64,000 nucleotides of DNA from assembly GCF_006442545.2 (NCBI RefSeq), contig NZ_CP083952.1, forward strand, positions 2,101,501 to 2,165,500, in the 5' to 3' direction. Positions 1 through 64,000 of the stretch are shown one piece after another. Within the stretch, counting starts at the first letter, position 1; every line of letters starts with the position of its first letter. The position numbers and the translations under genes are program-made. The notes under the pieces were generated by a model. It had not been told where the DNA came from and searched no databases. It saw only the letters and a list, made by a program, of their open reading frames with translations. The DNA comes from Mesorhizobium sp. B2-1-8. GTDB taxonomy: Bacteria; Pseudomonadota; Alphaproteobacteria; Rhizobiales; Rhizobiaceae.

Positions 1-112
1 CGCGCCCGAGCCAAGTCGATCATGCGTAGGCGATCGAGAGCGTCACAGGATCTGACGCGGTGGGGATCGATCAGCCAACTACCTCAGTTGCCCTGGCGGA
101 TCGCGGGCTTGT

Positions 113-1423
113 TCAATTGATGCCCTGAACCGGGACCGTCTCGGCCTGAAGGCTCCCGCCTGCAGGTATGCTAGCCAAACCTGAGTCCGGCGCCGGGATC
201 TCGACCTTCACTGTGTCGCCGGGGTTGACTGCTGTGGTTTCCTCGGCGGGAAGTTCGGCTGTGCTGCTATCCGTCGTCCTGACGATCTTGAAGATTGGCT
301 TGGCACTTTCGGCGCGTTGCCTCAGAGCGAGCAGGGCAGGGACTGCAATCTCGGTTTCGTGCAGCAACTGCACCGCGGTATCGGCCTTGCTGGTGACTTC
401 GTTAAGCTGCAGCTGGGTTTCGCGCAAGCTTTCAGCGACTTCGCTGGCGTGCCGGTTGCTGATGTCGAGAATCTCGATGTCCGTCTTGCTGATCTCCTGC
501 CTCACGCGCAAGAGTGAGGTCTCGGCCGCGAGCCTGTCCCCTTGCATCTGCGCGACCGTCCCCTCAAGCGATAGCTCGCGTGGTGCAACGGCCAGTCCCT
601 TCTCGACAAGCGTCGAAACACTCGCGAGTTCCTTCTGGACAAGCTCAATCTGTTTGTCGTGGAACGTCAGTTGCTGTCCCAGCGAGTCCAGTTCCTTTTC
701 CAGGAATTCCCTGAGTTCATGGAGCGAACGCAGTTGTGTCGTCAGCGCGTCCTTGCGGATCGCAAAGATCTTGCGCTCCTGGTCCATTGTCGATGCAACG
801 GTTTGGTTGGAGACCCTGTCGTTCAATTCGGCAGGAAAAGAGATCTCCTCGCTGCCGGCCAGTTCGGCTTCAAGGCGCGCCTTGCGGGCAAGAAGGCTGA
901 CATTGTTCAGCGCTAGTAATCCCACGTCGCCCTGGCCTGAGATGACTTCCCGCCCGAGCCGCGATATGTCGTCCTGGCGTATCGGCAAGCCGCCCGCGAT
1001 CCCCACCGCCTGCAGCACGGTCAGTCCGGGCCGATAAGGAAACTCACCGGGCTGCTTGACGTTGCCGACGATGTAGAAAGGTCTGTACTGCACGATTTCT
1101 ACAGCGACATCGGGCTGGCGGCCGAGCCCCATGTTCCGCATCAAACGATCGCCGATGGCCCTGGCGAGGTCGCCGGGAGCGGTGCCCTGCGCGCGTATCT
1201 GGCCGACAAACGGAAGGAAGAGCGTGCCGTCGGCACCGACGACGAAAGCGTCGTTGAGAGCCGTCCATTCAAAAATCACATCACGTGACGCGCGCCATTC
1301 ATAAACCTTGAGCCTGACCTTATCTTGGGGCCCGAGGAGATACTCGGCAGCCACCGAGGGCAAGGCGCCGGCGACCACCGCGGCGAGTGAGGCAGACGCG
1401 ATCGTCAAGACCCATTTGCGCAT
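113..1423 (-). CDS. ExoF-like polysaccharide export protein (SLBB/Poly_export with coiled coil)
   Basis: Predicted periplasmic/outer-membrane exopolysaccharide export protein, 436 aa. Residues 1-26 form a Sec signal peptide ending at VAA. A Poly_export domain follows (EYLLGPQDKVRLKVYEW, typical of Wza/ExoF proteins), then an SLBB-like segment around residues 110-150 (FYIVGNVKQPGEFPYRPGL). Residues ~175-370 are a long heptad-rich coiled coil, which distinguishes ExoF-type proteins from short Wza-type ones. The gene lies 14 bp downstream of a GT2 glycosyltransferase on the same strand, so the two are probably co-transcribed. Family role: moving the finished polymer across the envelope with a Wzc/ExoP-like copolymerase, which is not in the window. 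The 112 bp beyond its stop may contain the start of another minus-strand gene (ATG at position 23), but too little is present to judge. Confidence 0.88.
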   Translation of the reverse strand: MRKWVLTIASASLAAVVAGALPSVAAEYLLGPQDKVRLKVYEWRASRDVIFEWTALNDAFVVGADGTLFLPFVGQIRAQGTAPGDLARAIGDRLMRNMGLGRQPDVAVEIVQYRPFYIVGNVKQPGEFPYRPGLTVLQAVGIAGGLPIRQDDISRLGREVISGQGDVGLLALNNVSLLARKARLEAELAGSEEISFPAELNDRVSNQTVASTMDQERKIFAIRKDALTTQLRSLHELREFLEKELDSLGQQLTFHDKQIELVQKELASVSTLVEKGLAVAPRELSLEGTVAQMQGDRLAAETSLLRVRQEISKTDIEILDISNRHASEVAESLRETQLQLNEVTSKADTAVQLLHETEIAVPALLALRQRAESAKPIFKIVRTTDSSTAELPAEETTAVNPGDTVKVEIPAPDSGLASIPAGGSLQAETVPVQGIN

Positions 1424-1437
1424 TGTCTTCCCCTTCG

Positions 1438-2310
1438 TCAGATTTTCAAGATGTACTCGGGTTCGATTCGTCCAATCGCGACGTGCAGGATGGCGAGCAG
1501 GTTGCCCCTGAGCCTGCCCCTACGGTCGACATAGGGCTCGGGCCAAAGGCTCTTTGCCAGATTGGCCGCAATATTCCTGAGCATCAGGGGAAGCGCGAAA
1601 GAAGCCGGCACGGACCCCTTCCTGATCAGATAGATCGCATTCGCAACCTGGGAGTAGCCGAATCGCTCTCCGCTGACGCGACCTGTCTTGATGCCCAGAT
1701 GGACCCCCCTGATCGAGGTTACGCAGACCACGCGACCTTTCGATCTCAGTTGGCTGGTGAAGTCGATGTCCTCCTGCCAGCCATAGAGGACGAGGCGCTC
1801 GTCGAAACGCAAATCGCCTACAAGCGAGGAACGGACGGACATGTTACATCCGTATGCGCCCACATGGTCGATTGCCGAAGGTCCGGCACTGCTGGTGCCC
1901 TCTGCTGCCTGCAGCGCGGCTTCGGCATCTTCCCAGGTCAGGCCAGCATTGGCAGCCCCGTCCTTGATGACTCTGCCCATCACCACCGCCCATTCGTGAT
2001 TGGTGATGAAGGCTTCTTCGATCTGTTTCAGGTATTCGGCCGATGGGACGAAATCGTCGTCGAAGAACGTGATGATGTCGAAACGCGCGAGCGACGGCGC
2101 AAGAGCCGTGTTCCGCTGCGCGGTCAGCCCCCTCGGTCCGAAAACACACGATACAGGAAAGGGGCAGCTGGCTGGTAATTCAATATGCGTGGCGTCGGGC
2201 GCGGACAATATGACTTCGTCGGGAAGTCTGTTCTGGCTGCCCAAATAGCCGAGCAGGCGCGCGACCTGTGCGCTGCGGCCTAGGGTTGGGATAATCACTG
2301 CCAGTCTCAT
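1438..2310 (-). CDS. Family 2 glycosyltransferase
   Basis: Predicted cytoplasmic GT-A fold glycosyltransferase, 290 aa. The N terminus MRLAVIIPTLGRSAQVARLL is the usual GT2 nucleotide-sugar-binding beta strand. FFDDDF at about residue 83 supplies the acidic DxD-type metal/UDP-sugar site. The C-terminal part has a conserved 'GWQEDIDFT' motif typical of GT2 enzymes, followed by a hydrophobic/basic stretch that may contact the membrane. It is upstream of the ExoF-like gene (14-bp gap) and divergent from the GT4 gene starting at 2568; the 257 bp between them should hold both promoters. Donor and acceptor sugars cannot be inferred. Confidence 0.87.
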   Translation of the reverse strand: MRLAVIIPTLGRSAQVARLLGYLGSQNRLPDEVILSAPDATHIELPASCPFPVSCVFGPRGLTAQRNTALAPSLARFDIITFFDDDFVPSAEYLKQIEEAFITNHEWAVVMGRVIKDGAANAGLTWEDAEAALQAAEGTSSAGPSAIDHVGAYGCNMSVRSSLVGDLRFDERLVLYGWQEDIDFTSQLRSKGRVVCVTSIRGVHLGIKTGRVSGERFGYSQVANAIYLIRKGSVPASFALPLMLRNIAANLAKSLWPEPYVDRRGRLRGNLLAILHVAIGRIEPEYILKI

Positions 2311-2567
2311 GCCAGGTCCATGTTTCGGTGCCCGTCGACCCTAGAACGGCGAACACACCTGGACAGCCTGCATAAAAGGTTAGGGACGAGTCCGGGTTAC
2401 CTCGCAGCACAGGCTTTTGGCGTATTCCGGGCGGACGCGCCCCAACCAAAAGTACTAGGCCGGCCAGCGCCCGCAGCGTCCTGTAACCGATCGGACGACT
2501 TGCAGGAGCCATGGCATGGAAGGGAGACTGCCGGGATTGCGATTGCTGGCTGCGGCAAGGGGGAACC

Positions 2568-3797
2568 ATGCTCCACGAACGTTCTTCCGACCTGGCAATC
2601 GCCGCCAAGCTCACGGTGCCAATCGAGAAACTGCCGGCCGCGCCGGGGATTGTCGACAGATATGCAAGAATAGCGGTCGTTCACGACTGGTGCCCGAACT
2701 TCCGGGGAGGGGAGCGGGTTCTTGCGCAAATCTGCAAGCAGTTTCCGAATGCCGAAGTCTTCACGCTTTTCGATTTTCTGCCAGCCGACGTCAAAGAGCA
2801 ATATTTCCGGGATGTGGAATTCCATACGTCGGCAGCCAACCGGATTCCCATGGTGCGGAAATTCTACCGGTCTCTTTTCTTCTTTTGCCCTTTCCTGATC
2901 GAGCAGTTCGACGTGACAGGTTACGACGCGGTGATCTCCTCTTCGGCCGCGTTTTCGCGTGGCGTGATCACCAGGCCGGATCAACCGCATTTATGTTATG
3001 TGCACAGCCCCGTCCGCTATGCATGGGATGAGCAGTTCTCCTATCTTCAGCAGGGAAGGCTGGGCTTTGGTCCCAAGGGAATGCTCTATCGGTACATGCT
3101 GCACCGGCTGAGGACGTGGGATACCAGGACCGCGCATGGTCCGGACCTGATGTTGGCGAACTCGAACTATGTCCGTTCCCGCATCCAGCACATTTACGGG
3201 CGCGACGCGCGCGTCGTTTTCCCACCGGTTTGCGTAGGAGAACTGCCGTGTGTGGAAGACAAGGATGACTACTACGTCTCGGCATCCTTCCTAGCCCCAT
3301 ACAAGCGAACCGACCTGGTGATCAGGGCCTTCAACGATATGCCATCGCGGCGGCTGGTCATCGTTGGCGAAGGACAGCAATCCGCCAGCTTGCGATCGCT
3401 GGCTGGGCCTAACATCACGTTTTCGGGTTTTCTACCCCGCAAGGAGTATATCGAGACGCTGGCGCGGGCAAAGGCCATGGTCTTTGCGGGCTGCGAGGAC
3501 TTCGGCATCGCGTTGGCCGAGGCGCAAGCCTGTGGGACCCCGCTGATCGCGTTCGGCCGAGGCGGCGCGGTTGACATCGTGCGGCGCCTGGGGTCATCCG
3601 CCGAGCCGACGGGGGTGCTGTTCAAGGCGCAGACTATCGAGTCTCTCAAGGGGGCCGTCGTACGGTTCGAAGAAAACAGCCACGCTATCACCCCCCGTGC
3701 CTGCACCGCCAATGCAGCACGCTTTTCCGAAGAGAACTTCGATCGCGCGATTCTGGAATCGATCGGGGCCGTCCAGTCACTTCACGACGTCATATGA
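2568..3797 (+). CDS. Family 4 (GT-B) glycosyltransferase
   Basis: Predicted retaining GT-B glycosyltransferase, 409 aa from the chosen start. The N-terminal domain begins IAVVHDWCPNFRGGERVL, with the glycine-rich acceptor loop. The C-terminal domain has the GT4 signature GCEDFGIALAEAQACGTPLI, an E-x7-E motif that binds the sugar-nucleotide. The reading frame is open from an ATG at 2511, but the ATG at 2568 follows a purine-rich AAGGGGGAA ribosome site at better spacing, so it is preferred. The C terminus overlaps tail-to-tail by 8 bp with the next GT4 gene on the minus strand. It probably adds one sugar of the repeat unit on the cytoplasmic face; specificity is unknown. Confidence 0.88.
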   Translation: MLHERSSDLAIAAKLTVPIEKLPAAPGIVDRYARIAVVHDWCPNFRGGERVLAQICKQFPNAEVFTLFDFLPADVKEQYFRDVEFHTSAANRIPMVRKFYRSLFFFCPFLIEQFDVTGYDAVISSSAAFSRGVITRPDQPHLCYVHSPVRYAWDEQFSYLQQGRLGFGPKGMLYRYMLHRLRTWDTRTAHGPDLMLANSNYVRSRIQHIYGRDARVVFPPVCVGELPCVEDKDDYYVSASFLAPYKRTDLVIRAFNDMPSRRLVIVGEGQQSASLRSLAGPNITFSGFLPRKEYIETLARAKAMVFAGCEDFGIALAEAQACGTPLIAFGRGGAVDIVRRLGSSAEPTGVLFKAQTIESLKGAVVRFEENSHAITPRACTANAARFSEENFDRAILESIGAVQSLHDVI

Positions 3798-4920
3798 GTT
3801 CGCGCATCCTGACGCGATTGGTTTGCGCGTCGCGGCCATCGGCGGCCGCCATGGCCTTGAGATAAAGCAACGCCGTCGCCCTCCAGCTGTATGCTGAGGC
3901 TCTTGCTTTTCCCTTTGCCACCATCTCCGTTCGCAACGCCTGAGAACGATGAAGTCGCATGAAGCTGTCGAACCATGCCTCCGGATTGTCGGGAGAGGCG
4001 TATAGTGCCGCGCTCGCGCAGACCTCAGGCAGGCTTGCGCGGTCTGAAACCACCACGGGGCAGCCGACAGCCATCGCCTCGAGGGCCGGCAGGCCGAAGC
4101 CTTCGGTAAGCGAGGGGAAAGCCAGGCACAGCGAGTCCGCAAGCAGAGCGGCCAACTCGCCATCGGAAACGCGGCCGAGCCAGTGGATGTTTCGCGCTTG
4201 CGTGCGCGCGGATCCTGACTTGTAGACGCGCGATTCCGACATGCCGACGATCGCTAGCCTGAGCCCGACTGCTGCGAGGCGGTCAGCCATGTTCAAGATG
4301 AGGTCTACGTTCTTGTGGGGTGCGGCACTTCCGATCATGACTATGGTGTCCCGCGAGGCCGCCAATTGGATTGGCGCCGAGTGTTCAGGCTTCCAACGCA
4401 AGACATGCTCATGGCCGTTAGAGGCCACGAAGGCCCTGTGCGCCGGGATCACGCCTTGGCGGACGAGTTCACCGAGCGAGAAAGCGGAGACAGTCGAAAT
4501 ACCCCATGCCGTCTTGCCGAGGCAAGGCAACAGCGTTCTGTAAAGGCATCTGAAGGCGAGGGAATAGCTCTGCGGCGCGTTCCAGACATTTGCGTCATGA
4601 ATACAAACGATATGTTTGTGGGAAAGCAGAGGCCCCGTGTTGCAGAGGCTGAGCAGACCGCCGCCGTCGAGAGCGACGGGAAGTCGCGCTTGCTCCCAAA
4701 CATGCCCGCGCGCGCCGCCGATCTCGCGGCGTTCGATGGACATGAGGGGGATGTCCCCAGATCCGGGCGGACAGAGCAGGCGGACCTGGAGATCGCTAGC
4801 AAGTGGCACCCGCTCCTCAATCAACGCGTCCAGCGAACGGACGATTTCATAGGCATAGCGTTGCACGCCGGTTGTCGGCTGGGAAAGAAAACGCCCATTG
4901 ATTGTCCAACGTCGTGGCAT
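3790..4920 (-). CDS. Family 4 glycosyltransferase (paralogue of 5113-6492)
   Basis: Predicted GT-B glycosyltransferase of 376 aa, counted from an ATG at 4920. This start gives MPRRWTINGRFLSQPTTGVQ and has a GGGGGTAAGGG ribosome site; the frame is open to 4980. The C-terminal domain carries the E-x7-E region (FPSLTEGFGLPALEAMAVG), followed by GCPVVVSDRASLPEV, a mannosyltransferase-like GT4 signature. The start motif 'RRWTING' and the block DALI-E--PL recur in the divergent neighbour at 5113-6492, so the two are paralogues arranged head to head with 192 bp between them. Donor sugar is unknown, but the closest GT4 groups are mannosyl/rhamnosyl transferases. Confidence 0.87.
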   Translation of the reverse strand: MPRRWTINGRFLSQPTTGVQRYAYEIVRSLDALIEERVPLASDLQVRLLCPPGSGDIPLMSIERREIGGARGHVWEQARLPVALDGGGLLSLCNTGPLLSHKHIVCIHDANVWNAPQSYSLAFRCLYRTLLPCLGKTAWGISTVSAFSLGELVRQGVIPAHRAFVASNGHEHVLRWKPEHSAPIQLAASRDTIVMIGSAAPHKNVDLILNMADRLAAVGLRLAIVGMSESRVYKSGSARTQARNIHWLGRVSDGELAALLADSLCLAFPSLTEGFGLPALEAMAVGCPVVVSDRASLPEVCASAALYASPDNPEAWFDSFMRLHRSQALRTEMVAKGKARASAYSWRATALLYLKAMAAADGRDAQTNRVRMRELI

Positions 4921-5112
4921 GCCCTTACCCCCGAGACCCTCACTGTGGAGCGGCCATAGGGGCGCGGTCACTACGGCCATTCGGTCACCTGTTTGCGCGG
5001 GGGGCTCATCCGGCCGGGCGAGGGCGGCGTTGTACCTACCTCGAACGTTGGAGGGCCGTGCGCCACCGAGAATGCTAATCTGACCACAGGTGCAGCCGGA
5101 CCGGAGAGGGTT

Positions 5113-6492
5113 ATGGGTAATTCCGAATTCGAAGCGACGCAGTCGCCGTCATCAAGGCGGTTGAATGGCCGCGACAGCGGCACACAGCTGGCGGGATCCC
5201 TTGTCGAAGACGCCAACTACCTGATGGGTATACCCGAGCTCAGGTCAGCGGATCAAGGGGCGGCGAGGCGGCGCTGGACGATAAACGGAGACTTCACGAC
5301 GCTTCGCCGTAATGGAGTAGCCCGTTATGCTCGCGAAGTGACCATGGCACTCGACGCCCTCATTTCGGAAGGGCATCCGCTTGGTCGCGATCTGGAAATG
5401 GATCTCGTGATCCCGCGCCCGCTAACCGAACCCTTGCCCCTCAAGGCCATCACCGCACGGATCATTCCGGAATTCAACAGACCACGACTTCCTCAACTTT
5501 GGGTTCAGGCGCAGTTGCCCTGGCATGTGCCCGGGGGATTGCTGAGTTTCTGCAACCTCGCTCCCGTCATGCTGAGCCGTCAAATCGCTTGCATTCACGA
5601 CATGCACACCAGGCTGATGCCGTTGAGCTATCCGAGGGGCTTCCGGTGGGCGCACCGCCTCATCCTGCCAGCGCTCGGCAGGCGGGCTGCTCGTATCACG
5701 ACGGTCTCGCAGTTGGCGCGGAGTCACCTGATCAAGTTCGGAATAGCGCCGGAGGAAAATATTGTCGTCACCTACAACGGCAGCGACCATGCCAAGAGAT
5801 GGGATGCCCGGAAATCGTCCCTGGCCGTGGATCGGCGTAGGCCATATGTCCTCTGCCTTGGCCGGGGGGACCAAGAATACAAGAACCTTGAGCTTCTCGC
5901 CCGGCTGGCCCCGCTCCTCGATGAGATGGGTCTGGATTTGTGGATGCCTGGTGACGTCGACGAAGCCACGGTCCTGCGATACGTTGCGAAACTGCCCGAC
6001 AACATCGTCTTCCTTGGCCGCATCGACGACGACGACTTCAAGAAGGCGCTCGAGGGCGCTTTGTGCTTCCTGTTCCCCTCACGCATCGAGGGTTTCGGGC
6101 TTCCGGCGGTCGAAGCGATGGCGTCTGGCTGTCCCGTCATTGCATCGAGCTCGCCGTGCCTCCCGGAAATCTGTGGGGACTCTGCTCTTTACGTCGATCC
6201 TGAGGACGTCCATGCGTGGGCCGAAAAGGTCCGCCACCTTTTGGTCACCCCGGCCTTGCGCGAGTGGCTGGTGACCAAGGGCAACGCCAGGGCAAGCAGT
6301 TATTCCTGGCGGTGGATCGCGTGGAAATACCTGGAACTGATGGTCCAGGTCGACGCCGATTTCGGGGAGCGGTCCCGTGGCAGGAGACCCTCCGAGGGGA
6401 ACGACCTTGCCGAGTTTTCGAAGCCGGCGCAGGGCCGCGGTGATCGGAGGCATCGTGTCGCTCCGGGTGCCAACCCGCGCTCCATGGCCTAA
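5113..6492 (+). CDS. Family 4 glycosyltransferase (paralogue of 3790-4920)
   Basis: Predicted GT-B glycosyltransferase, 459 aa from the ATG at 5113, which follows GGAGAGGG. The frame is open to 4993 but the earlier residues look non-coding. The first ~50 residues are unlike the family; homology to the neighbour starts at RRRWTINGDF. GT4 C-terminal motifs are present: LGRGDQEYKNLE (phosphate-binding loop region), FPSRIEGFGLPAVEAMASG (E-x7-E) and GCPVIASSSPCLPEI. About 50 basic, low-complexity residues at the C terminus also exceed the usual family length. It is a divergently transcribed paralogue of the preceding gene, suggesting two related sugars are added in sequence. Confidence 0.88.
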   Translation: MGNSEFEATQSPSSRRLNGRDSGTQLAGSLVEDANYLMGIPELRSADQGAARRRWTINGDFTTLRRNGVARYAREVTMALDALISEGHPLGRDLEMDLVIPRPLTEPLPLKAITARIIPEFNRPRLPQLWVQAQLPWHVPGGLLSFCNLAPVMLSRQIACIHDMHTRLMPLSYPRGFRWAHRLILPALGRRAARITTVSQLARSHLIKFGIAPEENIVVTYNGSDHAKRWDARKSSLAVDRRRPYVLCLGRGDQEYKNLELLARLAPLLDEMGLDLWMPGDVDEATVLRYVAKLPDNIVFLGRIDDDDFKKALEGALCFLFPSRIEGFGLPAVEAMASGCPVIASSSPCLPEICGDSALYVDPEDVHAWAEKVRHLLVTPALREWLVTKGNARASSYSWRWIAWKYLELMVQVDADFGERSRGRRPSEGNDLAEFSKPAQGRGDRRHRVAPGANPRSMA

Positions 6493-6500
6493 CGGAAACG

Positions 6501-6550
6501 ATTGACCCCATATTCCTCAAATTGCTTAGAAATGCGCCATTTGGGTCAAT
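6501..6550. promoter_or_regulatory. Inverted repeat of ATTGACCC / GGGTCAAT upstream of acyltransferase
   Basis: ATTGACCC at 6501-6508 and its exact complement GGGTCAAT at 6543-6550 face each other across 34 bp, just upstream of the preferred acyltransferase start. The same GGGTCAAT core recurs at 7937-7944, before the next GT2 gene. This is compatible with a regulator site or a promoter element, but function is not shown. Confidence 0.3.
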
Positions 6551-6636
6551 TCTCAGGTCCACTCGCCTCCGATAAATTGAGGTCGAAGCCGATCGAGGGC
6601 AAACAGGGCACCGTAGCGGCTTCATTGGATAGGGCG

Positions 6637-7836
6637 ATGGTCTTCTTAACGCTCGGCACGGTTGGCCTGGCATCGATAACGTCCAGGGTCAACGCGGAAT
6701 ACTCTCCGGCCGCGACCCGGACTGCTCAGGCAAGGAAGTTCTGGCACAATCCTCAGCTTTTGAGGCTGGTATCCGCCTATGCCATCGCCTACATCCACAT
6801 GGCCGGGGTGGTGGGCGCCGCCCACATCGGTCCGGCTGTCTTGGAGATTTTCCGTTTCGGAACGGACCTGTTCGTGGTCCTGGCTGGTTTTCTTACCGCG
6901 CACGTGCTCGGGAACAATGGCACGTCCGCAGGCGCTTATTTGCGCACGAGGCTCATTCGCATCGTGCCTTTATACTGGGGCTTCACGGTTCTCGCATTTC
7001 TTGTCGAAAATTACGCGATGAATAACCATTCGACGCCGTTGTCTGCACTCTTCATGTCGCTTGCCTTCGTCCCCCACGGTTCCTACCCGATCCTGTATCC
7101 GACCTGGACATTGCTGGTTATCGTCGAGTTCAGCTTGATTATAGCGGCTTTTCAAATTGTGAGCGTGAAAAACGGTGTCTTCTATTCTGCCGCCTTCGTC
7201 GTATTTCTTGCAGCCGCAGGCAAGATATCGAGAATTGATAACCAAATTGTCGTATTTTACACCAATCCCATACTGATTGATTTTGCCCTCGGCATTCTCA
7301 TCTTCAAGTTTGTCAGCTCTGGGCCGTTCCTTTTCAAAATGCCGCAGCGTCGCATCGTTGCTCTCGCAGCGGCGGCCGTCACCTTCGGCGCCATGGCTGC
7401 GGTCTTGCGTCCGTTCTTCTGGCCGGCGCTGCCTCGCGTCCTCGCCCTCGGCGTGCCGATGTCGCTTCTGTTGCTGGGGGTTGTTACTCTGGAGCAGCTT
7501 GGCATCTACAATGATTCGAAGCTTTTGAACTTTCTCGCCAAATGCACCTACTCGATCTACCTGACACACTGGTTCGTGGATCTCATATCCGAGAAGCTCG
7601 TTGTCGAAAGCGGAAATTCGGCATGGTTGGCCACGGTGCTGTTGTTCGTGACCCCCATGGCCGTAACCTGCGTTTCGGTGTTCGTTTATCTTTATGCCGA
7701 ATTGCCTATGACCCGATATCTGTCCGATTGGTTCGCCGCACCGGGAACATCACCTTCAGCGGCAACGCCTAGATCGACGACAGGGCATCAAGGCAGCGCG
7801 CAGCCCCGATCTGAGCATCGGAGTCGTTTGCCATGA
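6637..7836 (+). CDS. Acyltransferase family 3 membrane protein
   Basis: Predicted integral-membrane O-acyltransferase (Acyl_transf_3), 399 aa from an ATG at 6637 preceded by AGGGC; the frame is open from 6502. The sequence has about ten hydrophobic helices. The first cytoplasmic/helix segment QLLRLVSAYAIAYIHMAGV corresponds to the family's conserved N-terminal 'R-x10-H' region, though the usual R-x-x-A-H is only loosely kept. YLRTRLIRIVPLYW is the family's conserved arginine-rich loop. The gene sits among glycosyltransferases, so it probably transfers an acetyl or other acyl group to a sugar of the repeat unit. The last ~25 residues are low-complexity Ser/Thr/Arg. The downstream GT2 gene is 144 bp away. 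Confidence 0.82.
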   Translation: MVFLTLGTVGLASITSRVNAEYSPAATRTAQARKFWHNPQLLRLVSAYAIAYIHMAGVVGAAHIGPAVLEIFRFGTDLFVVLAGFLTAHVLGNNGTSAGAYLRTRLIRIVPLYWGFTVLAFLVENYAMNNHSTPLSALFMSLAFVPHGSYPILYPTWTLLVIVEFSLIIAAFQIVSVKNGVFYSAAFVVFLAAAGKISRIDNQIVVFYTNPILIDFALGILIFKFVSSGPFLFKMPQRRIVALAAAAVTFGAMAAVLRPFFWPALPRVLALGVPMSLLLLGVVTLEQLGIYNDSKLLNFLAKCTYSIYLTHWFVDLISEKLVVESGNSAWLATVLLFVTPMAVTCVSVFVYLYAELPMTRYLSDWFAAPGTSPSAATPRSTTGHQGSAQPRSEHRSRLP

Positions 7837-7980
7837 GAAAAATCCTGGGCCGAACGCCTCCTCTTAACCGAAGCCATCGACAGAAGCTGGGGTCGACTTC
7901 ATGACCGGCAGCTCCGGCAGTGTCGCTTTTGAGGTAGGGTCAATTCAATATCGCGGTCCGAATACGAAAAAGACAACGTT

Positions 7981-8991
7981 ATGAGACACCGCTCGGCACC
8001 AGCTCTGCCTCTCGTTGCCGTGGTAACGCCGGTATACAATGGAGGTGCGTATCTCGAAGCTACCATGAGATCCGTCCAGCGGCAGACCTATGATAACATT
8101 GTACACGTTCTCGTTGACAATTGCAGCTCGGACGACACGTCGCAAATCATCGATCGCTTTCGGTCGGAGCGTTTTGAGCTGATTACTCTTCGCAATGACA
8201 GCGTCCTTCCGCTGCGAGAAAACTGGACTAAGGCGCTTTGCGCAGTTCCCACCGAGGCCTTTTATGTGAAGGTGCTCTGCGCAGACGACCTGATGCGCAG
8301 CGATTGCATCTCGCGCTTCGTTGAGATTGCTCAATCCGACGAAAAAATTGAGGTCGTTCTTTGCGACGATGTTTTCATGGACAGGGTCCATCGCGCGAAT
8401 TTGCCGTTGAAACAAGGCATTTTTGGAGGAATTGAGATCGCGGCCAAGATGCTAGATGAAAGCATTAATTGGCTGCCGTACCATCACCTGTTTGTTCGCT
8501 TTCCTGACAGCGCGCAAAGCCCGGTTTTCTTCAACGATGCCCCGATCCATTTTGATTTTTCTGCAGTCGTTCGCAGTGCCCTGCGTGGCAAGCTCGCCTA
8601 TTTGCACGCGCCACTCGTCTACACGCGTTGGCACGCGAATTCGCTCACCAGCCAGCAACTCGGCGCGAACCAGTTGAAAACCTTACTTGAGCGTTTTGAC
8701 ATTTTATGTGCGTTTGGGGCTCAGTGCTGGGACGAGCCGACTTTCCGACGTAAAAAGGAATGTATGCGTGCCAGGATGATGCGCTTGGCCCTAAAATGGA
8801 CAATGATGGGAAGGCTGGACGCGGCTCAGGAACTCTTGAAGGGCCTGAAAGAGCGGCAAGTCGCTCCGACCGCTGCGGATTGGGCCAAATCGTTGGTCGA
8901 ATGGGTACCCTATTCGAATTGGAAGCGAAGCTGGCATCTTTCAACGGGTCCTGAGATTGACGAAGCCAAGTTCTGCTCCGAGATTTTTTAA
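7981..8991 (+). CDS. Family 2 glycosyltransferase
   Basis: Predicted GT-A glycosyltransferase, 336 aa. PLVAVVTPVYNGGAYLEATM is the canonical GT2 start and LVDNCSSDDTSQII the nucleotide-binding segment. VKVLCADDLM carries the DD pair replacing DxD. The C-terminal ~100 residues are unrelated to the core and may bind the acceptor or a partner. No strong ribosome site precedes the ATG. The gene is visibly richer in A+T than the preceding GT4 genes, which suggests a separate acquisition into the locus. GGGTCAATT lies 36 bp before its start. Confidence 0.87.
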   Translation: MRHRSAPALPLVAVVTPVYNGGAYLEATMRSVQRQTYDNIVHVLVDNCSSDDTSQIIDRFRSERFELITLRNDSVLPLRENWTKALCAVPTEAFYVKVLCADDLMRSDCISRFVEIAQSDEKIEVVLCDDVFMDRVHRANLPLKQGIFGGIEIAAKMLDESINWLPYHHLFVRFPDSAQSPVFFNDAPIHFDFSAVVRSALRGKLAYLHAPLVYTRWHANSLTSQQLGANQLKTLLERFDILCAFGAQCWDEPTFRRKKECMRARMMRLALKWTMMGRLDAAQELLKGLKERQVAPTAADWAKSLVEWVPYSNWKRSWHLSTGPEIDEAKFCSEIF

Positions 8992-9105
8992 ACCGGAGGT
9001 CCGCTGACCGAACCGTCAACAGGACTTGCTGGGTGGGTGAAGCCGCGGCCGATTGCGCGATCGACAATTTTTTTGATAGGCAATAACCGGCGCCTCAGCT
9101 TAATC

Positions 9106-10377
9106 TCAGAGGATCTTGGACAACAACTCCTGCTCGTGCTCCTTTACACGAAGCAATACCTTGTCGAGATGCTGCCGAACGATTGCGCGATAGCGCTCTT
9201 TGTTTTCTAACAATTCGGTGAGGTGCGTCTCCAGCAGCTCAAGGTTCAGATTTTCAACGGATTGACAGAACCGCCCAAGGCCGAAGTCAGTCATCACCGC
9301 ATCGTTCTTTGCCTCGTATCCTATCGAGATCGTCGGCAGGGCAAGCTTCAAAGCGCAAACCACGTTGTGAAAACGTGTGGCGACAACGATGTCAGTGTCG
9401 CCAATTTGCCGCATGACGTCATGCAGGGAGTTGATTGGCTCCGCGACAAGCTGACGGGCCTGCCGAGTGGTTCGGGTGCCGTCGATCAGGTCATATCCGC
9501 TCGCCTTAGCAATTCGACCGACATCCCTCACTGCCCGCATATCCACGGTTTCGCCGATAATAAGGCGTACTCTGTAACCTCGATCTAGCAACGAGGTGAC
9601 GAAGCGGGCCATCTTCTCGATGTAGGTTTGATAGATAGAGGTATCCGACCCTGAGCGCGCGCCGGCGCGCCAGCCATTGTAGTTCATAAGGCCAACCCCA
9701 ACTGTCGTCAGTTTTCCTCCCGTGTCGTCTTGCACCGGCAATGGCGTAGGCAGCTTGAAAACAAGATCTGGATAGAGGTTATCTCTACTTGTATCGATGC
9801 CAAGGGAGGCTAAGAAGTCCTTGGAGATCTGATCGCGGAACGAACGGAAGTATGCCCAAGCTGCTGCAGACCGCAACATCCAGCGGCTGGTAGAGTTCAG
9901 GATTGGACCTGCGCCGGTTCCAATAAAGCAGAACTTCACCCCGGACAATCGCGCAGATGCAGCCCAGCGGAACAGACCGTAGGATGTTCCAAATGGACCT
10001 GAACCGTAGTCGTTTAACGTTGACGTTCCTGGCACAATTATGATGTCGAATTGCCTGACATATTTGATTGCCCGGTACCAGTTCGCTAGTCTTCCAATTA
10101 TTCTCAGGCTGACTTTATTGCAGAACCTCAGGAGCGTATTGGAAAACTCTGGAGCGCTGATTGGTGTTGTGGGAATCTGATGCGCTTTACCAATTGCATC
10201 TGGATCAACACAAACGCATGCGAGAGCCGCCTCCGGCCTAGCTTCCCGCAAGAAGAGCAAAAACGATTCCAACGACGCGTCATTCCCGAAATTACCTCCG
10301 CCAAACATTCCGAAAAGGCATATTCTCTGTGGGGCGCTGATGACCTGCGAGAATCCATTCCTGCGCGAGAGGACCAT
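9106..10377 (-). CDS. Polysaccharide pyruvyl transferase family protein
   Basis: Predicted member of the PS_pyruv_trans family (ExoV/CsaB/WcaK type), 423 aa. These enzymes add a ketal-linked pyruvate from phosphoenolpyruvate to a sugar, giving the polymer a negative charge. The N-terminal ICLFGMFGGGNFGNDASLES is the conserved glycine-rich 'GxxNxGD/N' entry of the family. The C-terminal half has IVVATRFHNVVCALKL, equivalent to the invariant 'RxH' segment that binds PEP. The flippase gene lies upstream on the same strand, 275 bp away. Like the GT2 gene next to it, it is rather A+T-rich for the window. Confidence 0.85.
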   Translation of the reverse strand: MVLSRRNGFSQVISAPQRICLFGMFGGGNFGNDASLESFLLFLREARPEAALACVCVDPDAIGKAHQIPTTPISAPEFSNTLLRFCNKVSLRIIGRLANWYRAIKYVRQFDIIIVPGTSTLNDYGSGPFGTSYGLFRWAASARLSGVKFCFIGTGAGPILNSTSRWMLRSAAAWAYFRSFRDQISKDFLASLGIDTSRDNLYPDLVFKLPTPLPVQDDTGGKLTTVGVGLMNYNGWRAGARSGSDTSIYQTYIEKMARFVTSLLDRGYRVRLIIGETVDMRAVRDVGRIAKASGYDLIDGTRTTRQARQLVAEPINSLHDVMRQIGDTDIVVATRFHNVVCALKLALPTISIGYEAKNDAVMTDFGLGRFCQSVENLNLELLETHLTELLENKERYRAIVRQHLDKVLLRVKEHEQELLSKIL

Positions 10378-10595
10378 GATGTGTGCTCTCTAGCGGTGCA
10401 TGGATGCGAGCGGCAGCATGGTACCGCGGCCGTGCACGCTCTGATTGGAAGGGTCGACAGAGGTCAGGACGCGCGAATGGCAAATCCGGCGGCTTCGGAA
10501 TGCCTCGCAGTCCAAGCCTTTCGGGAGGGCGTGGCCCTGCTTTTTTTCCCGCTTGTTTTCGTCCACGAACATTCGCGTCCTTCCAGGCGCGGTTT

Positions 10596-10614
10596 GGATA
10601 GCCGCTGGCTATCC
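10596..10614 (+). terminator. Hairpin followed by T run (orientation puzzling)
   Basis: GGATAGCC-GCT-GGCTATCC is a perfect 8-bp stem followed on the plus strand by GACTTTTT. It has intrinsic-terminator shape for plus-strand transcription, yet the genes on both sides are on the minus strand. It could end antisense transcription or simply be a structured spacer between the flippase and pyruvyltransferase genes. Confidence 0.3.
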
Positions 10615-10652
10615 GACTTTTTCGTCGGCTATCGTGTTCACTTGTGCTCGCC

Positions 10653-12113
10653 TCACTCGGCCGGGCGGAGCGAGGCGCCCCGGAACCCGGAGATGGACTT
10701 GAATATCTCGTCAACCAAAGGATGTCTGGTAAGGACCAATGCCGCTCCCCATCCACCCAACGCCAACACCCCTGCTGCGAGTGCCAGCCCATGCGAAAGG
10801 GCGAAGCCTGTGCCCGAAAAGAAAGCCACGCACAGCGGACCAGTCGCGCTCGCTAGGGCCACGACCGCGCTTCTCCATAACTCTGTGGCGATGTCCTTCA
10901 GTTTCAATCCCAGCCTGCGCCGAACGAAGCTCAGGGCAACGTATGCCTGGAAAGGAACAGTCACCAGCATACACCAGGCGGCCGCCTGCAATCCGCCGAA
11001 GACGCCAGCCATTGACAAGAGAATGCCGGAAATCGGGAAGACGATCAGGGCTCGGATAAACAAGTCGCGGATCGCACCGACCGCAACCAATACCGGGTAA
11101 TTGAGCTCAAAACTGAAGGAGAAGAGAAGAGCAATCGCGACGACCTGAACGAGCGGCGCAGCCTCGATCCATTGTCGACCGAGCACGACGTCCACTACGG
11201 GATAGGCCAGCACTGAGAGCACGAGAAGAGCGGGCCAGTACAACGCGGTGACAATAGAAAGGGCCGCGAGATAGGGGCGCTTCAAATCGCTGCCTCGTCT
11301 GACCTCTGCCGAAAAGGCGGGCAATACGACCGCCACGGCCCCTCCGAGGAGGAGTTTGTCGGGTATTTGGCTGATCAAGAGGGTCCTGCTGAACAAGGCC
11401 GCGGCATTCGGTGACACGAGTCGGCCCAACAAGAGCAGGGGCAGCGCGTCAAATATGCGGAAGAGTATGGCGATGGAGCCGTTGTATCCGCCGAACGAGA
11501 TCATTGCGCGCCAATTGGCCAGAGTTGGCTTAAACATCCAGAAATGCGGGCACAGGGCGAGTGCGAGGCATGCGGCAAGCCCACTGCCGATTAGCCACGC
11601 CCAAGCGAAGCTCATATAGCTGAAGCCCGCGAACGCCAAAGCGATTGTTGCCACAGACCCTGTCGCCCCGTTGGTGATGCTAATGGCAGCTACCTTGCCG
11701 AAGGCCATTTCCCGGCGCAGGAGAGCATTGACCAGGACGACCAAGGCGTCGAGGAAGAGGCAGGCTGAAATAACTCGAAAATAGGGAAGGAGGTTCGGCT
11801 CCGCGTAGACTGAGGCCAGAACAGGGGACGCGGCTAAAAGAACGGTGACGGCAATTCCGGTAAGGACGAACATCACCGTAAAGGCCCCCCGGATATCCTC
11901 GCGGCTGAGTTCCCCGCGCTGGATCAGGAAGGTTGAACTGGAGAACTCCCTGACAGACAGGACTATCGCCAGGATTGCCATCCCGATCACCGACACGCCG
12001 ATTTCCTGTGGTGTCAATATGCGCGAAACCACCGCGGTCGTAGCGAAATTCGATACGAGCAGGACATAACGTTCGCCCGTGCTCATCAGAAGTGCGCGTT
12101 TTACAGAAGGCAT
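10653..12113 (-). CDS. Wzx-type polysaccharide flippase (PST/MOP family)
   Basis: Predicted inner-membrane lipid-linked oligosaccharide flippase, 486 aa from the ATG at 12113, which has an AAAGGAAA ribosome site; the frame is open to 12197. About 12-14 hydrophobic helices fill the protein. The N-terminal part ('VSRILTPQEIGV', then a helix ending 'VREFSSSTFLIQ') is characteristic of the polysaccharide transporter family, in which Arg/Glu-rich short loops follow the first helices. It would move the undecaprenyl-linked repeat unit built by the neighbouring glycosyltransferases to the periplasm for a Wzy polymerase (candidate at 27184-28704). Confidence 0.85.
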   Translation of the reverse strand: MPSVKRALLMSTGERYVLLVSNFATTAVVSRILTPQEIGVSVIGMAILAIVLSVREFSSSTFLIQRGELSREDIRGAFTVMFVLTGIAVTVLLAASPVLASVYAEPNLLPYFRVISACLFLDALVVLVNALLRREMAFGKVAAISITNGATGSVATIALAFAGFSYMSFAWAWLIGSGLAACLALALCPHFWMFKPTLANWRAMISFGGYNGSIAILFRIFDALPLLLLGRLVSPNAAALFSRTLLISQIPDKLLLGGAVAVVLPAFSAEVRRGSDLKRPYLAALSIVTALYWPALLVLSVLAYPVVDVVLGRQWIEAAPLVQVVAIALLFSFSFELNYPVLVAVGAIRDLFIRALIVFPISGILLSMAGVFGGLQAAAWCMLVTVPFQAYVALSFVRRRLGLKLKDIATELWRSAVVALASATGPLCVAFFSGTGFALSHGLALAAGVLALGGWGAALVLTRHPLVDEIFKSISGFRGASLRPAE

Positions 12114-12443
12114 ACATTTCCTTTCCCGGTAGCGGCGAGGGCCACCTTCGTCACGCCAAATAGTCCGACAAACCCGGTTAAAGGTCAGTACCTTCAAAGT
12201 AAGGAATGATCACAGACGAAAGGGGTAACGGGATGGCAGCCGGAGTTCTCGAGCGTTGTTCCAGATCAGCTAAGGGCTGGTCCGATTTGGGTAAAATAGG
12301 GGGTATGAGCTTCAGCACCGGCCTTGAGTTGGTGGCGACCTCCGAAAGGGGTATCGCAAACGCGTTGGTTACCCGTATGGGTAGATTGCTTCCGGCGGCC
12401 GCACTGCTGACTATCCATGTGCCCGACCGGGAGAACTGTCGCC
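12114..12443. other. Divergent intergenic region, no gene recognised
   Basis: The 330 bp separate the flippase (minus) from the glycoside-hydrolase gene (plus) and must contain their promoters. Short frames here lack coding character. No clear -35/-10 pair or operator stands out. Confidence 0.5.
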
Positions 12444-13877
12444 ATGTCCTTTCGTTTCGCAGTCGCTGCGGTTTGCCTGCTGGCGTTTGTCTCGTCTGCC
12501 TCCGCCAATTTCCTTTGGGGCATTAACGGCCATCCAATAGTTGCTTATCCGGGTATCCCGATCGAAAGGCAGCTCGACTTCATCAAGGATCTCGGCCTGA
12601 AGTCATACAGGGTCGATGTTACGGGCGAGGGCGACATGGATATGCTCGCCAATCTTGTCTCCGCCGGAAAGGTGAGAGGCATCGAGATCCTGCCTGTCCT
12701 CACGCCTGCCGGCATCGATATGGACAAGGATAGCCCAGAAGAACTTTACGGCAGGACCCGGAAACTTGCGATTGCACTTGGCTCAAGGTTCAAGGACGAC
12801 ATCCGTGTCTGGGAACTCGGCAACGAGATGGAGAACTACGCTATCATAAAGCCTTGTGAGAAGCGCGATGATGGCGCGCAATATCCATGTGGTTGGGGGC
12901 CTGCAGGTGGAACGGGAACGCTCGATTATTACGGCCCGCGCTGGGTGAAAGTGAGTGCTGTCCTCAAGGGCTTGTCCGAAGGGATGATTGCTGTCGATCC
13001 AACCATCAGAAAGGCGATCGGCACCGCCGGATGGGGCCACGTCGGCGCGTTCGCGCGGATGCAGCAGGACGGGATCGTTTGGGATATCTCAGTCTGGCAT
13101 ATGTACGGCGACGATCCGGAATGGGCTTTCCGGGAGATGTCGGGCTACGGCAAGCCGATATGGGTCACCGAATTCAACAATCCTTACGGAAGCCAGCGCG
13201 GCGAGAAGCAGCAGGCCGACGGCATCAAGCAGACAATGACGAGACTCCAAGACTTCACCAAGAAGTACAGGGTCGAGGCCGCGCACATCTACGAACTGTT
13301 CGATGAGGCCTACTGGGCCCCCAGCTTCGAAGCTAATATGGGATTGGTGAGGCTCGTCCCGGCCCCCGACGGTAAATGGAGGGTCGGCGAGCCTAAGCCT
13401 GCCTATAAGACGGTGCGTGACTTCACCCGCGGCCCGCAGCCGGCGCCCAGGCCGTACCGGGAATGCGATCCAGAGACCTTGGCTGCAAACAAGTCCCTCT
13501 ATGTGAGGCAGGCAAGTTTCGTCTATTGCCTCATTCTAGGTCACGATGGCGACACGGCCAGCGTGGAGCGTTGGTCGGCAGCTCTTGGAAGCGGAAATAG
13601 CAAGCTTGCTGATATGATCGTGGAAATGATGGACACGGATGATTTCGAAAGCAGATACGCCACGATCGGCCTGACGGACCGCGTTTATATCGGTTTTCTC
13701 TACCTGCTGCTTCTTGACCGCCCCGCAGACAACTACGGCCTTGAAACCTATACGCGACAGCTGCGCGCGGGCACCATGACTCGCAAGGACGCAGCCTTCG
13801 GCATTGTCACCTCATCGGAGTTTAACTCCAGGCACGCCGCCACCCATGACGTCTCCGCGGCGCCGACACCTGGGTGA
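12444..13877 (+). CDS. Exported glycoside hydrolase-like TIM-barrel protein with C-terminal DUF4214
   Basis: Predicted secreted protein, 477 aa from the ATG at 12444. This start gives a signal peptide MSFRFAVAAVCLLAFVSSASA. The central domain resembles clan GH-A hydrolases. VWELGNEMENY provides the Asn-Glu acid/base (E128) and IWVTEFNNP the strand-7 nucleophile candidate (E243), and SVWHMYGDD lies between them. The last ~120 residues form a DUF4214 domain (SLYVRQASFVYCLILGHDGD; RVYIGFLYLLLLDRPAD), a module known from secreted bacterial glycan-associated proteins. Lying inside an EPS locus, it may trim or release the polymer in the periplasm or outside. Its stop overlaps a possible GTG start of the next gene, so the two are co-transcribed. 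Confidence 0.75.
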   Translation: MSFRFAVAAVCLLAFVSSASANFLWGINGHPIVAYPGIPIERQLDFIKDLGLKSYRVDVTGEGDMDMLANLVSAGKVRGIEILPVLTPAGIDMDKDSPEELYGRTRKLAIALGSRFKDDIRVWELGNEMENYAIIKPCEKRDDGAQYPCGWGPAGGTGTLDYYGPRWVKVSAVLKGLSEGMIAVDPTIRKAIGTAGWGHVGAFARMQQDGIVWDISVWHMYGDDPEWAFREMSGYGKPIWVTEFNNPYGSQRGEKQQADGIKQTMTRLQDFTKKYRVEAAHIYELFDEAYWAPSFEANMGLVRLVPAPDGKWRVGEPKPAYKTVRDFTRGPQPAPRPYRECDPETLAANKSLYVRQASFVYCLILGHDGDTASVERWSAALGSGNSKLADMIVEMMDTDDFESRYATIGLTDRVYIGFLYLLLLDRPADNYGLETYTRQLRAGTMTRKDAAFGIVTSSEFNSRHAATHDVSAAPTPG

Positions 13878-13909
13878 GCATGAAGGACGAGCCGGAGCGG
13901 GTGAGCACA

Positions 13910-15259
13910 ATGCGATTGATGTCTGTTCTCATGACCTGCGTTTTTTTGGTGGCTATGGAGACCGGAAGCTTAGCCTGCGAACGCGACAAGGGGACGCGTT
14001 TCCCCTTGCGGATCGAATCTGGAAAGAGCTTTCCGGTCGACAAGGACGGGCATCCATTCCTGATGCATGGTGACTCGGCCTGGTCCCTCATTGCAGATCT
14101 GAAGGATGACGAGGCAGACCTCTATCTTGAGGACCGCAAGGCTCGTGGTTTCAATACGGTGCTGGTCAACCTCCTAGAGCACCGGTTTTCCCGAAACGCG
14201 CCCGCAAACGCATATGGCGAGAGGCCATTCGCTGGCAACGACGATTTCGCCGTTCCGAACGAGGCGTATTTTGCCCATGCGGACCGCGTCCTGCAGAAGG
14301 CTTGCGACCTCGGTTTCCTGGTGCTGCTTGCCCCGGCGTATCTTGGCTATGGCGGTGGTATTGACGGTTGGTATCAGCAAATGGCGGCTGCAGGGCCACG
14401 AAGGCTTGCTTCGTACGGCCATTTCGTCGGACATCGCTACCGGCATTTCGACAACATCATTTGGGTCAACGGTGGTGACGACAATCCTGCGGACAAGGAT
14501 CTAGTCAGGGCTATCGCCAAAGGCATCGTTGACGAGGATCCGGGCTCTCTTAGCACCATCCATGGCGCTCCCGAAACGGCACCGCTTGACTCATGGACTC
14601 ACGAACCCTGGCTGAACGTGAACAACATCTACACGTACGGACCTGTCTACACGGCCGCGATCAGGGAGTACGACAGGGGTATGCCTTTCTTCCTGATTGA
14701 GAGCGCCTATGAGTTCGAAAGTGGTACCGACGAGTACCGGGTCCGCATTCAGGCTTACCAGGCGATCCTCTCGGGCGCATTCGGACACCTCTACGGCAAC
14801 AACCCGATATGGCATTTCGGGGGGCCCGGTCTCCATCGGCAAACGATGGGGTGGAAAGACGCCCTCGGCAGTCCTGGCGCAAAAAGCATGGAAATGCTTA
14901 TCGCCTTCGTCTCTTCGATAAAGTGGTGGCTGCTCGAACCCGACGCCAGGAACAGCTTCCTGGTCGGCGGCATGAACCAGGGCATGGAAAGGGCGGTCGC
15001 CGCGACCGCCCGGGACGGATCCTATGCTGTCGTCTACATGCCCGGCAATGACCGCATCATAGTGGACCTGGCGCGGCTTTCGGCGGCTTTTGTCCGCGCT
15101 CGCTGGCGCGATCCCACGAGCGGGGAAGTTACCGATGTTGAAGGTTCCCCATTCAAGGCGGAGCGCACGGTTTTCAAGCTGCCAGGGCTAAATAGCCGCG
15201 GATACCCGGACTGGATTCTGGAGCTCTTAGCTCAAGGCCCTGTAGCGCAAAGTCAATGA
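13910..15259 (+). CDS. Exported apiosidase-like (DUF4038/GH140-type) glycosidase
   Basis: Predicted exported glycosidase, 449 aa from the ATG at 13910, which opens a signal peptide ending near GSLAC; upstream GTG 13874 and ATG 13880 are also in frame. FPVDKDGHPFLMHGDSAWSL and KARGFNTVLVNLL are hallmarks of the apiosidase-like DUF4038 TIM barrel. NIIWVNGGDDNP and FFLIESAYEF carry the acidic residues expected at barrel ends. The C-terminal ~90 residues (SYAVVYMPGNDRIIVDL onward) match the beta-sandwich 'putative collagen-binding' domain usual after DUF4038. It forms a two-gene unit with the preceding hydrolase. The substrate is probably the locus's own polysaccharide, but this is inference. Confidence 0.78.
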   Translation: MRLMSVLMTCVFLVAMETGSLACERDKGTRFPLRIESGKSFPVDKDGHPFLMHGDSAWSLIADLKDDEADLYLEDRKARGFNTVLVNLLEHRFSRNAPANAYGERPFAGNDDFAVPNEAYFAHADRVLQKACDLGFLVLLAPAYLGYGGGIDGWYQQMAAAGPRRLASYGHFVGHRYRHFDNIIWVNGGDDNPADKDLVRAIAKGIVDEDPGSLSTIHGAPETAPLDSWTHEPWLNVNNIYTYGPVYTAAIREYDRGMPFFLIESAYEFESGTDEYRVRIQAYQAILSGAFGHLYGNNPIWHFGGPGLHRQTMGWKDALGSPGAKSMEMLIAFVSSIKWWLLEPDARNSFLVGGMNQGMERAVAATARDGSYAVVYMPGNDRIIVDLARLSAAFVRARWRDPTSGEVTDVEGSPFKAERTVFKLPGLNSRGYPDWILELLAQGPVAQSQ

Positions 15260-15467
15260 ACGCGCAATTGCCTGCAGCCACGTAACGCAAGCCCAAGACG
15301 TGCGCCGATTCCACTGAAAGGATTAGACGAACACCACTGCAAAAGAGGTAAGCGCCGGCAACGCTTCCTCGAACGGGGCATCCTGGGTGTCCATTGGCGT
15401 TCTCCCCCATTCCTTCAAGCCCAAGTAGCCTCCTGGAGATCGATATCGGCTTGAGAAGAGGTGCGCG

Positions 15468-16529
15468 ATGAAAGTCATGGTAACCGGCCATCAAGGCTAT
15501 ATCGGATCGGTGATGGTGCCGATGTTGCTTCGTGCTGGGCATTCGGTGACGGGCTATGACAGCGATCTTTACCGGCGCTGCACCTTTGCCGCTGGTGGAG
15601 AGCGGGCTTCAATTCCATCCATCCAAAAGGACGTCAGGGACGTGCATGCGCGCGACCTCGAAGGGTTCGATGCGGTCATCCACCTTGCGGCGCTTTCCAA
15701 TGACCCACTGTCCGACCTTGATCCGGACATCACCTATGAAATCAACCATAAGGGCAGCGTCCGCTTTGCCAAGGCAGCCAAGGACGCCGGCGTGTCACGC
15801 TTCCTTTTCGCCTCGTCGTGCAGCAATTACGGACAGGCGGGGGACGGGATGGTCGATGAAACGGGTGAACTGAATCCGGTCACGCCCTATGGCTGGTCGA
15901 AGGTCCTTTCAGAACGGGATATTTCCGAACTGGCCAGCAGCAGCTTTTCTCCCACTTATTTCCGCCCCGCCACGGCCTACGGCCTCTCGCCGCGGCTCCG
16001 CTTCGATATCGTGCTAAACAATCTGGTCGCGTGGGCGGTCACCAAAGGCGTCATCCTCCTGAAGTCCGATGGAACGCCGTGGCGGCCGATCGTCCATATA
16101 GAGGACATTTCCAGGGCGTTCATTGCCGGGCTAGAGGCGCCCCGCGAGGCCATTCACAACGAAGCCTTCAATGTCGGACGAACGGACCACAACTACAGGA
16201 TCCGGGACATCGCCGAGATCGTCGCTGAGATCGTGCCCGATTGCCGGCTTGAATTGGCGCCCGACGCCGGACCCGACAAACGCTCCTATCGCGTCAACTT
16301 CGACAAGATCACGCTTGCCCTTCCTGCTTTCAGGCCGCAATGGGATGCGCGCAAGGGTGCCGAGCAACTCTACCAGGCGTACCGGAAGTCGAATGTCACG
16401 CTTGAGGAGTTCGAGGGGCCGCGCTTCCAGCGTATCGGCCATATCAGGCATCTATTGACCAACGGACTTCTGGACGAGCGGATGCGGGTCGCTGGAGCCT
16501 CCAAGACATTGGAGGCGGCGCTCGGATAG
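15468..16529 (+). CDS. NAD-dependent epimerase/dehydratase (extended SDR)
   Basis: Predicted sugar-nucleotide short-chain dehydrogenase, 353 aa. The Rossmann motif is GHQGYIGS (residues 7-14). The catalytic set includes SSCSNYG and YGWSK (YxxxK). [15 protein letters not shown] is the substrate-domain motif shared with UDP/CDP/GDP-sugar epimerases and reductases. It starts 208 bp after the glycosidase gene and ends 5 bp before the DUF4910 gene, so it belongs with the sugar-nucleotide module 15468-21469. It could be a 4-ketoreductase, epimerase or dehydratase for the CDP-sugar started by the cytidylyltransferase; the sequence does not decide. The Ser/Cys-rich active-site stretch in place of the usual T-D-E triad argues against a 4,6-dehydratase. 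Confidence 0.85.
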
Positions 16530-16534
16530 GCTGG

Positions 16535-17848
16535 ATGGAACACGTGAACCCCGACGGGATCGGTCCGCCGCCGGCAACCGGAGTCGGTCACGAAATTTAT
16601 GCCCTGGCCGAACGTCTGTTTCCTATCTGCAGGAGCATCACCGGAAGCGGCGTGCGAGAAACGCTGGATGTATTGTCGGGGCACATCGATTTGGAACGGC
16701 ACGAAGTGCCCACCGGGACGCAGGTGTTCGACTGGACGGTTCCAAAGGAGTGGAACATACGCTCGGCAATCATCAAAGGCCCGGACGGACAGACGGTCGT
16801 CGATTTTGCGGACTCCAACCTGCATGTTGTCAACTACAGCTTGCCCTTCAAGGGGATACTGACACTCGACGAATTGAAGCCGCATATTCATACCCTGCCC
16901 GAACAGCCGCAGGTGATCCCCTACCGCACCTGCTATTACACCCCGACCTGGGGCTTCTGCGCAGCCCACGACCGTGTGGCCAACATGCCCGACGGCTTTT
17001 ACGGTGTGGAGATCGACGCCGAACTCGAAGACGGCAGTCTCACATACGGCGAATACCTGCACCGCGGGCAGACAGAGCGGGAATTCCTCCTTTCGGCGCA
17101 CATTTGCCATCCCTCACTTGCCAACGACAACTGTTCGGGCTTGGCCCTGCTGGCAATGCTGGCGAGAAGCCTCAAGGCAAGGAAGACACGATACAGCTAC
17201 CGCTTCCTGTTCGCCCCGGGCACGATCGGCGCGCTCGCGTGGTTGTCGCGCAACGAGGACCGTACATGTCTCATCGACCACGGCCTCGTGCTGTCATGCG
17301 TTGGTGACGCAGGAAGCCCGGCATACAAGCGCAGTCGCCGCGGCGACGCCTTCATTGACCGAGCCATGTCCCACGTGCTGGGGCGTCGGCGCGGGGCAAA
17401 GCTGATGGATTTCTCCCCATACGGTTATGACGAGAGGCAATATTGTTCGCCGGGCTTCAATCTTCCGGTCGGCATGTTCCAGCGAAGCGTCCACGGCACA
17501 TTTCCCGAATACCACACGTCGGCCGACAATCTCGACTTCATCAGGCCAGAGCATCTCGAGGATTCCTACCGCATCTTGATGGAGGTGATCGACATTGTCG
17601 AAGAGGACTGGAGGCCGTTGAACCGCTTGCCCAAGGGGGAGCCGCAGCTCGGCAAGCGCGGCCTTTATGCAGCGGTGGGAGGGCAGAAGTCGTCGGGCGC
17701 GACGTCGATGTCCCTGCTTTGGGTGCTGAACCTCGCCGACGGGCAGCATTCGCTCCTCTCCATGGCAGAGCGCTCGAACCTGCCCTTCAAGGAACTGGCC
17801 GCCGCTGCGAAACTGCTGTGGGAACATGATCTCCTGGCAGCCTTATGA
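16535..17848 (+). CDS. DUF4910 (aminopeptidase-like, zinc-binding) protein
   Basis: Predicted cytoplasmic protein of 437 aa from the DUF4910/DUF2172 group. The core resembles M28-type zinc peptidases: SAHICHPSLANDNCSG contains the His-x-x-His-Pro and Asn-Asp-Asn metal-site signature, and HTSADNLDF the late His. A winged-helix-like domain fills the C terminus (from about residue 370). Proteins of this family recur in polysaccharide and sugar-nucleotide clusters, and their reaction is not established to my knowledge. It follows the SDR by 5 bp. Its stop overlaps tail-to-tail by 6 bp with the epimerase gene on the other strand, so the two transcripts must be antisense at their ends. Confidence 0.8.
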   Translation: MEHVNPDGIGPPPATGVGHEIYALAERLFPICRSITGSGVRETLDVLSGHIDLERHEVPTGTQVFDWTVPKEWNIRSAIIKGPDGQTVVDFADSNLHVVNYSLPFKGILTLDELKPHIHTLPEQPQVIPYRTCYYTPTWGFCAAHDRVANMPDGFYGVEIDAELEDGSLTYGEYLHRGQTEREFLLSAHICHPSLANDNCSGLALLAMLARSLKARKTRYSYRFLFAPGTIGALAWLSRNEDRTCLIDHGLVLSCVGDAGSPAYKRSRRGDAFIDRAMSHVLGRRRGAKLMDFSPYGYDERQYCSPGFNLPVGMFQRSVHGTFPEYHTSADNLDFIRPEHLEDSYRILMEVIDIVEEDWRPLNRLPKGEPQLGKRGLYAAVGGQKSSGATSMSLLWVLNLADGQHSLLSMAERSNLPFKELAAAAKLLWEHDLLAAL

Positions 17849-18391
17849 GGCCGTTGCGGTTCGCCGTCTGACAAGGGGCCAGGCTTTGTCCCTTTCCGAC
17901 ATGGCCGTCGGCATCAAGGGCCAGCCGATCGAAAAGGTAGGGTCATTGTAGTGGACGCCGGTCGACGCGTTGGGCGTATAGAACTGTGATATGAGATACG
18001 AGACCTCGGTGCCGTCGGTAAGGGTCTGGAGGCCGTGGGCGAACCCGGCAGGGATATAGAGCTGCTTCATGTTTTGGGAAGTCAGCTCGAAACCAAGCCA
18101 CTTGTAGCGTGTCGGCGAATTCGGTCGCAGGTCCACGACGACGTCAAAAATCGCGCCGCGGACACAGGAGACCAGCTTGACCTCTGCGTAAGGCTCCTCC
18201 TGGTAGTGCAGCCCCCTGAGAGTTCCCTTTTTGATCGAATGAGCCCGGCTGTGCTGGACAAAGCGCGTCGCCAGACCACAATCGGCCATCTCCTTCTCAC
18301 AGAAAAGGCGGGTGAAAGAACCACGGTCGTCAACCATGGGAGTAGGCTCGATCAGCCAGACCCCTTGAAGCTCCGTTTCGGTAAACTGCAT
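17843..18391 (-). CDS. RmlC/RfbC-like sugar-nucleotide 3,5-epimerase
   Basis: Predicted dTDP-4-dehydrorhamnose 3,5-epimerase-family cupin, 182 aa, full family length. The diagnostic motifs are KKGTLRGLHYQ (His62, the catalytic base position), VVVDLRPNSPT and IPAGFAHGLQTL. YLISQFY contributes the active-site Tyr. It would epimerise C3 and/or C5 of a 4-keto-6-deoxy sugar nucleotide. The RmlABD partners are not in the window; the neighbours are a cytidylyltransferase and a C-methyltransferase, so the substrate may be a CDP- rather than a dTDP-sugar (inference). It is transcribed opposite to the rest of the module. Confidence 0.88.
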   Translation of the reverse strand: MQFTETELQGVWLIEPTPMVDDRGSFTRLFCEKEMADCGLATRFVQHSRAHSIKKGTLRGLHYQEEPYAEVKLVSCVRGAIFDVVVDLRPNSPTRYKWLGFELTSQNMKQLYIPAGFAHGLQTLTDGTEVSYLISQFYTPNASTGVHYNDPTFSIGWPLMPTAMSERDKAWPLVRRRTATAS

Positions 18392-18711
18392 GCGTTGAAT
18401 CCCCCGGCGCCGCGCGAGACTGCCGGCGTCAATTGTCAGCGTCGCCAGCCCACGCTGTAAGGGCTACCTAAGCCTTAGGTGGCCTCTCCGATAGCGGTAA
18501 GTGCCGACGACAGCTGACTACCCGTTCGGCGAGCCTGGCGTCGGCATCGCCGCCGCCGGCTCGCTATAAGGATTAATGCACCCGACGGATTGGCAAATCG
18601 AACCGGAGAGGGCTGGATCCTAACCTGCCGTCATCTGCCTACGGAGGCGTGGCAGGCATGGGTTCTGCGTAGCGCACTGCGTCTCCGTTAGGCAGCGAAC
18701 AGGAGCGGGGA
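18392..18711. promoter_or_regulatory. Divergent intergenic region with 15-nt palindrome
   Basis: The 320 bp between the epimerase (minus) and the methyltransferase (plus) hold no gene. ACCTAAG-C-CTTAGGT at 18466-18480 is a perfect 15-nt palindrome placed 75 bp upstream of the epimerase start. It is a good candidate operator. A weaker GCGAGCC...GGCTCGC stem lies near 18530-18565. The regulator is unknown. Confidence 0.4.
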
Positions 18712-20007
18712 ATGAACATTCAGGCTATCGAAACGGTTCGCGGTCACAGTGCGGCAAGCCGGAATGTCGGTTGCAGGCTCTGCGGGTCGCGCCTGCGCCA
18801 CACATTGGTCGATCTAGGCATGTCTCCACCGTGCGAAAGCTTCCTGCAGGCCGAGCAGCTTGACCAAATGGAAGCCTACTATCCGCTCAACGTGCTTGTC
18901 TGCGACACTTGCTACCTGGTGCAGCTCAAGGAGTATCTGAGCCCCGAGACCATTTTCAGCGAATATGCCTATTTCTCTTCGTTCTCCACCAGCTGGGTGG
19001 CCCATTCGAAAGTGTATTGCGAGGCGATCACCAGACGGCTTGGGCTTGGCTGTGACAGTCTTGCGGTGGAGCTCGCAAGCAACGATGGTTACCTCCTGCA
19101 GCACTTTTTGCCACTGGGCGTTCCTGTACTGGGCGTCGAACCGGCAGCCAATGTTGCGCGCGCCGCGATCGAGAAAGGCGTGGCCACCCGGGTCGACTTC
19201 TTCGGGGTTCGGCTGGCAAATCAAATGGTGGGCGAAGGACATTGCGCCGACCTGATCATCGGCAACAACGTGCTGGCACAGGTGCCGGACCTCAATGACT
19301 TCGTCGCTGGGATGAAAATCCTACTCAAACCTCAGGGCGTGGTCACGCTCGAATTTCCACATATCGAGCGGCTGATGGCGGAGAACCAGTTCGACACGAT
19401 TTATCATGAGCATTTCTCATATTTCTCGCTGCTGACGGTCGAGCTGATGGCGGCGCGCCACGGATTGCGGCTGATCGACGTCGAGGAGTTGCCCACCCAT
19501 GGCGGCTCGCTGCGCGTCTATCTCGCCCATGAGGGCAGTCGCTGGGGCAAGGATGACAGGGTGGACAGACTTCTCGACCGAGAAAAGCGCCACGGGCTAA
19601 CGGAGATGGTCACCTATGCCTCCTTCGGTCACAGGGCGCAGCGTGCCAAGCGCGACCTCTTGGCGTTCCTTATCTCGGCCAAAAACGAAGGGAGGAAGAT
19701 TTGTGGCTACGGCGCTCCAGGCAAGGGCAACACGCTGCTCAATTACTGCGCTATCGGCACCGACTTCCTTGACTTCACGGTCGACCGCAATCCTTACAAG
19801 CATGGTCGCTTCACCCCGGGGATGCATATCCCGATCAAATCCGTCGATGCCATCGACGACGTCCGGCCAGATTACATCCTGATCCTCCCGTGGAACCTGA
19901 AGGACGAGATCATCGAACAGATGCGCCATGTCGCCGCCTGGGGTGCAAGGTTTGTGGTCCCAATTCCGTTTGTGGCGGTGATCGATCCATCGGAGTTAGG
20001 CAGATGA
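18712..20007 (+). CDS. Sugar C-methyltransferase (SAM-dependent, zinc-binding)
   Basis: Predicted cytoplasmic SAM-dependent C-methyltransferase, 431 aa, the usual length for NovU/TylC3-type enzymes. The N terminus binds zinc through paired cysteines (CRLCGSRL and VCDTCYL). The methyltransferase core contains VELASNDGYLLQHF (motif I, SAM binding) and DLIIGNNVLAQVPDLNDF (acidic loop). FDTIYHEHFSYFS is the conserved E-H pair proposed for catalysis. The C-terminal domain has GYGAPGKGNTLLNY, the Methyltransf_14 nucleotide-like fold. Such enzymes make branched sugars by methylating C3 of a 4-keto-sugar nucleotide. An ATGA overlap couples it to the cytidylyltransferase. Confidence 0.87.
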   Translation: MNIQAIETVRGHSAASRNVGCRLCGSRLRHTLVDLGMSPPCESFLQAEQLDQMEAYYPLNVLVCDTCYLVQLKEYLSPETIFSEYAYFSSFSTSWVAHSKVYCEAITRRLGLGCDSLAVELASNDGYLLQHFLPLGVPVLGVEPAANVARAAIEKGVATRVDFFGVRLANQMVGEGHCADLIIGNNVLAQVPDLNDFVAGMKILLKPQGVVTLEFPHIERLMAENQFDTIYHEHFSYFSLLTVELMAARHGLRLIDVEELPTHGGSLRVYLAHEGSRWGKDDRVDRLLDREKRHGLTEMVTYASFGHRAQRAKRDLLAFLISAKNEGRKICGYGAPGKGNTLLNYCAIGTDFLDFTVDRNPYKHGRFTPGMHIPIKSVDAIDDVRPDYILILPWNLKDEIIEQMRHVAAWGARFVVPIPFVAVIDPSELGR

Positions 20008-20819
20008 AAGTCGTCCTTTTCTGCGGCGGTCGCGGGACCCGGATCCGCGACTATTCCGACAGTATACCCAAGCCGATGATCCCGCTTGGCCACCAGCCGA
20101 TCCTGCGCCACGTTATGCAGTGGTACAGCGACTATGGACATGACGAATTCGTCTTGTGCCTGGGCTACAAAGCCAATGTCATCAAGGATTTCTTCCTCAA
20201 CACACGGCCGCAGACCTTTTCCGATTGCGTGGTCACGCAGGGAGGTCAAGACGTGAAACTGCTGGGAGATCAAGTCAAGGACTGGAGCATTACCCTGCTT
20301 GATACGGGGGTCTGGCGTAACATCGGCGAACGCCTCTGGGCGGCAAGGGACCAAGTCAAGAACGAGAAGATGTTCCTGGCCAACTACTCCGATGGTCTGA
20401 CCAACGTCGATCTCGACGACGTGGTCGCGAAGTTCGAAGCCAGCGGTAAGATCGGCTGTTTTCTCGCGGTGCGCGCACCGCTGACATACCATTTGGCCGA
20501 TATCGCGGAAGACGGTCGCGTGCGTGAGTTCCGCACAACCGATACCTCGGAGATCTGGATCAACGGCGGCTACTTCTTGTTCCGCCCGCAAATCTTCGAC
20601 TATATGCGCGATGGCGAGGAGCTCGTTCTGGAGCCTTTCAGGCGACTGATCGACGACAATATGCTCATGGCGTACAAGCACGATGGCTTCTGGCGATCGA
20701 TGGATACGCTGCGCGATTGGCAATCGCTCGAAGACATGGTCGAACGGGGCGATATGCCCTGGAATAGAAAAGTTACCGCCGAAAAAACCAGGCGCGGTTT
20801 GGTAATGGCTGGTTCATGA
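20004..20819 (+). CDS. rfbF: Glucose-1-phosphate cytidylyltransferase
   Basis: Predicted to form CDP-glucose from CTP and glucose 1-phosphate, 271 aa. The N terminus MKVVLFCGGRGTRIRDYSDS, followed by IPKPMIPLG, is the nucleotidyltransferase signature with the RfbF-specific spacing. KANVIKDFFL and NGGYFLFRP are also RfbF-like. The ATG at 20004 overlaps the stop of the methyltransferase gene (ATGA), fixing the start; the longer open frame from 19890 lies within that gene. Its presence implies a CDP-sugar pathway, yet no convincing CDP-glucose 4,6-dehydratase (RfbG) is in the window. Its own stop again overlaps the next start by ATGA. Confidence 0.9.
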   Translation: MKVVLFCGGRGTRIRDYSDSIPKPMIPLGHQPILRHVMQWYSDYGHDEFVLCLGYKANVIKDFFLNTRPQTFSDCVVTQGGQDVKLLGDQVKDWSITLLDTGVWRNIGERLWAARDQVKNEKMFLANYSDGLTNVDLDDVVAKFEASGKIGCFLAVRAPLTYHLADIAEDGRVREFRTTDTSEIWINGGYFLFRPQIFDYMRDGEELVLEPFRRLIDDNMLMAYKHDGFWRSMDTLRDWQSLEDMVERGDMPWNRKVTAEKTRRGLVMAGS

Positions 20820-21469
20820 GAGGACTTGGTCTCGCACGTCGCGGGGAGGAACTCTCGATCCTCTGCCTCGGCGCCCATTCCGACGACATCGAGATCGGCG
20901 CCGGGGGCACTATCCTCGGTCTGATCGCGTCCGGGGTGAAACTGGACGTCCACTGGTGTGTGCTGAGCGCCGGCGGCCAGCGGTCGGTCGAGGCCAGCGC
21001 TTCGGCCGAAGCGTTCCTGAAAGGATCGAAGTCGTCGGTCATCGACATCGCGGATTTCGAAGACAGCTATTTCCCGGCCCATAGCCGGGCGATAAAGCAA
21101 TGGTTGATAGATCTAAGATCCCGCGTCCATGCCGACCTGGTGCTGACCCACGCGAGGTTCGATGCCCATCAAGATCATCGGGAGGTCAATCAACTGACCT
21201 GGAATGTCTTTCGCGATCATCTCGTGATCGAATACGAGATTCCCAAATGGGATGGCGATCTTGGCCAGCCAAATGCGTACGTGCCGCTCTCTGCCGCAGT
21301 GCTGGATCGCAAGATCGACCTCCTGCAAGAGCACTTCGGCACGCAGCGCTCCAAGGACTGGTTCGACCGTGACACATTCGCGGGGCTCGCGAGATTGCGC
21401 GGGATGGAGTGCAGGGCCCCCGAACATTTCGCCGAGGCGTTTACACTCAGAAAAGCCAGACTTCTTTAG
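20816..21469 (+). CDS. PIG-L family deacetylase
   Basis: Predicted zinc-dependent N-deacetylase of the LmbE/PIG-L family, 217 aa. The conserved AHSDDIEIGAGG (usual form AHPDDxE) supplies the zinc ligands and the catalytic Asp. HARFDAHQDHREVNQ carries the downstream H-x-D-H-x-x-V motif. It starts in the ATGA overlap with the cytidylyltransferase stop, so it is the last gene of a three-gene translationally coupled set. Its substrate may be an N-acetylated sugar or sugar nucleotide of the same pathway. No amino-sugar gene other than the aminotransferase at 22084-23511 is nearby. Confidence 0.86.
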   Translation: MRGLGLARRGEELSILCLGAHSDDIEIGAGGTILGLIASGVKLDVHWCVLSAGGQRSVEASASAEAFLKGSKSSVIDIADFEDSYFPAHSRAIKQWLIDLRSRVHADLVLTHARFDAHQDHREVNQLTWNVFRDHLVIEYEIPKWDGDLGQPNAYVPLSAAVLDRKIDLLQEHFGTQRSKDWFDRDTFAGLARLRGMECRAPEHFAEAFTLRKARLL

Positions 21470-21633
21470 CGGATTTTCCGCCACGATTTGCTTGTGGATT
21501 TGTCTGAACCAAGGGGCACATGGTTCCTGGAGAAGGGCTTCGGACCGCGCTGTGCCTTCAGGAAACATCCCGACCTTGTTGGCGATCTTCGGGACGAAAA
21601 AGAGAATAAAAAGCGGTGGTGCATGGGTTAAAA

Positions 21634-22014
21634 TCAGGCGTCGGCCGGTGCGGTGTGCTCACCTAGTGATTGCTGATCAAGAAGGTTGGACAGCTCCGTT
21701 ACGAGACGCGCCATTTCGAACGGTTTTGAAATCATGATGCTGTTTGGAACGCCGTGTTTACCCCAATTCTTGGCGCTTTCGCCACTGACATAGATGACCG
21801 GCATCGCAGGAACGGCGTGGCGCAAATGCCTGGCGATTTCCCATCCCAGCTTTCCACTGCCTAGACGAACGTCGGTAACCAGAGCGCAGATCCTTGGTGG
21901 GTCTGCATCGAACATCTCAATAGCAAGCTCCGCATTTTTCGCACTGACGATCACGAAACCCGCATCCTCCAAGCCGGATACAATATCCATGCGGACCAGC
22001 ACGTGATCTTCCAC
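21634..22014 (-). CDS. CheY-like response regulator receiver (N terminus unclear)
   Basis: Predicted single-domain phosphoacceptor protein of at most 126 aa. VTDVRLGSG holds the phosphoacceptor Asp (D48), YVSGES the Ser/Thr switch, and ISKPF the conserved Lys. The available start is GTG (VEDH), but the normal first strand (codons for A-I-L-V before VEDH) lies just upstream in frame with only ATT or CTG as possible starts, after an in-frame TAG. So either a rare start codon is used or the N terminus has been lost. No histidine kinase or output domain is next to it. The nearest gene, the aminotransferase at 22084, is on the same strand, 69 bp upstream. Confidence 0.6.
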   Translation of the reverse strand: MEDHVLVRMDIVSGLEDAGFVIVSAKNAELAIEMFDADPPRICALVTDVRLGSGKLGWEIARHLRHAVPAMPVIYVSGESAKNWGKHGVPNSIMISKPFEMARLVTELSNLLDQQSLGEHTAPADA

Positions 22015-22083
22015 GACCAGAATTGCGCCGTAGGCCTAATTCTTTTGGGATAGCACGCTCTGCCAGATCTGGGCTGACCAGCG

Positions 22084-23511
22084 TCATGAAGTCGACAAGA
22101 GCCGGTGGCTTTCTGAATTGCCGTTTGGTCTCACTGCTCGCTGACCGAGGGTTCTGGGGACCGCCGGTATCTGGGCCTGCGCATCGCCATTGTTGAAGCG
22201 ACGGAAGACGACCTGCGAGGGGCGGCCGACCAAAAATTGGCTTGCTCCCGAATCCAGGGCCTGTGCGTACACGGCCAGGGCACCATCGACGGCTTCTATG
22301 GTTTTCATGACGGCCGCGTCGTCGTGCGTGTAGCTGACGACGAGAGATGGCATGAGGACACCACGCTTGATCGTCTCCTGCAGGAACAGGGAACGGTATG
22401 TCTGCGAGGGCTTGCCGTCCTGGTCAAGCGTGGCGTAGGCGAGACAACTGGGACGGCCGACAACTTTGAAGTGCCGATCCACTCCATGGCGTCTGGAAAC
22501 CTCTGTGATAGCTTCCTTCAATTTCGTTCCCTGACGGTGCAGGTGTTCGATGACGGATTGGTCCCGATAAACCCGCACGGTCGCGATGGCCGCGGCAAGC
22601 GCGTGGGTTTCCGCGCCATGCGTGGTCGACAGCAGAAACACGCGGGGGCGATCCGTATGCTCGAGCCCGCCGAGCCGCATATATTCGCGTTTGCCTGCCA
22701 GGGCGGAGACCGAAAATCCATTGCCAAGAGCCTTGCCGAATGTCGACAAGTCCGGTTCGATGCCATAGAGCCTTTGTGCTCCCGCTGCATGCCACCTGAA
22801 CCCGGTGATCATTTCGTCGAGTATGAACAGCGCGCCGTTTTCTCGGCAAAGACGCTGGACATTATGCAGGAAGCCGTCCGCCGGATCGTCGCCTCGGGAA
22901 GGTTCCAAGATCAGGGCGGCCACCTTGCCCGGGTGCTTGTCGAACAAATCCTTCACGCTAGCGATGTCGTTGAACCGGAAAGTGAGGGTCAGGTTTCGAA
23001 CCGCTTCTGGAATTCCTGCATTCATCGGTGTGGTCCCGATGAACCAATCGTCTGTGGAAAAGAAGGGATGGTCGGCGCAGCATGCGACGAGATCACGACC
23101 CGTATACGCGCGGGCAAGGCGGACGGCCCCTGAAGTCGCGTCTGATCCGTCCTTGCAGAATTTTACCATCTGGGCGCCGACGAGTTCAAGGAACGTTTCG
23201 GCGCAGTCAACTTCGATCCTTGCGGGGCGCGTGAAGTTGGCTCCGCCGGCGAGCGCCGCCTCCACCGCCCTGAGCACAGTTGGGTAGGCATGCCCCAGCC
23301 CGACGGAACGGTTGCCCATGCCGTATTCGATGTATTGGTTCCCATCGACATCCCAGACGTGGCACCCCAGACCACGTTCGATAAAGCCCGGCGCTAGAAC
23401 GGGATACTGATCCGCGCCCTTCGCGTAGGTGTGGCTGCCGCCCGGGATCAGCTCACGGGCACGTTCTTGAAGGCGTCCCGATTTGCGAAAACAGAGGCTT
23501 TGCTCAGGCAT
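22084..23511 (-). CDS. Class III PLP aminotransferase (glutamate-1-semialdehyde aminomutase-like)
   Basis: Predicted PLP-dependent enzyme, 475 aa. IPGGSHTYAKGADQYPV and GNRSVGLGHAYPTVL are the N-terminal features of the GSA-aminomutase-like group. FILDEMITGFRW has the Asp that holds the PLP ring nitrogen, and FGKALGNGF the Schiff-base Lys. The sequence is longer than HemL (about 430 aa), with a C-terminal extension of about 45 residues lacking similarity. Homologues with polysaccharide neighbours probably make an amino sugar or amino-acid decoration rather than tetrapyrrole precursors. The ATG has a GGAG site. Confidence 0.83.
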   Translation of the reverse strand: MPEQSLCFRKSGRLQERARELIPGGSHTYAKGADQYPVLAPGFIERGLGCHVWDVDGNQYIEYGMGNRSVGLGHAYPTVLRAVEAALAGGANFTRPARIEVDCAETFLELVGAQMVKFCKDGSDATSGAVRLARAYTGRDLVACCADHPFFSTDDWFIGTTPMNAGIPEAVRNLTLTFRFNDIASVKDLFDKHPGKVAALILEPSRGDDPADGFLHNVQRLCRENGALFILDEMITGFRWHAAGAQRLYGIEPDLSTFGKALGNGFSVSALAGKREYMRLGGLEHTDRPRVFLLSTTHGAETHALAAAIATVRVYRDQSVIEHLHRQGTKLKEAITEVSRRHGVDRHFKVVGRPSCLAYATLDQDGKPSQTYRSLFLQETIKRGVLMPSLVVSYTHDDAAVMKTIEAVDGALAVYAQALDSGASQFLVGRPSQVVFRRFNNGDAQAQIPAVPRTLGQRAVRPNGNSESHRLLSTS

Positions 23512-23838
23512 GCGGACTGCTCCAGTTCGATGGAAAGTCTAGATGTCTGGCGCTGGATTTTCGCGTTCTCCATAAGGTCACCCCTTTAGCACTTATGGTG
23601 GATGGAATATAGCGGATGGAAGACGCGGTCCTGCGGTCTGGTGCAGCAAACGCGCCAACTGCCTGTGCGGCGCCGGTTCACCACGGCGTGAAATTGCCAT
23701 TTTGATTTGTACCCCGATGGCCTCTGGCGGGGGTCTGACAAACAGCATTGAGGCGCTAGCGAATGCGCTCGCGCAACGTTTCCTCATGCCGGGGGCAGCT
23801 AACCCAACGCAGCTTGGTTGAAGTAGGGTCAATGCTAG
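23512..23838. other. Intergenic, no gene recognised
   Basis: The 327 bp between the aminotransferase start and the left end of the IS5-family element contain no coding frame with family resemblance. The region presumably holds the aminotransferase promoter. Its last bases (GTAGGGTCAATG, then CTAG) adjoin the insertion site. Confidence 0.5.
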
Positions 23839-24695
23839 GACGTAGTGACGATTTAACGGGTTGGGATTCCCAAGGAAGCGCAAATCAGATTCAACGCTGA
23901 TTTTTGGAGGTCAGCGATGGACTGCGATGCGCTTCGAGACGATCAGTGGGAACGGATCAAGGGCTTTGTGCCTGGCGGTACGAAGGGCAAGCGCGGCCCG
24001 CGCACCGACAACCGGAAGTTCCTCGATGCCCTGCTGTGGATGGCCCGCTCGGGTGGGCGCTGGCGTGATCTACCCGAGCGGCTCGGCGACTATCGATCCG
24101 TGAAGCGGCGCTACTATCGCTGGATCGAAATGGGCGTTCTCGACGAGATGCTTATGGTTCTTGCGCGCGAAGCCGATCTGGAATGGCTGATGATCGACTC
24201 GACCATTGTGCGCGCTCATCAGCACGCCGCCGGTGCGCGCCGGTCAAAAGGGGGGCGGATGCCCAAGGTCTGGGCCGGTCTCGCGGCGGCCTGAGCACCA
24301 AAATCCATGCGGCAGGCGATGCTCTTGGGTTACCGGTTCGCCTGATCGCAAGCCCAGGGCAGCGTAATGACATCGCCTTCGCGCATGATCTCGTCGACGG
24401 CTTCGAGACCGGCGCAGCGATCGCCGACAAGGGCTATGACGCCGACCATTTGCTTGAAAAGATCGCAGAAATAGGCGCCGACGTCGTCATCCCGCCCAAG
24501 CGCAATTGAAAGCATCAGCGTCCCTACGACGCTGATCTCTACAAGGAGCGCAACATCATCGAGCGTTTCTTCAGCAAACTCAAACAGTTCCGCCGCGTCG
24601 CAACTCGATACGACAAGCTGCTCGCCAACTTCATGGGCTTTGTCAAACTTGCAGCTATCGCCATCTGGCTCAGGTAGTTAAATCGTCACTACGCC
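23839..24695 (+). mobile_element. IS5-family (IS427-like) insertion sequence, complete ends
   Basis: The 857-bp element is bounded by 19-bp inverted repeats. The left repeat GACGTAGTGACGATTTAAC (23839-23857) pairs with GTTAAATCGTCACTACGCC at 24677-24695, with one mismatch. CTAG at 23835-23838 and 24696-24699 is the target duplication, as known for IS5-group elements. It contains one transposase in two frames. It lies in an intergenic gap and breaks no recognised gene. The copy looks inactive (see the transposase entry). Confidence 0.88.
23917..24677 (+). pseudogene. IS5-family transposase, two-frame, with internal stop
   Basis: The first frame (23917-24294) gives the N-terminal DUF4096-type domain (LRDDQWERIKGFVPG) and the first catalytic Asp (LMIDSTIVRAHQHA). 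The second frame (-1) gives the rest of the DDE domain (GLSTKIHAAGDA, AIADKGYDAD). The run AAAAGGGGGG at 24246-24255 is a natural -1 slippage site, as in IS427-type elements, so the two frames are expected. The second frame then meets TGA at 24507-24509 after PPKRN, while coding continues in the same frame through KERNIIERFFSKLKQFRR to TAG at 24675-24677. That stop, probably from CGA, removes the final Glu and should inactivate the enzyme. Confidence 0.85.
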
Positions 24696-24699
24696 CTAG

Positions 24700-25020
24700 G
24701 AACCTGGCAGAACAGTTCGCGTGTCCGAAACGCTCATGAGCATGGCGCCGCGGCTGCCGCGAACTACGATCACTGACCCGCGGACATCCCGGAAGTTCCA
24801 GGCGATGCTGCCAAATAGCCGTCCCCTACGTGATCACGCATTCACAGGAACGAACCTTATGGTAAACAGCTAGGAGCGGCCGATTCCTCAGGATGTAGCC
24901 GCTCAGGATGAGCCCGCCCGGGTCGCTACCGTGGCGGGCTTTTCGTCGACCGTGACGTGCTTGGTGCGTTTGCTACGACGGCGATCGTACAATTGAAAGG
25001 AAGGCCGCTTGTGATTGCGA
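24700..25020. other. Intergenic, no gene recognised; contains one terminator
   Basis: The 321 bp between the IS element and the LuxR-type gene show no convincing coding frame. The only clear structure is the GC-rich hairpin listed separately. Confidence 0.5.
24911..24940 (+). terminator. Rho-independent terminator-like hairpin
   Basis: AGCCCGCC and GGCGGGCT form an 8-bp stem around a 14-nt loop, followed by TTTTCG on the plus strand. Nothing recognisable is transcribed toward it except the IS5 element, so it may end read-through or mark the end of an unseen small RNA. Confidence 0.55.
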
Positions 25021-25767
25021 TCACCTTTCGGCCGGAGCTCCTTCCGCGAAGAGATCATTGACCTTGTATGCGACTTCCGTGCGGTTGGTCGCCTTGAGCT
25101 TCTTCATGATGTTGCGGATGTGCACCTTCACCGTGCTTTCGCGCAGGTTCAGTTCAAAGGCGATGATCTTGTTGGCCTTGCCGCGTCGGAGCGCCTGCGC
25201 GACCTCAGCCTGCCTGAGCGTGAACATGCCGGTCAAGGGCGCGTCACGGCTGCCTGAATCTATAAGGTGCCGCATAGACAGAACGCTACTTGCCGGAACG
25301 AAGATGCCTCCGGCTGCCGCAAGATTGATTGCCTCGACACAGACGTCGATCCCCACAGAGGTTGGAATGTAGCCGCGTGCGCCACATTCGAGAGCCGTCA
25401 GTATCTGTGCAAGGTCTTCTGTGTCCGCCAAAATCACCACGGGCACCGACTTGAATTCGGACGAAATTCGCCTGATCTGGTCCGCGATACCCTGGTCGGT
25501 GACTTTCCGGCCACCCAGGTTGAAGAGAATGGCTGCAAGCGTCATCCCCTCTTTCACGCGCCATTCTGCAATCGATCCCATGGCCTCGACGGCCATGCCG
25601 AGTTCGTGATCTTCCAAAGCCGATGCGAGACATTCGCGGTCGAGCGCCCTTCCGTCCAGGATGAGCAGACATTCCCTCCCTGCTGGTTGATGGACCATTC
25701 CCGTTCTGCCGGACGGGATTTCTGCCTGATCTGCCGAAGTGTTATGCAGTCCTAATATGGAACCCAT
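25021..25767 (-). CDS. LuxR/NarL-type regulator with degenerate receiver
   Basis: Predicted DNA-binding regulator, 248 aa from the ATG at 25767, preceded by AAAAGGGTGGG; the frame is open to 25821. The C-terminal HTH is well conserved: FTLRQAEVAQALRRGKANK, then STVKVHIRNIMKKLKATNRT. The N-terminal half folds like a receiver, but the phosphorylated Asp position reads AAILFNLGG (Asn instead of Asp) and the conserved Lys position reads GYIPTS (Thr instead of Lys). It is therefore probably a pseudo-receiver not controlled by phosphorylation. It is monocistronic. Target genes are unknown; control of the nearby surface-polysaccharide genes is only a possibility. Confidence 0.8.
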   Translation of the reverse strand: MGSILGLHNTSADQAEIPSGRTGMVHQPAGRECLLILDGRALDRECLASALEDHELGMAVEAMGSIAEWRVKEGMTLAAILFNLGGRKVTDQGIADQIRRISSEFKSVPVVILADTEDLAQILTALECGARGYIPTSVGIDVCVEAINLAAAGGIFVPASSVLSMRHLIDSGSRDAPLTGMFTLRQAEVAQALRRGKANKIIAFELNLRESTVKVHIRNIMKKLKATNRTEVAYKVNDLFAEGAPAER

Positions 25768-26473
25768 ACTTTTGCCCACCCTTTTCCACGCAATCCGCCT
25801 TGCGGCCAAATAGCTCCTCAACCTTCAGTTCCTTCAGAATTGAAAATTTAGTGCCCACCGTTTTGGGAGGTTCAGCTGGAATAGCCCAGCCTTGCACCCA
25901 CTGCTGTTCCCTATTCCCAACCCCAACTAGAACAACCTGAGCTTATGGGCTATTTATCAGCCGGCGCTAACATAGATTAACATTTCGTTAAATTTTCGAA
26001 TCTGCGAAAAACACTGATGGCGAACCCCGCCGCGGGCGCTAGGTTTGGGTAAACATGTGCGCTGGCCAGTCGATCGTCCCTGTGGAGCGTCTGAATACCG
26101 CACGACGTATGCAACGCTCTGAACGTGAACTCATCCGGCGATGGCTGCCTCGGCGGTCCTCATCCAATAGGCGTAGCCGAGGGCCGCTTCCCTCTCCCGG
26201 CAAGTCAAAAGCCGCGTATCTCCAAAACCTCGGTTGACTGCACAGGCGCCGGCACTGTCATCTAAGCGCCTGCTTCGCGCAACGATCAACGAAAGGAAAG
26301 GACCGGGTAGGGAAGCTCCCTGGCGCTCCTTGGACGATGCGGCAAATGCCAGCTCGATTAATTGGGAATGGCAAGGCAAATCCGCCAGCATCCCGTGCGG
26401 ACATGTGGCTCCGAAGCAGCACACGGCCCCGCCGCACTTACCCATACAGAGTTCCGCGATGTTAAGCTCGGGC
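25768..26473. other. Long gene-poor stretch upstream of the LuxR-type gene
   Basis: Over 700 bp hold no convincing gene; frames at 26055-26237 (+) and 26131-26481 (-) lack family features. The part next to the LuxR-type gene is A+T-rich and contains TTAAC-ATTTC-GTTAA (25977-25991), an interrupted palindrome suitable for a regulator. This is a likely promoter zone for the LuxR-type gene and possibly for a small RNA. Confidence 0.45.
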
Positions 26474-26698
26474 TCAGGCAATCCCCTGGGGATCGCTCTC
26501 GGTCAGCCAATATGAGTCCAGAACGGGTCCGCCATTCTGGATCTCGGCTTCGAAGGCGTCGATCAGCCTTTTGGCGGCCTTGCTGGCGATATGGCTCTCA
26601 GGGTAGTTGGCCTTCACGGCCCGTGCACACTCGTAAACTTCCTTGAGTTGCCTAACCTGCTTGAGCCCTAACGCGCGATATACTCCCTGGCTGGTCAT
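26474..26698 (-). CDS. Small conserved-type hypothetical protein
   Basis: Small protein of 74 aa from the ATG at 26698, which follows GGAGAGGCGAT; the open frame extends to 26782 but the added residues look non-coding. It starts MTSQGVYRALGLKQVRQLKE and continues as predicted amphipathic helices (ECARAVKANYPESHIASKAA). No catalytic or metal motif is seen. Composition and the good ribosome site favour a real cytoplasmic gene. I do not recognise the family. Confidence 0.5.
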   Translation of the reverse strand: MTSQGVYRALGLKQVRQLKEVYECARAVKANYPESHIASKAAKRLIDAFEAEIQNGGPVLDSYWLTESDPQGIA

Positions 26699-27183
26699 AT
26701 CGCCTCTCCTCCTGTTGTGGAACTCTCCGCTCCCCGGCCTTCTATGCGTCTGCATTGACACAGGTTTTCTGGCTGAAAGCAAAAACTGCGTGCGACTGTA
26801 GTAAGATCGTCGGCTTCCCGGGTCGAGGCGTTCTTTAGGGGGCCTGCCGGAACCAAGGCTTAGCCATTCGCGGGAGGGTACGACCCGCTTCCCGCTCCTT
26901 CGCCGATCTGTTCTGTTCTCCCATCGTGATCAGGTGCATGTTTAGTGCGACTTTGAAGGGGCCATTCGACCATTCAGCCCTCAGCGCTTTTGGGCGCACC
27001 ATCACCTTGATTATCAAGACCTCGCAAGGGACGTGGGGACGAGCATTCGCGCGACCTACCTTCGCCGGTGGAAGGCTACCCCCTTTGACTCACTTGCCCG
27101 GGGCATTCAGCTGTCGAAAGATCAGCGATCGGACAGCTCGTTGTATCCGCGTCACCGGGCCAACTAAGCGGGAACTCGTCGGC
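26699..27183. other. Intergenic, no gene recognised
   Basis: 485 bp between the small protein (minus) and the polymerase-like gene (plus), probably carrying both promoters. The polymerase frame is open back to 26926, but that part has no hydrophobic or family character. Confidence 0.45.
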
Positions 27184-28704
27184 ATGCAGGTGTCTCTGCC
27201 GGGACTGCTAATATGCGCGGCTATTTTGGTCACGTCCTACTATTCAAGGGGAATGCTGATCATCGGCTTGATCGCTTCCCAGGCTTTCGGCGCGACGGCC
27301 GTCATGACACTGACCTTTCTGGGCGGGTCATCTCCGTTGATCTATACCATGTTCGCGGCCTTGCTCGTCACGGCCGTCGCCGCAAGACGCCGTATATGGC
27401 TTGATCTTGGAATCGTGTTCGGAAGCATCCGGCCGGTCTGGATCCTGACAAGCCTAATGCTGTACGCAATCATCGGATCATGGTTGTTTCCGAGGTTCTT
27501 TGCCGGACAGACCGCCGTATTCGTGCAGTCCAAGACCCGCGGCATAGTCATAGAAGATTCTTTGGCGCCGGTTTCCGGCAACATTTCTCAGACCGCGTAT
27601 TTCATTCTTGGTGGACTCACCGCTATAGCGCTTTGCGCGCTGCTGCTGCACTCAGACCGGATCGAGCAGGTCCGGCGCGGCTTCTTCTTGTGGTGCGGCC
27701 TCCACGCGGGGATGGGAGTCTTCGATTTCATCAGCAAGAACGTGGGCGCGGGAGACCTGCTGGCCCCGATTAGAACCGCCAACTACGCGATCATATCGAA
27801 CGCGACGGAGGCAGGATTCGTGCGGATCACCGGACCTTTTTCGGAGGCCTCGTCATTTGCCAGCGTTTCCCTCGCCTGTCTGGCATTCTGCTACAGCTAC
27901 TGGAGAAAGACGAAATCACCGCTGGCCAAATGGCTATCTGCCATCTTGCTCTTCCTGACCATTCTGTCGACTTCGTCGACCGCTTACGTAGGGCTGACAC
28001 TGCTATGCATCCCGGTTGCTTTGTCGATGCTGGCCTCGGTCCTGAGGGGAAAAGTCGAGAGCGAAGAGATACTGATAATGGCTCTCATGGTGGTGGGCGG
28101 GGCCGCCATATTGGGCATAAGTCTTTACAAGGCCGAGGCGTTTGACCCGTTCGTCAGGCTGATCAACAGCACCATCATCAACAAAGCGGATTCTGGGTCG
28201 GGCCATGAACGCACGTATTGGAATGTGAAGAGCCTGCAGTCGTTTCTCGATACCAGCGGACTGGGCGTGGGGTTCGGCAGCTCAAGAGCATCGAGTTGGC
28301 CGATCGCTGTCCTGTCCCAGTTGGGCTTGTTCGGGTCGCTCATGATGGGTGTCCTCCTGTGTGTCCTGGCTAGGGGGGCGGTTCGGGAATGGGTGGATCC
28401 AGAAACAGATGCCGTCGTGGCGAGCGTCAGGAATGCGGCCCTTGCAAGCATAATTGCCATGTCGGTGTCGGGCGGCAGCGCTGATCCAGGCATCCTCTTT
28501 TTCATCGCACTTGCAGTCGTTTGCGCCACGAGAGCCAGCGCTCGGCGCACCATGGCCGCATTGGAACGATCTGCCCCGGCGTCCGGCCATGGCGGGGCCA
28601 ACGTCGTGTACTCCGGTTCCGCCGCATTGGCTTCGCGACGGCAAAGGTTGCTAGCGATGAGTCAGTGCCCGGTCATGTTCAAAATGGACGGCGATGTCGA
28701 GTGA
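27184..28704 (+). CDS. Wzy-like O-antigen polymerase/ligase family membrane protein
   Basis: Predicted inner-membrane protein, 506 aa from the ATG at 27184, with about 10-11 hydrophobic helices. The segment GFVRITGPFSEASSFASVSL resembles the periplasmic loop that precedes the conserved region of Wzy/WaaL-type proteins. GSGHERTYWNVKSLQSFLDT, leading into GLGVGFGSSRASSWP, matches the usual 'G-x-G...R...' stretch of O-antigen ligase-like polymerases. About 60 hydrophilic residues end the protein. It would join repeat units in the periplasm. It is the only Wzy candidate in the window and stands apart from the main locus, so pairing with the flippase at 10653-12113 is an inference. Confidence 0.75.
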   Translation: MQVSLPGLLICAAILVTSYYSRGMLIIGLIASQAFGATAVMTLTFLGGSSPLIYTMFAALLVTAVAARRRIWLDLGIVFGSIRPVWILTSLMLYAIIGSWLFPRFFAGQTAVFVQSKTRGIVIEDSLAPVSGNISQTAYFILGGLTAIALCALLLHSDRIEQVRRGFFLWCGLHAGMGVFDFISKNVGAGDLLAPIRTANYAIISNATEAGFVRITGPFSEASSFASVSLACLAFCYSYWRKTKSPLAKWLSAILLFLTILSTSSTAYVGLTLLCIPVALSMLASVLRGKVESEEILIMALMVVGGAAILGISLYKAEAFDPFVRLINSTIINKADSGSGHERTYWNVKSLQSFLDTSGLGVGFGSSRASSWPIAVLSQLGLFGSLMMGVLLCVLARGAVREWVDPETDAVVASVRNAALASIIAMSVSGGSADPGILFFIALAVVCATRASARRTMAALERSAPASGHGGANVVYSGSAALASRRQRLLAMSQCPVMFKMDGDVE

Positions 28705-29113
28705 CCGGCGATCCCCGGGCGCGAACGCCCTTGGCTGGGGCGGTCGGCCCGGCAACGAGCAGGAGGGCTGCCGCCAGACCTTTCGGAGCGTGCAAGCTGT
28801 GCCGAAGAATTGAAGCAAGGTCGTGCCCGCAAACAACACGCGCCATCCTGCTTACCGTTAGGGCCATCTGTTGCCAAAAAGGATGCTTGGCCGCAGGGCG
28901 GCAAAGCTGCCAGGGAAGCGACCAATACGGGCATGTCCGTGAGTGGAAGGCCGAGCTATTAGGGCGGGAAACGGGCAGCGTCAGCGTCAACCGCGACATC
29001 GAAGTGATGAGCGCCCGACGCCACAAGCTTGTCTAAGCTCACCTGCGCATCGCACGGCTATATCGTTCCGGGGCAACCCGTTCGTGCGAAGTTGACCCGG
29101 GTTTTGGGAATTT
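28705..29113. other. Intergenic, no gene recognised
   Basis: 409 bp with several overlapping open frames on both strands but no family resemblance, ribosome site or membrane/signal features. Probably non-coding. Confidence 0.45.
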
Positions 29114-29347
29114 TCAGAAGACTTTTATATTGCAATCAATATTTGCTTCCATGACGGGGCGACGGCTTTCGTCGGACACAATTACCGAAAGTTTGCTTTG
29201 CAACTCGCCCTGAACTTCGTCCTGCGCCATAGCGACTAGCATTCTGACTGCGTCTACCCGGGCCTCAAGCGCACCAACGTAGTGGGTGCCCTCCGTGTCG
29301 GGAAAATGGGATTTGCCGTCCCGGACATCGAAAAAAAACAGTGGCAT
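29114..29347 (-). CDS. DUF6894 family small protein
   Basis: Protein of 77 aa. MPLFFFDVRDGKSHFPDTEG matches the start of the DUF6894 family, where an 'MPxYFFHVxDG' strand is followed by 'D.EGT' and an Ala-rich helix (ALEARVDAVRMLVAMAQ). The second half (LSVIVSDESRRPVM) is the usual beta pair. These proteins are abundant and multi-copy in rhizobia. Their function is unknown and they have no catalytic motif. Monocistronic here. Confidence 0.72.
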   Translation of the reverse strand: MPLFFFDVRDGKSHFPDTEGTHYVGALEARVDAVRMLVAMAQDEVQGELQSKLSVIVSDESRRPVMEANIDCNIKVF

Positions 29348-29751
29348 TTTGCCTCCGCGCTTAACAACAAACCTATCGTCAGAGCAGAGGGTTTTGCATC
29401 TTGCTCAAGGCTGCTTAGGGCATTCTCCCGCAACATTCTAGCAACCGCAGATGGTCAACCGGAGACGGTTGTGGAGAACTCAGATCGCATCGATCACAAA
29501 ATATTAAAGCATGATTGGCCGGCAGAAAACACCACGTAGCGCGACAGCTGTCGCGATTCCAAAAGCAGTGTCGGCCTGCCGCTGAGGGCGCCAAACTGTA
29601 CAGCAGGCCATCGAAAACCCCCGACACCCTTGCTCGACGGCTGTCGCGACAGGCTCAACCAAACTGATAGATAGGCCCGAGGAATGGTTCCGGTAAGCTA
29701 CCGCCTCGACAACCGCATTATGTCGTTTGCATCCGTTCGGAGTTTCCTGTC
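29348..29751. promoter_or_regulatory. Gene-free stretch with two related perfect palindromes
   Basis: No gene is seen in these 404 bp. GCGACAGCTGTCGC (29541-29554) and CTGTCGCGACAG (29641-29652) are perfect palindromes built from the same half-site CTGTCGC in opposite arrangement, 86 bp apart. They lie 100-210 bp upstream of the phosphohexomutase start and may be operators of one regulator. Confidence 0.35.
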
Positions 29752-31261
29752 GTGCCTCTGAATTTCATTGCCGAAGCCCGGCCCAACACGTTCGCGTTTG
29801 AATCCTCTGCGCTGATCAAGGCATGCGGCTTTCGAGAATATGATGCGCGCTGGTGGTTTGGACAGGTCGCGCCCGAACTTAACCTGATCGGCGTTCAGGC
29901 GCTGGGTATGGGGTTGGGCACGATGATCCGCCGTCTCGGCGTTGGACCCGACATCGTCACCGGACATGATTTCCGTTCCTATTCGCTTGGCATCAAGCTG
30001 GCATTGGTTTCCGGACTGATGGCGGCCGGCGCACGGGTGAAGGACATCGGCCTGGCGCTGTCGCCGATGGCCTATTTCGCGCAGTTCGCACTGGAGACGC
30101 AGTCGGTGGCGATGGTCACTGCCTCGCACAACGAAAATGGCTGGACCGGCGTCAAGATGGGTGCGGCGCGGCCCGCTGACCTTCGGGCCCGAGGAGATGA
30201 GCGCGCTGAAGGCGATCGTGCTGGCCGGCGATTTCGACCTTACAGGCGGCGGCTCTTATGATTTCGTCCGCGATTTTCGCGCCACCTATCTCGACGACCT
30301 GACCAGGGGCAAGCGCTTAACACGAAAGCTCAAAGTGGTTGCCGCTTGCGGCAATGGCACTGCCGGCGCCTTTGCCCCGGAAGCCTTGCAGCGCATAGGC
30401 TGCGAGGTGATCCCGCTCGATGTCGAACTCGACCACACCTTCCCGCGCTACAATCCCAATCCGGAGGACATGCAGATGCTGCATGCCATCAGGGACAAGG
30501 TGCTGGAGACAGGGGCCGATGTTGGGCTGGGCTTCGATGGCGACGGCGACCGCTGCGGTGTCGTCGACAATGAAGGCAACGAGATCTTTGCCGACAAGGT
30601 CGGCGTCATGCTGGCGCGGGATATTTCGCGGCTCCATCCGGGTTCGACCTTTGTCGTCGACGTCAAGTCGACCGGACTGTTCAACACCGACGCGGTGCTG
30701 CGCGCCAATGGCGCGGCTACCGACTACTGGAAGACCGGCCATTCCTACATCAAGCGCCGCGTTGCCGAACTCGGCGCGGTCGCCGGCTTCGAAAAGTCAG
30801 GCCATTTCTTCTTCAACCCTCCGATCGGGCGCGGTTATGACGACGGGTTGGTCACGGCAATCGCCATCTGCCAGATGCTGGACCGCAACCCGGCCAGTTC
30901 GATGGCCGATCTCTACCGTGCGCTGCCGCTCACCTTCGGCACGCCCACCATGTCTCCGCACTGCGCGGACGAGGTGAAGTACGGCGTCGTCGAACGGGTG
31001 GTCTCCGATTTTCAGGCGATGAAGCGGGACGGTGCCAGTTTCGCTGGCCAGAAGATCGCGGACCTCGTCACCGTCAATGGCGTGCGCGTCGTTGCCGAGG
31101 ACGGCACCTGGGGTCTGGTGCGCGCCTCGTCGAACAAGCCGGAACTGGTCGTGGTCGTCGAAAGCCCGGTCTCGTCCGAGCGTCGCCGGCAGATGTTCGA
31201 TGCCGTCGACGCCGTGATGCGCCGCAGTCCGGAAGTCGGCGCTTATAACCAGACTTTTTGA
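29752..31261 (+). pseudogene. Phosphomannomutase/phosphoglucomutase, one-base frameshift
   Basis: The combined product would be about 500 aa, normal for alpha-D-phosphohexomutases that interconvert hexose 1- and 6-phosphates for sugar-nucleotide synthesis. The first frame (29752-30261, GTG start) ends its homology at VKMGA. It includes the catalytic-serine loop VAMVTASHNENGW. The second frame (from about 30175 to 31261) resumes at PLTFGPEEMSALK and includes the metal loop GLGFDGDGDRCGVVD and the phosphate-binding end. One extra C in CCC at 30172-30174 explains the shift. It is either a recent inactivating mutation or a sequencing error. The sugar phosphates would feed the polysaccharide locus. 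Confidence 0.82.
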
Positions 31262-31267
31262 GAGGCT

Positions 31268-31290
31268 CAAGCCGCGAGAATAGCGGCTTG
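31268..31290 (+). terminator. Strong hairpin after the phosphohexomutase
   Basis: CAAGCCGC and GCGGCTTG form a perfect 8-bp stem with a 7-nt loop, starting 7 bp after the stop codon. No T run follows, so it may stabilise the mRNA end or act with Rho rather than be a classical terminator. Confidence 0.45.
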
Positions 31291-31472
31291 GTGCAACTGA
31301 TTCATTGCAAAGTGGGACAACGGGCTCTTGCATCCTCACGCTCCAAGGCAGGCTCTGCCAGGGTTCGCAGCGTCAAAGGTGTGCCGTTATGGGTCACCCG
31401 CATATGGTCCCTTAATTGCATCTCCGATCCGGCGTCAGAGGTGAACCTTTGGCGAGCGCTGGGATAACCATC

Positions 31473-31751
31473 ATGATAGGAAACACACTGCGGCTCGGCT
31501 GCAACAGGTGCAAACTTGCTCTTGTCGGCGATGAGACACGACCATCGAATCTTTTGAGATGCCCTGGTTGTGGGGCTGCAGACACGTGCGAGAATGTGAT
31601 GCTGGAGATCGACGAAAGGCGAGCCGAAGCACTTTCGCGCGCTCTTTGCCGTCCTGAACTGCGGGATGGAAGAACGGGTCGGACAAAAGTCTACCGTTTC
31701 GCGCTTTTGCTTGGGCGGCTCGTGCGTGCCGAAGTCAAAGATCGGCAGTAG
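31473..31751 (+). CDS. Small zinc-ribbon protein, hypothetical
   Basis: Protein of 92 aa from the ATG at 31473 with GGGATAA upstream; the frame opens at 31416. Two CxxC pairs (LGCNRCKLALVG and LLRCPGCGAAD) 16 residues apart suggest a rubredoxin-like zinc ribbon. A basic helical C terminus follows (ERRAEALSRALCRPEL). No other domain is seen. Zinc-ribbon proteins of this size usually bind nucleic acids or proteins; this one is not recognised further. Confidence 0.5.
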   Translation: MIGNTLRLGCNRCKLALVGDETRPSNLLRCPGCGAADTCENVMLEIDERRAEALSRALCRPELRDGRTGRTKVYRFALLLGRLVRAEVKDRQ

Positions 31752-32157
31752 CATCGCGCTGGCGATCGACCCTTGCGTAGCCGACGCCAAGATCAGGCCC
31801 TTCTGGTGACCTGGTCGGGGGCCGTAACGGGAACCTGTACTCCTCGACTGTCTACAAGGTCCTTCCCCAGCCGAACGATTTCCGGACAGTATGCAACCTG
31901 CAAGGTACGTATTTGAAAAGCCGCTCTGGCGTGCTGTACCGAGCAATGAATGTACCGGCCCCAACCGCGATCTATTGCAGCTGCCTGCAAGTACGCTCGG
32001 CTCCTGAATTCGCCGGAAGATCTTAGTCCGTAAGACCTACTTGAATACTTGCCAGACCATGATGCATCCTTGAGGCCACAGATGGTCCTTGGCCGCCCGC
32101 CTCAGGTGCTCAGCTGGTGGCAGTCGGACTACCGGTCGCGGTTAACGGAGCTCAGCA
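31752..32157. other. Intergenic, no gene recognised
   Basis: 406 bp between the zinc-ribbon and DUF982 genes. Short frames only, none with ribosome site or motif. Confidence 0.45.
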
Positions 32158-32478
32158 ATGACGCCCAAGCGATTCACTCGCCCTATTCAAGTGATTGTGG
32201 AACTTGGCTTTGCGCATGAGGTGTCATCTGTCATGGACGCCTATCAGCTTCTTGACGAATGGGTCGGGGTCCGCAGCCCAACGCATGCGGCCACACTTGC
32301 GCTTTTTCGGTCTGCGCTTGCAGACGACAAGGACGCTGAAACGGCTCGCCTTGCCTTTGAGGCATTTGCTCGATCGCGGGGAATTCCGGGCCAGGACGCA
32401 ATCGAGTCCTTTGGTGGTGCTGCAGAAGATTGGATGACAGCCTATGACAGGCGGTCCGATGTCGTGGTTGACGGCTAA
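32158..32478 (+). CDS. DUF982 family protein
   Basis: Protein of 106 aa with a GGAG ribosome site 8 bp before ATG. It has the DUF982 layout: an N-terminal strand (RPIQVIVELGFAHEVSSVMD), the helix 'AYQLLDEWVG' where the family has 'A...L...WP', and a C-terminal helix with AETARLAFEAFARSRGI. The family is small and almost restricted to rhizobia and relatives, often in many copies and on mobile DNA; its function is unknown. It is the last recognisable chromosomal-type gene before the island edge. Confidence 0.75.
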   Translation: MTPKRFTRPIQVIVELGFAHEVSSVMDAYQLLDEWVGVRSPTHAATLALFRSALADDKDAETARLAFEAFARSRGIPGQDAIESFGGAAEDWMTAYDRRSDVVVDG

Positions 32479-32479
32479 A

Positions 32480-32575
32480 GCAATTCCAGGAAAAGTGCGA
32501 AGCGGTTTTCCGTCCGGAATTGCGTGAAAACAAAGAGTTAAAGCGGTTGGGCGAGTCCACTGAGCCGCTCTAGGC
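32480..32575. repeat. Rhizobial-type intergenic palindromic repeat
   Basis: Nested inverted repeats form a long hairpin: GCAATTCC (32480-32487) with GGAATTGC (32516-32523), and GGAAAA (32489-32494) with TTTTCC (32506-32511). A second, smaller stem follows (AGCGG about 32542 with CCGCT about 32566). I recognise this as a dispersed intergenic element type common in Mesorhizobium and other rhizobia, from memory of similar sequences. It sits directly after the DUF982 stop. Confidence 0.6.
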
Positions 32576-32643
32576 TATGACCAGAGCGCCTCCACAGCGA
32601 CGGCAATCTCATCTGCGTCTGGCCCCAAGCGCACGCGAAAGAC

Positions 32644-33012
32644 ATGTGTCAATCGGTCGATCCGCTGTTCAAAAGCGTGCCGGAGGCCTGCGAGAAAGAT
32701 AAACGGTTCTACGCCTATCTCGCCCTCATCGACGCGATCCGCATCGGTAATCAGCGTGAATGGGAGACAGCCCACAAGCTGACCGAGCGGCTTTGCCGCA
32801 GGCAGCAGCGCCTGGAGACGAGGCTTGTCGAGAGCGTCGGCTTTCCTTGTGCGACCGTCCGCCTGCCAGAGGGTGAGGACGTGACGATCCACTCGATCGA
32901 AGCGCTCAATGAAGTGCTTGGCAAGGGGCCGGATATGGCGGCTCTACGCAAGAAGGCCGAAGCTGATTTCGCATTAGGCACGCTGGGATGCGGCCGCCGA
33001 GGAGGCCGGTTA
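32644..33012 (+). pseudogene. Remnant of an unrecognised gene at the island edge
   Basis: The frame from the ATG at 32644 gives about 115 residues of plausible cytoplasmic protein (for example ERLCRRQQRLETRLVE and SIEALNEVLGKGPDM). Near 32975-32990 coding character switches frame: DAAAEEAGYP reads well in another frame. The sequence then runs directly into a fragment of the serine recombinase gene. It looks like the 3'-damaged end of a gene cut by insertion of the island. Family not recognised. Confidence 0.35.
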
Positions 33013-33174
33013 TCCGCTCGCTAGTTGCGAGGATCGAGATCATACCGACGGAGGGCAGGGGGCAGATTGAGCTCAAGGTCCACGGTGCGCTGGCGGAGCT
33101 CCTCAACCTGGCAAACCGCAAACCAGGAGAGGCGCCTAACGCTGTATTGATGGTAGCGGGAGAGGGCTACCGCC
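33013..33174 (+). pseudogene. Serine recombinase C-terminal fragment (direct repeat of 56246-56407)
   Basis: About 162 bp encode SLVARIEIIPTEGRGQIELK followed by VHGALAELLNLANR and GEAPNAVLMVAGEGYR. This is nearly identical in DNA and protein to the last ~55 codons of the intact recombinase at 54802-56451, in the same orientation. Similarity begins abruptly at TCCGCTC and ends after TACCGCC, 12-16 codons short of that gene's stop. This is the left edge of the presumed island. The rest of the recombinase is absent here. Confidence 0.85.
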
Positions 33175-33403
33175 AATACAGTGCTGCCACGCAGTTCGTT
33201 TGCTAACTCGACTTTTTTGTACGCTATCAGCAGATTCCAACCTTAAATCCTGTCCCCGCAACCAATTCTATCATAAATCGATAACCGTCCCGGTCTAACC
33301 GGGGCGGCTTTCTGCGTCTCACGGTTGGGTATGCCTTGACCGCTCAATTGTTGGGCTGGTCTGTCTGAGGGCGGGAAAAGCAAAACGTAGCGGGGATTCT
33401 CAG

Positions 33404-34321
33404 ATGGTGAACACACCTCTTGCTGAGCGCGTGTGCGAAGCCATGCTTCATAATGCTGGCCTCTTTTTAAGGAAGGCGGTCGAAGAGATCGTCGGGCACG
33501 ACGATACATCCGACGCGGCTTTCGACGTTGATCGTGCCACGCTCGTAACCGTACTCATCCAGATGGGTGTCGAGCTCGTGTCGACAGCCATAGTACTCAG
33601 GACGGAGGGCCTGGCCAGCATTGTCAAGCCGAAGGATCTGCCGGTGAGCACGGCCGATGCTGAGGCGCGATGGGCCGCTGGAACGATAAAGACGTTGACG
33701 TTTGAGGAGATTAAACTGAAGGCGGCAAAGTATTTCGGCGATGAAGGCTTCTGGGATATCATTGGCCAGCTCCAGCACAGCCGGAACAAGCTCATGCACT
33801 TCCATGCACCTTTGGACACAGGCGATCGATTCGACTTGAAGTACGACGCTACCCGTGTCCTTGTGCAGGTCGTCTTGGCGTTGCTTCGGACGGATGAATA
33901 CGACTTCGCATACGTCGCCGAGGCGCTCATGGGCGGGGAACTGTACCAGCGCCTGCTATCATTCGGGCCCTATCGGGATAGAATCGCGGCGCAGGCACGT
34001 GAGATGGAGCGGCTGCCGTTGAGGTGCCCGATGTGTTCCATCCGCACCTACCTGCCGAATGGCGAGGCCTGTATAGGCTGCGGGTGGTCGGGCGTGCTCC
34101 GCTTGCTGACCTGCCCGAGTTGCGATGAGCGCTCCGTTATCTACGACCATTTGAACCTCCCGCTGAATTCGTGGCTAAACGCGGTGTGCGGCAACTGCGA
34201 ATGGGAAGGTGGAGTGTCTCACTGTCACGAGTGCGATTTCGACTACACAACGGAGAAATACACCAGACTGGAGTGCCCGTGGATCGATGACCATGACCAG
34301 CGGAAAGTGGGGAAGCACTAG
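33404..34321 (+). CDS. HEPN-like protein with multiple zinc ribbons (defence candidate)
   Basis: Unrecognised 305-aa protein in two parts. Residues 1-190 are all-helical, and the loop-helix QLQHSRNKLMHFHAPLD carries R127-N128-x3-H132, the R-x4-H motif of HEPN ribonucleases with the usual polar residue after Arg. Residues ~205-292 contain five CxxC-type pairs (CPMC, CIGC, CPSC, CGNC, CHEC) plus C291, so two or three zinc ribbons, probably for nucleic-acid binding. HEPN domains are common RNase effectors in antiphage and toxin systems. The gene is alone on its strand and converges on the OLD-like ATPase gene (183 bp between stops). HEPN assignment rests on this motif and helical context only. 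Confidence 0.6.
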   Translation: MVNTPLAERVCEAMLHNAGLFLRKAVEEIVGHDDTSDAAFDVDRATLVTVLIQMGVELVSTAIVLRTEGLASIVKPKDLPVSTADAEARWAAGTIKTLTFEEIKLKAAKYFGDEGFWDIIGQLQHSRNKLMHFHAPLDTGDRFDLKYDATRVLVQVVLALLRTDEYDFAYVAEALMGGELYQRLLSFGPYRDRIAAQAREMERLPLRCPMCSIRTYLPNGEACIGCGWSGVLRLLTCPSCDERSVIYDHLNLPLNSWLNAVCGNCEWEGGVSHCHECDFDYTTEKYTRLECPWIDDHDQRKVGKH

Positions 34322-34504
34322 GACAAGTGCGGATATGTCCGACTCGCCGGCCCCCTTGGAAGTTTATCGCAGTTTCTGCCTGGCGCCTCCCGCCGAACTG
34401 CGCGTCCAGGCAGCGCCGACGCAAGGCTGAAATCCTCAACGTCAACTCGGGGCCAAGCGGAGCGATGCAGCCTTGAAGCCAGTGCCTCATGTCCAGCGGG
34501 TGCC

Positions 34505-36361
34505 TTAATTGCCGGCGCCGGCCACTATGATACCTTGAACAAAGTCGAATATCGGACGGAAGACCTCAAAATATTCGCCGTCGAGCGTTGGGACCACTCG
34601 CGATGCAAACCGCGTCTTCTTTCCCTTAAACCGGGTGCAGCCACCTGGGCGCGTCGGGTCCACTTCAAAATGGGCGTCCAATCCCGGAACGTCTTTGAAC
34701 AACAGCTCAATGCTAAGCCGCGCTTCCGATTTGTAGTGCTGCCCCGTCGCAGGGTTTATCACTTGGTCGCGAATGGAGAGCCCGGCCGGCACTGGCAAGA
34801 GCATCGAGTACCCCTCGCAATTGTATCGTTTTCGCGTCAGACACCTTTCTGGATCAAGCTCTATATCCACACCTTGGATATTCCAGGAGTTATAAGCGTC
34901 GTCGAAATCGAAGAGCCCAAAAAACGACCTATCGGGATGTTCGTCATAAAGAGTCTGATCGGACAACAGCACACGGAGAAAACTGGCGCTAAAGGCGCTC
35001 TGTATTTCGAAGGGGGCGGCTAGACCCGGGTTTAGCTTTGCCCAAGCGGCTTCCAAAATGATCTCGTCTGACACACCCTCCGTAAAGAGCACAGGGCCGG
35101 TTACATTTTTGAGATTGTGCTTTATGTTCAAGCGCGCTTCGCTCTCCGAGAACGTAATCAGCCCAGCGGATAGGGACTTGATAATCTCTGCCTTGGTTCG
35201 CTGGACAACCTCGGTTTTCTCGCCGCTGAACTCAAATTTGCGGATGTGGCTTTCAACCTTCGCGGCCACTGTTGAGGCGCTATGGGTTGTCATTAGTATG
35301 TGGTTTGTGCGGGTGCCTTCTTCAGAAATAGCGTGTGTCTGGCCCAGAAAATCCGACTGCCATTCGGGATGAAGAAAGGCATCGGGTTCATCTAGGAGTG
35401 TAATGCAGTTGCGGCTCTTAAAGAGTTCGGAGATTGCAAACAGGTAGACCGATTGAAATTGGCCATCGCTAAACGCCCGAGAGGAAACTTCGGCATTCGC
35501 CGCCAGCCGGAGTGGGATCGAGATATCTTCGATCATTCCCAAAGCGCGCAGAACATTAAAAAGGCAGAAAACTTCGTCTGGAGATACGGTTGAGAAGGTC
35601 TCTCGAAACTTCGAAATATCGATCTCGATGCGATAGGTATCGCTGTCCCGGCTATAAAGCGAGCCGGGTGTAAAATCTCCGATGATGCAGTCCATCAATT
35701 GGTCAAGAAATTGACGCGCGATGCCCTTGATCCCCCAGAAAATTTCCTCGTCGTTGAACGGGTCATAGGCTCTGGTCTTAGAGGCGGTGCTCGGGCGACG
35801 AAGTTTCAGCCATGTTGTTCCACCAGCCACCTCTATCCCAAGTTTTTCGCAGAGAAATCTACGCGCCTTTGAAGCCGTTGGAAGCATGAGCATTAAAGCG
35901 ACGAGCAACGTCTTATAGTCTGGACCGATCCCAATAAATCGCGGACTTTCCGCCACCATCGCCCTTTTTACATTGCGTCGGTAACTTTCGCGATAACGAC
36001 GGATCAAGCTCGCCACCGTGTCGTTCTGACCCGAGTAGTAGACAATTATGTTGGAAGGAAGTGCCACCTTTCCGATCTGTTTGCGTCGAGTCCCATTGAT
36101 CGAAAGTCGGCCTTCACGCCAAGAGATAGCGGTTTCGTTTCCGGCGATATCCCAAGCGATCGCGTAGTCAAAACCCGGACCAGGGTTGCCGGTCTTGAAA
36201 CCGTAGATATGGTCAAAAATCTCAATGAGCGCTTCAAGAAAGTTCGACTTTCCAGAGCCGTTGCTTCCGACGAAAATATTGATAAAGCCGTTGCCCTCAA
36301 ATCTGAGTTCAAAGTCCTTAAGAGTTTTATAGTTGCTTATGAAGACTGATCTTAATCGCAT
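34505..36361 (-). CDS. OLD-like ATPase with C-terminal TOPRIM-type domain
   Basis: Predicted overcoming-lysogenization-defect-like protein, 618 aa. The ABC/SMC-type ATPase has Walker A GSNGSGKS (32-39), signature FSDGQ (298-301 region), Walker B ITLLDEPDAFLHPEW (about 320-334) and H-loop TTHS (358-361). The C-terminal part has FTEGVSDEIIL (E428) and FGLFDFDDAYN (D485-x-D487), the acidic pattern of a TOPRIM nuclease. It begins 6 bp after hsdS and must be transcribed with hsdR-hsdM-hsdS. It is visibly A+T-richer than those genes. OLD-family proteins act in several phage-defence systems. The fixed position at the end of an RM operon suggests a back-up nuclease, which is inference. Confidence 0.75.
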   Translation of the reverse strand: MRLRSVFISNYKTLKDFELRFEGNGFINIFVGSNGSGKSNFLEALIEIFDHIYGFKTGNPGPGFDYAIAWDIAGNETAISWREGRLSINGTRRKQIGKVALPSNIIVYYSGQNDTVASLIRRYRESYRRNVKRAMVAESPRFIGIGPDYKTLLVALMLMLPTASKARRFLCEKLGIEVAGGTTWLKLRRPSTASKTRAYDPFNDEEIFWGIKGIARQFLDQLMDCIIGDFTPGSLYSRDSDTYRIEIDISKFRETFSTVSPDEVFCLFNVLRALGMIEDISIPLRLAANAEVSSRAFSDGQFQSVYLFAISELFKSRNCITLLDEPDAFLHPEWQSDFLGQTHAISEEGTRTNHILMTTHSASTVAAKVESHIRKFEFSGEKTEVVQRTKAEIIKSLSAGLITFSESEARLNIKHNLKNVTGPVLFTEGVSDEIILEAAWAKLNPGLAAPFEIQSAFSASFLRVLLSDQTLYDEHPDRSFFGLFDFDDAYNSWNIQGVDIELDPERCLTRKRYNCEGYSMLLPVPAGLSIRDQVINPATGQHYKSEARLSIELLFKDVPGLDAHFEVDPTRPGGCTRFKGKKTRFASRVVPTLDGEYFEVFRPIFDFVQGIIVAGAGN

Positions 36362-36367
36362 GGCACG

Positions 36368-38146
36368 TCAGGCTACCGCATTGGCTACGATAGCGTCGGC
36401 GAACTGGACCGAAGTCTCATCTATCTGGCCCAAACGCGATTTCAGCGCATCGCACAGATTCATTAGTTTCTCTATTTTGGCGATAATGCGTTTCTGTTCA
36501 CTGAGGGGCGGGAGGGGAACTGGAAGACGCTCGGTTTTGGCCTTTCCCAGAGTTGGCACGCCGGTATTCTGGTTCATCTCGTTTGTCAGCCAATCCACTG
36601 TCTGCTGACGGCGCAGGAACCAAAGAAGATATTTTGGATCTACCCCAGCCATAGGCTTAATCACGAAAAGGGTGTGGCTGAAGGTGTAACGATCAATTGG
36701 TGGCAGAAACCTGGGCAACCCCAAACGCCCTTTTCGAGCAAAGATGATGTCACCGTCGGCAAATGCGCAAATCTCTTGCTGAAATTGCCAGAAAGCCTCC
36801 GTGGTGAGCTTCGCGGTTGAATAATTCCAATCGTCTTCACCGGAGAATTCCTGCGTAGATAAAAGGGGAACCGTGCCACCATCGTAGTCGGGGTAGCGAT
36901 GACTTGGATTGGGATCAGTAACGACGGAGAGTTGGCCAAGGGGCACGAGTTTCCAAGTTTCCGGGTAGGTGTAGTTCTCAGCGTCTCTTGCCAAGAAAGT
37001 TGGTACCTTGGCTCCGCGGATACCACGCTCTGATACCTGTCGCGTCCAATCGACCTTGATCCGCTTCAGCAACTCCGATGCCGGTTCATCTTTCGGATTT
37101 TGCGGCACCAGCCTGCCCATCACAGCCAATTGCAAAATGGTTTGCTTTAGCTGGTCAACGCTGTCTTCGGTGGCAAACAGAGTATCAAAATGGGCTTCGA
37201 TCCGCGCCCAATTGTCAACCAGTTCGGTGGCGTCGCGGCTTGCCGTTAGCGTCGCCAGCAGTTCCGTCACCATCAGCTGATGCGCTTCGATGGTCGCATA
37301 GGTCCCGGCTTGCAGCCGGTCACACACCGCCATCAACTCTTCGACCTTCGCAACGATGCGGTGTTGTTCAGAAAGCGGCGGAAGCGGAAAAGGAACTGCG
37401 GCAACTATCTTGCCCGACACCTCCTTGAAAGTCGTGGACGGTGCGCGCTCGTTAATTTCATGGGCAAAGGCTCGTAAGGCCAATGCAATGTATTGTGACG
37501 AATCTGAAATGTACGGAACAACGGATTTGAACCCCTGGTTTGTCGCTATCGGATTTGAAGCTATGGCCACATATCCAATCGGTGCACGACTGGTGAACAA
37601 CACCGTTTCCTTCGGCAACACGGTCGCAGATGACTTCGAGAGGCCCTTTTCCGACAGATCGCGCGATCCACGTGTGATGTACAGATCCGTATAACCACCT
37701 AGATCTGCTGGCGTTATCCAAGGAAATCCGCTGCCAGGTTCGGCAAAGTTCTCGGGATCAATTGCGGAAGGGGTCCCGCCCCCCACGATTGCCCCAACAG
37801 CATCGAGCCGGACCCACATCCAGCTTTCAGGTATTGAGAATGGCGCCTCAACGGCATCCCCATCCGTGAAGTCCCTCGGTTGCTTCACCCGATTTTCGGC
37901 GACAAGCCTCTTTTTGGCAGTCTTTATCCGCTTGATCAGTTCCGACGCGGGTTCATCCTCCGGATACTGCTGCACCAGTTTGCCCCGCACTGCCAGGTCC
38001 AAAATCAGACCCCGTAATTTTCCGACGCCATAGAGGCTGAATTTCTTCGAGCGGCCGCGCCCGGCGGAGGACCTCCGTGCGATGGCCGATGTCCAGAGAT
38101 CGAGATGGTCGGTTAGGAAGGTGTCGAAGCTCGTCATTGCGGTCAC
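36368..38146 (-). CDS. hsdS: Type I restriction-modification specificity subunit
   Basis: Predicted DNA-recognition subunit, 592 aa, carrying two target-recognition domains. The first spans ~105-280 (SIPESWMWVRLDAVG to VAAVPFPLPPLSEQHRI) and the second ~395-575 (TYPETWKLVPLGQLS to LPVPLPPLSEQKRI). The conserved repeats RGKLVQQYPEDEPASELIKR and MGRLVPQNPKDEPASELLKR precede each domain and, with the LPPLSEQ repeats, form the spacer helices. The recognised site would be bipartite but cannot be read from sequence. The start overlaps the hsdM stop by 4 bp. No premature stop is present, so the subunit looks functional. Confidence 0.92.
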   Translation of the reverse strand: MTAMTSFDTFLTDHLDLWTSAIARRSSAGRGRSKKFSLYGVGKLRGLILDLAVRGKLVQQYPEDEPASELIKRIKTAKKRLVAENRVKQPRDFTDGDAVEAPFSIPESWMWVRLDAVGAIVGGGTPSAIDPENFAEPGSGFPWITPADLGGYTDLYITRGSRDLSEKGLSKSSATVLPKETVLFTSRAPIGYVAIASNPIATNQGFKSVVPYISDSSQYIALALRAFAHEINERAPSTTFKEVSGKIVAAVPFPLPPLSEQHRIVAKVEELMAVCDRLQAGTYATIEAHQLMVTELLATLTASRDATELVDNWARIEAHFDTLFATEDSVDQLKQTILQLAVMGRLVPQNPKDEPASELLKRIKVDWTRQVSERGIRGAKVPTFLARDAENYTYPETWKLVPLGQLSVVTDPNPSHRYPDYDGGTVPLLSTQEFSGEDDWNYSTAKLTTEAFWQFQQEICAFADGDIIFARKGRLGLPRFLPPIDRYTFSHTLFVIKPMAGVDPKYLLWFLRRQQTVDWLTNEMNQNTGVPTLGKAKTERLPVPLPPLSEQKRIIAKIEKLMNLCDALKSRLGQIDETSVQFADAIVANAVA

Positions 38147-39609
38147 CGTGCCAGTGCTTCGGCAAGAATCGCTTTCAGCTGATTGCGGATCGACTGGATA
38201 GCTTGCTGGGTTTCCTGGTAGTTCTCCAAGAGGTGCGCCGGATCATGGTCGACGATTTCGGCCTGGTGCGGGTTCTTGCGATCCAGATTGTAATTGCTGG
38301 CGGAGATGTCGGCGGCCTCAACCTTCCACGCCTTTTCGGTCACCTTCCGGCTCTTGAAGCCTTCCGCTTCGCTGCCCCACCATTCGCGTTCGGCTCGGAA
38401 TTCCTCGAACTGCATCGGCTTCGTCTTGTTGTAGCTGGTCACGCCGTCCGGATAGGGATGCTCGTAGAACCACACATTCTGGGTTGGCACGCCCTTGGTG
38501 AAAAACAGGATATTGGTCTTGATGCCTGTATATGGAGCAAAGACGCCGTTCGGCAGACGGACGATCGTGTGGAGATTGCACAACTCCAGCAGCTCTTTCT
38601 TCAGGGTCGATTTAGTTCCCTCGCCAAACAGGAAACCGTCGGGCAATACGACCGCAGCGCGGCCATGGGCGCGCAGCAGCCGAATGATCAGCGCCATGAA
38701 CAAGTCAGCGGTCTCGCGGGTACGCAGATGCGCCGGGAAATTGTTCTCTATCCCGTCTTCTTCCATGCCGCCAAAGGGCGGGTTGGTGGCGATCACATGC
38801 ACGCGGTCGCGATCGCCATAGTCGCGATAGGGTTTTGCCAGGGTATTGCCATGGGTAACGCCGCTCGGAGTGTCAATGCCGTGCAGGATCATGTTGGTAA
38901 TGCACAGCATATGTGGCAGCGCCTTCTTCTCGACGCCGCGAATTGTGTCTCTCAAGGTCTCTTCGTCAGCCGCCGAATGCACGTACTTGCGTTTGTGGTC
39001 GATGGCGCAGGACAGAAATCCGCCTGTGCCGCAGGCGGGATCGAAGACGATCTCTTGCAGTTGCGGATCAAGCCGATCGATGATGAAGCGGGTGACGGCG
39101 CGCGGCGTGTAGAACTCGCCGGCATTGCCCGCGCTTTGCAGATCCTTCAACACCTGCTCGTAGATGGCGCCGAAGGTATGGCGGTCCTCGCTGTTGTTGA
39201 AATCGATCTCGTTGATCTTATTGATCACCTGGCGCATTAGCGTGCCGGACTTCATATAGTTGTAGGCATCCTCGAAGACATCGCGCAGCAGCTGCGCGCG
39301 CCGCCCCGCCTCGCCCTGGGCGGTCGGATCCGTCTTCAACTTAGGGAAGAGTTGCAGGTTGACGAAATCGGCCAGCGCGTCGCCGGTAATGCCCTCGCTG
39401 TTGGCCGCCCAATTGCGCCAGCGCAGATGATCGGGGATCGCCGACTTAAAATCGTCCTCGACTAGTTCCAGCTCGCTTTCGCGATCGTCATAGATCTTCA
39501 GAAAAAACATCCACACCAGCTGGCCGATGCGCTGGGCATCGCCATCGACGCCGACATCCTTGCGCATGATGTCCTGGATCGATTTGATAACGCCGGAAAT
39601 ATTGCTCAT
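38143..39609 (-). CDS. hsdM: Type I restriction-modification methyltransferase subunit
   Basis: Predicted N6-adenine DNA methyltransferase, 488 aa. An N-terminal HsdM helical domain (MSNISGVIKSIQDIMRKDVG) is followed by the N6_Mtase core with VFDPACGTGGFLSCA (SAM-binding motif I) and ATNPPFGG (catalytic NPPF motif IV). Full length and intact. It would form M2S with HsdS, protecting host DNA, and R2M2S with HsdR. It overlaps hsdR by 4 bp upstream and hsdS by 4 bp downstream, so translation is coupled through the operon. Confidence 0.95.
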   Translation of the reverse strand: MSNISGVIKSIQDIMRKDVGVDGDAQRIGQLVWMFFLKIYDDRESELELVEDDFKSAIPDHLRWRNWAANSEGITGDALADFVNLQLFPKLKTDPTAQGEAGRRAQLLRDVFEDAYNYMKSGTLMRQVINKINEIDFNNSEDRHTFGAIYEQVLKDLQSAGNAGEFYTPRAVTRFIIDRLDPQLQEIVFDPACGTGGFLSCAIDHKRKYVHSAADEETLRDTIRGVEKKALPHMLCITNMILHGIDTPSGVTHGNTLAKPYRDYGDRDRVHVIATNPPFGGMEEDGIENNFPAHLRTRETADLFMALIIRLLRAHGRAAVVLPDGFLFGEGTKSTLKKELLELCNLHTIVRLPNGVFAPYTGIKTNILFFTKGVPTQNVWFYEHPYPDGVTSYNKTKPMQFEEFRAEREWWGSEAEGFKSRKVTEKAWKVEAADISASNYNLDRKNPHQAEIVDHDPAHLLENYQETQQAIQSIRNQLKAILAEALAR

Positions 39610-41996
39610 TCACCTGCTGCCTGTTGATAGATTTCGTCTTCGAGTTCGCGAAGCGCGCGCTCATAATTCTGCTTGCCGCCAAAGGCGCCGTTGATGATCT
39701 CCAACGGGGTGCCGATCTCGTTGAATGGCGTCAACCGCAACACCTTGGCTTCCTCGATCGTGGTGATACCCTCATCGGCATATTTGTCGAGCAGGGCCGA
39801 CAGAACTGCGCGCGCCTTTTCGCCGTATTTGCCGAAATAGTTGCGCTTCTGGACCTTTTCGGCCCTCTCGCGGCGGGTGAGGGGCGGCTGGCCATATGCG
39901 ATGTGGCAGAGCAGATCGAAATCCCCGATATCTCGGCCCACGTCCTCTGCGAGGTTGGAGAGAACAATGCCATATTCCTCCAATTCATCGATGATCGCCT
40001 TCTTGCGGTCGCTGGCATGCCATTTGCGTACAAAATCGTCGAGCGAAGCGTATTCGGCGGTGATTTGCTTACGGGCGAAGTCGCGATAGGATTCGGTGAT
40101 CAGATAGCCATCGGGACCGATGTATTCGACCCGCTCGGCAATAATTCGGGCATCGACGCCGCTGATACGGATTTTGGTAGCGCCAGGCGGATCCTCCGGC
40201 CCACTAGGGCCTTCGCCCTCATTGCCGGGCTCGGGATCCGGATCCGGCGGTACCGGGTCGTCCTCTGGGCCGGGCTCGTATATCACTACCGGTTCGCCGT
40301 CGAAATCCGGATCGCGAAACAGCTCGGTCGCCTTCTTGAAGTCCATGATGGTGTAAAAATATTTATTGTTGTCTTCGTCAATGCGGCTGCCACGGCCGAT
40401 GATCTGCTTGAACATGGTCATTGAGTTAATCGTCCGATCGAGCACGATCAGCTTGCAGGTCTTGGTATCGACGCCGGTGCTTAACAGCTGCGAGGTCGTG
40501 GCAATCACCGGATAGGGCTCTTCCGGATCGATAAATCGATCGAGTTCCGACTTACCTTCGACGCTGTCGCCGGTGATTCGCATGACATATTTGGAATTGT
40601 CACGCGCCAGATCGCCCGCCGCATTGACGACCGCCTTACGCATTCTTTCGGCGTGGTCGATGTCCTCACAAAATATGATGGTCTTGGCCATCGGGTCGGT
40701 TGCCCGAAGCAGTTTCACAACCCGTTCAGCGACCAGCTTAGTACGCCGGTTCAGGATCAGGACCCTGTCCATGTCCTTCTGATTGTATTCGCGCTCCTCG
40801 ACAGCACTGCCGAGATCGTCGACCATGCCAGGCGGCGGTGTCCAACCTTCGATATCGCGGTCGATATCGATGCGGATGACCTTATAGGGCGCTAGGAACC
40901 CGTCCTCGATGCCCTGCTTCAGGCTGTATTTATACACCGGCTCGCCGAAGTAAGTGATGTTGGAGACATACTCCGTCTCCATCGGCGTTGCCGTCATGCC
41001 GAGGTGAATGGCGCCGCTGAAATAGTCGAGAATTTCGCGCCAAGCGGAATCCTCCGCAGCACTGCCGCGATGGCATTCGTCGATGACGATTAGATCGAAA
41101 AAATCGCGCGAAACGGATTTGAAAATCTTGTCGGATTCATAAGGCCCAGTCAGCGCCTGATAGAGTCCCAAATGGATTTCATAGGCCGGATCGATCTTCC
41201 GGTTCTTCACCTTGGTCATTGATGCGCCGAAGGGCGCGAAATCGTTGACCAGCGTCTGATCAACTAGGATATTGCGATCGGCGAGAAACAGAATCCTCTT
41301 GGCAGTGCCTGCCTTCCAGAGCCGCCAAATGATCTGGAAAGTCGTGTAAGTCTTGCCAGTACCTGTGGCCATTACTAGCAGTACACGCTTCTGGCCCTTG
41401 GCGATCGCTTCAACACTGAGGTTGATGGCATCGACTTGGTAATAGCGCGGATCCTTGCCGTTGGCCTCTCTGTGATAGGGCTGTTCGACCAGGGCGATCT
41501 CGTCGGCCTTGATGTCGTGAAATGTCCGGTAGCGACGCCAGAGCTCGTCAGGGGTTGGAAAGTGTTCGAGCGCCAATTCGATCTCGATATCGCTCCCGGA
41601 GGGTGCCGTCTTGTCGTGACTGGCAAACCCGTCTCCGTTAGAGCTGAAAGCGCAGGGCAGTTTCAAAATGCCGGCATACTCCAGCGCCTGCTGTAATCCG
41701 TGACTAATTGCAAAGCCATTACTCTTCGCCTCGAGGATTGCCACAGGGAGAGAGGGCTTCCACGACAGGACATAGTCGGCGAATTTCTTCTTGCTCTTGT
41801 TGCGCGAAGAGACGTTCCCGCGCACGATCACTGGCCCCGGCGTCAGCGTCACCTCCCGACGGATCTGTGTCATCGGGTCCCAACGAGCGGCCTTCAGGGC
41901 TGGCGTGATGAATAGATCGCAGATATCGATTTCGCTGAGCTGCAGCTTATCTTTCTTGTCCAACGGAATGCCCCCCAGGTCCCTCGGGCATGCCAC
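39606..41996 (-). CDS. hsdR: Type I restriction endonuclease subunit (EcoEI-like)
   Basis: Predicted restriction and DNA-translocase subunit, 796 aa. The nuclease domain has FADYVL (D74) and VAILEAKSNG (E89-x-K91). The SF2 motor has ATGTGKTYT (Walker A, ~210-218), IDECHR (306-309), GMTATP, and QIIGRGSRIDE (motif VI). The C terminus is the EcoEI_R_C type. An acidic/proline linker (about 585-620) separates motor and C-terminal domain. The frame starts at GTG 41996; an in-frame TTG 33 bp later follows GGGGGG and is an alternative start. It is first in the hsdR-M-S-OLD operon. All catalytic motifs are intact. Confidence 0.93.
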   Translation of the reverse strand: MACPRDLGGIPLDKKDKLQLSEIDICDLFITPALKAARWDPMTQIRREVTLTPGPVIVRGNVSSRNKSKKKFADYVLSWKPSLPVAILEAKSNGFAISHGLQQALEYAGILKLPCAFSSNGDGFASHDKTAPSGSDIEIELALEHFPTPDELWRRYRTFHDIKADEIALVEQPYHREANGKDPRYYQVDAINLSVEAIAKGQKRVLLVMATGTGKTYTTFQIIWRLWKAGTAKRILFLADRNILVDQTLVNDFAPFGASMTKVKNRKIDPAYEIHLGLYQALTGPYESDKIFKSVSRDFFDLIVIDECHRGSAAEDSAWREILDYFSGAIHLGMTATPMETEYVSNITYFGEPVYKYSLKQGIEDGFLAPYKVIRIDIDRDIEGWTPPPGMVDDLGSAVEEREYNQKDMDRVLILNRRTKLVAERVVKLLRATDPMAKTIIFCEDIDHAERMRKAVVNAAGDLARDNSKYVMRITGDSVEGKSELDRFIDPEEPYPVIATTSQLLSTGVDTKTCKLIVLDRTINSMTMFKQIIGRGSRIDEDNNKYFYTIMDFKKATELFRDPDFDGEPVVIYEPGPEDDPVPPDPDPEPGNEGEGPSGPEDPPGATKIRISGVDARIIAERVEYIGPDGYLITESYRDFARKQITAEYASLDDFVRKWHASDRKKAIIDELEEYGIVLSNLAEDVGRDIGDFDLLCHIAYGQPPLTRRERAEKVQKRNYFGKYGEKARAVLSALLDKYADEGITTIEEAKVLRLTPFNEIGTPLEIINGAFGGKQNYERALRELEDEIYQQAAGE

Positions 41997-42784
41997 CGAT
42001 CAGGCCCCTAAGCCGATCCGACATGTCCAGTTATTCCAGCACATGTAAACGACACAAGCCATGGTCTTGCCCAGCAACTTGGCTGATGAAATCAGCTCTG
42101 CCAGCCGTCGAACAATCTATGCGGAGACGCTGGATTGGGCAAAGCGCAACCAACCCCTAAGCTCTGCGCCGCATTACTGTTCGTTGCAAAATTGCAGCGA
42201 TGTCCCTTTCGCGCCGCATAGCATCTGCCCAATTCCAGCGTATCCTGCTGCAGCGCATGTGAGCACATGGTGGCGCCTGACACCTCGACCGGCCACCATT
42301 TTAGGAACCAGCGTCGGCACGGCGGCCGAAAATCCTGAGGCAAGAGACTGCCATCTCAAGACGAAACTCGTCATGGCTTCCCGTGCCGTTATTGCATTCC
42401 TGCCAGTAGCCGGGGCCGATCGCACTTATACTTATTGATGCCGCCAACGTGGCGTTCGAGGCTGTCCTTGGGCGGATTGAACCCGACAACGAGGCGCTAA
42501 CCAGAAGCCTTTGGAACGCTGGTGACTACGTCGACAATCAGCTTTTTGGGATCTGATCACCCCCGAAAAGTTGCCAATGCCACGACGTGGTTGCGTACCT
42601 CATCGACGTATTCTTGGTGCATCATGTCATTGGATTGGCAACCGAAGCGGACAGAGAGGCTGCCGCATCTCGGTCTTAAGCCTCGCCGACCGCAGCAGGC
42701 TCTGATTACCGCGGCGTTTTAGGGGCAGCGCGATCAATGTCGTGACCTTTGCCGCCACTTCTTCGAGGGGGGCGGTAAGGCGGT
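41997..42784. other. Long stretch without a recognised gene
   Basis: 788 bp upstream of hsdR. Several overlapping frames (for example 42061-42438 plus, 42092-42343 minus) lack motifs, ribosome sites and consistent codon choice. It probably contains the RM operon promoter and decayed DNA. Confidence 0.45.
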
Positions 42785-43161
42785 TTATTGCGAGGCGGTT
42801 GCCGCAAGTTCAGGCCCGTAACGGGTGACGAGATATTCCTGGTTCTGGCTGAGAGACTGACGATGCTTGGCGGTTTTCGCGCGGAGGCGCAGGCCGGCTT
42901 CCAGCACGTGTTCTGTTCGCGCCGACAGGTCGTGCTGCATCTGATCTAATTGCGATTGTGCCCACAGGGGAGCAAAAGCGCGGTCAGATAGAGTTCGATC
43001 GCATGAATCGCCGACAATCTGCACGGCGCGCGTGTCAACGCTTTGCCGGGTCGGCCTTGTTGAAGGAGCAGGTTTGCCGCCTTGCGATACTCTTCCGCCA
43101 GCTGGTGAAGCTGCTGCGGAGATGCAAGCTCACCGGGATATTTACGTTCTTCGATCGTCAT
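42785..43161 (-). pseudogene. Frameshifted small helical protein of rhizobial type
   Basis: Two frames join into one protein of about 120 aa. The ATG at 43161 gives MTIEERKYPGELASPQQLHQ, a segment LSAIHAIELYLTALLL, and stops at 42946. A second frame (to 42785) continues MQHDLSARTEHVLEAGLRLR and ends RYGPELAATASQ. The break falls between 42941 and 42980. The 'AIHAIELYL-ALLL' followed by 'QHDL' layout is a conserved helical family I recognise from rhizobia, reminiscent of HEPN-type helices, with no known role. Frameshift implies a pseudogene or sequencing error. Confidence 0.55.
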
Positions 43162-43299
43162 TTGCGCGATCCGAACATGCTAAGGTACAACCTTTGTAGA
43201 CTAATATCATGGCTTCGCGCATCTCTTCAATTCGCTATTCCGTATCGCTCCTTGTTTGTCCGCAGCCGGGCTGTCGGTCAGAAAGGCGTTACCGACTTA

Positions 43300-44463
43300 C
43301 TACAGCGACGGCTCGTTGAGATGAGTTAAAATCTGACCAGACCGCACTGGATCAATCCTGTCTGCCTCTGCGAGCGCCCAACGTTGCCAAGCTTCCAGCA
43401 CCGACGGATCGATATCAGCCGAACCTTCATCGATCGCGCGACGGACGCGCTCCACAAGCGCGCGAATGTCTTCAGCCTGACGCAGCAGCTCGCCGCTGTT
43501 CCGCAGATTTTGCAGGCGCTTTTGATTGAGTTGAACCAGCCATTCCTGGCGCTGTTTCTCCTTTTCGATCCGCTCCCGCTCTGCACGCTCCTCGGCTTCC
43601 CGCAGGCTAAGGCGAAACTTTCGCTCGCCAGCCACGATGATCGCAGCCGCGATCTCAGCGATCTTTGACTCAAGCCTGGCGTCACCGTCGTCCTGCCAAG
43701 AAACTGTACTCTCGCGGTCGAACCCCGGATTGATCCGTAGGGCAAGCGGGGTTGAAGCTGGCAGGTCCGGCGCCGGTCGCAGATACCCCTGCTGACGCAC
43801 GGTGCGGTGGCTACCGACTATTCCAATTTCCAAACCGACATGTGTGTCGCCGATAGCTGCTCCCGCGTGAATTTCTCCATCGCGCTCGTAGGCACCACCG
43901 TCGTGGCCGCGCTTGCTGAGCGCCAAAAACAAGGCGTTGAAGATTCTCAATCGTCGCTTGCTTAGTGGATTGTCGAACTTGGGTTCGTCAAAGGTCCACT
44001 CGCGTTCTGCATTTTTGTCGCGCCGGCGCTGCTCCTGCTTGAGTATTTGAACGAGCCCTTTGTGAGGCCTGTCCAACGTGTGTGGGACGGAAGCTTTGCC
44101 AATCGCTTGCAATTCCTGTACGTGGAGTTCATCGAGGTCTTCTGGAACCAGAGCGGATGCAAATGGCCCGTTGGATGCAAGAGGGGCTGCAATCGACAGG
44201 ACCTTTTTGAAGCGCGCGTCGACACTTGCTCGGCCTATTTCGCCAGGGCGCCGCTGTGGCGCCTTCGGTAGTGCTGGCACCTTCTTTCCTGCACGTATTT
44301 TGTTCCAATAGCCTTGCGGCGGCGACGCAACTCCACATCGCGTCAGCAGCTTCTTCAGCCCGACGTCGGACAGTTCGAGCTTCGCCGCCAAGTCCCGCAT
44401 CGGCGCAGACCATGCGAACGCAATCAGATCGTCAGGCAACACAAGAATGTCGTTCTGCCACAC
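43300..44463 (-). CDS. Uncharacterised island protein with N-terminal HTH-like domain
   Basis: Protein of 387 aa with three visible parts. Residues 12-60 (IAFAWSAPMRDLAAKLELSD, then VGLKKLLTRCGVASPPQGYW) look like a helix-turn-helix followed by the 'P-GYW-K--AGKKVP' tail of a widespread unnamed family found on genomic islands. The middle is mixed alpha/beta without known motifs. Residues ~270-345 form a charged coiled coil (SLREAEERAERERIEKEKQ). No enzyme motif is seen. A truncated relative lies at 48609-49022. Probably DNA binding; function unknown. Confidence 0.7.
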   Translation of the reverse strand: MWQNDILVLPDDLIAFAWSAPMRDLAAKLELSDVGLKKLLTRCGVASPPQGYWNKIRAGKKVPALPKAPQRRPGEIGRASVDARFKKVLSIAAPLASNGPFASALVPEDLDELHVQELQAIGKASVPHTLDRPHKGLVQILKQEQRRRDKNAEREWTFDEPKFDNPLSKRRLRIFNALFLALSKRGHDGGAYERDGEIHAGAAIGDTHVGLEIGIVGSHRTVRQQGYLRPAPDLPASTPLALRINPGFDRESTVSWQDDGDARLESKIAEIAAAIIVAGERKFRLSLREAEERAERERIEKEKQRQEWLVQLNQKRLQNLRNSGELLRQAEDIRALVERVRRAIDEGSADIDPSVLEAWQRWALAEADRIDPVRSGQILTHLNEPSL

Positions 44464-44785
44464 GTCGCCTTACCTCCATTTTGTTCAACGAGGCTGCTTT
44501 TGGCACGGCCTTCGCAGTGTAGATATGACAGGCCGGCAGTGCCATCGAAGGTCAAATTCACCAACTCCAACGTGCCCTCGATCGCGCCAGGGATGCGCCT
44601 ACATCGTCAAGGCGGCTGCAGATTGGCCGCGGCCGAAGCAGCGCTCTCGGTGAGCATCGGCGGGACGCTCTAGAAGCGATCTGCTCCCTTTCGTAGTTCC
44701 TCGCGCAGCAGGGGGCAGCCGGACATAACCGCGTGACAAAGCGAGGTTTGGTGCTGTCGAGCGAGGGTCACGGAATACGACCGAA
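44464..44785. other. Intergenic to the left end of IS66, no gene recognised
   Basis: 322 bp, presumably the promoter region of the 43300-44463 gene. The last 8 bp (CGACCGAA) are the IS66 target duplication. Confidence 0.5.
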
Positions 44786-44874
44786 GTAAGCGTCCGGACG
44801 CTGCACATCGGGTCAGATCTTGACAGGAATCCTGGATTTGGCGGCTCGGGGAAGCAGCACGTCGACGCGGTTCG

Positions 44875-45084
44875 CTACTCTTTAGGAGGCTCCGATTTCG
44901 CGATCACTGCCTCTGCTCGCTCTATCGCTGCTTGGAGCTCATCGCTCTGCCATGAATCGGCGGAATGGCCATCGTCGAACGACCGGTCGTGGGTCTCTCT
45001 CGCGCGTGACGTGAGTTCACGAAGCGCGGCAATGGCCTCGGCAAGCAGTTCAGCATCTGCCCCGCCTCGGGAAGACTGTGTCAT
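44875..45084 (-). CDS. Small acidic passenger protein inside IS66
   Basis: Protein of 69 aa from the ATG at 45084, preceded by GAGGATGAAG; a TTG at 45108 is in frame. It lies within the IS66 boundaries, downstream of tnpC on the same strand. It is acidic and helical: AELLAEAIAALRELTSRARE and QAAIERAEAVIAKSE. It has no motif I recognise. Coding is plausible but unproven. It could be an accessory or regulatory IS protein, or a chance frame. Confidence 0.4.
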   Translation of the reverse strand: MTQSSRGGADAELLAEAIAALRELTSRARETHDRSFDDGHSADSWQSDELQAAIERAEAVIAKSEPPKE

Positions 45085-45199
45085 CTCTTCATCCTCGTCA
45101 TATTGCAATTATGGGCCATCGAGCACGATCGTTACAACATACGACGATCGCTATTGGCCTTTGTTCAAGCTTTGCCAATTGGCGAGAGCCTGGTTTTGC

Positions 45200-46747
45200 T
45201 CAGGTGGCGTCGGCCGACCCTTTGGGTGTCCAGTTCCACGGCAGGAGTTCGTCGAGGCGGTTGACTGGGTGTCCATCGACCATGCGGGTGAGCACATCGC
45301 GCAGCCAGGCGCAGGGCTCGACGTCATTGAGCTTGCAGGTTTCGATCAGCGAACACAGCACCGCCCACCGATGACCACCGCCGTCGCTGCCCGCGAAGAG
45401 GTGGTTCTTGCGGCCGAGACTGACCGGACGGATCGCGCGCTCGACCGGGTTGGTGTCGAGCTCGATGCGACCGTCGTGCAGGAAGCGGGTCAGGCCGTCC
45501 CAGCGCGAGAGCGCGTAGCGGACCGCTACGGCGAGTGTGCTTCGTCCCGACAACAGTGGAAGCTGCGCTTCGAGCCAGACCCGCATGGCGTCGACAATTG
45601 GTTTCGAACGGCTGCGCCGAGATGCAAACCGATGCGCCGGCGACTGACCGCGAACGTCGGCTTCGACGGCATAGAGTTCGCCGATCCGGCGCAAAGCTTC
45701 GATCGCGATCGGTGCGTTGGTGGCCTGCGCCACGTCGTAGAACTTGCGCCGGGTGTGCGCCCAACAGGCAGCAAGAACGATGTCTCCCTTGACGGTGAGC
45801 TGCTCGAAGCCGGCATAGCCATCGACATGGAGCACGCCCTTGAAGTGCTCGAGATGCGAGGCTGGACGTTCGGCCTTGCGGTCCGGCGCGAACAGATAGA
45901 CCGCAGCCGGCGGCCCCGGTCCGCCCCATGGCCGCTGCTCACGGGCGTATACCCACAGCCTGCCGGTCTTGGTGCGGCCGCGGCCCGGATCAAGCACCGG
46001 AACCGGCGTGTCGTCGGCAAACAGATGATTGGAAGCGAACACGCTTTTGGCAAGCCGCTCATGCAGGGCTTCGAGCCACCAGCAGGCGCCGCCAACCCAT
46101 CCGGCGAGTGTCGAACGCGGAAGATCGACACCACTGCGTGCGAAGATCTGCGACTGCCGATAGAGCGGGGTATGGTCGCAATATTTGGCTGTCAGCACCT
46201 GCGCCAGCAGCGCCGGCGTTGCCATGCCGCCGGCGATCAGCCGCTCCGGAGCTGGCACTTGCACGACCGTCTCGCAGGTCCGGCAGGCATATTTTGGTCG
46301 CGTTGTCCTGATCACACGAAGCTGCGCTGGCACCCAGTCCAGCATCTCGCTCACGCTCTCGCCGATGGGATGCAGCGCGCCGCCGCAGCCCGTGCAGACT
46401 GTGCTGCCGACATCGAGCAGGACGTCCTCGCGCGGCAGATGATCGGGCAGCGACTTGCGATGGGATTGCCGCTCGGCCGACAGCTTGCCTGCGAACGGAC
46501 GGCTCTCCCGGATGCGAGCAACATCGGCATCGAGCTCTTCCAGCGCGAGCGCGAGCTGGTCGGGATCAAGCTGCTCGGAACTGCGGCCGAACTGCGCTCG
46601 CTGGAGCTTTTTGATGATCGACTGAAGCCGCTCGATCTCGCCGTCGCGGCTCTCGACCGCAGCCGCCATGTCGCGCACGAGACGCTGCAAAAGCTGCGGG
46701 TCGGAAGGCAGATTCGCGAGATCGATCAACATGACCGAATCTATCAC
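45200..46747 (-). CDS. tnpC: IS66 family transposase TnpC
   Basis: DDE transposase of 515 aa, the usual IS66 length. In order it shows an N-terminal leucine-rich coiled coil, a zinc-finger segment (CTGCGGALHPIGE; YACRTCETVVQVPAPE), the catalytic core starting at LFADDTPVPVLDPGRGRT, then LHVDGYAGFEQL, and the late glutamate region NPVERAIRPVSLGRKN. An in-frame ATG 15 bp after the first Met is an equally good start. No frameshift or internal stop. Confidence 0.94.
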   Translation of the reverse strand: MIDSVMLIDLANLPSDPQLLQRLVRDMAAAVESRDGEIERLQSIIKKLQRAQFGRSSEQLDPDQLALALEELDADVARIRESRPFAGKLSAERQSHRKSLPDHLPREDVLLDVGSTVCTGCGGALHPIGESVSEMLDWVPAQLRVIRTTRPKYACRTCETVVQVPAPERLIAGGMATPALLAQVLTAKYCDHTPLYRQSQIFARSGVDLPRSTLAGWVGGACWWLEALHERLAKSVFASNHLFADDTPVPVLDPGRGRTKTGRLWVYAREQRPWGGPGPPAAVYLFAPDRKAERPASHLEHFKGVLHVDGYAGFEQLTVKGDIVLAACWAHTRRKFYDVAQATNAPIAIEALRRIGELYAVEADVRGQSPAHRFASRRSRSKPIVDAMRVWLEAQLPLLSGRSTLAVAVRYALSRWDGLTRFLHDGRIELDTNPVERAIRPVSLGRKNHLFAGSDGGGHRWAVLCSLIETCKLNDVEPCAWLRDVLTRMVDGHPVNRLDELLPWNWTPKGSADAT

Positions 46748-46804
46748 AAACAGCCCAGGAACCCAAGGATTCCGGGCCTTTTTGGGACTATCGGCGAGCC
46801 GATT

Positions 46805-47155
46805 TCAGCCGGCCAGGGCTGGCCTCCAGACACGCTCGGGAGCGCGCCAGTCGATGCCTTCGATCAGCATTGCAAGCTGCGCCGGCGTCAGCGTGATCGA
46901 ACCATCATAGCTCGCCATCACCGGCCACGCGAAGCTGCCCTGATCAAGCCGCTTGGTGAACAGGCACAGGCCGTTTCCGTCCCAGAACAGGATCTTCAGC
47001 ATCGACGCCTTCTTACCCCGGAAGGCAAAAAGATGGCCCGAGAACGGGTCCTGCTTCAGCGCTTGCTGCACCAGCATGGCGAGCCCGTCGAGACCCTTCC
47101 TCATATCGGTGTAGCCCAGCGCCAGATGCACTTTCACGCCCGCGGGAACGATCAT
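46805..47155 (-). CDS. tnpB: IS66 accessory protein TnpB
   Basis: Protein of 116 aa, typical IS66 Orf2 (TnpB of IS66, unrelated to the RNA-guided TnpB). The family motif DMRKGLDGLAMLVQQAL is near residue 20, and FRGKKASMLKILFWDGNGLC follows. Essential with TnpA for IS66 transposition in known elements. It overlaps the end of tnpA by one base, so translation is coupled. Confidence 0.94.
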   Translation of the reverse strand: MIVPAGVKVHLALGYTDMRKGLDGLAMLVQQALKQDPFSGHLFAFRGKKASMLKILFWDGNGLCLFTKRLDQGSFAWPVMASYDGSITLTPAQLAMLIEGIDWRAPERVWRPALAG

Positions 47156-48051
47156 TATGTTCCTGTTCCTTCGCTTTCAAGATGCTCGCGAACTGCATCC
47201 GGATCGCTTCCGGTAGCGGCGAAGACGCGGCGGCCGTCAGGCAGATCAATCGCCGTCATTCCATCAGGCGGCTGTACCAGGCTCTGCAGAAGGCGCACCG
47301 CCGCGGTGTCATCGCCCATCGCCACAGCCGCCAGCTTCGCGCGCTTCTTCTGCGCTACGCCGAACTGCGCGCGCCAACGGAACAACAGCCCCGTGACGAT
47401 TCCGTGCTTTCGCGCGACCTGCGAGACGCTGACACCTGGCCGATCGCTCTCCAGCGCAATGGCGTGCTTTTCCTCATCGCTGAAGAAGCGTCGGGCAGGT
47501 TGCCGGGGCGTGCCCGGATCATCGTTCGACGCGGCCGTCAAGCTCGATTCCGGCGGCGTTCCGTTAGCACTAGTGCTAACGGCCGGGCGGGCGGAGGGAT
47601 GAAGATGCGCCCGCCAGTCGATTTCGACCTCACCCTCATCCAGTCGGTCACGCCATATGCGCAAGCTCGTCGGCGAAAGATGCAGCGCCGCGGCATATTC
47701 GCGAACACCCATGCCGCTCCAGTTCATCGCCTCGACATGCATCGCCCAGTACGCCTGGACAGCACGGTTGCGCACATCCGTGGTCACCGAAAAGCGCAGC
47801 CGAGCGCGCTTTTTCTGCCGCTTCGCTCGCTCTTCCAGGCGCTTCTGACGGCGCAATTCTGCCTGATATTCCGCATGCTTACGAGCCGCCTCGTTGCCCG
47901 CGAAGTACTTCAGCCAACGATCGAGCGTGTCCTTCGTCAGGCGATGCACGCGGCAATACTCGGTCCGCGTCATACCGCTGCGCTGCCACGCCTCGACGTG
48001 AACCACCCACCAGGATTGCCGCGCCTTGTTCTCGAAATGTCTCAAATTCAC
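47155..48051 (-). CDS. tnpA: IS66 accessory protein TnpA, long form with three HTH-like repeats
   Basis: Protein of 298 aa, about twice the usual TnpA length. The conserved Tnp HTH unit lies at ~185-245 (FFSDEEKHAIALESDRPGVS and GIVTGLLFRWRAQFG). Two related N-terminal units precede it (WWVVHVEAWQRSGMTRTEYC ... LDRWLKYF and YWAMHVEAMNWSGMGVREYA ... LRIWRDRL). Together they would give three HTH-like DNA-binding repeats. It is the first gene of the element and starts 82 bp inside the right inverted repeat. Confidence 0.9.
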   Translation of the reverse strand: MNLRHFENKARQSWWVVHVEAWQRSGMTRTEYCRVHRLTKDTLDRWLKYFAGNEAARKHAEYQAELRRQKRLEERAKRQKKRARLRFSVTTDVRNRAVQAYWAMHVEAMNWSGMGVREYAAALHLSPTSLRIWRDRLDEGEVEIDWRAHLHPSARPAVSTSANGTPPESSLTAASNDDPGTPRQPARRFFSDEEKHAIALESDRPGVSVSQVARKHGIVTGLLFRWRAQFGVAQKKRAKLAAVAMGDDTAAVRLLQSLVQPPDGMTAIDLPDGRRVFAATGSDPDAVREHLESEGTGT

Positions 48052-48133
48052 CGGAGATCCTCCATGCTACGAAGGAGCCCGACATATGGCGCGAATGCAC
48101 TACTCAATCTGGGTGCAGGGACCGGACGCTTAC

Positions 48134-48608
48134 CGACCGAAGACCGATGGCAAGATAAAAGGGCGCACATTGTGCGGCCGTCGGTCGATTGTTTTTGCTA
48201 GTATTTTTAGCGTCCTCGGCACATTGTGAGCCTTTGTCGCAAAGTGCGCTTCAATGTTAAGCAATTGTGTTGGCTCAACAATTTACAATGTGCTTCTCAA
48301 TCGGCGATTGCGATTGTCCACGGATATTTGGAAGTGGTTCCGCACCGCCGTGAGACTAGCCCTAGATGGCTGCCGTGTTGTCATGAGGGCAGCCTACGCC
48401 CTTGTCGACAAGGCATCTTTGAACGGCAGTCTGCGACGTCGAGTGCCCAAAGTGCGAACGTTGGACCGGTTACTATGAATGGACACGCCGGCGCCACGCT
48501 GTCTTAAAAGCTACCCAAACCGCTGATAGGCGGATGACGAGCGATGTGCATCACCAGCCGCTGCTGGCAGTGCGATATCGACCGCGATCGAACTGAGAAC
48601 TTTTCGCC
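48134..48608. other. Intergenic to the right of IS66, no gene recognised
   Basis: 475 bp of mixed composition, A+T-richer than the IS. Small frames without motif. It is the counterpart of the gap interrupted by the IS66 insertion. Confidence 0.45.
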
Positions 48609-49022
48609 GTGCAACTGACACGCCTTGAGCTTTACAATCGAGTCTGTGAGACGCCTCTCAGCAAAATCGCTCCAGAGTTCGGAATTTCCGGCACGGTGCT
48701 GGCATCGATATGTAAGCGGCATCAGGTTCGCTATCCTGGGTCGGGATATTGGACGCGTAAATTGCTCGGGCTCCCGGTAGACTTGCCGCCACTGCCGGAG
48801 GCACCGGACGAACTGATCGAGCTAACGTCGTCGACCCCAAAGCCTCGACGAAAGAGAACCGTCAAGGAAGGCTCTGTTCGCCAGCCAAGGCCTGCCATGA
48901 AACCGCAACGTCCGGCGCGCCATCCACTGCTCTTCGGCGTTGAAGAGCACATGCGAAAAACACGCGACGTAAAAGAGGGCGAGTTCCTCAGGCGCGCGGG
49001 ATGGGCGTGTGGGGTGAGGTAG
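48609..49022 (+). CDS. Truncated member of the HTH-like island family
   Basis: Product of 137 aa whose first ~70 residues (LYNRVCETPLSKIAPEFGIS, then ASICKRHQVRYPGSGYW) align with the N terminus of the protein at 43300-44463: both have the short helix, HTH-like segment, 'P--GYW' and a Leu/Pro tail before basic linker residues. The rest (KPRRKRTVKEGSVRQP) is basic and low-complexity, and the frame stops where the family normally continues for another ~250 residues. This is likely a 3'-truncated gene, perhaps cut by a past insertion (see the integrase-like remnant at 49109). The HTH-like part could still bind DNA. Confidence 0.55.
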   Translation: MQLTRLELYNRVCETPLSKIAPEFGISGTVLASICKRHQVRYPGSGYWTRKLLGLPVDLPPLPEAPDELIELTSSTPKPRRKRTVKEGSVRQPRPAMKPQRPARHPLLFGVEEHMRKTRDVKEGEFLRRAGWACGVR

Positions 49023-49108
49023 AGATCACGAGTCGGGCGTCGCGCTCGCATTGAGGGTGGTTCGGCAGCGGCAGAGCATCACGGGCTTCTTCAACAAGGA
49101 GCCTGACC

Positions 49109-49162
49109 ATGACCCACCCCGCTCTCGATGCACCGATCAGCCCACTGCGCCAGCCTATGTGA
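49109..49162 (+). pseudogene. Possible start of a tyrosine integrase, remnant
   Basis: After AAGGAGCC, an ATG opens MTHPALDAPISPLRQPM then stops. 'ISPLRQ-M' resembles the first residues of rhizobial tyrosine recombinases of IS91-associated type, in which a longer protein follows. Only 17 codons remain, so the call is weak. Confidence 0.25.
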
Positions 49163-49267
49163 CCGAGCAAAAATATTGGTGGGATAAGCCTAGATGGCCT
49201 TAGGCTTCTATTTACAAATTTCCGTGTCGCTCTAAAGAATGCGCGTCTATTTTCTCTAGGGGGGAAT

Positions 49268-49819
49268 ATGCCGCTAGTTACCCGAAAGTGTTTTGTCTCC
49301 TATCATCACGATAACCAAGACGAGGTCAGCGCGTTCGTTCGTACATTCCACCACGAGCAGGGCGCATTTACGGGTAGAGGGCTGGGATTGGTCGAGGGGA
49401 TGGCGGCCGATATCGTAGATAGCAACGACACCGACTATGTAATGCGGCGAATTCGTGAGGTGTATCTACGGGGATCGTCGGTCACGCTTGTGATGCTGGG
49501 GAATTGCACTTGGTCGCGCAGATATGTGGATTGGGAAATCCAAGCCTCCCTTCGCCAAGATAGAAATATTGTGCCGAACGGACTGCTGGCTATAAAACTG
49601 CCAAGCTTTCGCGAGGGCACTTCGTTTCCTGATCGTCTCGAAGCTAACCTCCTCGGAAGGGATGAGTGTTTTGCTCGGTGGATTAGCTACCCCACGAACA
49701 CCGACCAGCTCGTTGCCCACATTGAGGCCGCCTATCAGCGCCGCTCCACTCACGCCCAGTATATAGTGAACTCTCGCGACCGGTACTCCTACAACCGCAA
49801 CTGCACGCGGTGGATATGA
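49268..49819 (+). CDS. TIR-like (MTH538/DUF1863, ThsB-type) protein
   Basis: Predicted 183-aa TIR-like protein, first in a three-gene operon. RKCFVSYHHDNQDEVSAFVR is the opening strand and loop of the MTH538/DUF1863 group; SVTLVMLGNCTWSRRYVDWE carries the conserved W...WE, with E90 the candidate NADase Glu. GGGGG precedes the ATG by 5 bp. ThsB, a member of this group, makes a cyclic-ADP-ribose-type signal in Thoeris on phage infection; whether this one does is inference. Its stop is in an ATGA overlap with the membrane gene. The gene is visibly A+T-rich for the window, supporting foreign origin. Confidence 0.78.
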   Translation: MPLVTRKCFVSYHHDNQDEVSAFVRTFHHEQGAFTGRGLGLVEGMAADIVDSNDTDYVMRRIREVYLRGSSVTLVMLGNCTWSRRYVDWEIQASLRQDRNIVPNGLLAIKLPSFREGTSFPDRLEANLLGRDECFARWISYPTNTDQLVAHIEAAYQRRSTHAQYIVNSRDRYSYNRNCTRWI

Positions 49820-50505
49820 ACGTTCAAGTTCCTACTCCGCCCGCGGCACAGCCCACGAGCCCACTACTAACGCTGCTCTGGGATCAGGCTAATTGGTCAC
49901 TGACGCTCACCGCTAGCGCCTATTTGCTCATCATTGTCGCGCTATTCGGGATTCTGTTGGCTGCGTGGCGCCTGTACACGGGTGGGCTGAGTTTTAAGAA
50001 TTTTGAGATCGACCAGGCTGAAATCGGAGTTGGCACAGGCCGGTTTCGCTTCAAGCCTAACATTACTGATAAGCAAGTCGCATACGCCGTGTGGGTCGAA
50101 CTCAGCACGAGAAAGATCGGGCTTCCAATCGATTTCGACAATGACATTGTCTCGGAGATATACGACTCCTGGTTCAATTTCTTCACGGTTACCCGCGAAC
50201 TCATCAAGAGCATTCCTGCGAATCAGGTGAAGCGCTCAAGCACGCAAGCAATCATAAAACTCTCAATTGAAGTCCTGAACGGGGGGCTCCGACCCCATTT
50301 GACCCAGTGGCAGGCGAGATTTCGCCATTGGTACGATCGCGAACTGAAAAAGTACGACGAGGGAAAAGGGCCAGAGGTGCTTGATCCTCAGGCGATACAG
50401 GAGAAATTCCCAAAATTTGCTGACCTTAAGAAGGACATGGAGCGCGTCAACCAGTCTCTCATTCGCTATCGCTCGAAGATGCATGAACTTGTGTTGAAGG
50501 ATTGA
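49816..50505 (+). CDS. Single-pass membrane protein between two TIR genes
   Basis: Protein of 229 aa not recognised as a known family. Start chosen at the ATG of the ATGA overlap (a GTG lies 6 bp earlier). It has one strong transmembrane helix (about residues 27-51, LTASAYLLIIVALFGILLAA) with ~26 residues before it. A cytosolic domain of ~175 aa follows: a strand-rich part (FEIDQAEIGVGTGRFRFKP; AYAVWVELSTRKIGLPID), then helices ending in a charged coiled coil (KKDMERVNQSLIRYRSKMHE). No macro, SIR2 or nuclease motif is seen. Location suggests either a membrane effector responding to a TIR-made nucleotide or a membrane sensor that switches on the TIRs. Confidence 0.65.
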   Translation: MNVQVPTPPAAQPTSPLLTLLWDQANWSLTLTASAYLLIIVALFGILLAAWRLYTGGLSFKNFEIDQAEIGVGTGRFRFKPNITDKQVAYAVWVELSTRKIGLPIDFDNDIVSEIYDSWFNFFTVTRELIKSIPANQVKRSSTQAIIKLSIEVLNGGLRPHLTQWQARFRHWYDRELKKYDEGKGPEVLDPQAIQEKFPKFADLKKDMERVNQSLIRYRSKMHELVLKD

Positions 50506-50508
50506 ACT

Positions 50509-51099
50509 ATGGCGCTCTACACCGAAGATTTCTTCCGTACATTGGGGCGGCCAAAGGCGATTTCGAAGACCGCTTCAGTTGAATTGGCCGAAGAAATCGC
50601 AGCGACGAACAATGTCAATTCCTTTGACGTTTTCCTATCTCACTCCATCAAAGACAAGCAGGTTATCTTGGGGGTCAAACGTTTTTTGGAGCGGCAAGAC
50701 TTGGTCGTTTATGTGGACTGGATTGTAGACAACGATTTGGAGAGGACGAAGGTTAATTCAGATACCGCTGAAAAGCTGCGGGTACGAATGAGGCAGTCAA
50801 AGTCGCTTCTTTATGCACATTCGAATAATTCACCTGGCTCAAAATGGATGCCGTGGGAGTTGGGCTTCTTTGATGGATCGAATGGGCACATCGCTATTTT
50901 GCCGATCGGAAAATCGGCAGATGAATCCTTTACGGGTCAAGAGTTTGTTGGCCTATATCCTTCGTTAGAAAATCTTTCCGCAGCGAGTTTGTTTTTGTAT
51001 CGCGGATCCGCCCCGGAGAGATATCTAGCTCATCCTCCAAATCCCACGGTAACGAGCGTCAGAGAATTCAAAAGCTGGCTTAAAGCATCGATCGGCTAA
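50509..51099 (+). CDS. TIR domain protein, C-terminal type
   Basis: Predicted 196-aa TIR protein. The first ~37 residues are an extension (EDFFRTLGRPKAIS ...). The TIR core begins at SFDVFLSHSIKDKQVILGVK (box 1-like) and continues through LVVYVDWIVDNDLER (BB-loop side). SKWMPWELGFFDGSNGHIAI follows; E117 of 'WELG' is at the NADase Glu position of bacterial TIR enzymes. It starts 3 bp after the membrane gene stop. It is more distant in sequence from the 49268 TIR-like protein than paralogues would be, so the two TIRs probably have different jobs, for instance sensing/signalling and NAD depletion. Confidence 0.8.
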   Translation: MALYTEDFFRTLGRPKAISKTASVELAEEIAATNNVNSFDVFLSHSIKDKQVILGVKRFLERQDLVVYVDWIVDNDLERTKVNSDTAEKLRVRMRQSKSLLYAHSNNSPGSKWMPWELGFFDGSNGHIAILPIGKSADESFTGQEFVGLYPSLENLSAASLFLYRGSAPERYLAHPPNPTVTSVREFKSWLKASIG

Positions 51100-51136
51100 C
51101 CGCCCGACGTTGGCTACCAAAACTAAGGAGAGAAAA

Positions 51137-51277
51137 ATGGTCAAGAAGCCTGAGAAGAAGACGATATTCCGTGACTCTGAATCGGGAAGAATTACGACCG
51201 AAGAGTATGCAAAGAAGCATCCGAGGACGACAGAGAAGGAAAGGGTGACGGTGGTGCCACCCAAGAAAAAGAAATAG
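51137..51277 (+). CDS. 46-residue basic protein after the TIR operon
   Basis: Strong AAGGAGAG ribosome site, then ATG. The product is MVKKPEKKTIFRDSESGRIT and a tail TEEYAKKHPRTTEKERVTVV ending PPKKKK. The 'RDS-SG--T-EYAKKHP-TT-KE' pattern recurs in many tiny bacterial proteins (sometimes mislabelled as transporters), which supports coding. Its role is unknown; it is highly charged and may be nucleic-acid or protein binding. It lies 37 bp after the TIR gene and could be the fourth gene of that operon. Confidence 0.6.
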   Translation: MVKKPEKKTIFRDSESGRITTEEYAKKHPRTTEKERVTVVPPKKKK

Positions 51278-51641
51278 AATTTGTATTCTCTATCGGCGGC
51301 CTACCGCACGCCGACCCGAATTCACGTTCTGCCGCTTGGTCGCCGGCAACGCCCGCTTTTAGGCGATCGCAAAGTAGACCTGGATGGCCGGTACCAGGCT
51401 CGAAGCAGCCGCTCGCTCGCTCCGGCGCCGCCTCAATGGCTCGCGCGGCCTCCGCCAAGATAGTCGCCGGTGAACTATCCGCAAGGCTTTGATCTGGTTT
51501 CCTAATCGGTGAGGAATGCGGGAATAGCGTTGCAACATTTGCGGTGTCTGGTGGCCGTTTTCTTGCAATTCGATTTGACGATTCCCTTGTGCGCCGATGC
51601 GTGATTCACTCGTTTTGGCGGGCGAATCGAGGGGACGGCGA
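51278..51641. other. Intergenic, no gene recognised
   Basis: 364 bp between the small basic gene and the IS5-like transposase start. The last ~45 bp (GTGATTCACTCGTTTTGGCG at 51601-51620) probably belong to the left end of that element. The ends of the element could not be defined. Confidence 0.4.
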
Positions 51642-52992
51642 ATGTCCAGGCCACGCGAGAAGCGCGAGACGGGAGAGCAGGACCTGTTCCGCTCCAGGCT
51701 CGATCAGATCATCAACATGAAGCACGAGTTGGTGCGGCTGGCGCAGGCGATCGACTGGCCGGTGCTGGAGGAGCGTTTCGGCGCGGTCTATTCGGACGGT
51801 CCTGGCATGCCGCCCTTGCCGACGCGACTGATGGCGGGCCTTGCGATCCTGAAGCACACTTTCGACTTGTCGGACGAGGAGCTGTGCGCCCGCTGGGTGG
51901 AGAACCCCTACTTCCAGTATCTGTGCGGTGAAGAGTTCTTCCGCCACGAGCTCTCCTTCGAGCGCTCATCGATGACGCGCTGGCGCCAGCGCATGGGCGA
52001 GGAGCCGATCACGGCGCTCCTGCAAGAAAGCCTGGCGGTGGCGGTCAAGAGCGGAGCGATGAAGCCGGCCGATACGCGCCGGGTGATCGTCGACACGACC
52101 GTGCAGCCGAAGAACGTGATGTTCCCCACCGACGCCAAGCTCGTCAATCGGGCGCGCGAGCGAGCGGCTGGTGCGGCTGGCGAAGAAGGCGGGGCTCGAT
52201 TTGCGCCAGACCTACGTGCGGGTCGGCAAGCTGGCGCTGATCAAGCACCAGCGCTACGCGCACGCCAAGCAGTTCAAACGGGCCAACAAGGCGCTGCGCA
52301 AGCTCAAGACCTATCTCGGCCGCACCATTCGCGACATCTCCCGCCGGATCACCGGCCAAACGGACCTCGAGGCGAGCTTCAAGTGGCCGCTCTACCAGGC
52401 CTCGGCGGTTCTGGAGCAACGTCAGCGCCAGCGCGGCCGCAAAATCTACAGCCTGCACGCCCATGAGGTCGAGTGCATCGGCAAGGGCAAGGCGCATGCC
52501 CCTTACGAGTTCGGCGTCAAGGTCTCGATCGCCACGACGCTCGAACGCTCGAAGGGCGGCCAGTTCGCCCTGCACGCTAAGGCACTGCCCGGCAATCCCT
52601 ATGACGGCCATACGCTCGCGACCGTTATCCCCGACATGGAAAAGACCATCGGCAACGAAATCGGCCGCATCCTCGCCGACGCCGGATATCGCGGCCACAA
52701 CGCACCTGAAAGCCACAAGCTCAGGGTCTTCACCGCCGGCCAGAAGCGCCGCGTCACACCTGCCATCAAGCGTCAGATGCGCAGGCGATCGGCAGTCGAA
52801 CCCGTCATCGGCCACATCAAGGCCGAGCACCGCATGGGCCGCAACTACCTCGCCGGCGAACAGGGCGACGCCATCAACGCCATCCTCGCCGCCGCCGGCT
52901 ACAACTTCTCGCTCCTGATCAAATGGTTCAGGCTGCTTTTGTGGCTTCTCATCACAGCACTCCAAAGCCGCCCCAGATCCAGCGCAGCCTGA
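51642..52992 (+). pseudogene. IS5-like transposase broken by a 4-bp tandem duplication
   Basis: The intact protein would be about 448 aa with an N-terminal DUF772 domain (QDLFRSRLDQIINMKHELVR; LKHTFDLSDEELCARWVENP). The catalytic part begins RRVIVDTTVQPKNV; after the shift it reads GHTLATVIPDMEKTIG, ILADAGYRGHN and RSAVEPVIGHIKAEHRMGRN. The shift is explained by GAGC repeated at 52158-52161 and 52162-52165, a 4-bp tandem copy changing +1 frame. Start taken at ATG 51642 after GAGGGG. It lies between the TIR operon and the right half of the island. Terminal repeats were not resolved. Confidence 0.8.
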
Positions 52993-53152
52993 CCCACTTC
53001 ATTGTTCACGGACGACAAGATAGCTTGACGAGTTCCAACTGACTTACTCCTAACGCCTAAGCAAGTTCTTACAGAGCGATCACCGTGGGGTTCCGCCAGC
53101 CGCATTCGAGGCAGCTCCGGCGGCGCCGGATTACCAAACGCGCTGCTGAGCT

Positions 53153-53383
53153 CTATCCGCCGTTTAATCGACGGGAAAGCCTTACGCCTGGGCCGCCGCC
53201 ATTCTCGGCAATGAACTCAATGCCTGCGGCTTCCAACGCGCTGCGGATCGCTTTTCGATTAGCTAAGGTAGTTGGCGGAATGCCGTCATCGGCCTCGGCA
53301 CGTCTTACAGTCGCCACGCCCACGCTAGCAGCTTCGGCCAGATCCTTCGCGCTCCAACGAACCAATGCGCGCGCGGCTCGCAT
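53153..53383 (-). CDS. Small XRE-type helix-turn-helix regulator
   Basis: Protein of 76 aa from the ATG at 53383. MRAARALVRWSAKDLAEAAS, followed by VGVATVRRAEADDG, is an XRE/Cro helix-turn-helix of the single-domain type common beside rhizobial integrative elements. The frame continues upstream as ITGTQ, and relatives often begin MTGTQMRAARALV, so the real start may be a few codons earlier with an unusual codon. It probably represses the recombinase or neighbouring island genes (inference). Divergent from 53587-54297. Confidence 0.7.
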   Translation of the reverse strand: MRAARALVRWSAKDLAEAASVGVATVRRAEADDGIPPTTLANRKAIRSALEAAGIEFIAENGGGPGVRLSRRLNGG

Positions 53384-53586
53384 TTGAGTGCCGGTGATAT
53401 CTTTCGTATCATGTGATTGCAAAGCGATCTCGGATCTGTTAATCGGTAACGGTAGACTGGCCGCTTCAGCCGCTTGCAACGACCCAAGTCCTTGCTGATA
53501 TCGGCTGTTGCACGAATATGGCCGGGCAACGTGCGCTTGCACGCAACCCGGCTTCACCACAGCCAAGCTGTTGGGAGCTCGGATCC

Positions 53587-54297
53587 ATGGCTGATTCCGA
53601 CAATACCATGACTTTGCCCTTCGTCGCGCGCAAGACGGGTGCTGTAAGATCGGCGAGTGCGATCGACGAATCGCCAGCAGAAACGGAAATTCGGAGCGAG
53701 TCCGACCCATCAGCCGATCCTGCTGTGGCGGCTGCGAAAATGCCGACTATTCTCGCCGCAAGCCACAACGAGCCAGAATTGCATCCGGCAGCCCTACGCG
53801 ATCCCGCACTTCTGCTCGTGAGCGATTGGCGAAGGGCTCGGTACATCTCGATGCTGCTATGCCGTGTGCAGCAGCGGCTGGAGAGCCAAGTCATGGTCAA
53901 TCCCGGAATTCAGGGATTGACCACAGATTTACGGACCCGAGTTCAAAACCAAACGGTGCGGGCTCTTGGTGATCCACATGAGTATGCGGTTGCGCGGGAG
54001 GCCGAAGTCTTTGCGATGACCGAAGCACTGAAGCTTCAAGATTCTATCCCCGAAGTCGCGGCTACGTCGCTCATCGGCGTCATCGCTAAATTAGAAATGG
54101 TCGTCGGTGCTGATCGAGATATCGGCGACCCGACCGACTTCCCGTGGCCGCACATAGCTTCGGTACTGCGAGACTTAAAGGCCATCGCGGGAGGTTTGCC
54201 GGTTGGTCGCCGGAGCCGGGAAAGGACGCGGAGCGATGTTGCCAAGCATTGGGAGTCCGCAGTCAAGCTGGTCGCGGCGCTGAAAGCGGAAGGTTAG
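53587..54297 (+). CDS. Hypothetical protein of rhizobial island type
   Basis: Protein of 236 aa from the ATG at 53587, preceded by GGGAG; the frame is open from 53518. The first ~60 residues are low-complexity and acidic. The rest is helical and begins LLVSDWRRARYISMLLCRVQ, with a DRDIGDPTDFPWPHIASVLR turn and a basic end. No catalytic motif. It sits between the small regulator and the recombinase with its partner, the usual setting of such proteins in rhizobial elements. Function unknown. Confidence 0.55.
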   Translation: MADSDNTMTLPFVARKTGAVRSASAIDESPAETEIRSESDPSADPAVAAAKMPTILAASHNEPELHPAALRDPALLLVSDWRRARYISMLLCRVQQRLESQVMVNPGIQGLTTDLRTRVQNQTVRALGDPHEYAVAREAEVFAMTEALKLQDSIPEVAATSLIGVIAKLEMVVGADRDIGDPTDFPWPHIASVLRDLKAIAGGLPVGRRSRERTRSDVAKHWESAVKLVAALKAEG

Positions 54298-54492
54298 GTG
54301 GAGTACCGTGGCGATGAAGCGGTCTTGTGACCCTCACCACTTGTCGCCTGCAACCCGACCTTGACGATTGAGGCGAAACCGCATGGCGCAAGTCATTGCA
54401 CGCCGTGACCCTACGATATGAACTGCGCGCTTTTCTTCGCCGTCCGGTGAGCTCTGATGGCGGGTCGATCCACCATTGGGAGAGCGACCGCG

Positions 54493-54768
54493 ATGGCAGA
54501 GGAAACTCGGACCGGGCGACAGGCTTTGGCTCCGGCGAACGACAACGGCGACCTCGTTAGCCCCGAGGTTTGCCCCGAACTTCTGGCGTCGGCCAAGCTG
54601 GATCGGCTGGTGCTGGATATCGCACGGTTGGTCGGTCGGCAACTGGCGCGGGAGGCATTCGAGGCGGGCCAGGCGGCCAACGACAATCGGCCGGGCCGCC
54701 GAGAGGGAGAGGGCAGGGGGCCTGATGACAACCCTCTTGGGAACAGCAGAGAGGATCTGCCGCCATGA
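54493..54768 (+). CDS. Small protein upstream of the serine recombinase
   Basis: Protein of 91 aa from the ATG at 54493 with GGGAG at good spacing; the frame is open from 54457. LDRLVLDIARLVGRQLARE, then AFEAGQAANDNRPGRREG, resembles the short proteins repeatedly placed directly before large serine recombinases in rhizobia. It ends 33 bp before the recombinase start and is probably co-transcribed with it; a directionality or accessory factor is possible but unsupported. Confidence 0.55.
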   Translation: MAEETRTGRQALAPANDNGDLVSPEVCPELLASAKLDRLVLDIARLVGRQLAREAFEAGQAANDNRPGRREGEGRGPDDNPLGNSREDLPP

Positions 54769-54801
54769 CCCGTGTCGCAAACAAACGAAGTGGAATGGTC
54801 C

Positions 54802-56451
54802 ATGACTCGCGTTGCGCTGTACGCTCGCTATTCGTCCGACAACCAACGCGAAGCGTCCATCGAGGACCAACTGCGCCTTTGCCGAGAACACTCATTTAAA
54901 GAGAGGTGGACTGTCGTTGGGACCTATACCGATGCTGCCATATCTGGTTCTAGCATCGTCCGTCGACCAGACATTCAGCGGCTCCTGAATGATGCTCAGA
55001 GCGGACAGTTTGAGATCGTTCTTGCCGAGGCGCTTGATCGCCTCTCACGCGACCAGGAGGACGTGGCTGGTCTCTTCAAACGGCTGCGCTTCGCAGGCGT
55101 CAAGCTCGTCACCTTGTCCGAGGGAGCAGTCGACGAACTGCATGTCGGCCTCAAGGGAACGATGAACGCGCTATTCCTGCGTGATCTCGCGGTTAAGATC
55201 AGGCGCGGCCAGAGCGGACGAATATTGAACGGCTATGCGGCTGGTGGCCTTTCCTATGGCTATCGCGTCCTCAAAAAGCTCGACAAACACGGCGAACCGA
55301 TCCGCGGCCTGCGCGAGATCGATGAGATTCAAGCGCAGGTCGTGCGTAGAATCTTTCAGGAGTTTGCGGTTGGTCGATCAGCGCGTGCAATAGCTGCTGA
55401 CCTTAACAAAGAATGCATCCCATCGCCCTTTGGTGGCGCTTGGGGCGCCTCGACGATCAATGGAAATCTGAAGCGAAGAAGTGGCTTCCTGTACAACGAA
55501 ATCTATATCGGTCTGCTTGTTTTCAACCGTATCAAGATGGTCAAAGATCCAGAGACGGGGAAGCGCATCTCGCGACCGAACCCGCCCGAAGCGTGGCAGG
55601 TCATGGAGGTGTCGCATCTGCGCATCGTGGACGATGCGTTGTGGGAAGCAGCCCAAGCTCGCAAGAAGCTATATGGGGGTGCGAAACTCCATCATCGCCG
55701 ACGGCCGAAACATATGTTCTCAGGGCTTGTGCGCTGCGGCTGCTGTGGCGCTTCCTATACGGTGAAGAATCAAGACCAACTGGCCTGTGCCGCGCATCGT
55801 GAGAAAGGCACCTGCGTCAACAGCAGGACGATCCGTGTTGGCGACCTCGAAAAGCGTGTGCTTGCTGGCGTCCAGCGGCGATTGCTGGCGCCAGATGCCA
55901 TTGCGGGCTTCCTTGCCGAATATCACGCCGAGCAAAAGCGGCTGAATGCGATGAACCGCCAACGGAATAAGGAAGCTGAGAAGCGGCTCATCGGCATCGA
56001 CAGGCAGATCGCCAATATCGTCGATGCCATTGCCGACGGTGTCTCGACGGCCAGCATGAGATCGAAGTTGCTAGACCTCGAGAGCGAGAAGGAAAGTCTA
56101 GCGCGAGAGCTTCAGGCCATGGCAGCCGCTGAAAGCATCGTGGAGTTTCACCCGGCGGCGGTCGAGGCTTATCGCCGGAAGGTGTCAGAACTTCAGCAAG
56201 TGCTACAATCAGACGAAAGCGAGCGTCATGAGGCAGCAAGGATTGTCCGCTCACTGGTTGCGAGGATCGATGTCATTCCGACGGAGGGTAGGGGGCGGGT
56301 TGAGCTCAAGGTTCACGGTGCGTTGGCGGAGCTCCTCAATCTGGCAAACCGCAATCCAGGAGAGGCGCCCAACGCTGTATTGATGGTAGCGGGAGAGCGC
56401 TACCGCCTTTCCCCCCACTCACCAAACCATCAGTTCCGGCTTCGCTGCTGA
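54802..56451 (+). CDS. Large serine recombinase (integrase of the island)
   Basis: Site-specific serine recombinase of 549 aa from the ATG at 54802; the frame is open from 54772. MTRVALYARYSSDNQREASI holds the catalytic Ser (S11 in the Y-A-R-x-S pattern). The resolvase catalytic domain is followed by the recombinase domain (GLSYGYRVLKKLDKHGEPIR), a zinc ribbon (LVRCGCCGASYTVKNQDQLA, then CVNSRT) and a coiled coil to about residue 470. All elements are intact, so the enzyme may be active in integration or excision. Its last ~55 codons (56246-56407) are repeated 23 kb upstream at 33013-33174. No att core was identified. Confidence 0.93.
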   Translation: MTRVALYARYSSDNQREASIEDQLRLCREHSFKERWTVVGTYTDAAISGSSIVRRPDIQRLLNDAQSGQFEIVLAEALDRLSRDQEDVAGLFKRLRFAGVKLVTLSEGAVDELHVGLKGTMNALFLRDLAVKIRRGQSGRILNGYAAGGLSYGYRVLKKLDKHGEPIRGLREIDEIQAQVVRRIFQEFAVGRSARAIAADLNKECIPSPFGGAWGASTINGNLKRRSGFLYNEIYIGLLVFNRIKMVKDPETGKRISRPNPPEAWQVMEVSHLRIVDDALWEAAQARKKLYGGAKLHHRRRPKHMFSGLVRCGCCGASYTVKNQDQLACAAHREKGTCVNSRTIRVGDLEKRVLAGVQRRLLAPDAIAGFLAEYHAEQKRLNAMNRQRNKEAEKRLIGIDRQIANIVDAIADGVSTASMRSKLLDLESEKESLARELQAMAAAESIVEFHPAAVEAYRRKVSELQQVLQSDESERHEAARIVRSLVARIDVIPTEGRGRVELKVHGALAELLNLANRNPGEAPNAVLMVAGERYRLSPHSPNHQFRLRC

Positions 56452-56619
56452 GAAAAAGCAGCATGGCTGTGCGACGGTGGATGTCGATATGTTCTTAACC
56501 GTCAGCATTTCGAGTGAAGTAGGGTCCCTGTGGCGACTGTCGATGTGTCGGGCTTGAAGCCAGGACATTGACTATACCCCCGATAGGCATGCGCTCAACT
56601 CGGTTGCTAGCCTATGTGA

Positions 56620-58164
56620 TCAGGGAACAACCAGTTCGATAAGGAATGGCCCCTTGCGTCGAAATGACATCGTCAGCAATTCCGCGAAACGCTCCATCGT
56701 AGCCGCTTGTGCCGCTTCGACGCCGTAGCCTTTTGCCAGATCGATCCAGCTGATCGATGGGTTCTCTAGGCTCATCATGTCCAGCGCGACGCGCCCCGGA
56801 TTGGCGCCGACATTTGCAAACTCGCCGAGGAGAATTGCGTACTTCCGGTTTGAAAGAATGATCGTCGTGACGTCCAGTTTTTCGCGCGCCTGTGTCCACA
56901 GGCCTTGTGCGGAATAGAGTGCGGACCCATCCGCTTGCAGGTTTACGGTCCTTCGGCCTGGCGCGCCGATGGCCGCTCCCGTCGCGAGCGGAATACCCGC
57001 ACCGATCGCGCCGCCCGTAAGCTGCAGCCAGTCGTGCTGGGCTGCACCCTTTGTGCCGGAGAAGAAATCTCGACCGAAGCTGACGCTCTCATCCACGATG
57101 ACGCTTTGCTCGGGTAAAAGGGCGCTCAGCGCTTGTGCGACCGCCTGCGAGGTAACCGTCCCGGTCGGGGGCGATAGCTTTTCTCTGGCGGCGGGAGAGA
57201 TCGCATGATCCGCAGCGCCCAGTTCGTCCGCAAGCCGCGAAAGCGCATCGTTCAGATCCTGTTCCGGTCGAGCGAGGACATGAACTACCGCCTCTCTTGG
57301 CTCGGCTGAAGCAGGCTTGTCCGGATAGGCAAAGAAAGCCACGGGTCGGGTTGCGCCCACCAGGATGACGTTTGAAACGTCTGATAGCACCTTCACGGCC
57401 TGGTCTATGGAGTAGGGCAGTCGTGTGACCGGATATCTCCCTTCGCCGCGTTCGATGCGGGCATTTGAAACGGGGGCATAAAGCCTTGCCCTCGTTGCGG
57501 CGGCGATTCTGCTTGCCAGTTCAAGCTGAGGCGCCTGCAATGCCATGCCACCAAGAATGATCGCCGCCTGCCGACCGGAACGCAGCAGGCGCGTCGCCGT
57601 CACCACGGTGTCAGGGCTCACTTGCGGGGCGCTGGAGGCAGGGCGGGGCAACCCCACGATACTGCCCGGGTTCCAGCAGGCATCCGACGGCAATATGAGG
57701 GTAGCTATGCCGCCCGGACTTTGCAGCGAGGCTTCGACGGCGGCCGCGGCATCTTCTCCAACGGTGTGCGAACTCGCCGATGTTCTGACCCATCGCGAAA
57801 CCGGACGCGACCAGCCTTCGGTATCGGCCGTCAGCGGTGCGTCGATCGGGCGGTGATAGGTCGCCTGATCGCCGACCAGGTTGACGATTGGAGTGTTCGC
57901 GCGTCGTGCGTTGTGAAGGTTGGCGAGACCGTTTGCCAGGCCCGGGCCGCAATGCAGCAAGGTGGCTGCTGGCTTGCCGGTCATTCGTGCATAGCCGTCC
58001 GCGGCGCCCGTCACCACGCCTTCGAACAGGCCAAGCACGCAGCGCATACCGGCAATCCGGTCCAGCGCTGCAACAAAGTGCATTTCGCTGGTTCCCGGAT
58101 TGGCGAAACATGTGTCCACCCCGCACGCCAGCAAGGTTCTGACCAGGCTCTCGGCACCGTTCAT
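56620..58164 (-). CDS. ThDP-dependent decarboxylase/acetolactate synthase-like enzyme
   Basis: Predicted thiamine-diphosphate enzyme, 514 aa. LGLFEGVVTGAADGYARMTG has the catalytic Glu (E48) that activates ThDP, and GGAIGAGIPLATGAAIG precedes the Mg/ThDP motif NLQADGSALYSAQGLW...SNRKYAIL. The middle domain has the benzoylformate-decarboxylase/ALS-like layout. As the last of three minus-strand genes after an SMP-30 lactonase and a 2-hydroxyacid dehydrogenase, it would fit decarboxylating a 2-keto acid (inference). The upstream gene ends 19 bp before it. Confidence 0.83.
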   Translation of the reverse strand: MNGAESLVRTLLACGVDTCFANPGTSEMHFVAALDRIAGMRCVLGLFEGVVTGAADGYARMTGKPAATLLHCGPGLANGLANLHNARRANTPIVNLVGDQATYHRPIDAPLTADTEGWSRPVSRWVRTSASSHTVGEDAAAAVEASLQSPGGIATLILPSDACWNPGSIVGLPRPASSAPQVSPDTVVTATRLLRSGRQAAIILGGMALQAPQLELASRIAAATRARLYAPVSNARIERGEGRYPVTRLPYSIDQAVKVLSDVSNVILVGATRPVAFFAYPDKPASAEPREAVVHVLARPEQDLNDALSRLADELGAADHAISPAAREKLSPPTGTVTSQAVAQALSALLPEQSVIVDESVSFGRDFFSGTKGAAQHDWLQLTGGAIGAGIPLATGAAIGAPGRRTVNLQADGSALYSAQGLWTQAREKLDVTTIILSNRKYAILLGEFANVGANPGRVALDMMSLENPSISWIDLAKGYGVEAAQAATMERFAELLTMSFRRKGPFLIELVVP

Positions 58165-58183
58165 GATTTTTCCGTTCGATCTC

Positions 58184-59641
58184 TCAAGATGTCACCTCAG
58201 AGGCTGGCTGGGCTCCCTGATAGCGCGCTACGCCGATCCCTCCAGGTGACGTGACCGCCTTGAGGGCCGAAGCAAGATCCTTCAATTTCTGTGGGGTGTA
58301 GGCATCGTAGTAGGCTTGGTTCTTGCGGCCGATTGCGTGCTCGGCGCTGAAGCTGCCGCCGAAGTCGTTGACGACGATATCCACCACCCAGTCGCGGACG
58401 CGTCTTTCGAATGTGCTGTCGGCGGCACTTGTGCCGTCCTTCGACGCGACCAGATTGAAATGCACGCCGCCATCGCCGATATGGCCGAAATCGTAGATCG
58501 AAACGTCTGGGAATTTCTGCGGGATTTCGATCGCCATTCGTTCGCAGAACGCCATTAGTTGCCCGCGGCGGAACGAAAGATCAAAGGCGACAAGCTTGCC
58601 CAGATGCTTGACCCCTTCGGAAAGCGCATGCCGCAGCGACCAGATCTCATGTGGTGGCCCGAAGATTGCATCCTCGAGCAGACCATCCTCGCTTTCCCAG
58701 ATTTCAGCGAGCACGTTTTCGAGTGCCTCGGGGAGAGGCTGCTCGCCCTGGCGTGGTTCCCAGCTGCGCGTGATCTCGGCAAGAATGACATGATTGGGTA
58801 TCAGGCCGCCCTGGAACGGGTTTCTCAGCGACGGGATGTGAGCCAAGGTCGCTGCGATCGCATTACCCGACATGCCTTCGAAGGCTGTCAGGTAGGCGCC
58901 GAGCCGGGCTTCCATGGCATTGAGCAGCGGCATGACTTTGGCCGGATTCCTCGGCACCAGCAGTGCTGCCGCCGTCTGGCGGGGCAGCCGCTCCAGATTG
59001 AGAACGCATTCGGTGATCAGACCGAAAGCCCCCGACGTGCCGATGAACAAGTGCTTCCAGTCGACACCGGTGTTGTTCTTGCGCAGGTCGGAATTCAGGT
59101 CGAGGACAGTTCCGTGTTCGTCCGCCAGCACGACCGTTATGCCCAACGTATTCTTGCGGACATCGCCAAATCTCAGGAAGCGTGCGCCTCCGGTGTTGGT
59201 CGCCAGCATGCCGCCCAGCCCCGGATCGGCACCGAGATCGATGGGGAAAAAGAGCCCGTGTGGTTCCAATCGCGCATTGAGTTCGGACAGCCGCATTCCC
59301 GCATCGGCACGAACGGATCGGTTGTCGAGGTCAAGTTCGAATTTCCGGTTCATCCGATCGATACTCAGAACCGCCTGCCGGCCGCTGGCATCGGGTGTTG
59401 ATGCCGCGACCACTCCGGTGTTTCCCGCCTGCGGCACGATATGGACTCTCTCTTGCACGCAATAGGAGATCGCGGCAGCAGCTTGCTGCGTCGTCGCCGG
59501 ACGCATGACAAAGGCTGATTTTCCCTGGTCGAACCGGGCGCCGGCTTCATAGGGGACCATGTCGGTGCCGGTCAGCACGCCATTGTCGCCAAGGACGGCG
59601 CGTAGTTCCGCAACATGGCGTTCGATCTCGATTGCTGACAT
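58184..59641 (-). CDS. FAD-linked 2-hydroxyacid dehydrogenase (GlcD/D-2HG type)
   Basis: Predicted flavoprotein of 485 aa from the ATG at 59641 (GGAACGAG before it); the frame is open to 59704. It has the vanillyl-alcohol-oxidase-type FAD domain (IVPQAGNTGVVAASTP; DLGADPGLGGMLATNTGGAR) and the C-terminal oxidase cap (IYDFGHIGDGGVHFNLV; AEHAIGRKNQAYYD). Members oxidise D-lactate, glycolate or D-2-hydroxyglutarate to 2-keto acids, passing electrons to a quinone or electron-transfer protein. The specific acid is not deducible. It lies 62 bp downstream of the lactonase gene. Confidence 0.87.
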   Translation of the reverse strand: MSAIEIERHVAELRAVLGDNGVLTGTDMVPYEAGARFDQGKSAFVMRPATTQQAAAAISYCVQERVHIVPQAGNTGVVAASTPDASGRQAVLSIDRMNRKFELDLDNRSVRADAGMRLSELNARLEPHGLFFPIDLGADPGLGGMLATNTGGARFLRFGDVRKNTLGITVVLADEHGTVLDLNSDLRKNNTGVDWKHLFIGTSGAFGLITECVLNLERLPRQTAAALLVPRNPAKVMPLLNAMEARLGAYLTAFEGMSGNAIAATLAHIPSLRNPFQGGLIPNHVILAEITRSWEPRQGEQPLPEALENVLAEIWESEDGLLEDAIFGPPHEIWSLRHALSEGVKHLGKLVAFDLSFRRGQLMAFCERMAIEIPQKFPDVSIYDFGHIGDGGVHFNLVASKDGTSAADSTFERRVRDWVVDIVVNDFGGSFSAEHAIGRKNQAYYDAYTPQKLKDLASALKAVTSPGGIGVARYQGAQPASEVTS

Positions 59642-59703
59642 TCTCGTTCCGCTGTTTCCGTTGGGATTGGAGTGCGTGTGCGCGCCGGCGAAGTCGATGC
59701 GCA

Positions 59704-60594
59704 TCAGCCGGGCGAGCCGAACTGTCCGACAGGTGTTCCAGGCACGGTCACCCTGAAGCTTATCAGCGAGCCGCTGCTGGTCTTGTCGGATGTGATCGTG
59801 GAGAGAGACGTCACAAAAAGGGTTCGCAGATCGCTTCCGCCAAAGCAGGGCATGGTGGGGGCATCGAGCGGCACCTCCACCGGGTCGAGCATGAAACCAT
59901 CAGGCGTTATTCTATTGAGCCGTCCCGCCGAGACGCCGGCGCTCCAGTATGTTCCCTCCTGATCGACGGCCGCGCCGTCCGGCAGGCCCCTCATCTCGTC
60001 GAGAAGGGCAATCATGCGACCGTTTGAAATGGCCCCGGTCGTGGCGTCGAAATCGAACGCCTGGATGAACGGCCCACGGGAGTCCGCGTGATACATGGTC
60101 CGTCCATCCGGGCTCCAGGCCAGTCCGTTTGAGACGTAAAGCCCATCGAGGACCTTCCTGCTTCGTCCATCAGGCGTGATGCGATGAAGAGCGCCGGAAA
60201 GCGCCCTTGGCACCGCATCATGCATGCTGCCGACCCAGAAACAGCCATCCGGTCCGACCTTCCCGTCGTTGAGACGGTTCATGGTCATTTCGGGCTCTGG
60301 ATGCACCAGAAAGTCCAGACGCTGCGTTGCCGGATCGAAGAGATGGATGCCGCTGCGCAAGGCCACGACGATAAGGCCTGCATTGGCCATGCCAATGCTG
60401 CCGACCTCGCATGGCATCCTGTAGTCCGCGATGACGCCGGAGATTGGGTCAAGGCTGTAGATGGCCGGACGCAGGATGTCGACGAACCAGAGGATGGAAC
60501 GAACGGGATCCCACACCGGGCTCTCACCAATCTCGAGCCCGAAATCGATGCAGGTCTCGAACGGATTGGTTGTTATGGGCACTTCTATCTCCAC
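59704..60594 (-). CDS. SMP-30/gluconolactonase family lactonase
   Basis: Predicted metal-dependent lactonase of 296 aa, using the GTG at 60594, which has GGAG 6 bp upstream. The frame opens at a TTG (60648) inside the operator-like site, which is unlikely; another GTG at 60582 is possible. Six-bladed propeller motifs include GESPVWD (metal Glu), NRLNDGKVGPDGCFWVGSM and VSNGLAWSPDGRTMYHADS (Asp ligand). Family members hydrolyse sugar or aldonic lactones. Here the product may be the hydroxy acid used by the next gene. Cytoplasmic, no signal peptide. Confidence 0.85.
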   Translation of the reverse strand: MEIEVPITTNPFETCIDFGLEIGESPVWDPVRSILWFVDILRPAIYSLDPISGVIADYRMPCEVGSIGMANAGLIVVALRSGIHLFDPATQRLDFLVHPEPEMTMNRLNDGKVGPDGCFWVGSMHDAVPRALSGALHRITPDGRSRKVLDGLYVSNGLAWSPDGRTMYHADSRGPFIQAFDFDATTGAISNGRMIALLDEMRGLPDGAAVDQEGTYWSAGVSAGRLNRITPDGFMLDPVEVPLDAPTMPCFGGSDLRTLFVTSLSTITSDKTSSGSLISFRVTVPGTPVGQFGSPG

Positions 60595-60635
60595 CTTGCA
60601 CTCCAAGACAGTCGGCGTCCGATGCGATGTCAAAA

Positions 60636-60652
60636 TTTGATATAGCAAAATT
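60636..60652. promoter_or_regulatory. Operator-like site near the lactonase start
   Basis: TTTGATATAGCAAAATT lies 42 bp upstream of the chosen lactonase start and is nearly the same as 60891-60906. A third half-site, TTGATATTGTC, follows directly at 60653-60663. The shared core TGATATA[GT]CAAA suggests one regulator, GntR or a similar type, acting on both transcripts; no regulator gene is in view. Confidence 0.45.
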
Positions 60653-60865
60653 GTTGATATTGTCGACTGCTGATCTTGGCTGCGGCGGCCATATTTCTTG
60701 GAGAGGGGAATTTTTCGACGGGATTTTGGACGAAACCACCCCGTGGCGGGTGGACTCGGCGGAGCCAGAAATCAGGGGTTGATGCTAGAAATTGCCCGAC
60801 AAGGAGGGGTTTCATTGCGAAACGCTCGGGGTGGAGGTCGTGTGCCTATCGGCCAAAAAAAGAGA

Positions 60866-60896
60866 TTGACAGCCATTCACGATTGGCATTTATGAT
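60866..60896 (+). promoter_or_regulatory. Promoter candidate for the ABC importer
   Basis: TTGACA (60866-60871) and TATGAT (60891-60896) are near-consensus sigma-70 elements, though the 19-bp spacer is longer than ideal. The -10 hexamer lies inside the operator-like site, so bound regulator would block it. Confidence 0.4.
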
Positions 60897-60906
60897 ATAT
60901 CAAATT
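60891..60906. promoter_or_regulatory. Operator-like site upstream of the ABC importer
   Basis: TATGATATATCAAATT includes the perfect 10-bp palindrome TGATATATCA (60892-60901). It is 44 bp before the substrate-binding protein start and resembles the site at 60636-60652. Confidence 0.5.
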
Positions 60907-60950
60907 AAGCGCTCTGAGCTGAATCAGGCGGACAACAAGGGGAATGAGCA

Positions 60951-62570
60951 ATGATCAAGACAGCTGATATGCCCAGCACCAGGCGCGCAATCCGGGCCGG
61001 CCTCCTTTCAACCACGGTGGCTGTAATGCTGGCCTCCTCGTTTGGCGCCGTGTCGGCGCAGGAGAAGCCGTTGATCATCGCGCGCAACCTGGCCGTCAAT
61101 TCGCTCGACCCGGCGCGAACCTCCTGCGACACCTGCAATATCTTCCTCTATGCAATCTATGAGACGCTCGTGCGCCTGGGCGACGACAACAAGACCATCA
61201 ATCCGGCCTTGGCGCAGAAGTGGGACGTCAACGGTGACAACACGGAATTCACGTTTCACCTGAATCCGAAGGCTGTCTTCGCCGATGGATCGCCGGTCGA
61301 GGCCAAGGATGTGAAGTGGTCGTGGGATCGGCTGACCAATTTGCAGGGTGGCATGGCCTGGCTGTTCGAAGCGGTGAAGTCGATCGAGACGCCGGATGCG
61401 CACACGGTGGTCGTCAAGCTCACCCAGCCCGACTCCGAATTTCTGGGAAAGGTGATTGCGCCCTACGCAGGCATCGTGAACAGCAAAATCGCCATCGAGC
61501 ATGGCGCCAAGGCCGGCAAGGACGATGCCGCCACCGACTCCGCCGAGCCCTGGTTCCTCGCCAATTCCGCCGGGAGTGGTCCCTACGCTCTGGAATCCTA
61601 CAGCCCAAATGATGAACTGCGGTTCAAGCGCAACGCGGCCTATTGGGACAAGCCCGCTGCCATCGATGAGATTGTCATCAAACAGACGAAGGACTCGGTT
61701 GCCCAGGCGCAGGTGCTGCAGAGTGGCGATGTCGATATCGCCATGCAGATCGCACCCGACACCGCCAAGACAATCAACGCGCCTGGCGTTACCGTGGAGA
61801 CTGTTCCGTCGTACAATTTCATCTACATGGCGATCAGCCCGGGAGCGAAATCCAACAAGGTGCCGATGGACGCAAAGGTCCGCCAGGCAATCGCCTATGC
61901 GCTCGACTATCAGGGCATTATCGACTTTACCATCGGCGGCGCCGGCAAGATGGTGCCGGTGGCGATTCCGAACGGTTTCCCGGGAACCGACGGTCTGCCG
62001 ATGCCCGTCCATGATGTGGAGAAGGCAAAGGCCCTTCTCAAGGAAGCGGGACTGGCGGACGGGTTCGACATGGAGTCGGTGTTCCCGAACGAGAATTACT
62101 ATGGTGTCGACATGTCGACCTTAATGCAACTTGTCCAGCAGGACCTGGCCAAGGTCAACATCCGGCTCCAACTGAAGCCGGTTACCTTCCCCGTCTGGCT
62201 GGACACGGTCAAAGGCGATGGAACGTCGCTTACGGCGTCCTTCTACGCGCCCGACTATTACGGCACCGACCAGTATGTGAAGACATTCGGAATGATCCCG
62301 GGCACGCGCTGGCTGAAGCGTTCTGGAGCGGAGCGGGTGCAGGGCGTCGTCAACCTGAAGGAGAAGGAGTTGCTGGACAAAGCGGTCGCATCGCCCACCG
62401 AGGCGCGCGACAAGCTTTACAACGAGATCGCGCTGGAGATGATCAAGGATCGCGTGATCGTCCCGTTGGTCGGGCCGGACACGGTGCTTGCCTACAGCAG
62501 CAAGGTGCAAGGCATGAAGTACAGCGTCACGTCGGTGCTGCCGTTGCAGGACCTGAGCATCAAGAAATAA
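60951..62570 (+). CDS. ABC importer substrate-binding protein (Dpp/Opp type)
   Basis: Predicted periplasmic solute-binding protein of family 5, 539 aa, ATG after AAGGGGAATGAG. A signal peptide of ~32 residues ends VSAQEKP. Family features are NPALAQKWDVNGDNTEFTFH, FADGSPVEAKDVKWSWDRL, ALESYSPNDELRFKRNAAYW and MDAKVRQAIAYALDYQGII. Such proteins bind oligopeptides but in rhizobia also many sugars, opines and other solutes. It begins an operon with two permeases. Its adjacency to the lactonase operon suggests a carbohydrate-acid or related ligand, not a peptide (inference). Confidence 0.92.
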   Translation: MIKTADMPSTRRAIRAGLLSTTVAVMLASSFGAVSAQEKPLIIARNLAVNSLDPARTSCDTCNIFLYAIYETLVRLGDDNKTINPALAQKWDVNGDNTEFTFHLNPKAVFADGSPVEAKDVKWSWDRLTNLQGGMAWLFEAVKSIETPDAHTVVVKLTQPDSEFLGKVIAPYAGIVNSKIAIEHGAKAGKDDAATDSAEPWFLANSAGSGPYALESYSPNDELRFKRNAAYWDKPAAIDEIVIKQTKDSVAQAQVLQSGDVDIAMQIAPDTAKTINAPGVTVETVPSYNFIYMAISPGAKSNKVPMDAKVRQAIAYALDYQGIIDFTIGGAGKMVPVAIPNGFPGTDGLPMPVHDVEKAKALLKEAGLADGFDMESVFPNENYYGVDMSTLMQLVQQDLAKVNIRLQLKPVTFPVWLDTVKGDGTSLTASFYAPDYYGTDQYVKTFGMIPGTRWLKRSGAERVQGVVNLKEKELLDKAVASPTEARDKLYNEIALEMIKDRVIVPLVGPDTVLAYSSKVQGMKYSVTSVLPLQDLSIKK

Positions 62571-62609
62571 CGCCGAGCCGCGGAGTGGCCTGATCGAGAG
62601 TTCGAATCC

Positions 62610-63629
62610 ATGCAAGCCTACAGATACGTCTTTCGTCGCTTGATTGGGCTGCCGCCGCTTCTGCTTGGTGTTTTGACCGTTGCCTTCATCCTGTCGCACG
62701 GCACGCAAGCCGATCCCTTGTCATCGATCCTGCCGGAGCGCCAGCTCAGCAATCCCGAGGCCGTGGCGGCGGCCAAGGCAAGGTGGGGCCTCGATAAGAG
62801 CCCGGTCGAGCAATACGTCTTCTACGTCAAGAACGTCGTCACCGGCGATCTCGGCATTTCCTTTCGCACCAAACGCCCTGTTTCGCAGGATCTCCTGACG
62901 CGTCTGCCAGCCACGCTTGAACTCGTCATTGCAGCCCTGCTTGTCGGCTCGATATCCGGTATTCTGCTAGGGGTGCTCGCGGCCAGAATGCGCGACACGA
63001 TCGTCGATCACCTGGTCAGGCTGTTCGCGCTGCTCGGCTCCTCGCTTCCTGTCTTCTGGTCGGGCCTGGCGGTGCTGTCGATCTTCTCCGTGCAGCTTGG
63101 CATTCTGCCCGGGCCAGGCAGGCTCGATTCACGTTCCACTCCTCTCGATCCGATCACCGGATTCTACACCGTCGACGCGCTGCTGCATGGCAACATGTCC
63201 AGCTTCTTTGAGGCCGTTTCGCATCTGATCCTTCCGGCCGCCGTTCTGGGCTGGTCGATCACCGGCATCATCTCGCGGCTGGTGAGGGCCAGCATGCTCG
63301 ACGTCCTTGGCCAGGACTACATCATGATGGCCAGGGCAAAAGGGGCGAGCAGCAAACGCGTGCTCTTCCATCATGCGCTGCGCAACGCGCTCATCCCGGC
63401 GATCACCGTTATCGGCTATTCCTTTGCTTTCCTGATCACTGGCGCCGTTCTGACCGAGACCATTTTTTCGTGGCCCGGCATAGGTTCATACGCCGTGGAT
63501 TCAGCGCGAGCCCTGGATTATCCGGCGATTATGGGCGTGACAATGCTTGGCGGCGCGGCTTTCCTGCTGACCAATCTCTTGACCGACCTCACCTATGTGC
63601 TGGTCGATCCAAGAATCAAACTCCAATAG
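62610..63629 (+). CDS. ABC importer permease, DppB type
   Basis: Inner-membrane permease of 339 aa, six predicted helices. The N terminus (AYRYVFRRLIGLPPLLLGVL) is typical of DppB/OppB. The inner-membrane coupling loop is DYIMMARAKGASSKRVLFHH, followed by ALRNALIPAITVIGYSFAFL, the EAA motif of the family. It follows the binding protein by 39 bp. It would pair with the second permease and two ATPases beyond the window. Confidence 0.93.
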   Translation: MQAYRYVFRRLIGLPPLLLGVLTVAFILSHGTQADPLSSILPERQLSNPEAVAAAKARWGLDKSPVEQYVFYVKNVVTGDLGISFRTKRPVSQDLLTRLPATLELVIAALLVGSISGILLGVLAARMRDTIVDHLVRLFALLGSSLPVFWSGLAVLSIFSVQLGILPGPGRLDSRSTPLDPITGFYTVDALLHGNMSSFFEAVSHLILPAAVLGWSITGIISRLVRASMLDVLGQDYIMMARAKGASSKRVLFHHALRNALIPAITVIGYSFAFLITGAVLTETIFSWPGIGSYAVDSARALDYPAIMGVTMLGGAAFLLTNLLTDLTYVLVDPRIKLQ

Positions 63630-63637
63630 GTGGCGAG

Positions 63638-64000
63638 ATGGCCAGTGTCGTATTCGCCCCATCACAGCGGCGCCGCCGCGACCTTTGGTCTGTGGTGCCC
63701 GGCTATATCGGCCTTGTCATCATTTTGTTCTGGATCGTGGCCGCGCTGACGTCGCAATACTGGATGCCTTATGCTCCGCTCGACATGGTCGGCCGGCGCC
63801 TTCAGCCGCCGACCTTCTCACACCCCTTCGGCACCGACGCGCTCGGCCGCGATGTCTTTTCACGCACCATGGCCGGCGCGGTCTATTCGATCCCCATCGC
63901 TTTGCTCGTTGTCTCGGTCGGCGCATTTTTCGGCAGCCTGCTCGGTGCTATCGCCGGTTTCTTTGGTGGCTGGACCAACACGCTGATCATGCGTCTGGTC
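63638..64000 (+). CDS. ABC importer permease, DppC type (cut by window end)
   Basis: First ~121 codons of a DppC/OppC-like permease from the ATG at 63638, after AGGTGGCGAG and 8 bp past the DppB-type stop. The first helix (GYIGLVIILFWIVAALTSQY) and the conserved periplasmic segment HPFGTDALGRDVFSRTMAG are present, and the second helix is entered. The coupling loop and the remainder lie outside the window, where ATPase genes would be expected next. Confidence 0.9.
   Translation, partial: MASVVFAPSQRRRRDLWSVVPGYIGLVIILFWIVAALTSQYWMPYAPLDMVGRRLQPPTFSHPFGTDALGRDVFSRTMAGAVYSIPIALLVVSVGAFFGSLLGAIAGFFGGWTNTLIMRLV

Follow-up and report, generated by a model that had tools for sequence, protein, structure and literature searches.

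What role does a small membrane protein have between the genes of two different TIR proteins on a mobile stretch of a Mesorhizobium genome? The three genes, here called TIR1, MP and TIR2, lie within the window, the 64,000-nucleotide stretch of Mesorhizobium sp. B2-1-8 that was analysed. A first-pass annotation had read them as an operon with an ATGA overlap and a 3-bp gap, and the coordinates agree: the first two genes overlap by ATGA at 49816-49819, the last two are separated by positions 50506-50508, and all three reading frames are intact. The operon and its downstream neighbour comprise the following features.

49268..49819, plus strand: TIR1, 183 aa; ThsB-type TIR protein, with Glu90 in DWE.
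49816..50505, plus strand: MP, a 229-aa membrane protein with an N-terminal segment, one predicted TM helix and a predicted C-terminal four-helix domain.
49906..49962, plus strand: codons of the MP TM helix (residues 31-49), predicted from hydropathy.
50053..50502, plus strand: codons of the conserved helical domain of MP (about residues 80-229), from alignments, the 36-sequence tally and the model helices.
50509..51099, plus strand: TIR2, 196 aa; second ThsB-like TIR protein, with Glu117 in WELG.
51137..51277, plus strand: 46-aa open reading frame 3' of TIR2, from the sequence; membership of the operon is not supported.

The answer that we favour, and hold to be about evenly balanced between right and wrong, is that the locus is a Thoeris-like TIR operon directed against phages, with a membrane protein that carries an undescribed helical domain in the position of the effector. 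The lysine-rich 46-aa frame, which falls inside the span first noted (49268-51277) and has no match in Pfam, PADLOC or NCBIfam, was considered as a fourth gene and rejected, its pattern matching none of the other loci compared with it. Scans for promoters and terminators yielded sites at about the frequency seen in shuffled sequence (1 against 1.6 and 3 against 2.5, respectively), and a scan for inverted repeats showed no pair bounding the operon.

The operon is richer in A+T than its neighbourhood, as had been noticed at first pass. Its GC content is 47.9% in 50000-50999 and 55.2% in 49000-49999, and the other 1-kb steps of 40000-59999 lie at 55-65%. Around it are found:

34505-41996, minus strand: HsdR, HsdM and HsdS (type I restriction-modification), then an AAA_15/PtuA-like ATPase, about 7 kb left of the operon.
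45200..48051, minus strand: IS66-family genes left of the operon (Pfam DDE_Tnp_IS66, TnpB_IS66 and HTH_Tnp_1).
51597..52992, plus strand: transposase pieces right of the operon (Pfam DUF772 and DDE_Tnp_1).
54772-56451, plus strand: large serine recombinase with a zinc-ribbon domain, a possible mobiliser of the island.

The IS66 genes on one side and the transposase pieces on the other match the mobile-island setting proposed earlier, and further defence genes share this mobile region with the operon. The transposase at 51597-52992 consists of two overlapping frames, a DUF772 part and a DDE part, which is an apparent frameshift. In the whole genome (6.87 Mb) ThsB_TIR is matched once and TIR_2 twice (E<=0.001); since two of these three matches are operon genes, their pairing here exceeds what chance would give.

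By their sequence matches the two TIR proteins are of separate kinds, TIR1 being a ThsB-class TIR, as the first-pass annotation had it, and TIR2 a different ThsB-like TIR. TIR1 matches Pfam ThsB_TIR (3.7e-16) and the ThsB models of PADLOC (best 8.2e-10), and in the PDB it finds 6lhy (listed as a DUF1863 protein) and 9b7d (listed as ThsB1), both at 8.1e-4. Its Glu90, verified in DWE, aligns with the glutamate in YEI of both structures; 6lhy we take to be the B. cereus ThsB of PMC7272460. TIR2 matches the PADLOC ThsB model PDLC00422 (1.5e-59) and PDB entry 8btn (6.5e-36), its match to Pfam TIR_2 reaches 25.2 bits, under the cut-off of 28, and Glu117 is indeed in WELG. The catalytic-type glutamate, retained in both operon proteins, is also kept in 16 of 17 TIR1-type and all 10 TIR2-type proteins chosen for alignment. 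Relatives of these TIRs occur with other partners: in Indioceanicola (L068) a TIR2 relative is next to another TIR and a SIR2 gene, in Vibrio (L067) a gene for a divergent SLATT protein (a 2-TM effector) neighbours a relative of TIR1, and in Enterococcus phage IME197 (L076) a relative of the E. coli prophage TIR follows a DUF4231 gene. The partner slot of the TIRs thus appears exchangeable, and the SLATT and DUF4231 neighbours indicate that membrane proteins recur in it.

MP was expected to be a single-pass membrane protein with an unrecognised domain, and the analysis confirms this: hydropathy gives a single hydrophobic segment, residues 31-49, and there is no Pfam or PADLOC match at E<=1. 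Within 20 residues of this segment there are no Lys or Arg residues on the N-terminal side and two on the C-terminal side, a charge distribution that favours a cytosolic C-terminus. In two homologues from viral contigs (L025, 492-1175; L052, 5962-6660) the N-termini preceding the TM helix are strongly positive, so the opposite membrane topology is predicted for these. An AlphaFold2 model of MP from a 12-row alignment (mean pLDDT 76.9, pTM 0.60) has helices at residues 85-98, 112-131, 141-183 and 201-227, and the C-terminal half is predicted to form a four-helix domain. The conserved residues of the domain are E95, T98, R99, S118, R127, N155, R159 and P160. In a 36-sequence alignment, which takes in L053 and the N-termini of four large fusions, S118 is present in 35 sequences, R127 and L154 in 34 each, R99 in 31 (Lys in 4), R159 in 31 and E95 in 29. 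Judging from the helix register, E95, T98, R99, N155 and R159 may point towards one another at one end of the domain.

The sole match of MP in NCBIfam is at chance level (E 0.027; 13.7 bits, with a cut-off of 511 bits), and eight family members searched against Pfam at E<=10 have no family matched by more than one of them, the best single match being DUF3482 (0.004). Identification of MP as ThsA or another named domain was rejected, given the lack of Pfam or PADLOC support and the chance-level NCBIfam match. Two further candidates were also discarded: SLATT (no SLATT Pfam match in the eight members; hhalign Probab 0.12 of 100 with a 3-sequence profile) and TRADD-N (no Pfam or PADLOC support). 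Sequence searches of the PDB gave nothing significant for MP (lowest E values 0.13 and 0.053), and a fold search with the model returned generic helical bundles only, FAT domains and designed proteins among them.

The MP domain was surveyed in genome contigs (3 loci), plasmids, viral contigs and genome scans. It is encoded at 36 places besides the window, 37 in all, in Pseudomonadota, Bacteroidota, Chlorobiota, Bacillota, Actinomycetota and Cyanobacteriota, and on viral contigs. The genome scans found it in 3 of 199 genomes of the family (its own counted), in 6 of 398 of the phylum (its own counted; one is a weak match with stops) and, in a scan begun from a Chlorobiaceae genome, in 6 of 296 genomes of that genome's phylum (the starting genome counted), and the domain is consequently rare, scattered and wide in its distribution. 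Remote members on Bacillota plasmids and in E. coli prophages were recovered by hmmsearch with E from 2.6e-6 to 1.8e-12; the relatives from L025 and L059 had no match in annotated phage records. The 37 places are not all independent, with two in L006 and the close pairs L047/L048 and L007/L026. Left out of the count were the Streptomyces longwoodensis plasmids H4 and H5, which match like H3 (kept), L060-L062, in which MP is identical to that of L059 at 239-243 of 243 residues, L051, L063 and L064, whose contigs are shared with L025 and L052, and L016, a weak match with three in-frame stops.

The domain occurs with one TM helix, with two or three, fused to a patatin lipase, or alone, and 13 of the 37 members have no TM helix. 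The patatin-lipase fusion is found in Mesorhizobium and in L035. The fusions of L030 and L033 are putative. At L029 (4959-7535) and L035 (5471-8140) the MP-type domain is N-terminal to the patatin-like phospholipase, and ThsB_TIR-type genes are nearby.

Whether homologues of MP occur with TIR genes had been set beforehand as a test of the proposal, which comes through it: at 31 of the 36 places besides the window a TIR gene lies within 5 kb. With the window included, the nearest TIR is within 150 bp at 22 of the 37 places, within 3 kb at 31 and within 5 kb at 32; the remaining places are L003 and L038, where the contig ends at 463 bp and 613 bp, respectively, L037, L027 and L054 (a fragment). 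A TIR lies within 3 kb of 18 of the 19 members with a TM helix, the exception being L003 with its 463 bp downstream; L053 is counted here as TM-bearing, its TM helix having been judged by eye and its TIR coming from the iterated HMM alone. Because the TIR models used in the neighbour count were iterated on the same loci, part of the TIR partners were checked by Pfam and others by record names, and those in several genomes and viral contigs were identified by the iterated models only. Doubtful calls are the 281-, 301- and 837-aa frames of L006, a 1193-aa WD40 protein in L033 and the 204-aa frame of L053, of which only the last counts as a nearest TIR. As a background, TIR_2 gave 56 matches across 61 related genomes of 1.4-8.3 Mb, a single gene sometimes accounting for more than one match; this is about one per 5-6 Mb, a figure that leaves aside ThsB_TIR and describes related genomes rather than the hosts of the other places, and by which a TIR within 5 kb should arise by chance at well under 1% of places.

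The first-pass annotation had also looked to a conserved three-gene set. The order TIR1-MP-TIR2 recurs in viral contig L025, with a one-base overlap and a 58-bp gap and with both TIRs recognised by Pfam. The order in L046 is TIR2-TIR1-MP, and its TIR1 is without the first strand and has Lys for Glu. The order TIR1-MP is shared with the window by the viral contigs L025 and L052 and by L046 and L047. In Lactiplantibacillus and Listeria an MP relative with three hydrophobic segments is followed by a TIR gene, which in Lactiplantibacillus is ThsB_TIR by Pfam, with a second TIR further on. In Aureispira four TIR genes precede MP, the closest at 41 bp. In Sphingobium (L002), L034 and L045, MP is near a ThsB_TIR-type gene in a cluster that in L045 includes an Nmad2 protein by Pfam; putative look-alikes of this protein occur in L002 and L034. 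The TM-less stand-alone members mostly adjoin TIR genes as well, including one for a TIR protein annotated GUN4 and those for TIR + SLOG proteins. At L036 (6088-8743) and L039 (6680-9381) the soluble member is beside TIR and SLOG cluster 2 domains, which are fused in L036 and separate in L039.

Comparison with known systems shows the operon to be Thoeris-like in its TIRs, but none of the effectors that define types I, II and IV is seen in it, in line with the earlier statement that it fits no familiar Thoeris type. ThsB, the TIR-domain protein of Thoeris of any type, is represented by both TIR1 and TIR2. Type I is resembled in that both TIRs match PADLOC ThsB and two diverse TIRs surround one partner, but the partner is a small membrane protein with no SIR2 or SLOG match. 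ThsA with SIR2 + SLOG is absent from the operon, as MP has no Pfam or PADLOC match and the other genes are TIRs, and a STALD search gave no match in the Mesorhizobium genome, nor did it in the control genomes. Type II (TM-macro ThsA + TIR) shares the membrane-anchored TIR partner, whereas MP has one TM helix and a cytosolic domain that is modelled as helical and has no Pfam macro match; a ThsA with TM + macro is likewise absent from the operon, and a ThsA_Macro search found nothing in the genome or in the control. The earlier reading that no SIR2 or macro domain is visible stands in the Pfam and PADLOC scans of the three genes. The type IV effector is described as a caspase-like protease in the available text of PMC12847820, and no peptidase match was seen in TIR1, MP or TIR2 (Pfam, PADLOC, NCBIfam). 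The TIRs of L067 and L076 are related to those of the operon and also stand beside a small membrane protein, SLATT or DUF4231, but MP shows no profile similarity to SLATT. The TRADD-N and effector-associated domains of bacterial conflict systems, as outlined in the part of Kaur 2021 at hand (PMC8195603), are likewise small non-enzymatic domains beside or fused to TIR and other effectors; in contrast, no Pfam family is shared among the eight MP-family members (E<=10). In the literature searched by name or description, available in part, no paper was recognised as describing the three-gene set, AC1 apart, and the MP domain family, its cross-phylum pairing with TIRs and the exchange of its output modules were not found there.

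From the gene content, the conserved pairing, the conserved TIR glutamates, the predicted helical domain and the exchange of output modules (TM, patatin, none) computed here, we infer a pathway of phage sensing, signal chemistry, reception by MP and membrane damage. One or both TIRs would respond to infection by converting NAD to an ADP-ribose-type signal or an assembly; the cytosolic four-helix domain of MP would receive this signal, and MP would then oligomerise, its TM helix damaging the membrane so that the infected cell is stopped. With two diverse TIRs around a single receiver, the range of phages sensed may be wider. Such a widening has already been proposed for multiple ThsB copies. 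Reception by the helical domain with execution at the membrane is preferred because the partner slot is exchangeable and often holds a membrane protein. The Thoeris-like reading draws on the TIR within 5 kb at most MP places and beside nearly all TM-bearing members, the recurrent TIR1-MP order, the kept glutamates, the SLATT and DUF4231 partners, the patatin fusion as another membrane-attacking module, and the type I restriction-modification and AAA_15 genes to the left; in addition, a TIR + TM locus, AC1, blocks phages according to the available text of PMC9122126. The TM-less members and the reversed charge pattern in L025 and L052 are real difficulties for it. MP may be the effector, as the first-pass annotation suggested; the existence of the TM-less members leaves that point unsettled.

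We give roughly even weight to the operon being a distant member of the AC1 system, the nearest tested one, an assignment compatible with either mechanism, MP as effector or as adaptor. According to the available text of Rousset 2022 (PMC9122126), the P2-like phage AC1 has a TIR gene and transmembrane-protein genes at a defence hotspot, and E. coli C is protected from lambda, LF82_P8 and P2 by the three genes once cloned; the membrane proteins may be activated there by a messenger that the TIR produces. The operon likewise has TIRs beside a membrane-protein gene (one in the window), and in E. coli the same P2-like hotspot holds a ThsB-type TIR beside an MP-family member. The contigs L059-L062 are of P2-like (pro)phages and encode a 2-TM relative of MP followed by ThsB_TIR; here and in L073 and L077 the two genes are located between the replication and portal genes, and of 5426 E. 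coli genomes, 42 have the pair in almost the same form. Upstream of it, L059 and L060 each have an additional TM gene, the two belonging to one family (33% identity), giving TM + TM + TIR, which fits the description of AC1, presumably the system that DefenseFinder names Rst_2TM_1TM_TIR. Against membership, L073 has this upstream gene in cut form, L077 has another in its place, and in L061 and L062 it was not seen; the E. coli relatives have two TM helices, some with the extra TM gene, whereas MP of the window has a single TM helix and is accompanied by a second TIR rather than by a second TM gene; MP is 19% identical to the L059 protein; and tblastn of that protein against the phage collection found nothing, the likeness to AC1 being drawn from the published description and not from its sequence. 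The operon may be an undescribed system, as first claimed, but with MP-TIR relatives occupying the hotspot of a published, phage-tested system its novelty is tempered and the point is not settled.

The main rival to MP as effector is a TIR-binding adaptor: anchored in the membrane, MP would hold or restrain the TIRs as an adaptor or regulator, and the TIRs, TIR2 above all, would kill by NAD depletion. A TIR-binding module would account for a domain that exists both alone and fused to a lipase. Both window TIRs retain the glutamate, and soluble stand-alone members are directly beside a TIR in L008 (13 bp), L055 (87 bp), L057 (11 bp) and L058 (15 bp) and beside TIR + SLOG in L036 and L039. The adaptor is nevertheless less likely than not, as the TM and patatin fusions resemble output modules and TIR1 belongs with ThsB, whose signal in Thoeris goes to an effector protein of its own according to the available text of PMC12847820. 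A decayed or non-defensive cargo of the mobile island with no current anti-phage role is improbable: there are IS66 genes and transposase pieces on the flanks, and MP was not found in the eight same-genus genomes named (others may occur beyond these), but the three frames are intact, neither TIR has lost its catalytic-type glutamate, and the pairing is maintained in different phyla.

Under the preferred reading of MP as the recipient of a TIR signal, a broader suggestion can be made, tentatively and with rather less than even confidence: the four-helix domain may be an unnamed TIR-signal receiver, spread over at least six phyla and viral contigs, with exchangeable outputs (one TM, two or three TM, a patatin lipase, or none as a free adaptor). 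If so, it would define a new modular class of TIR signalling beside the SLOG-, macro- and caspase-type Thoeris systems. The immune signals produced by TIR enzymes are of the ADP-ribose type, and whenever a further receiver for them has been discovered, either another signal or another mode of killing the infected cell has come to light with it. The MP domain, conserved beside TIRs across many phyla and linked to membrane or lipase modules, is a direct candidate for another such receiver. It is small enough for purification and for tests with TIR products, and it may also explain the membrane proteins of the AC1 locus.

The same TIR classes are seen with another partner on the Acinetobacter plasmid L065 (2546-5390), where a TIR2-like gene, another TIR, a TPR-annotated gene and a TIR1-like gene follow in a row; the TPR-annotated gene matches a PADLOC TIR effector model.
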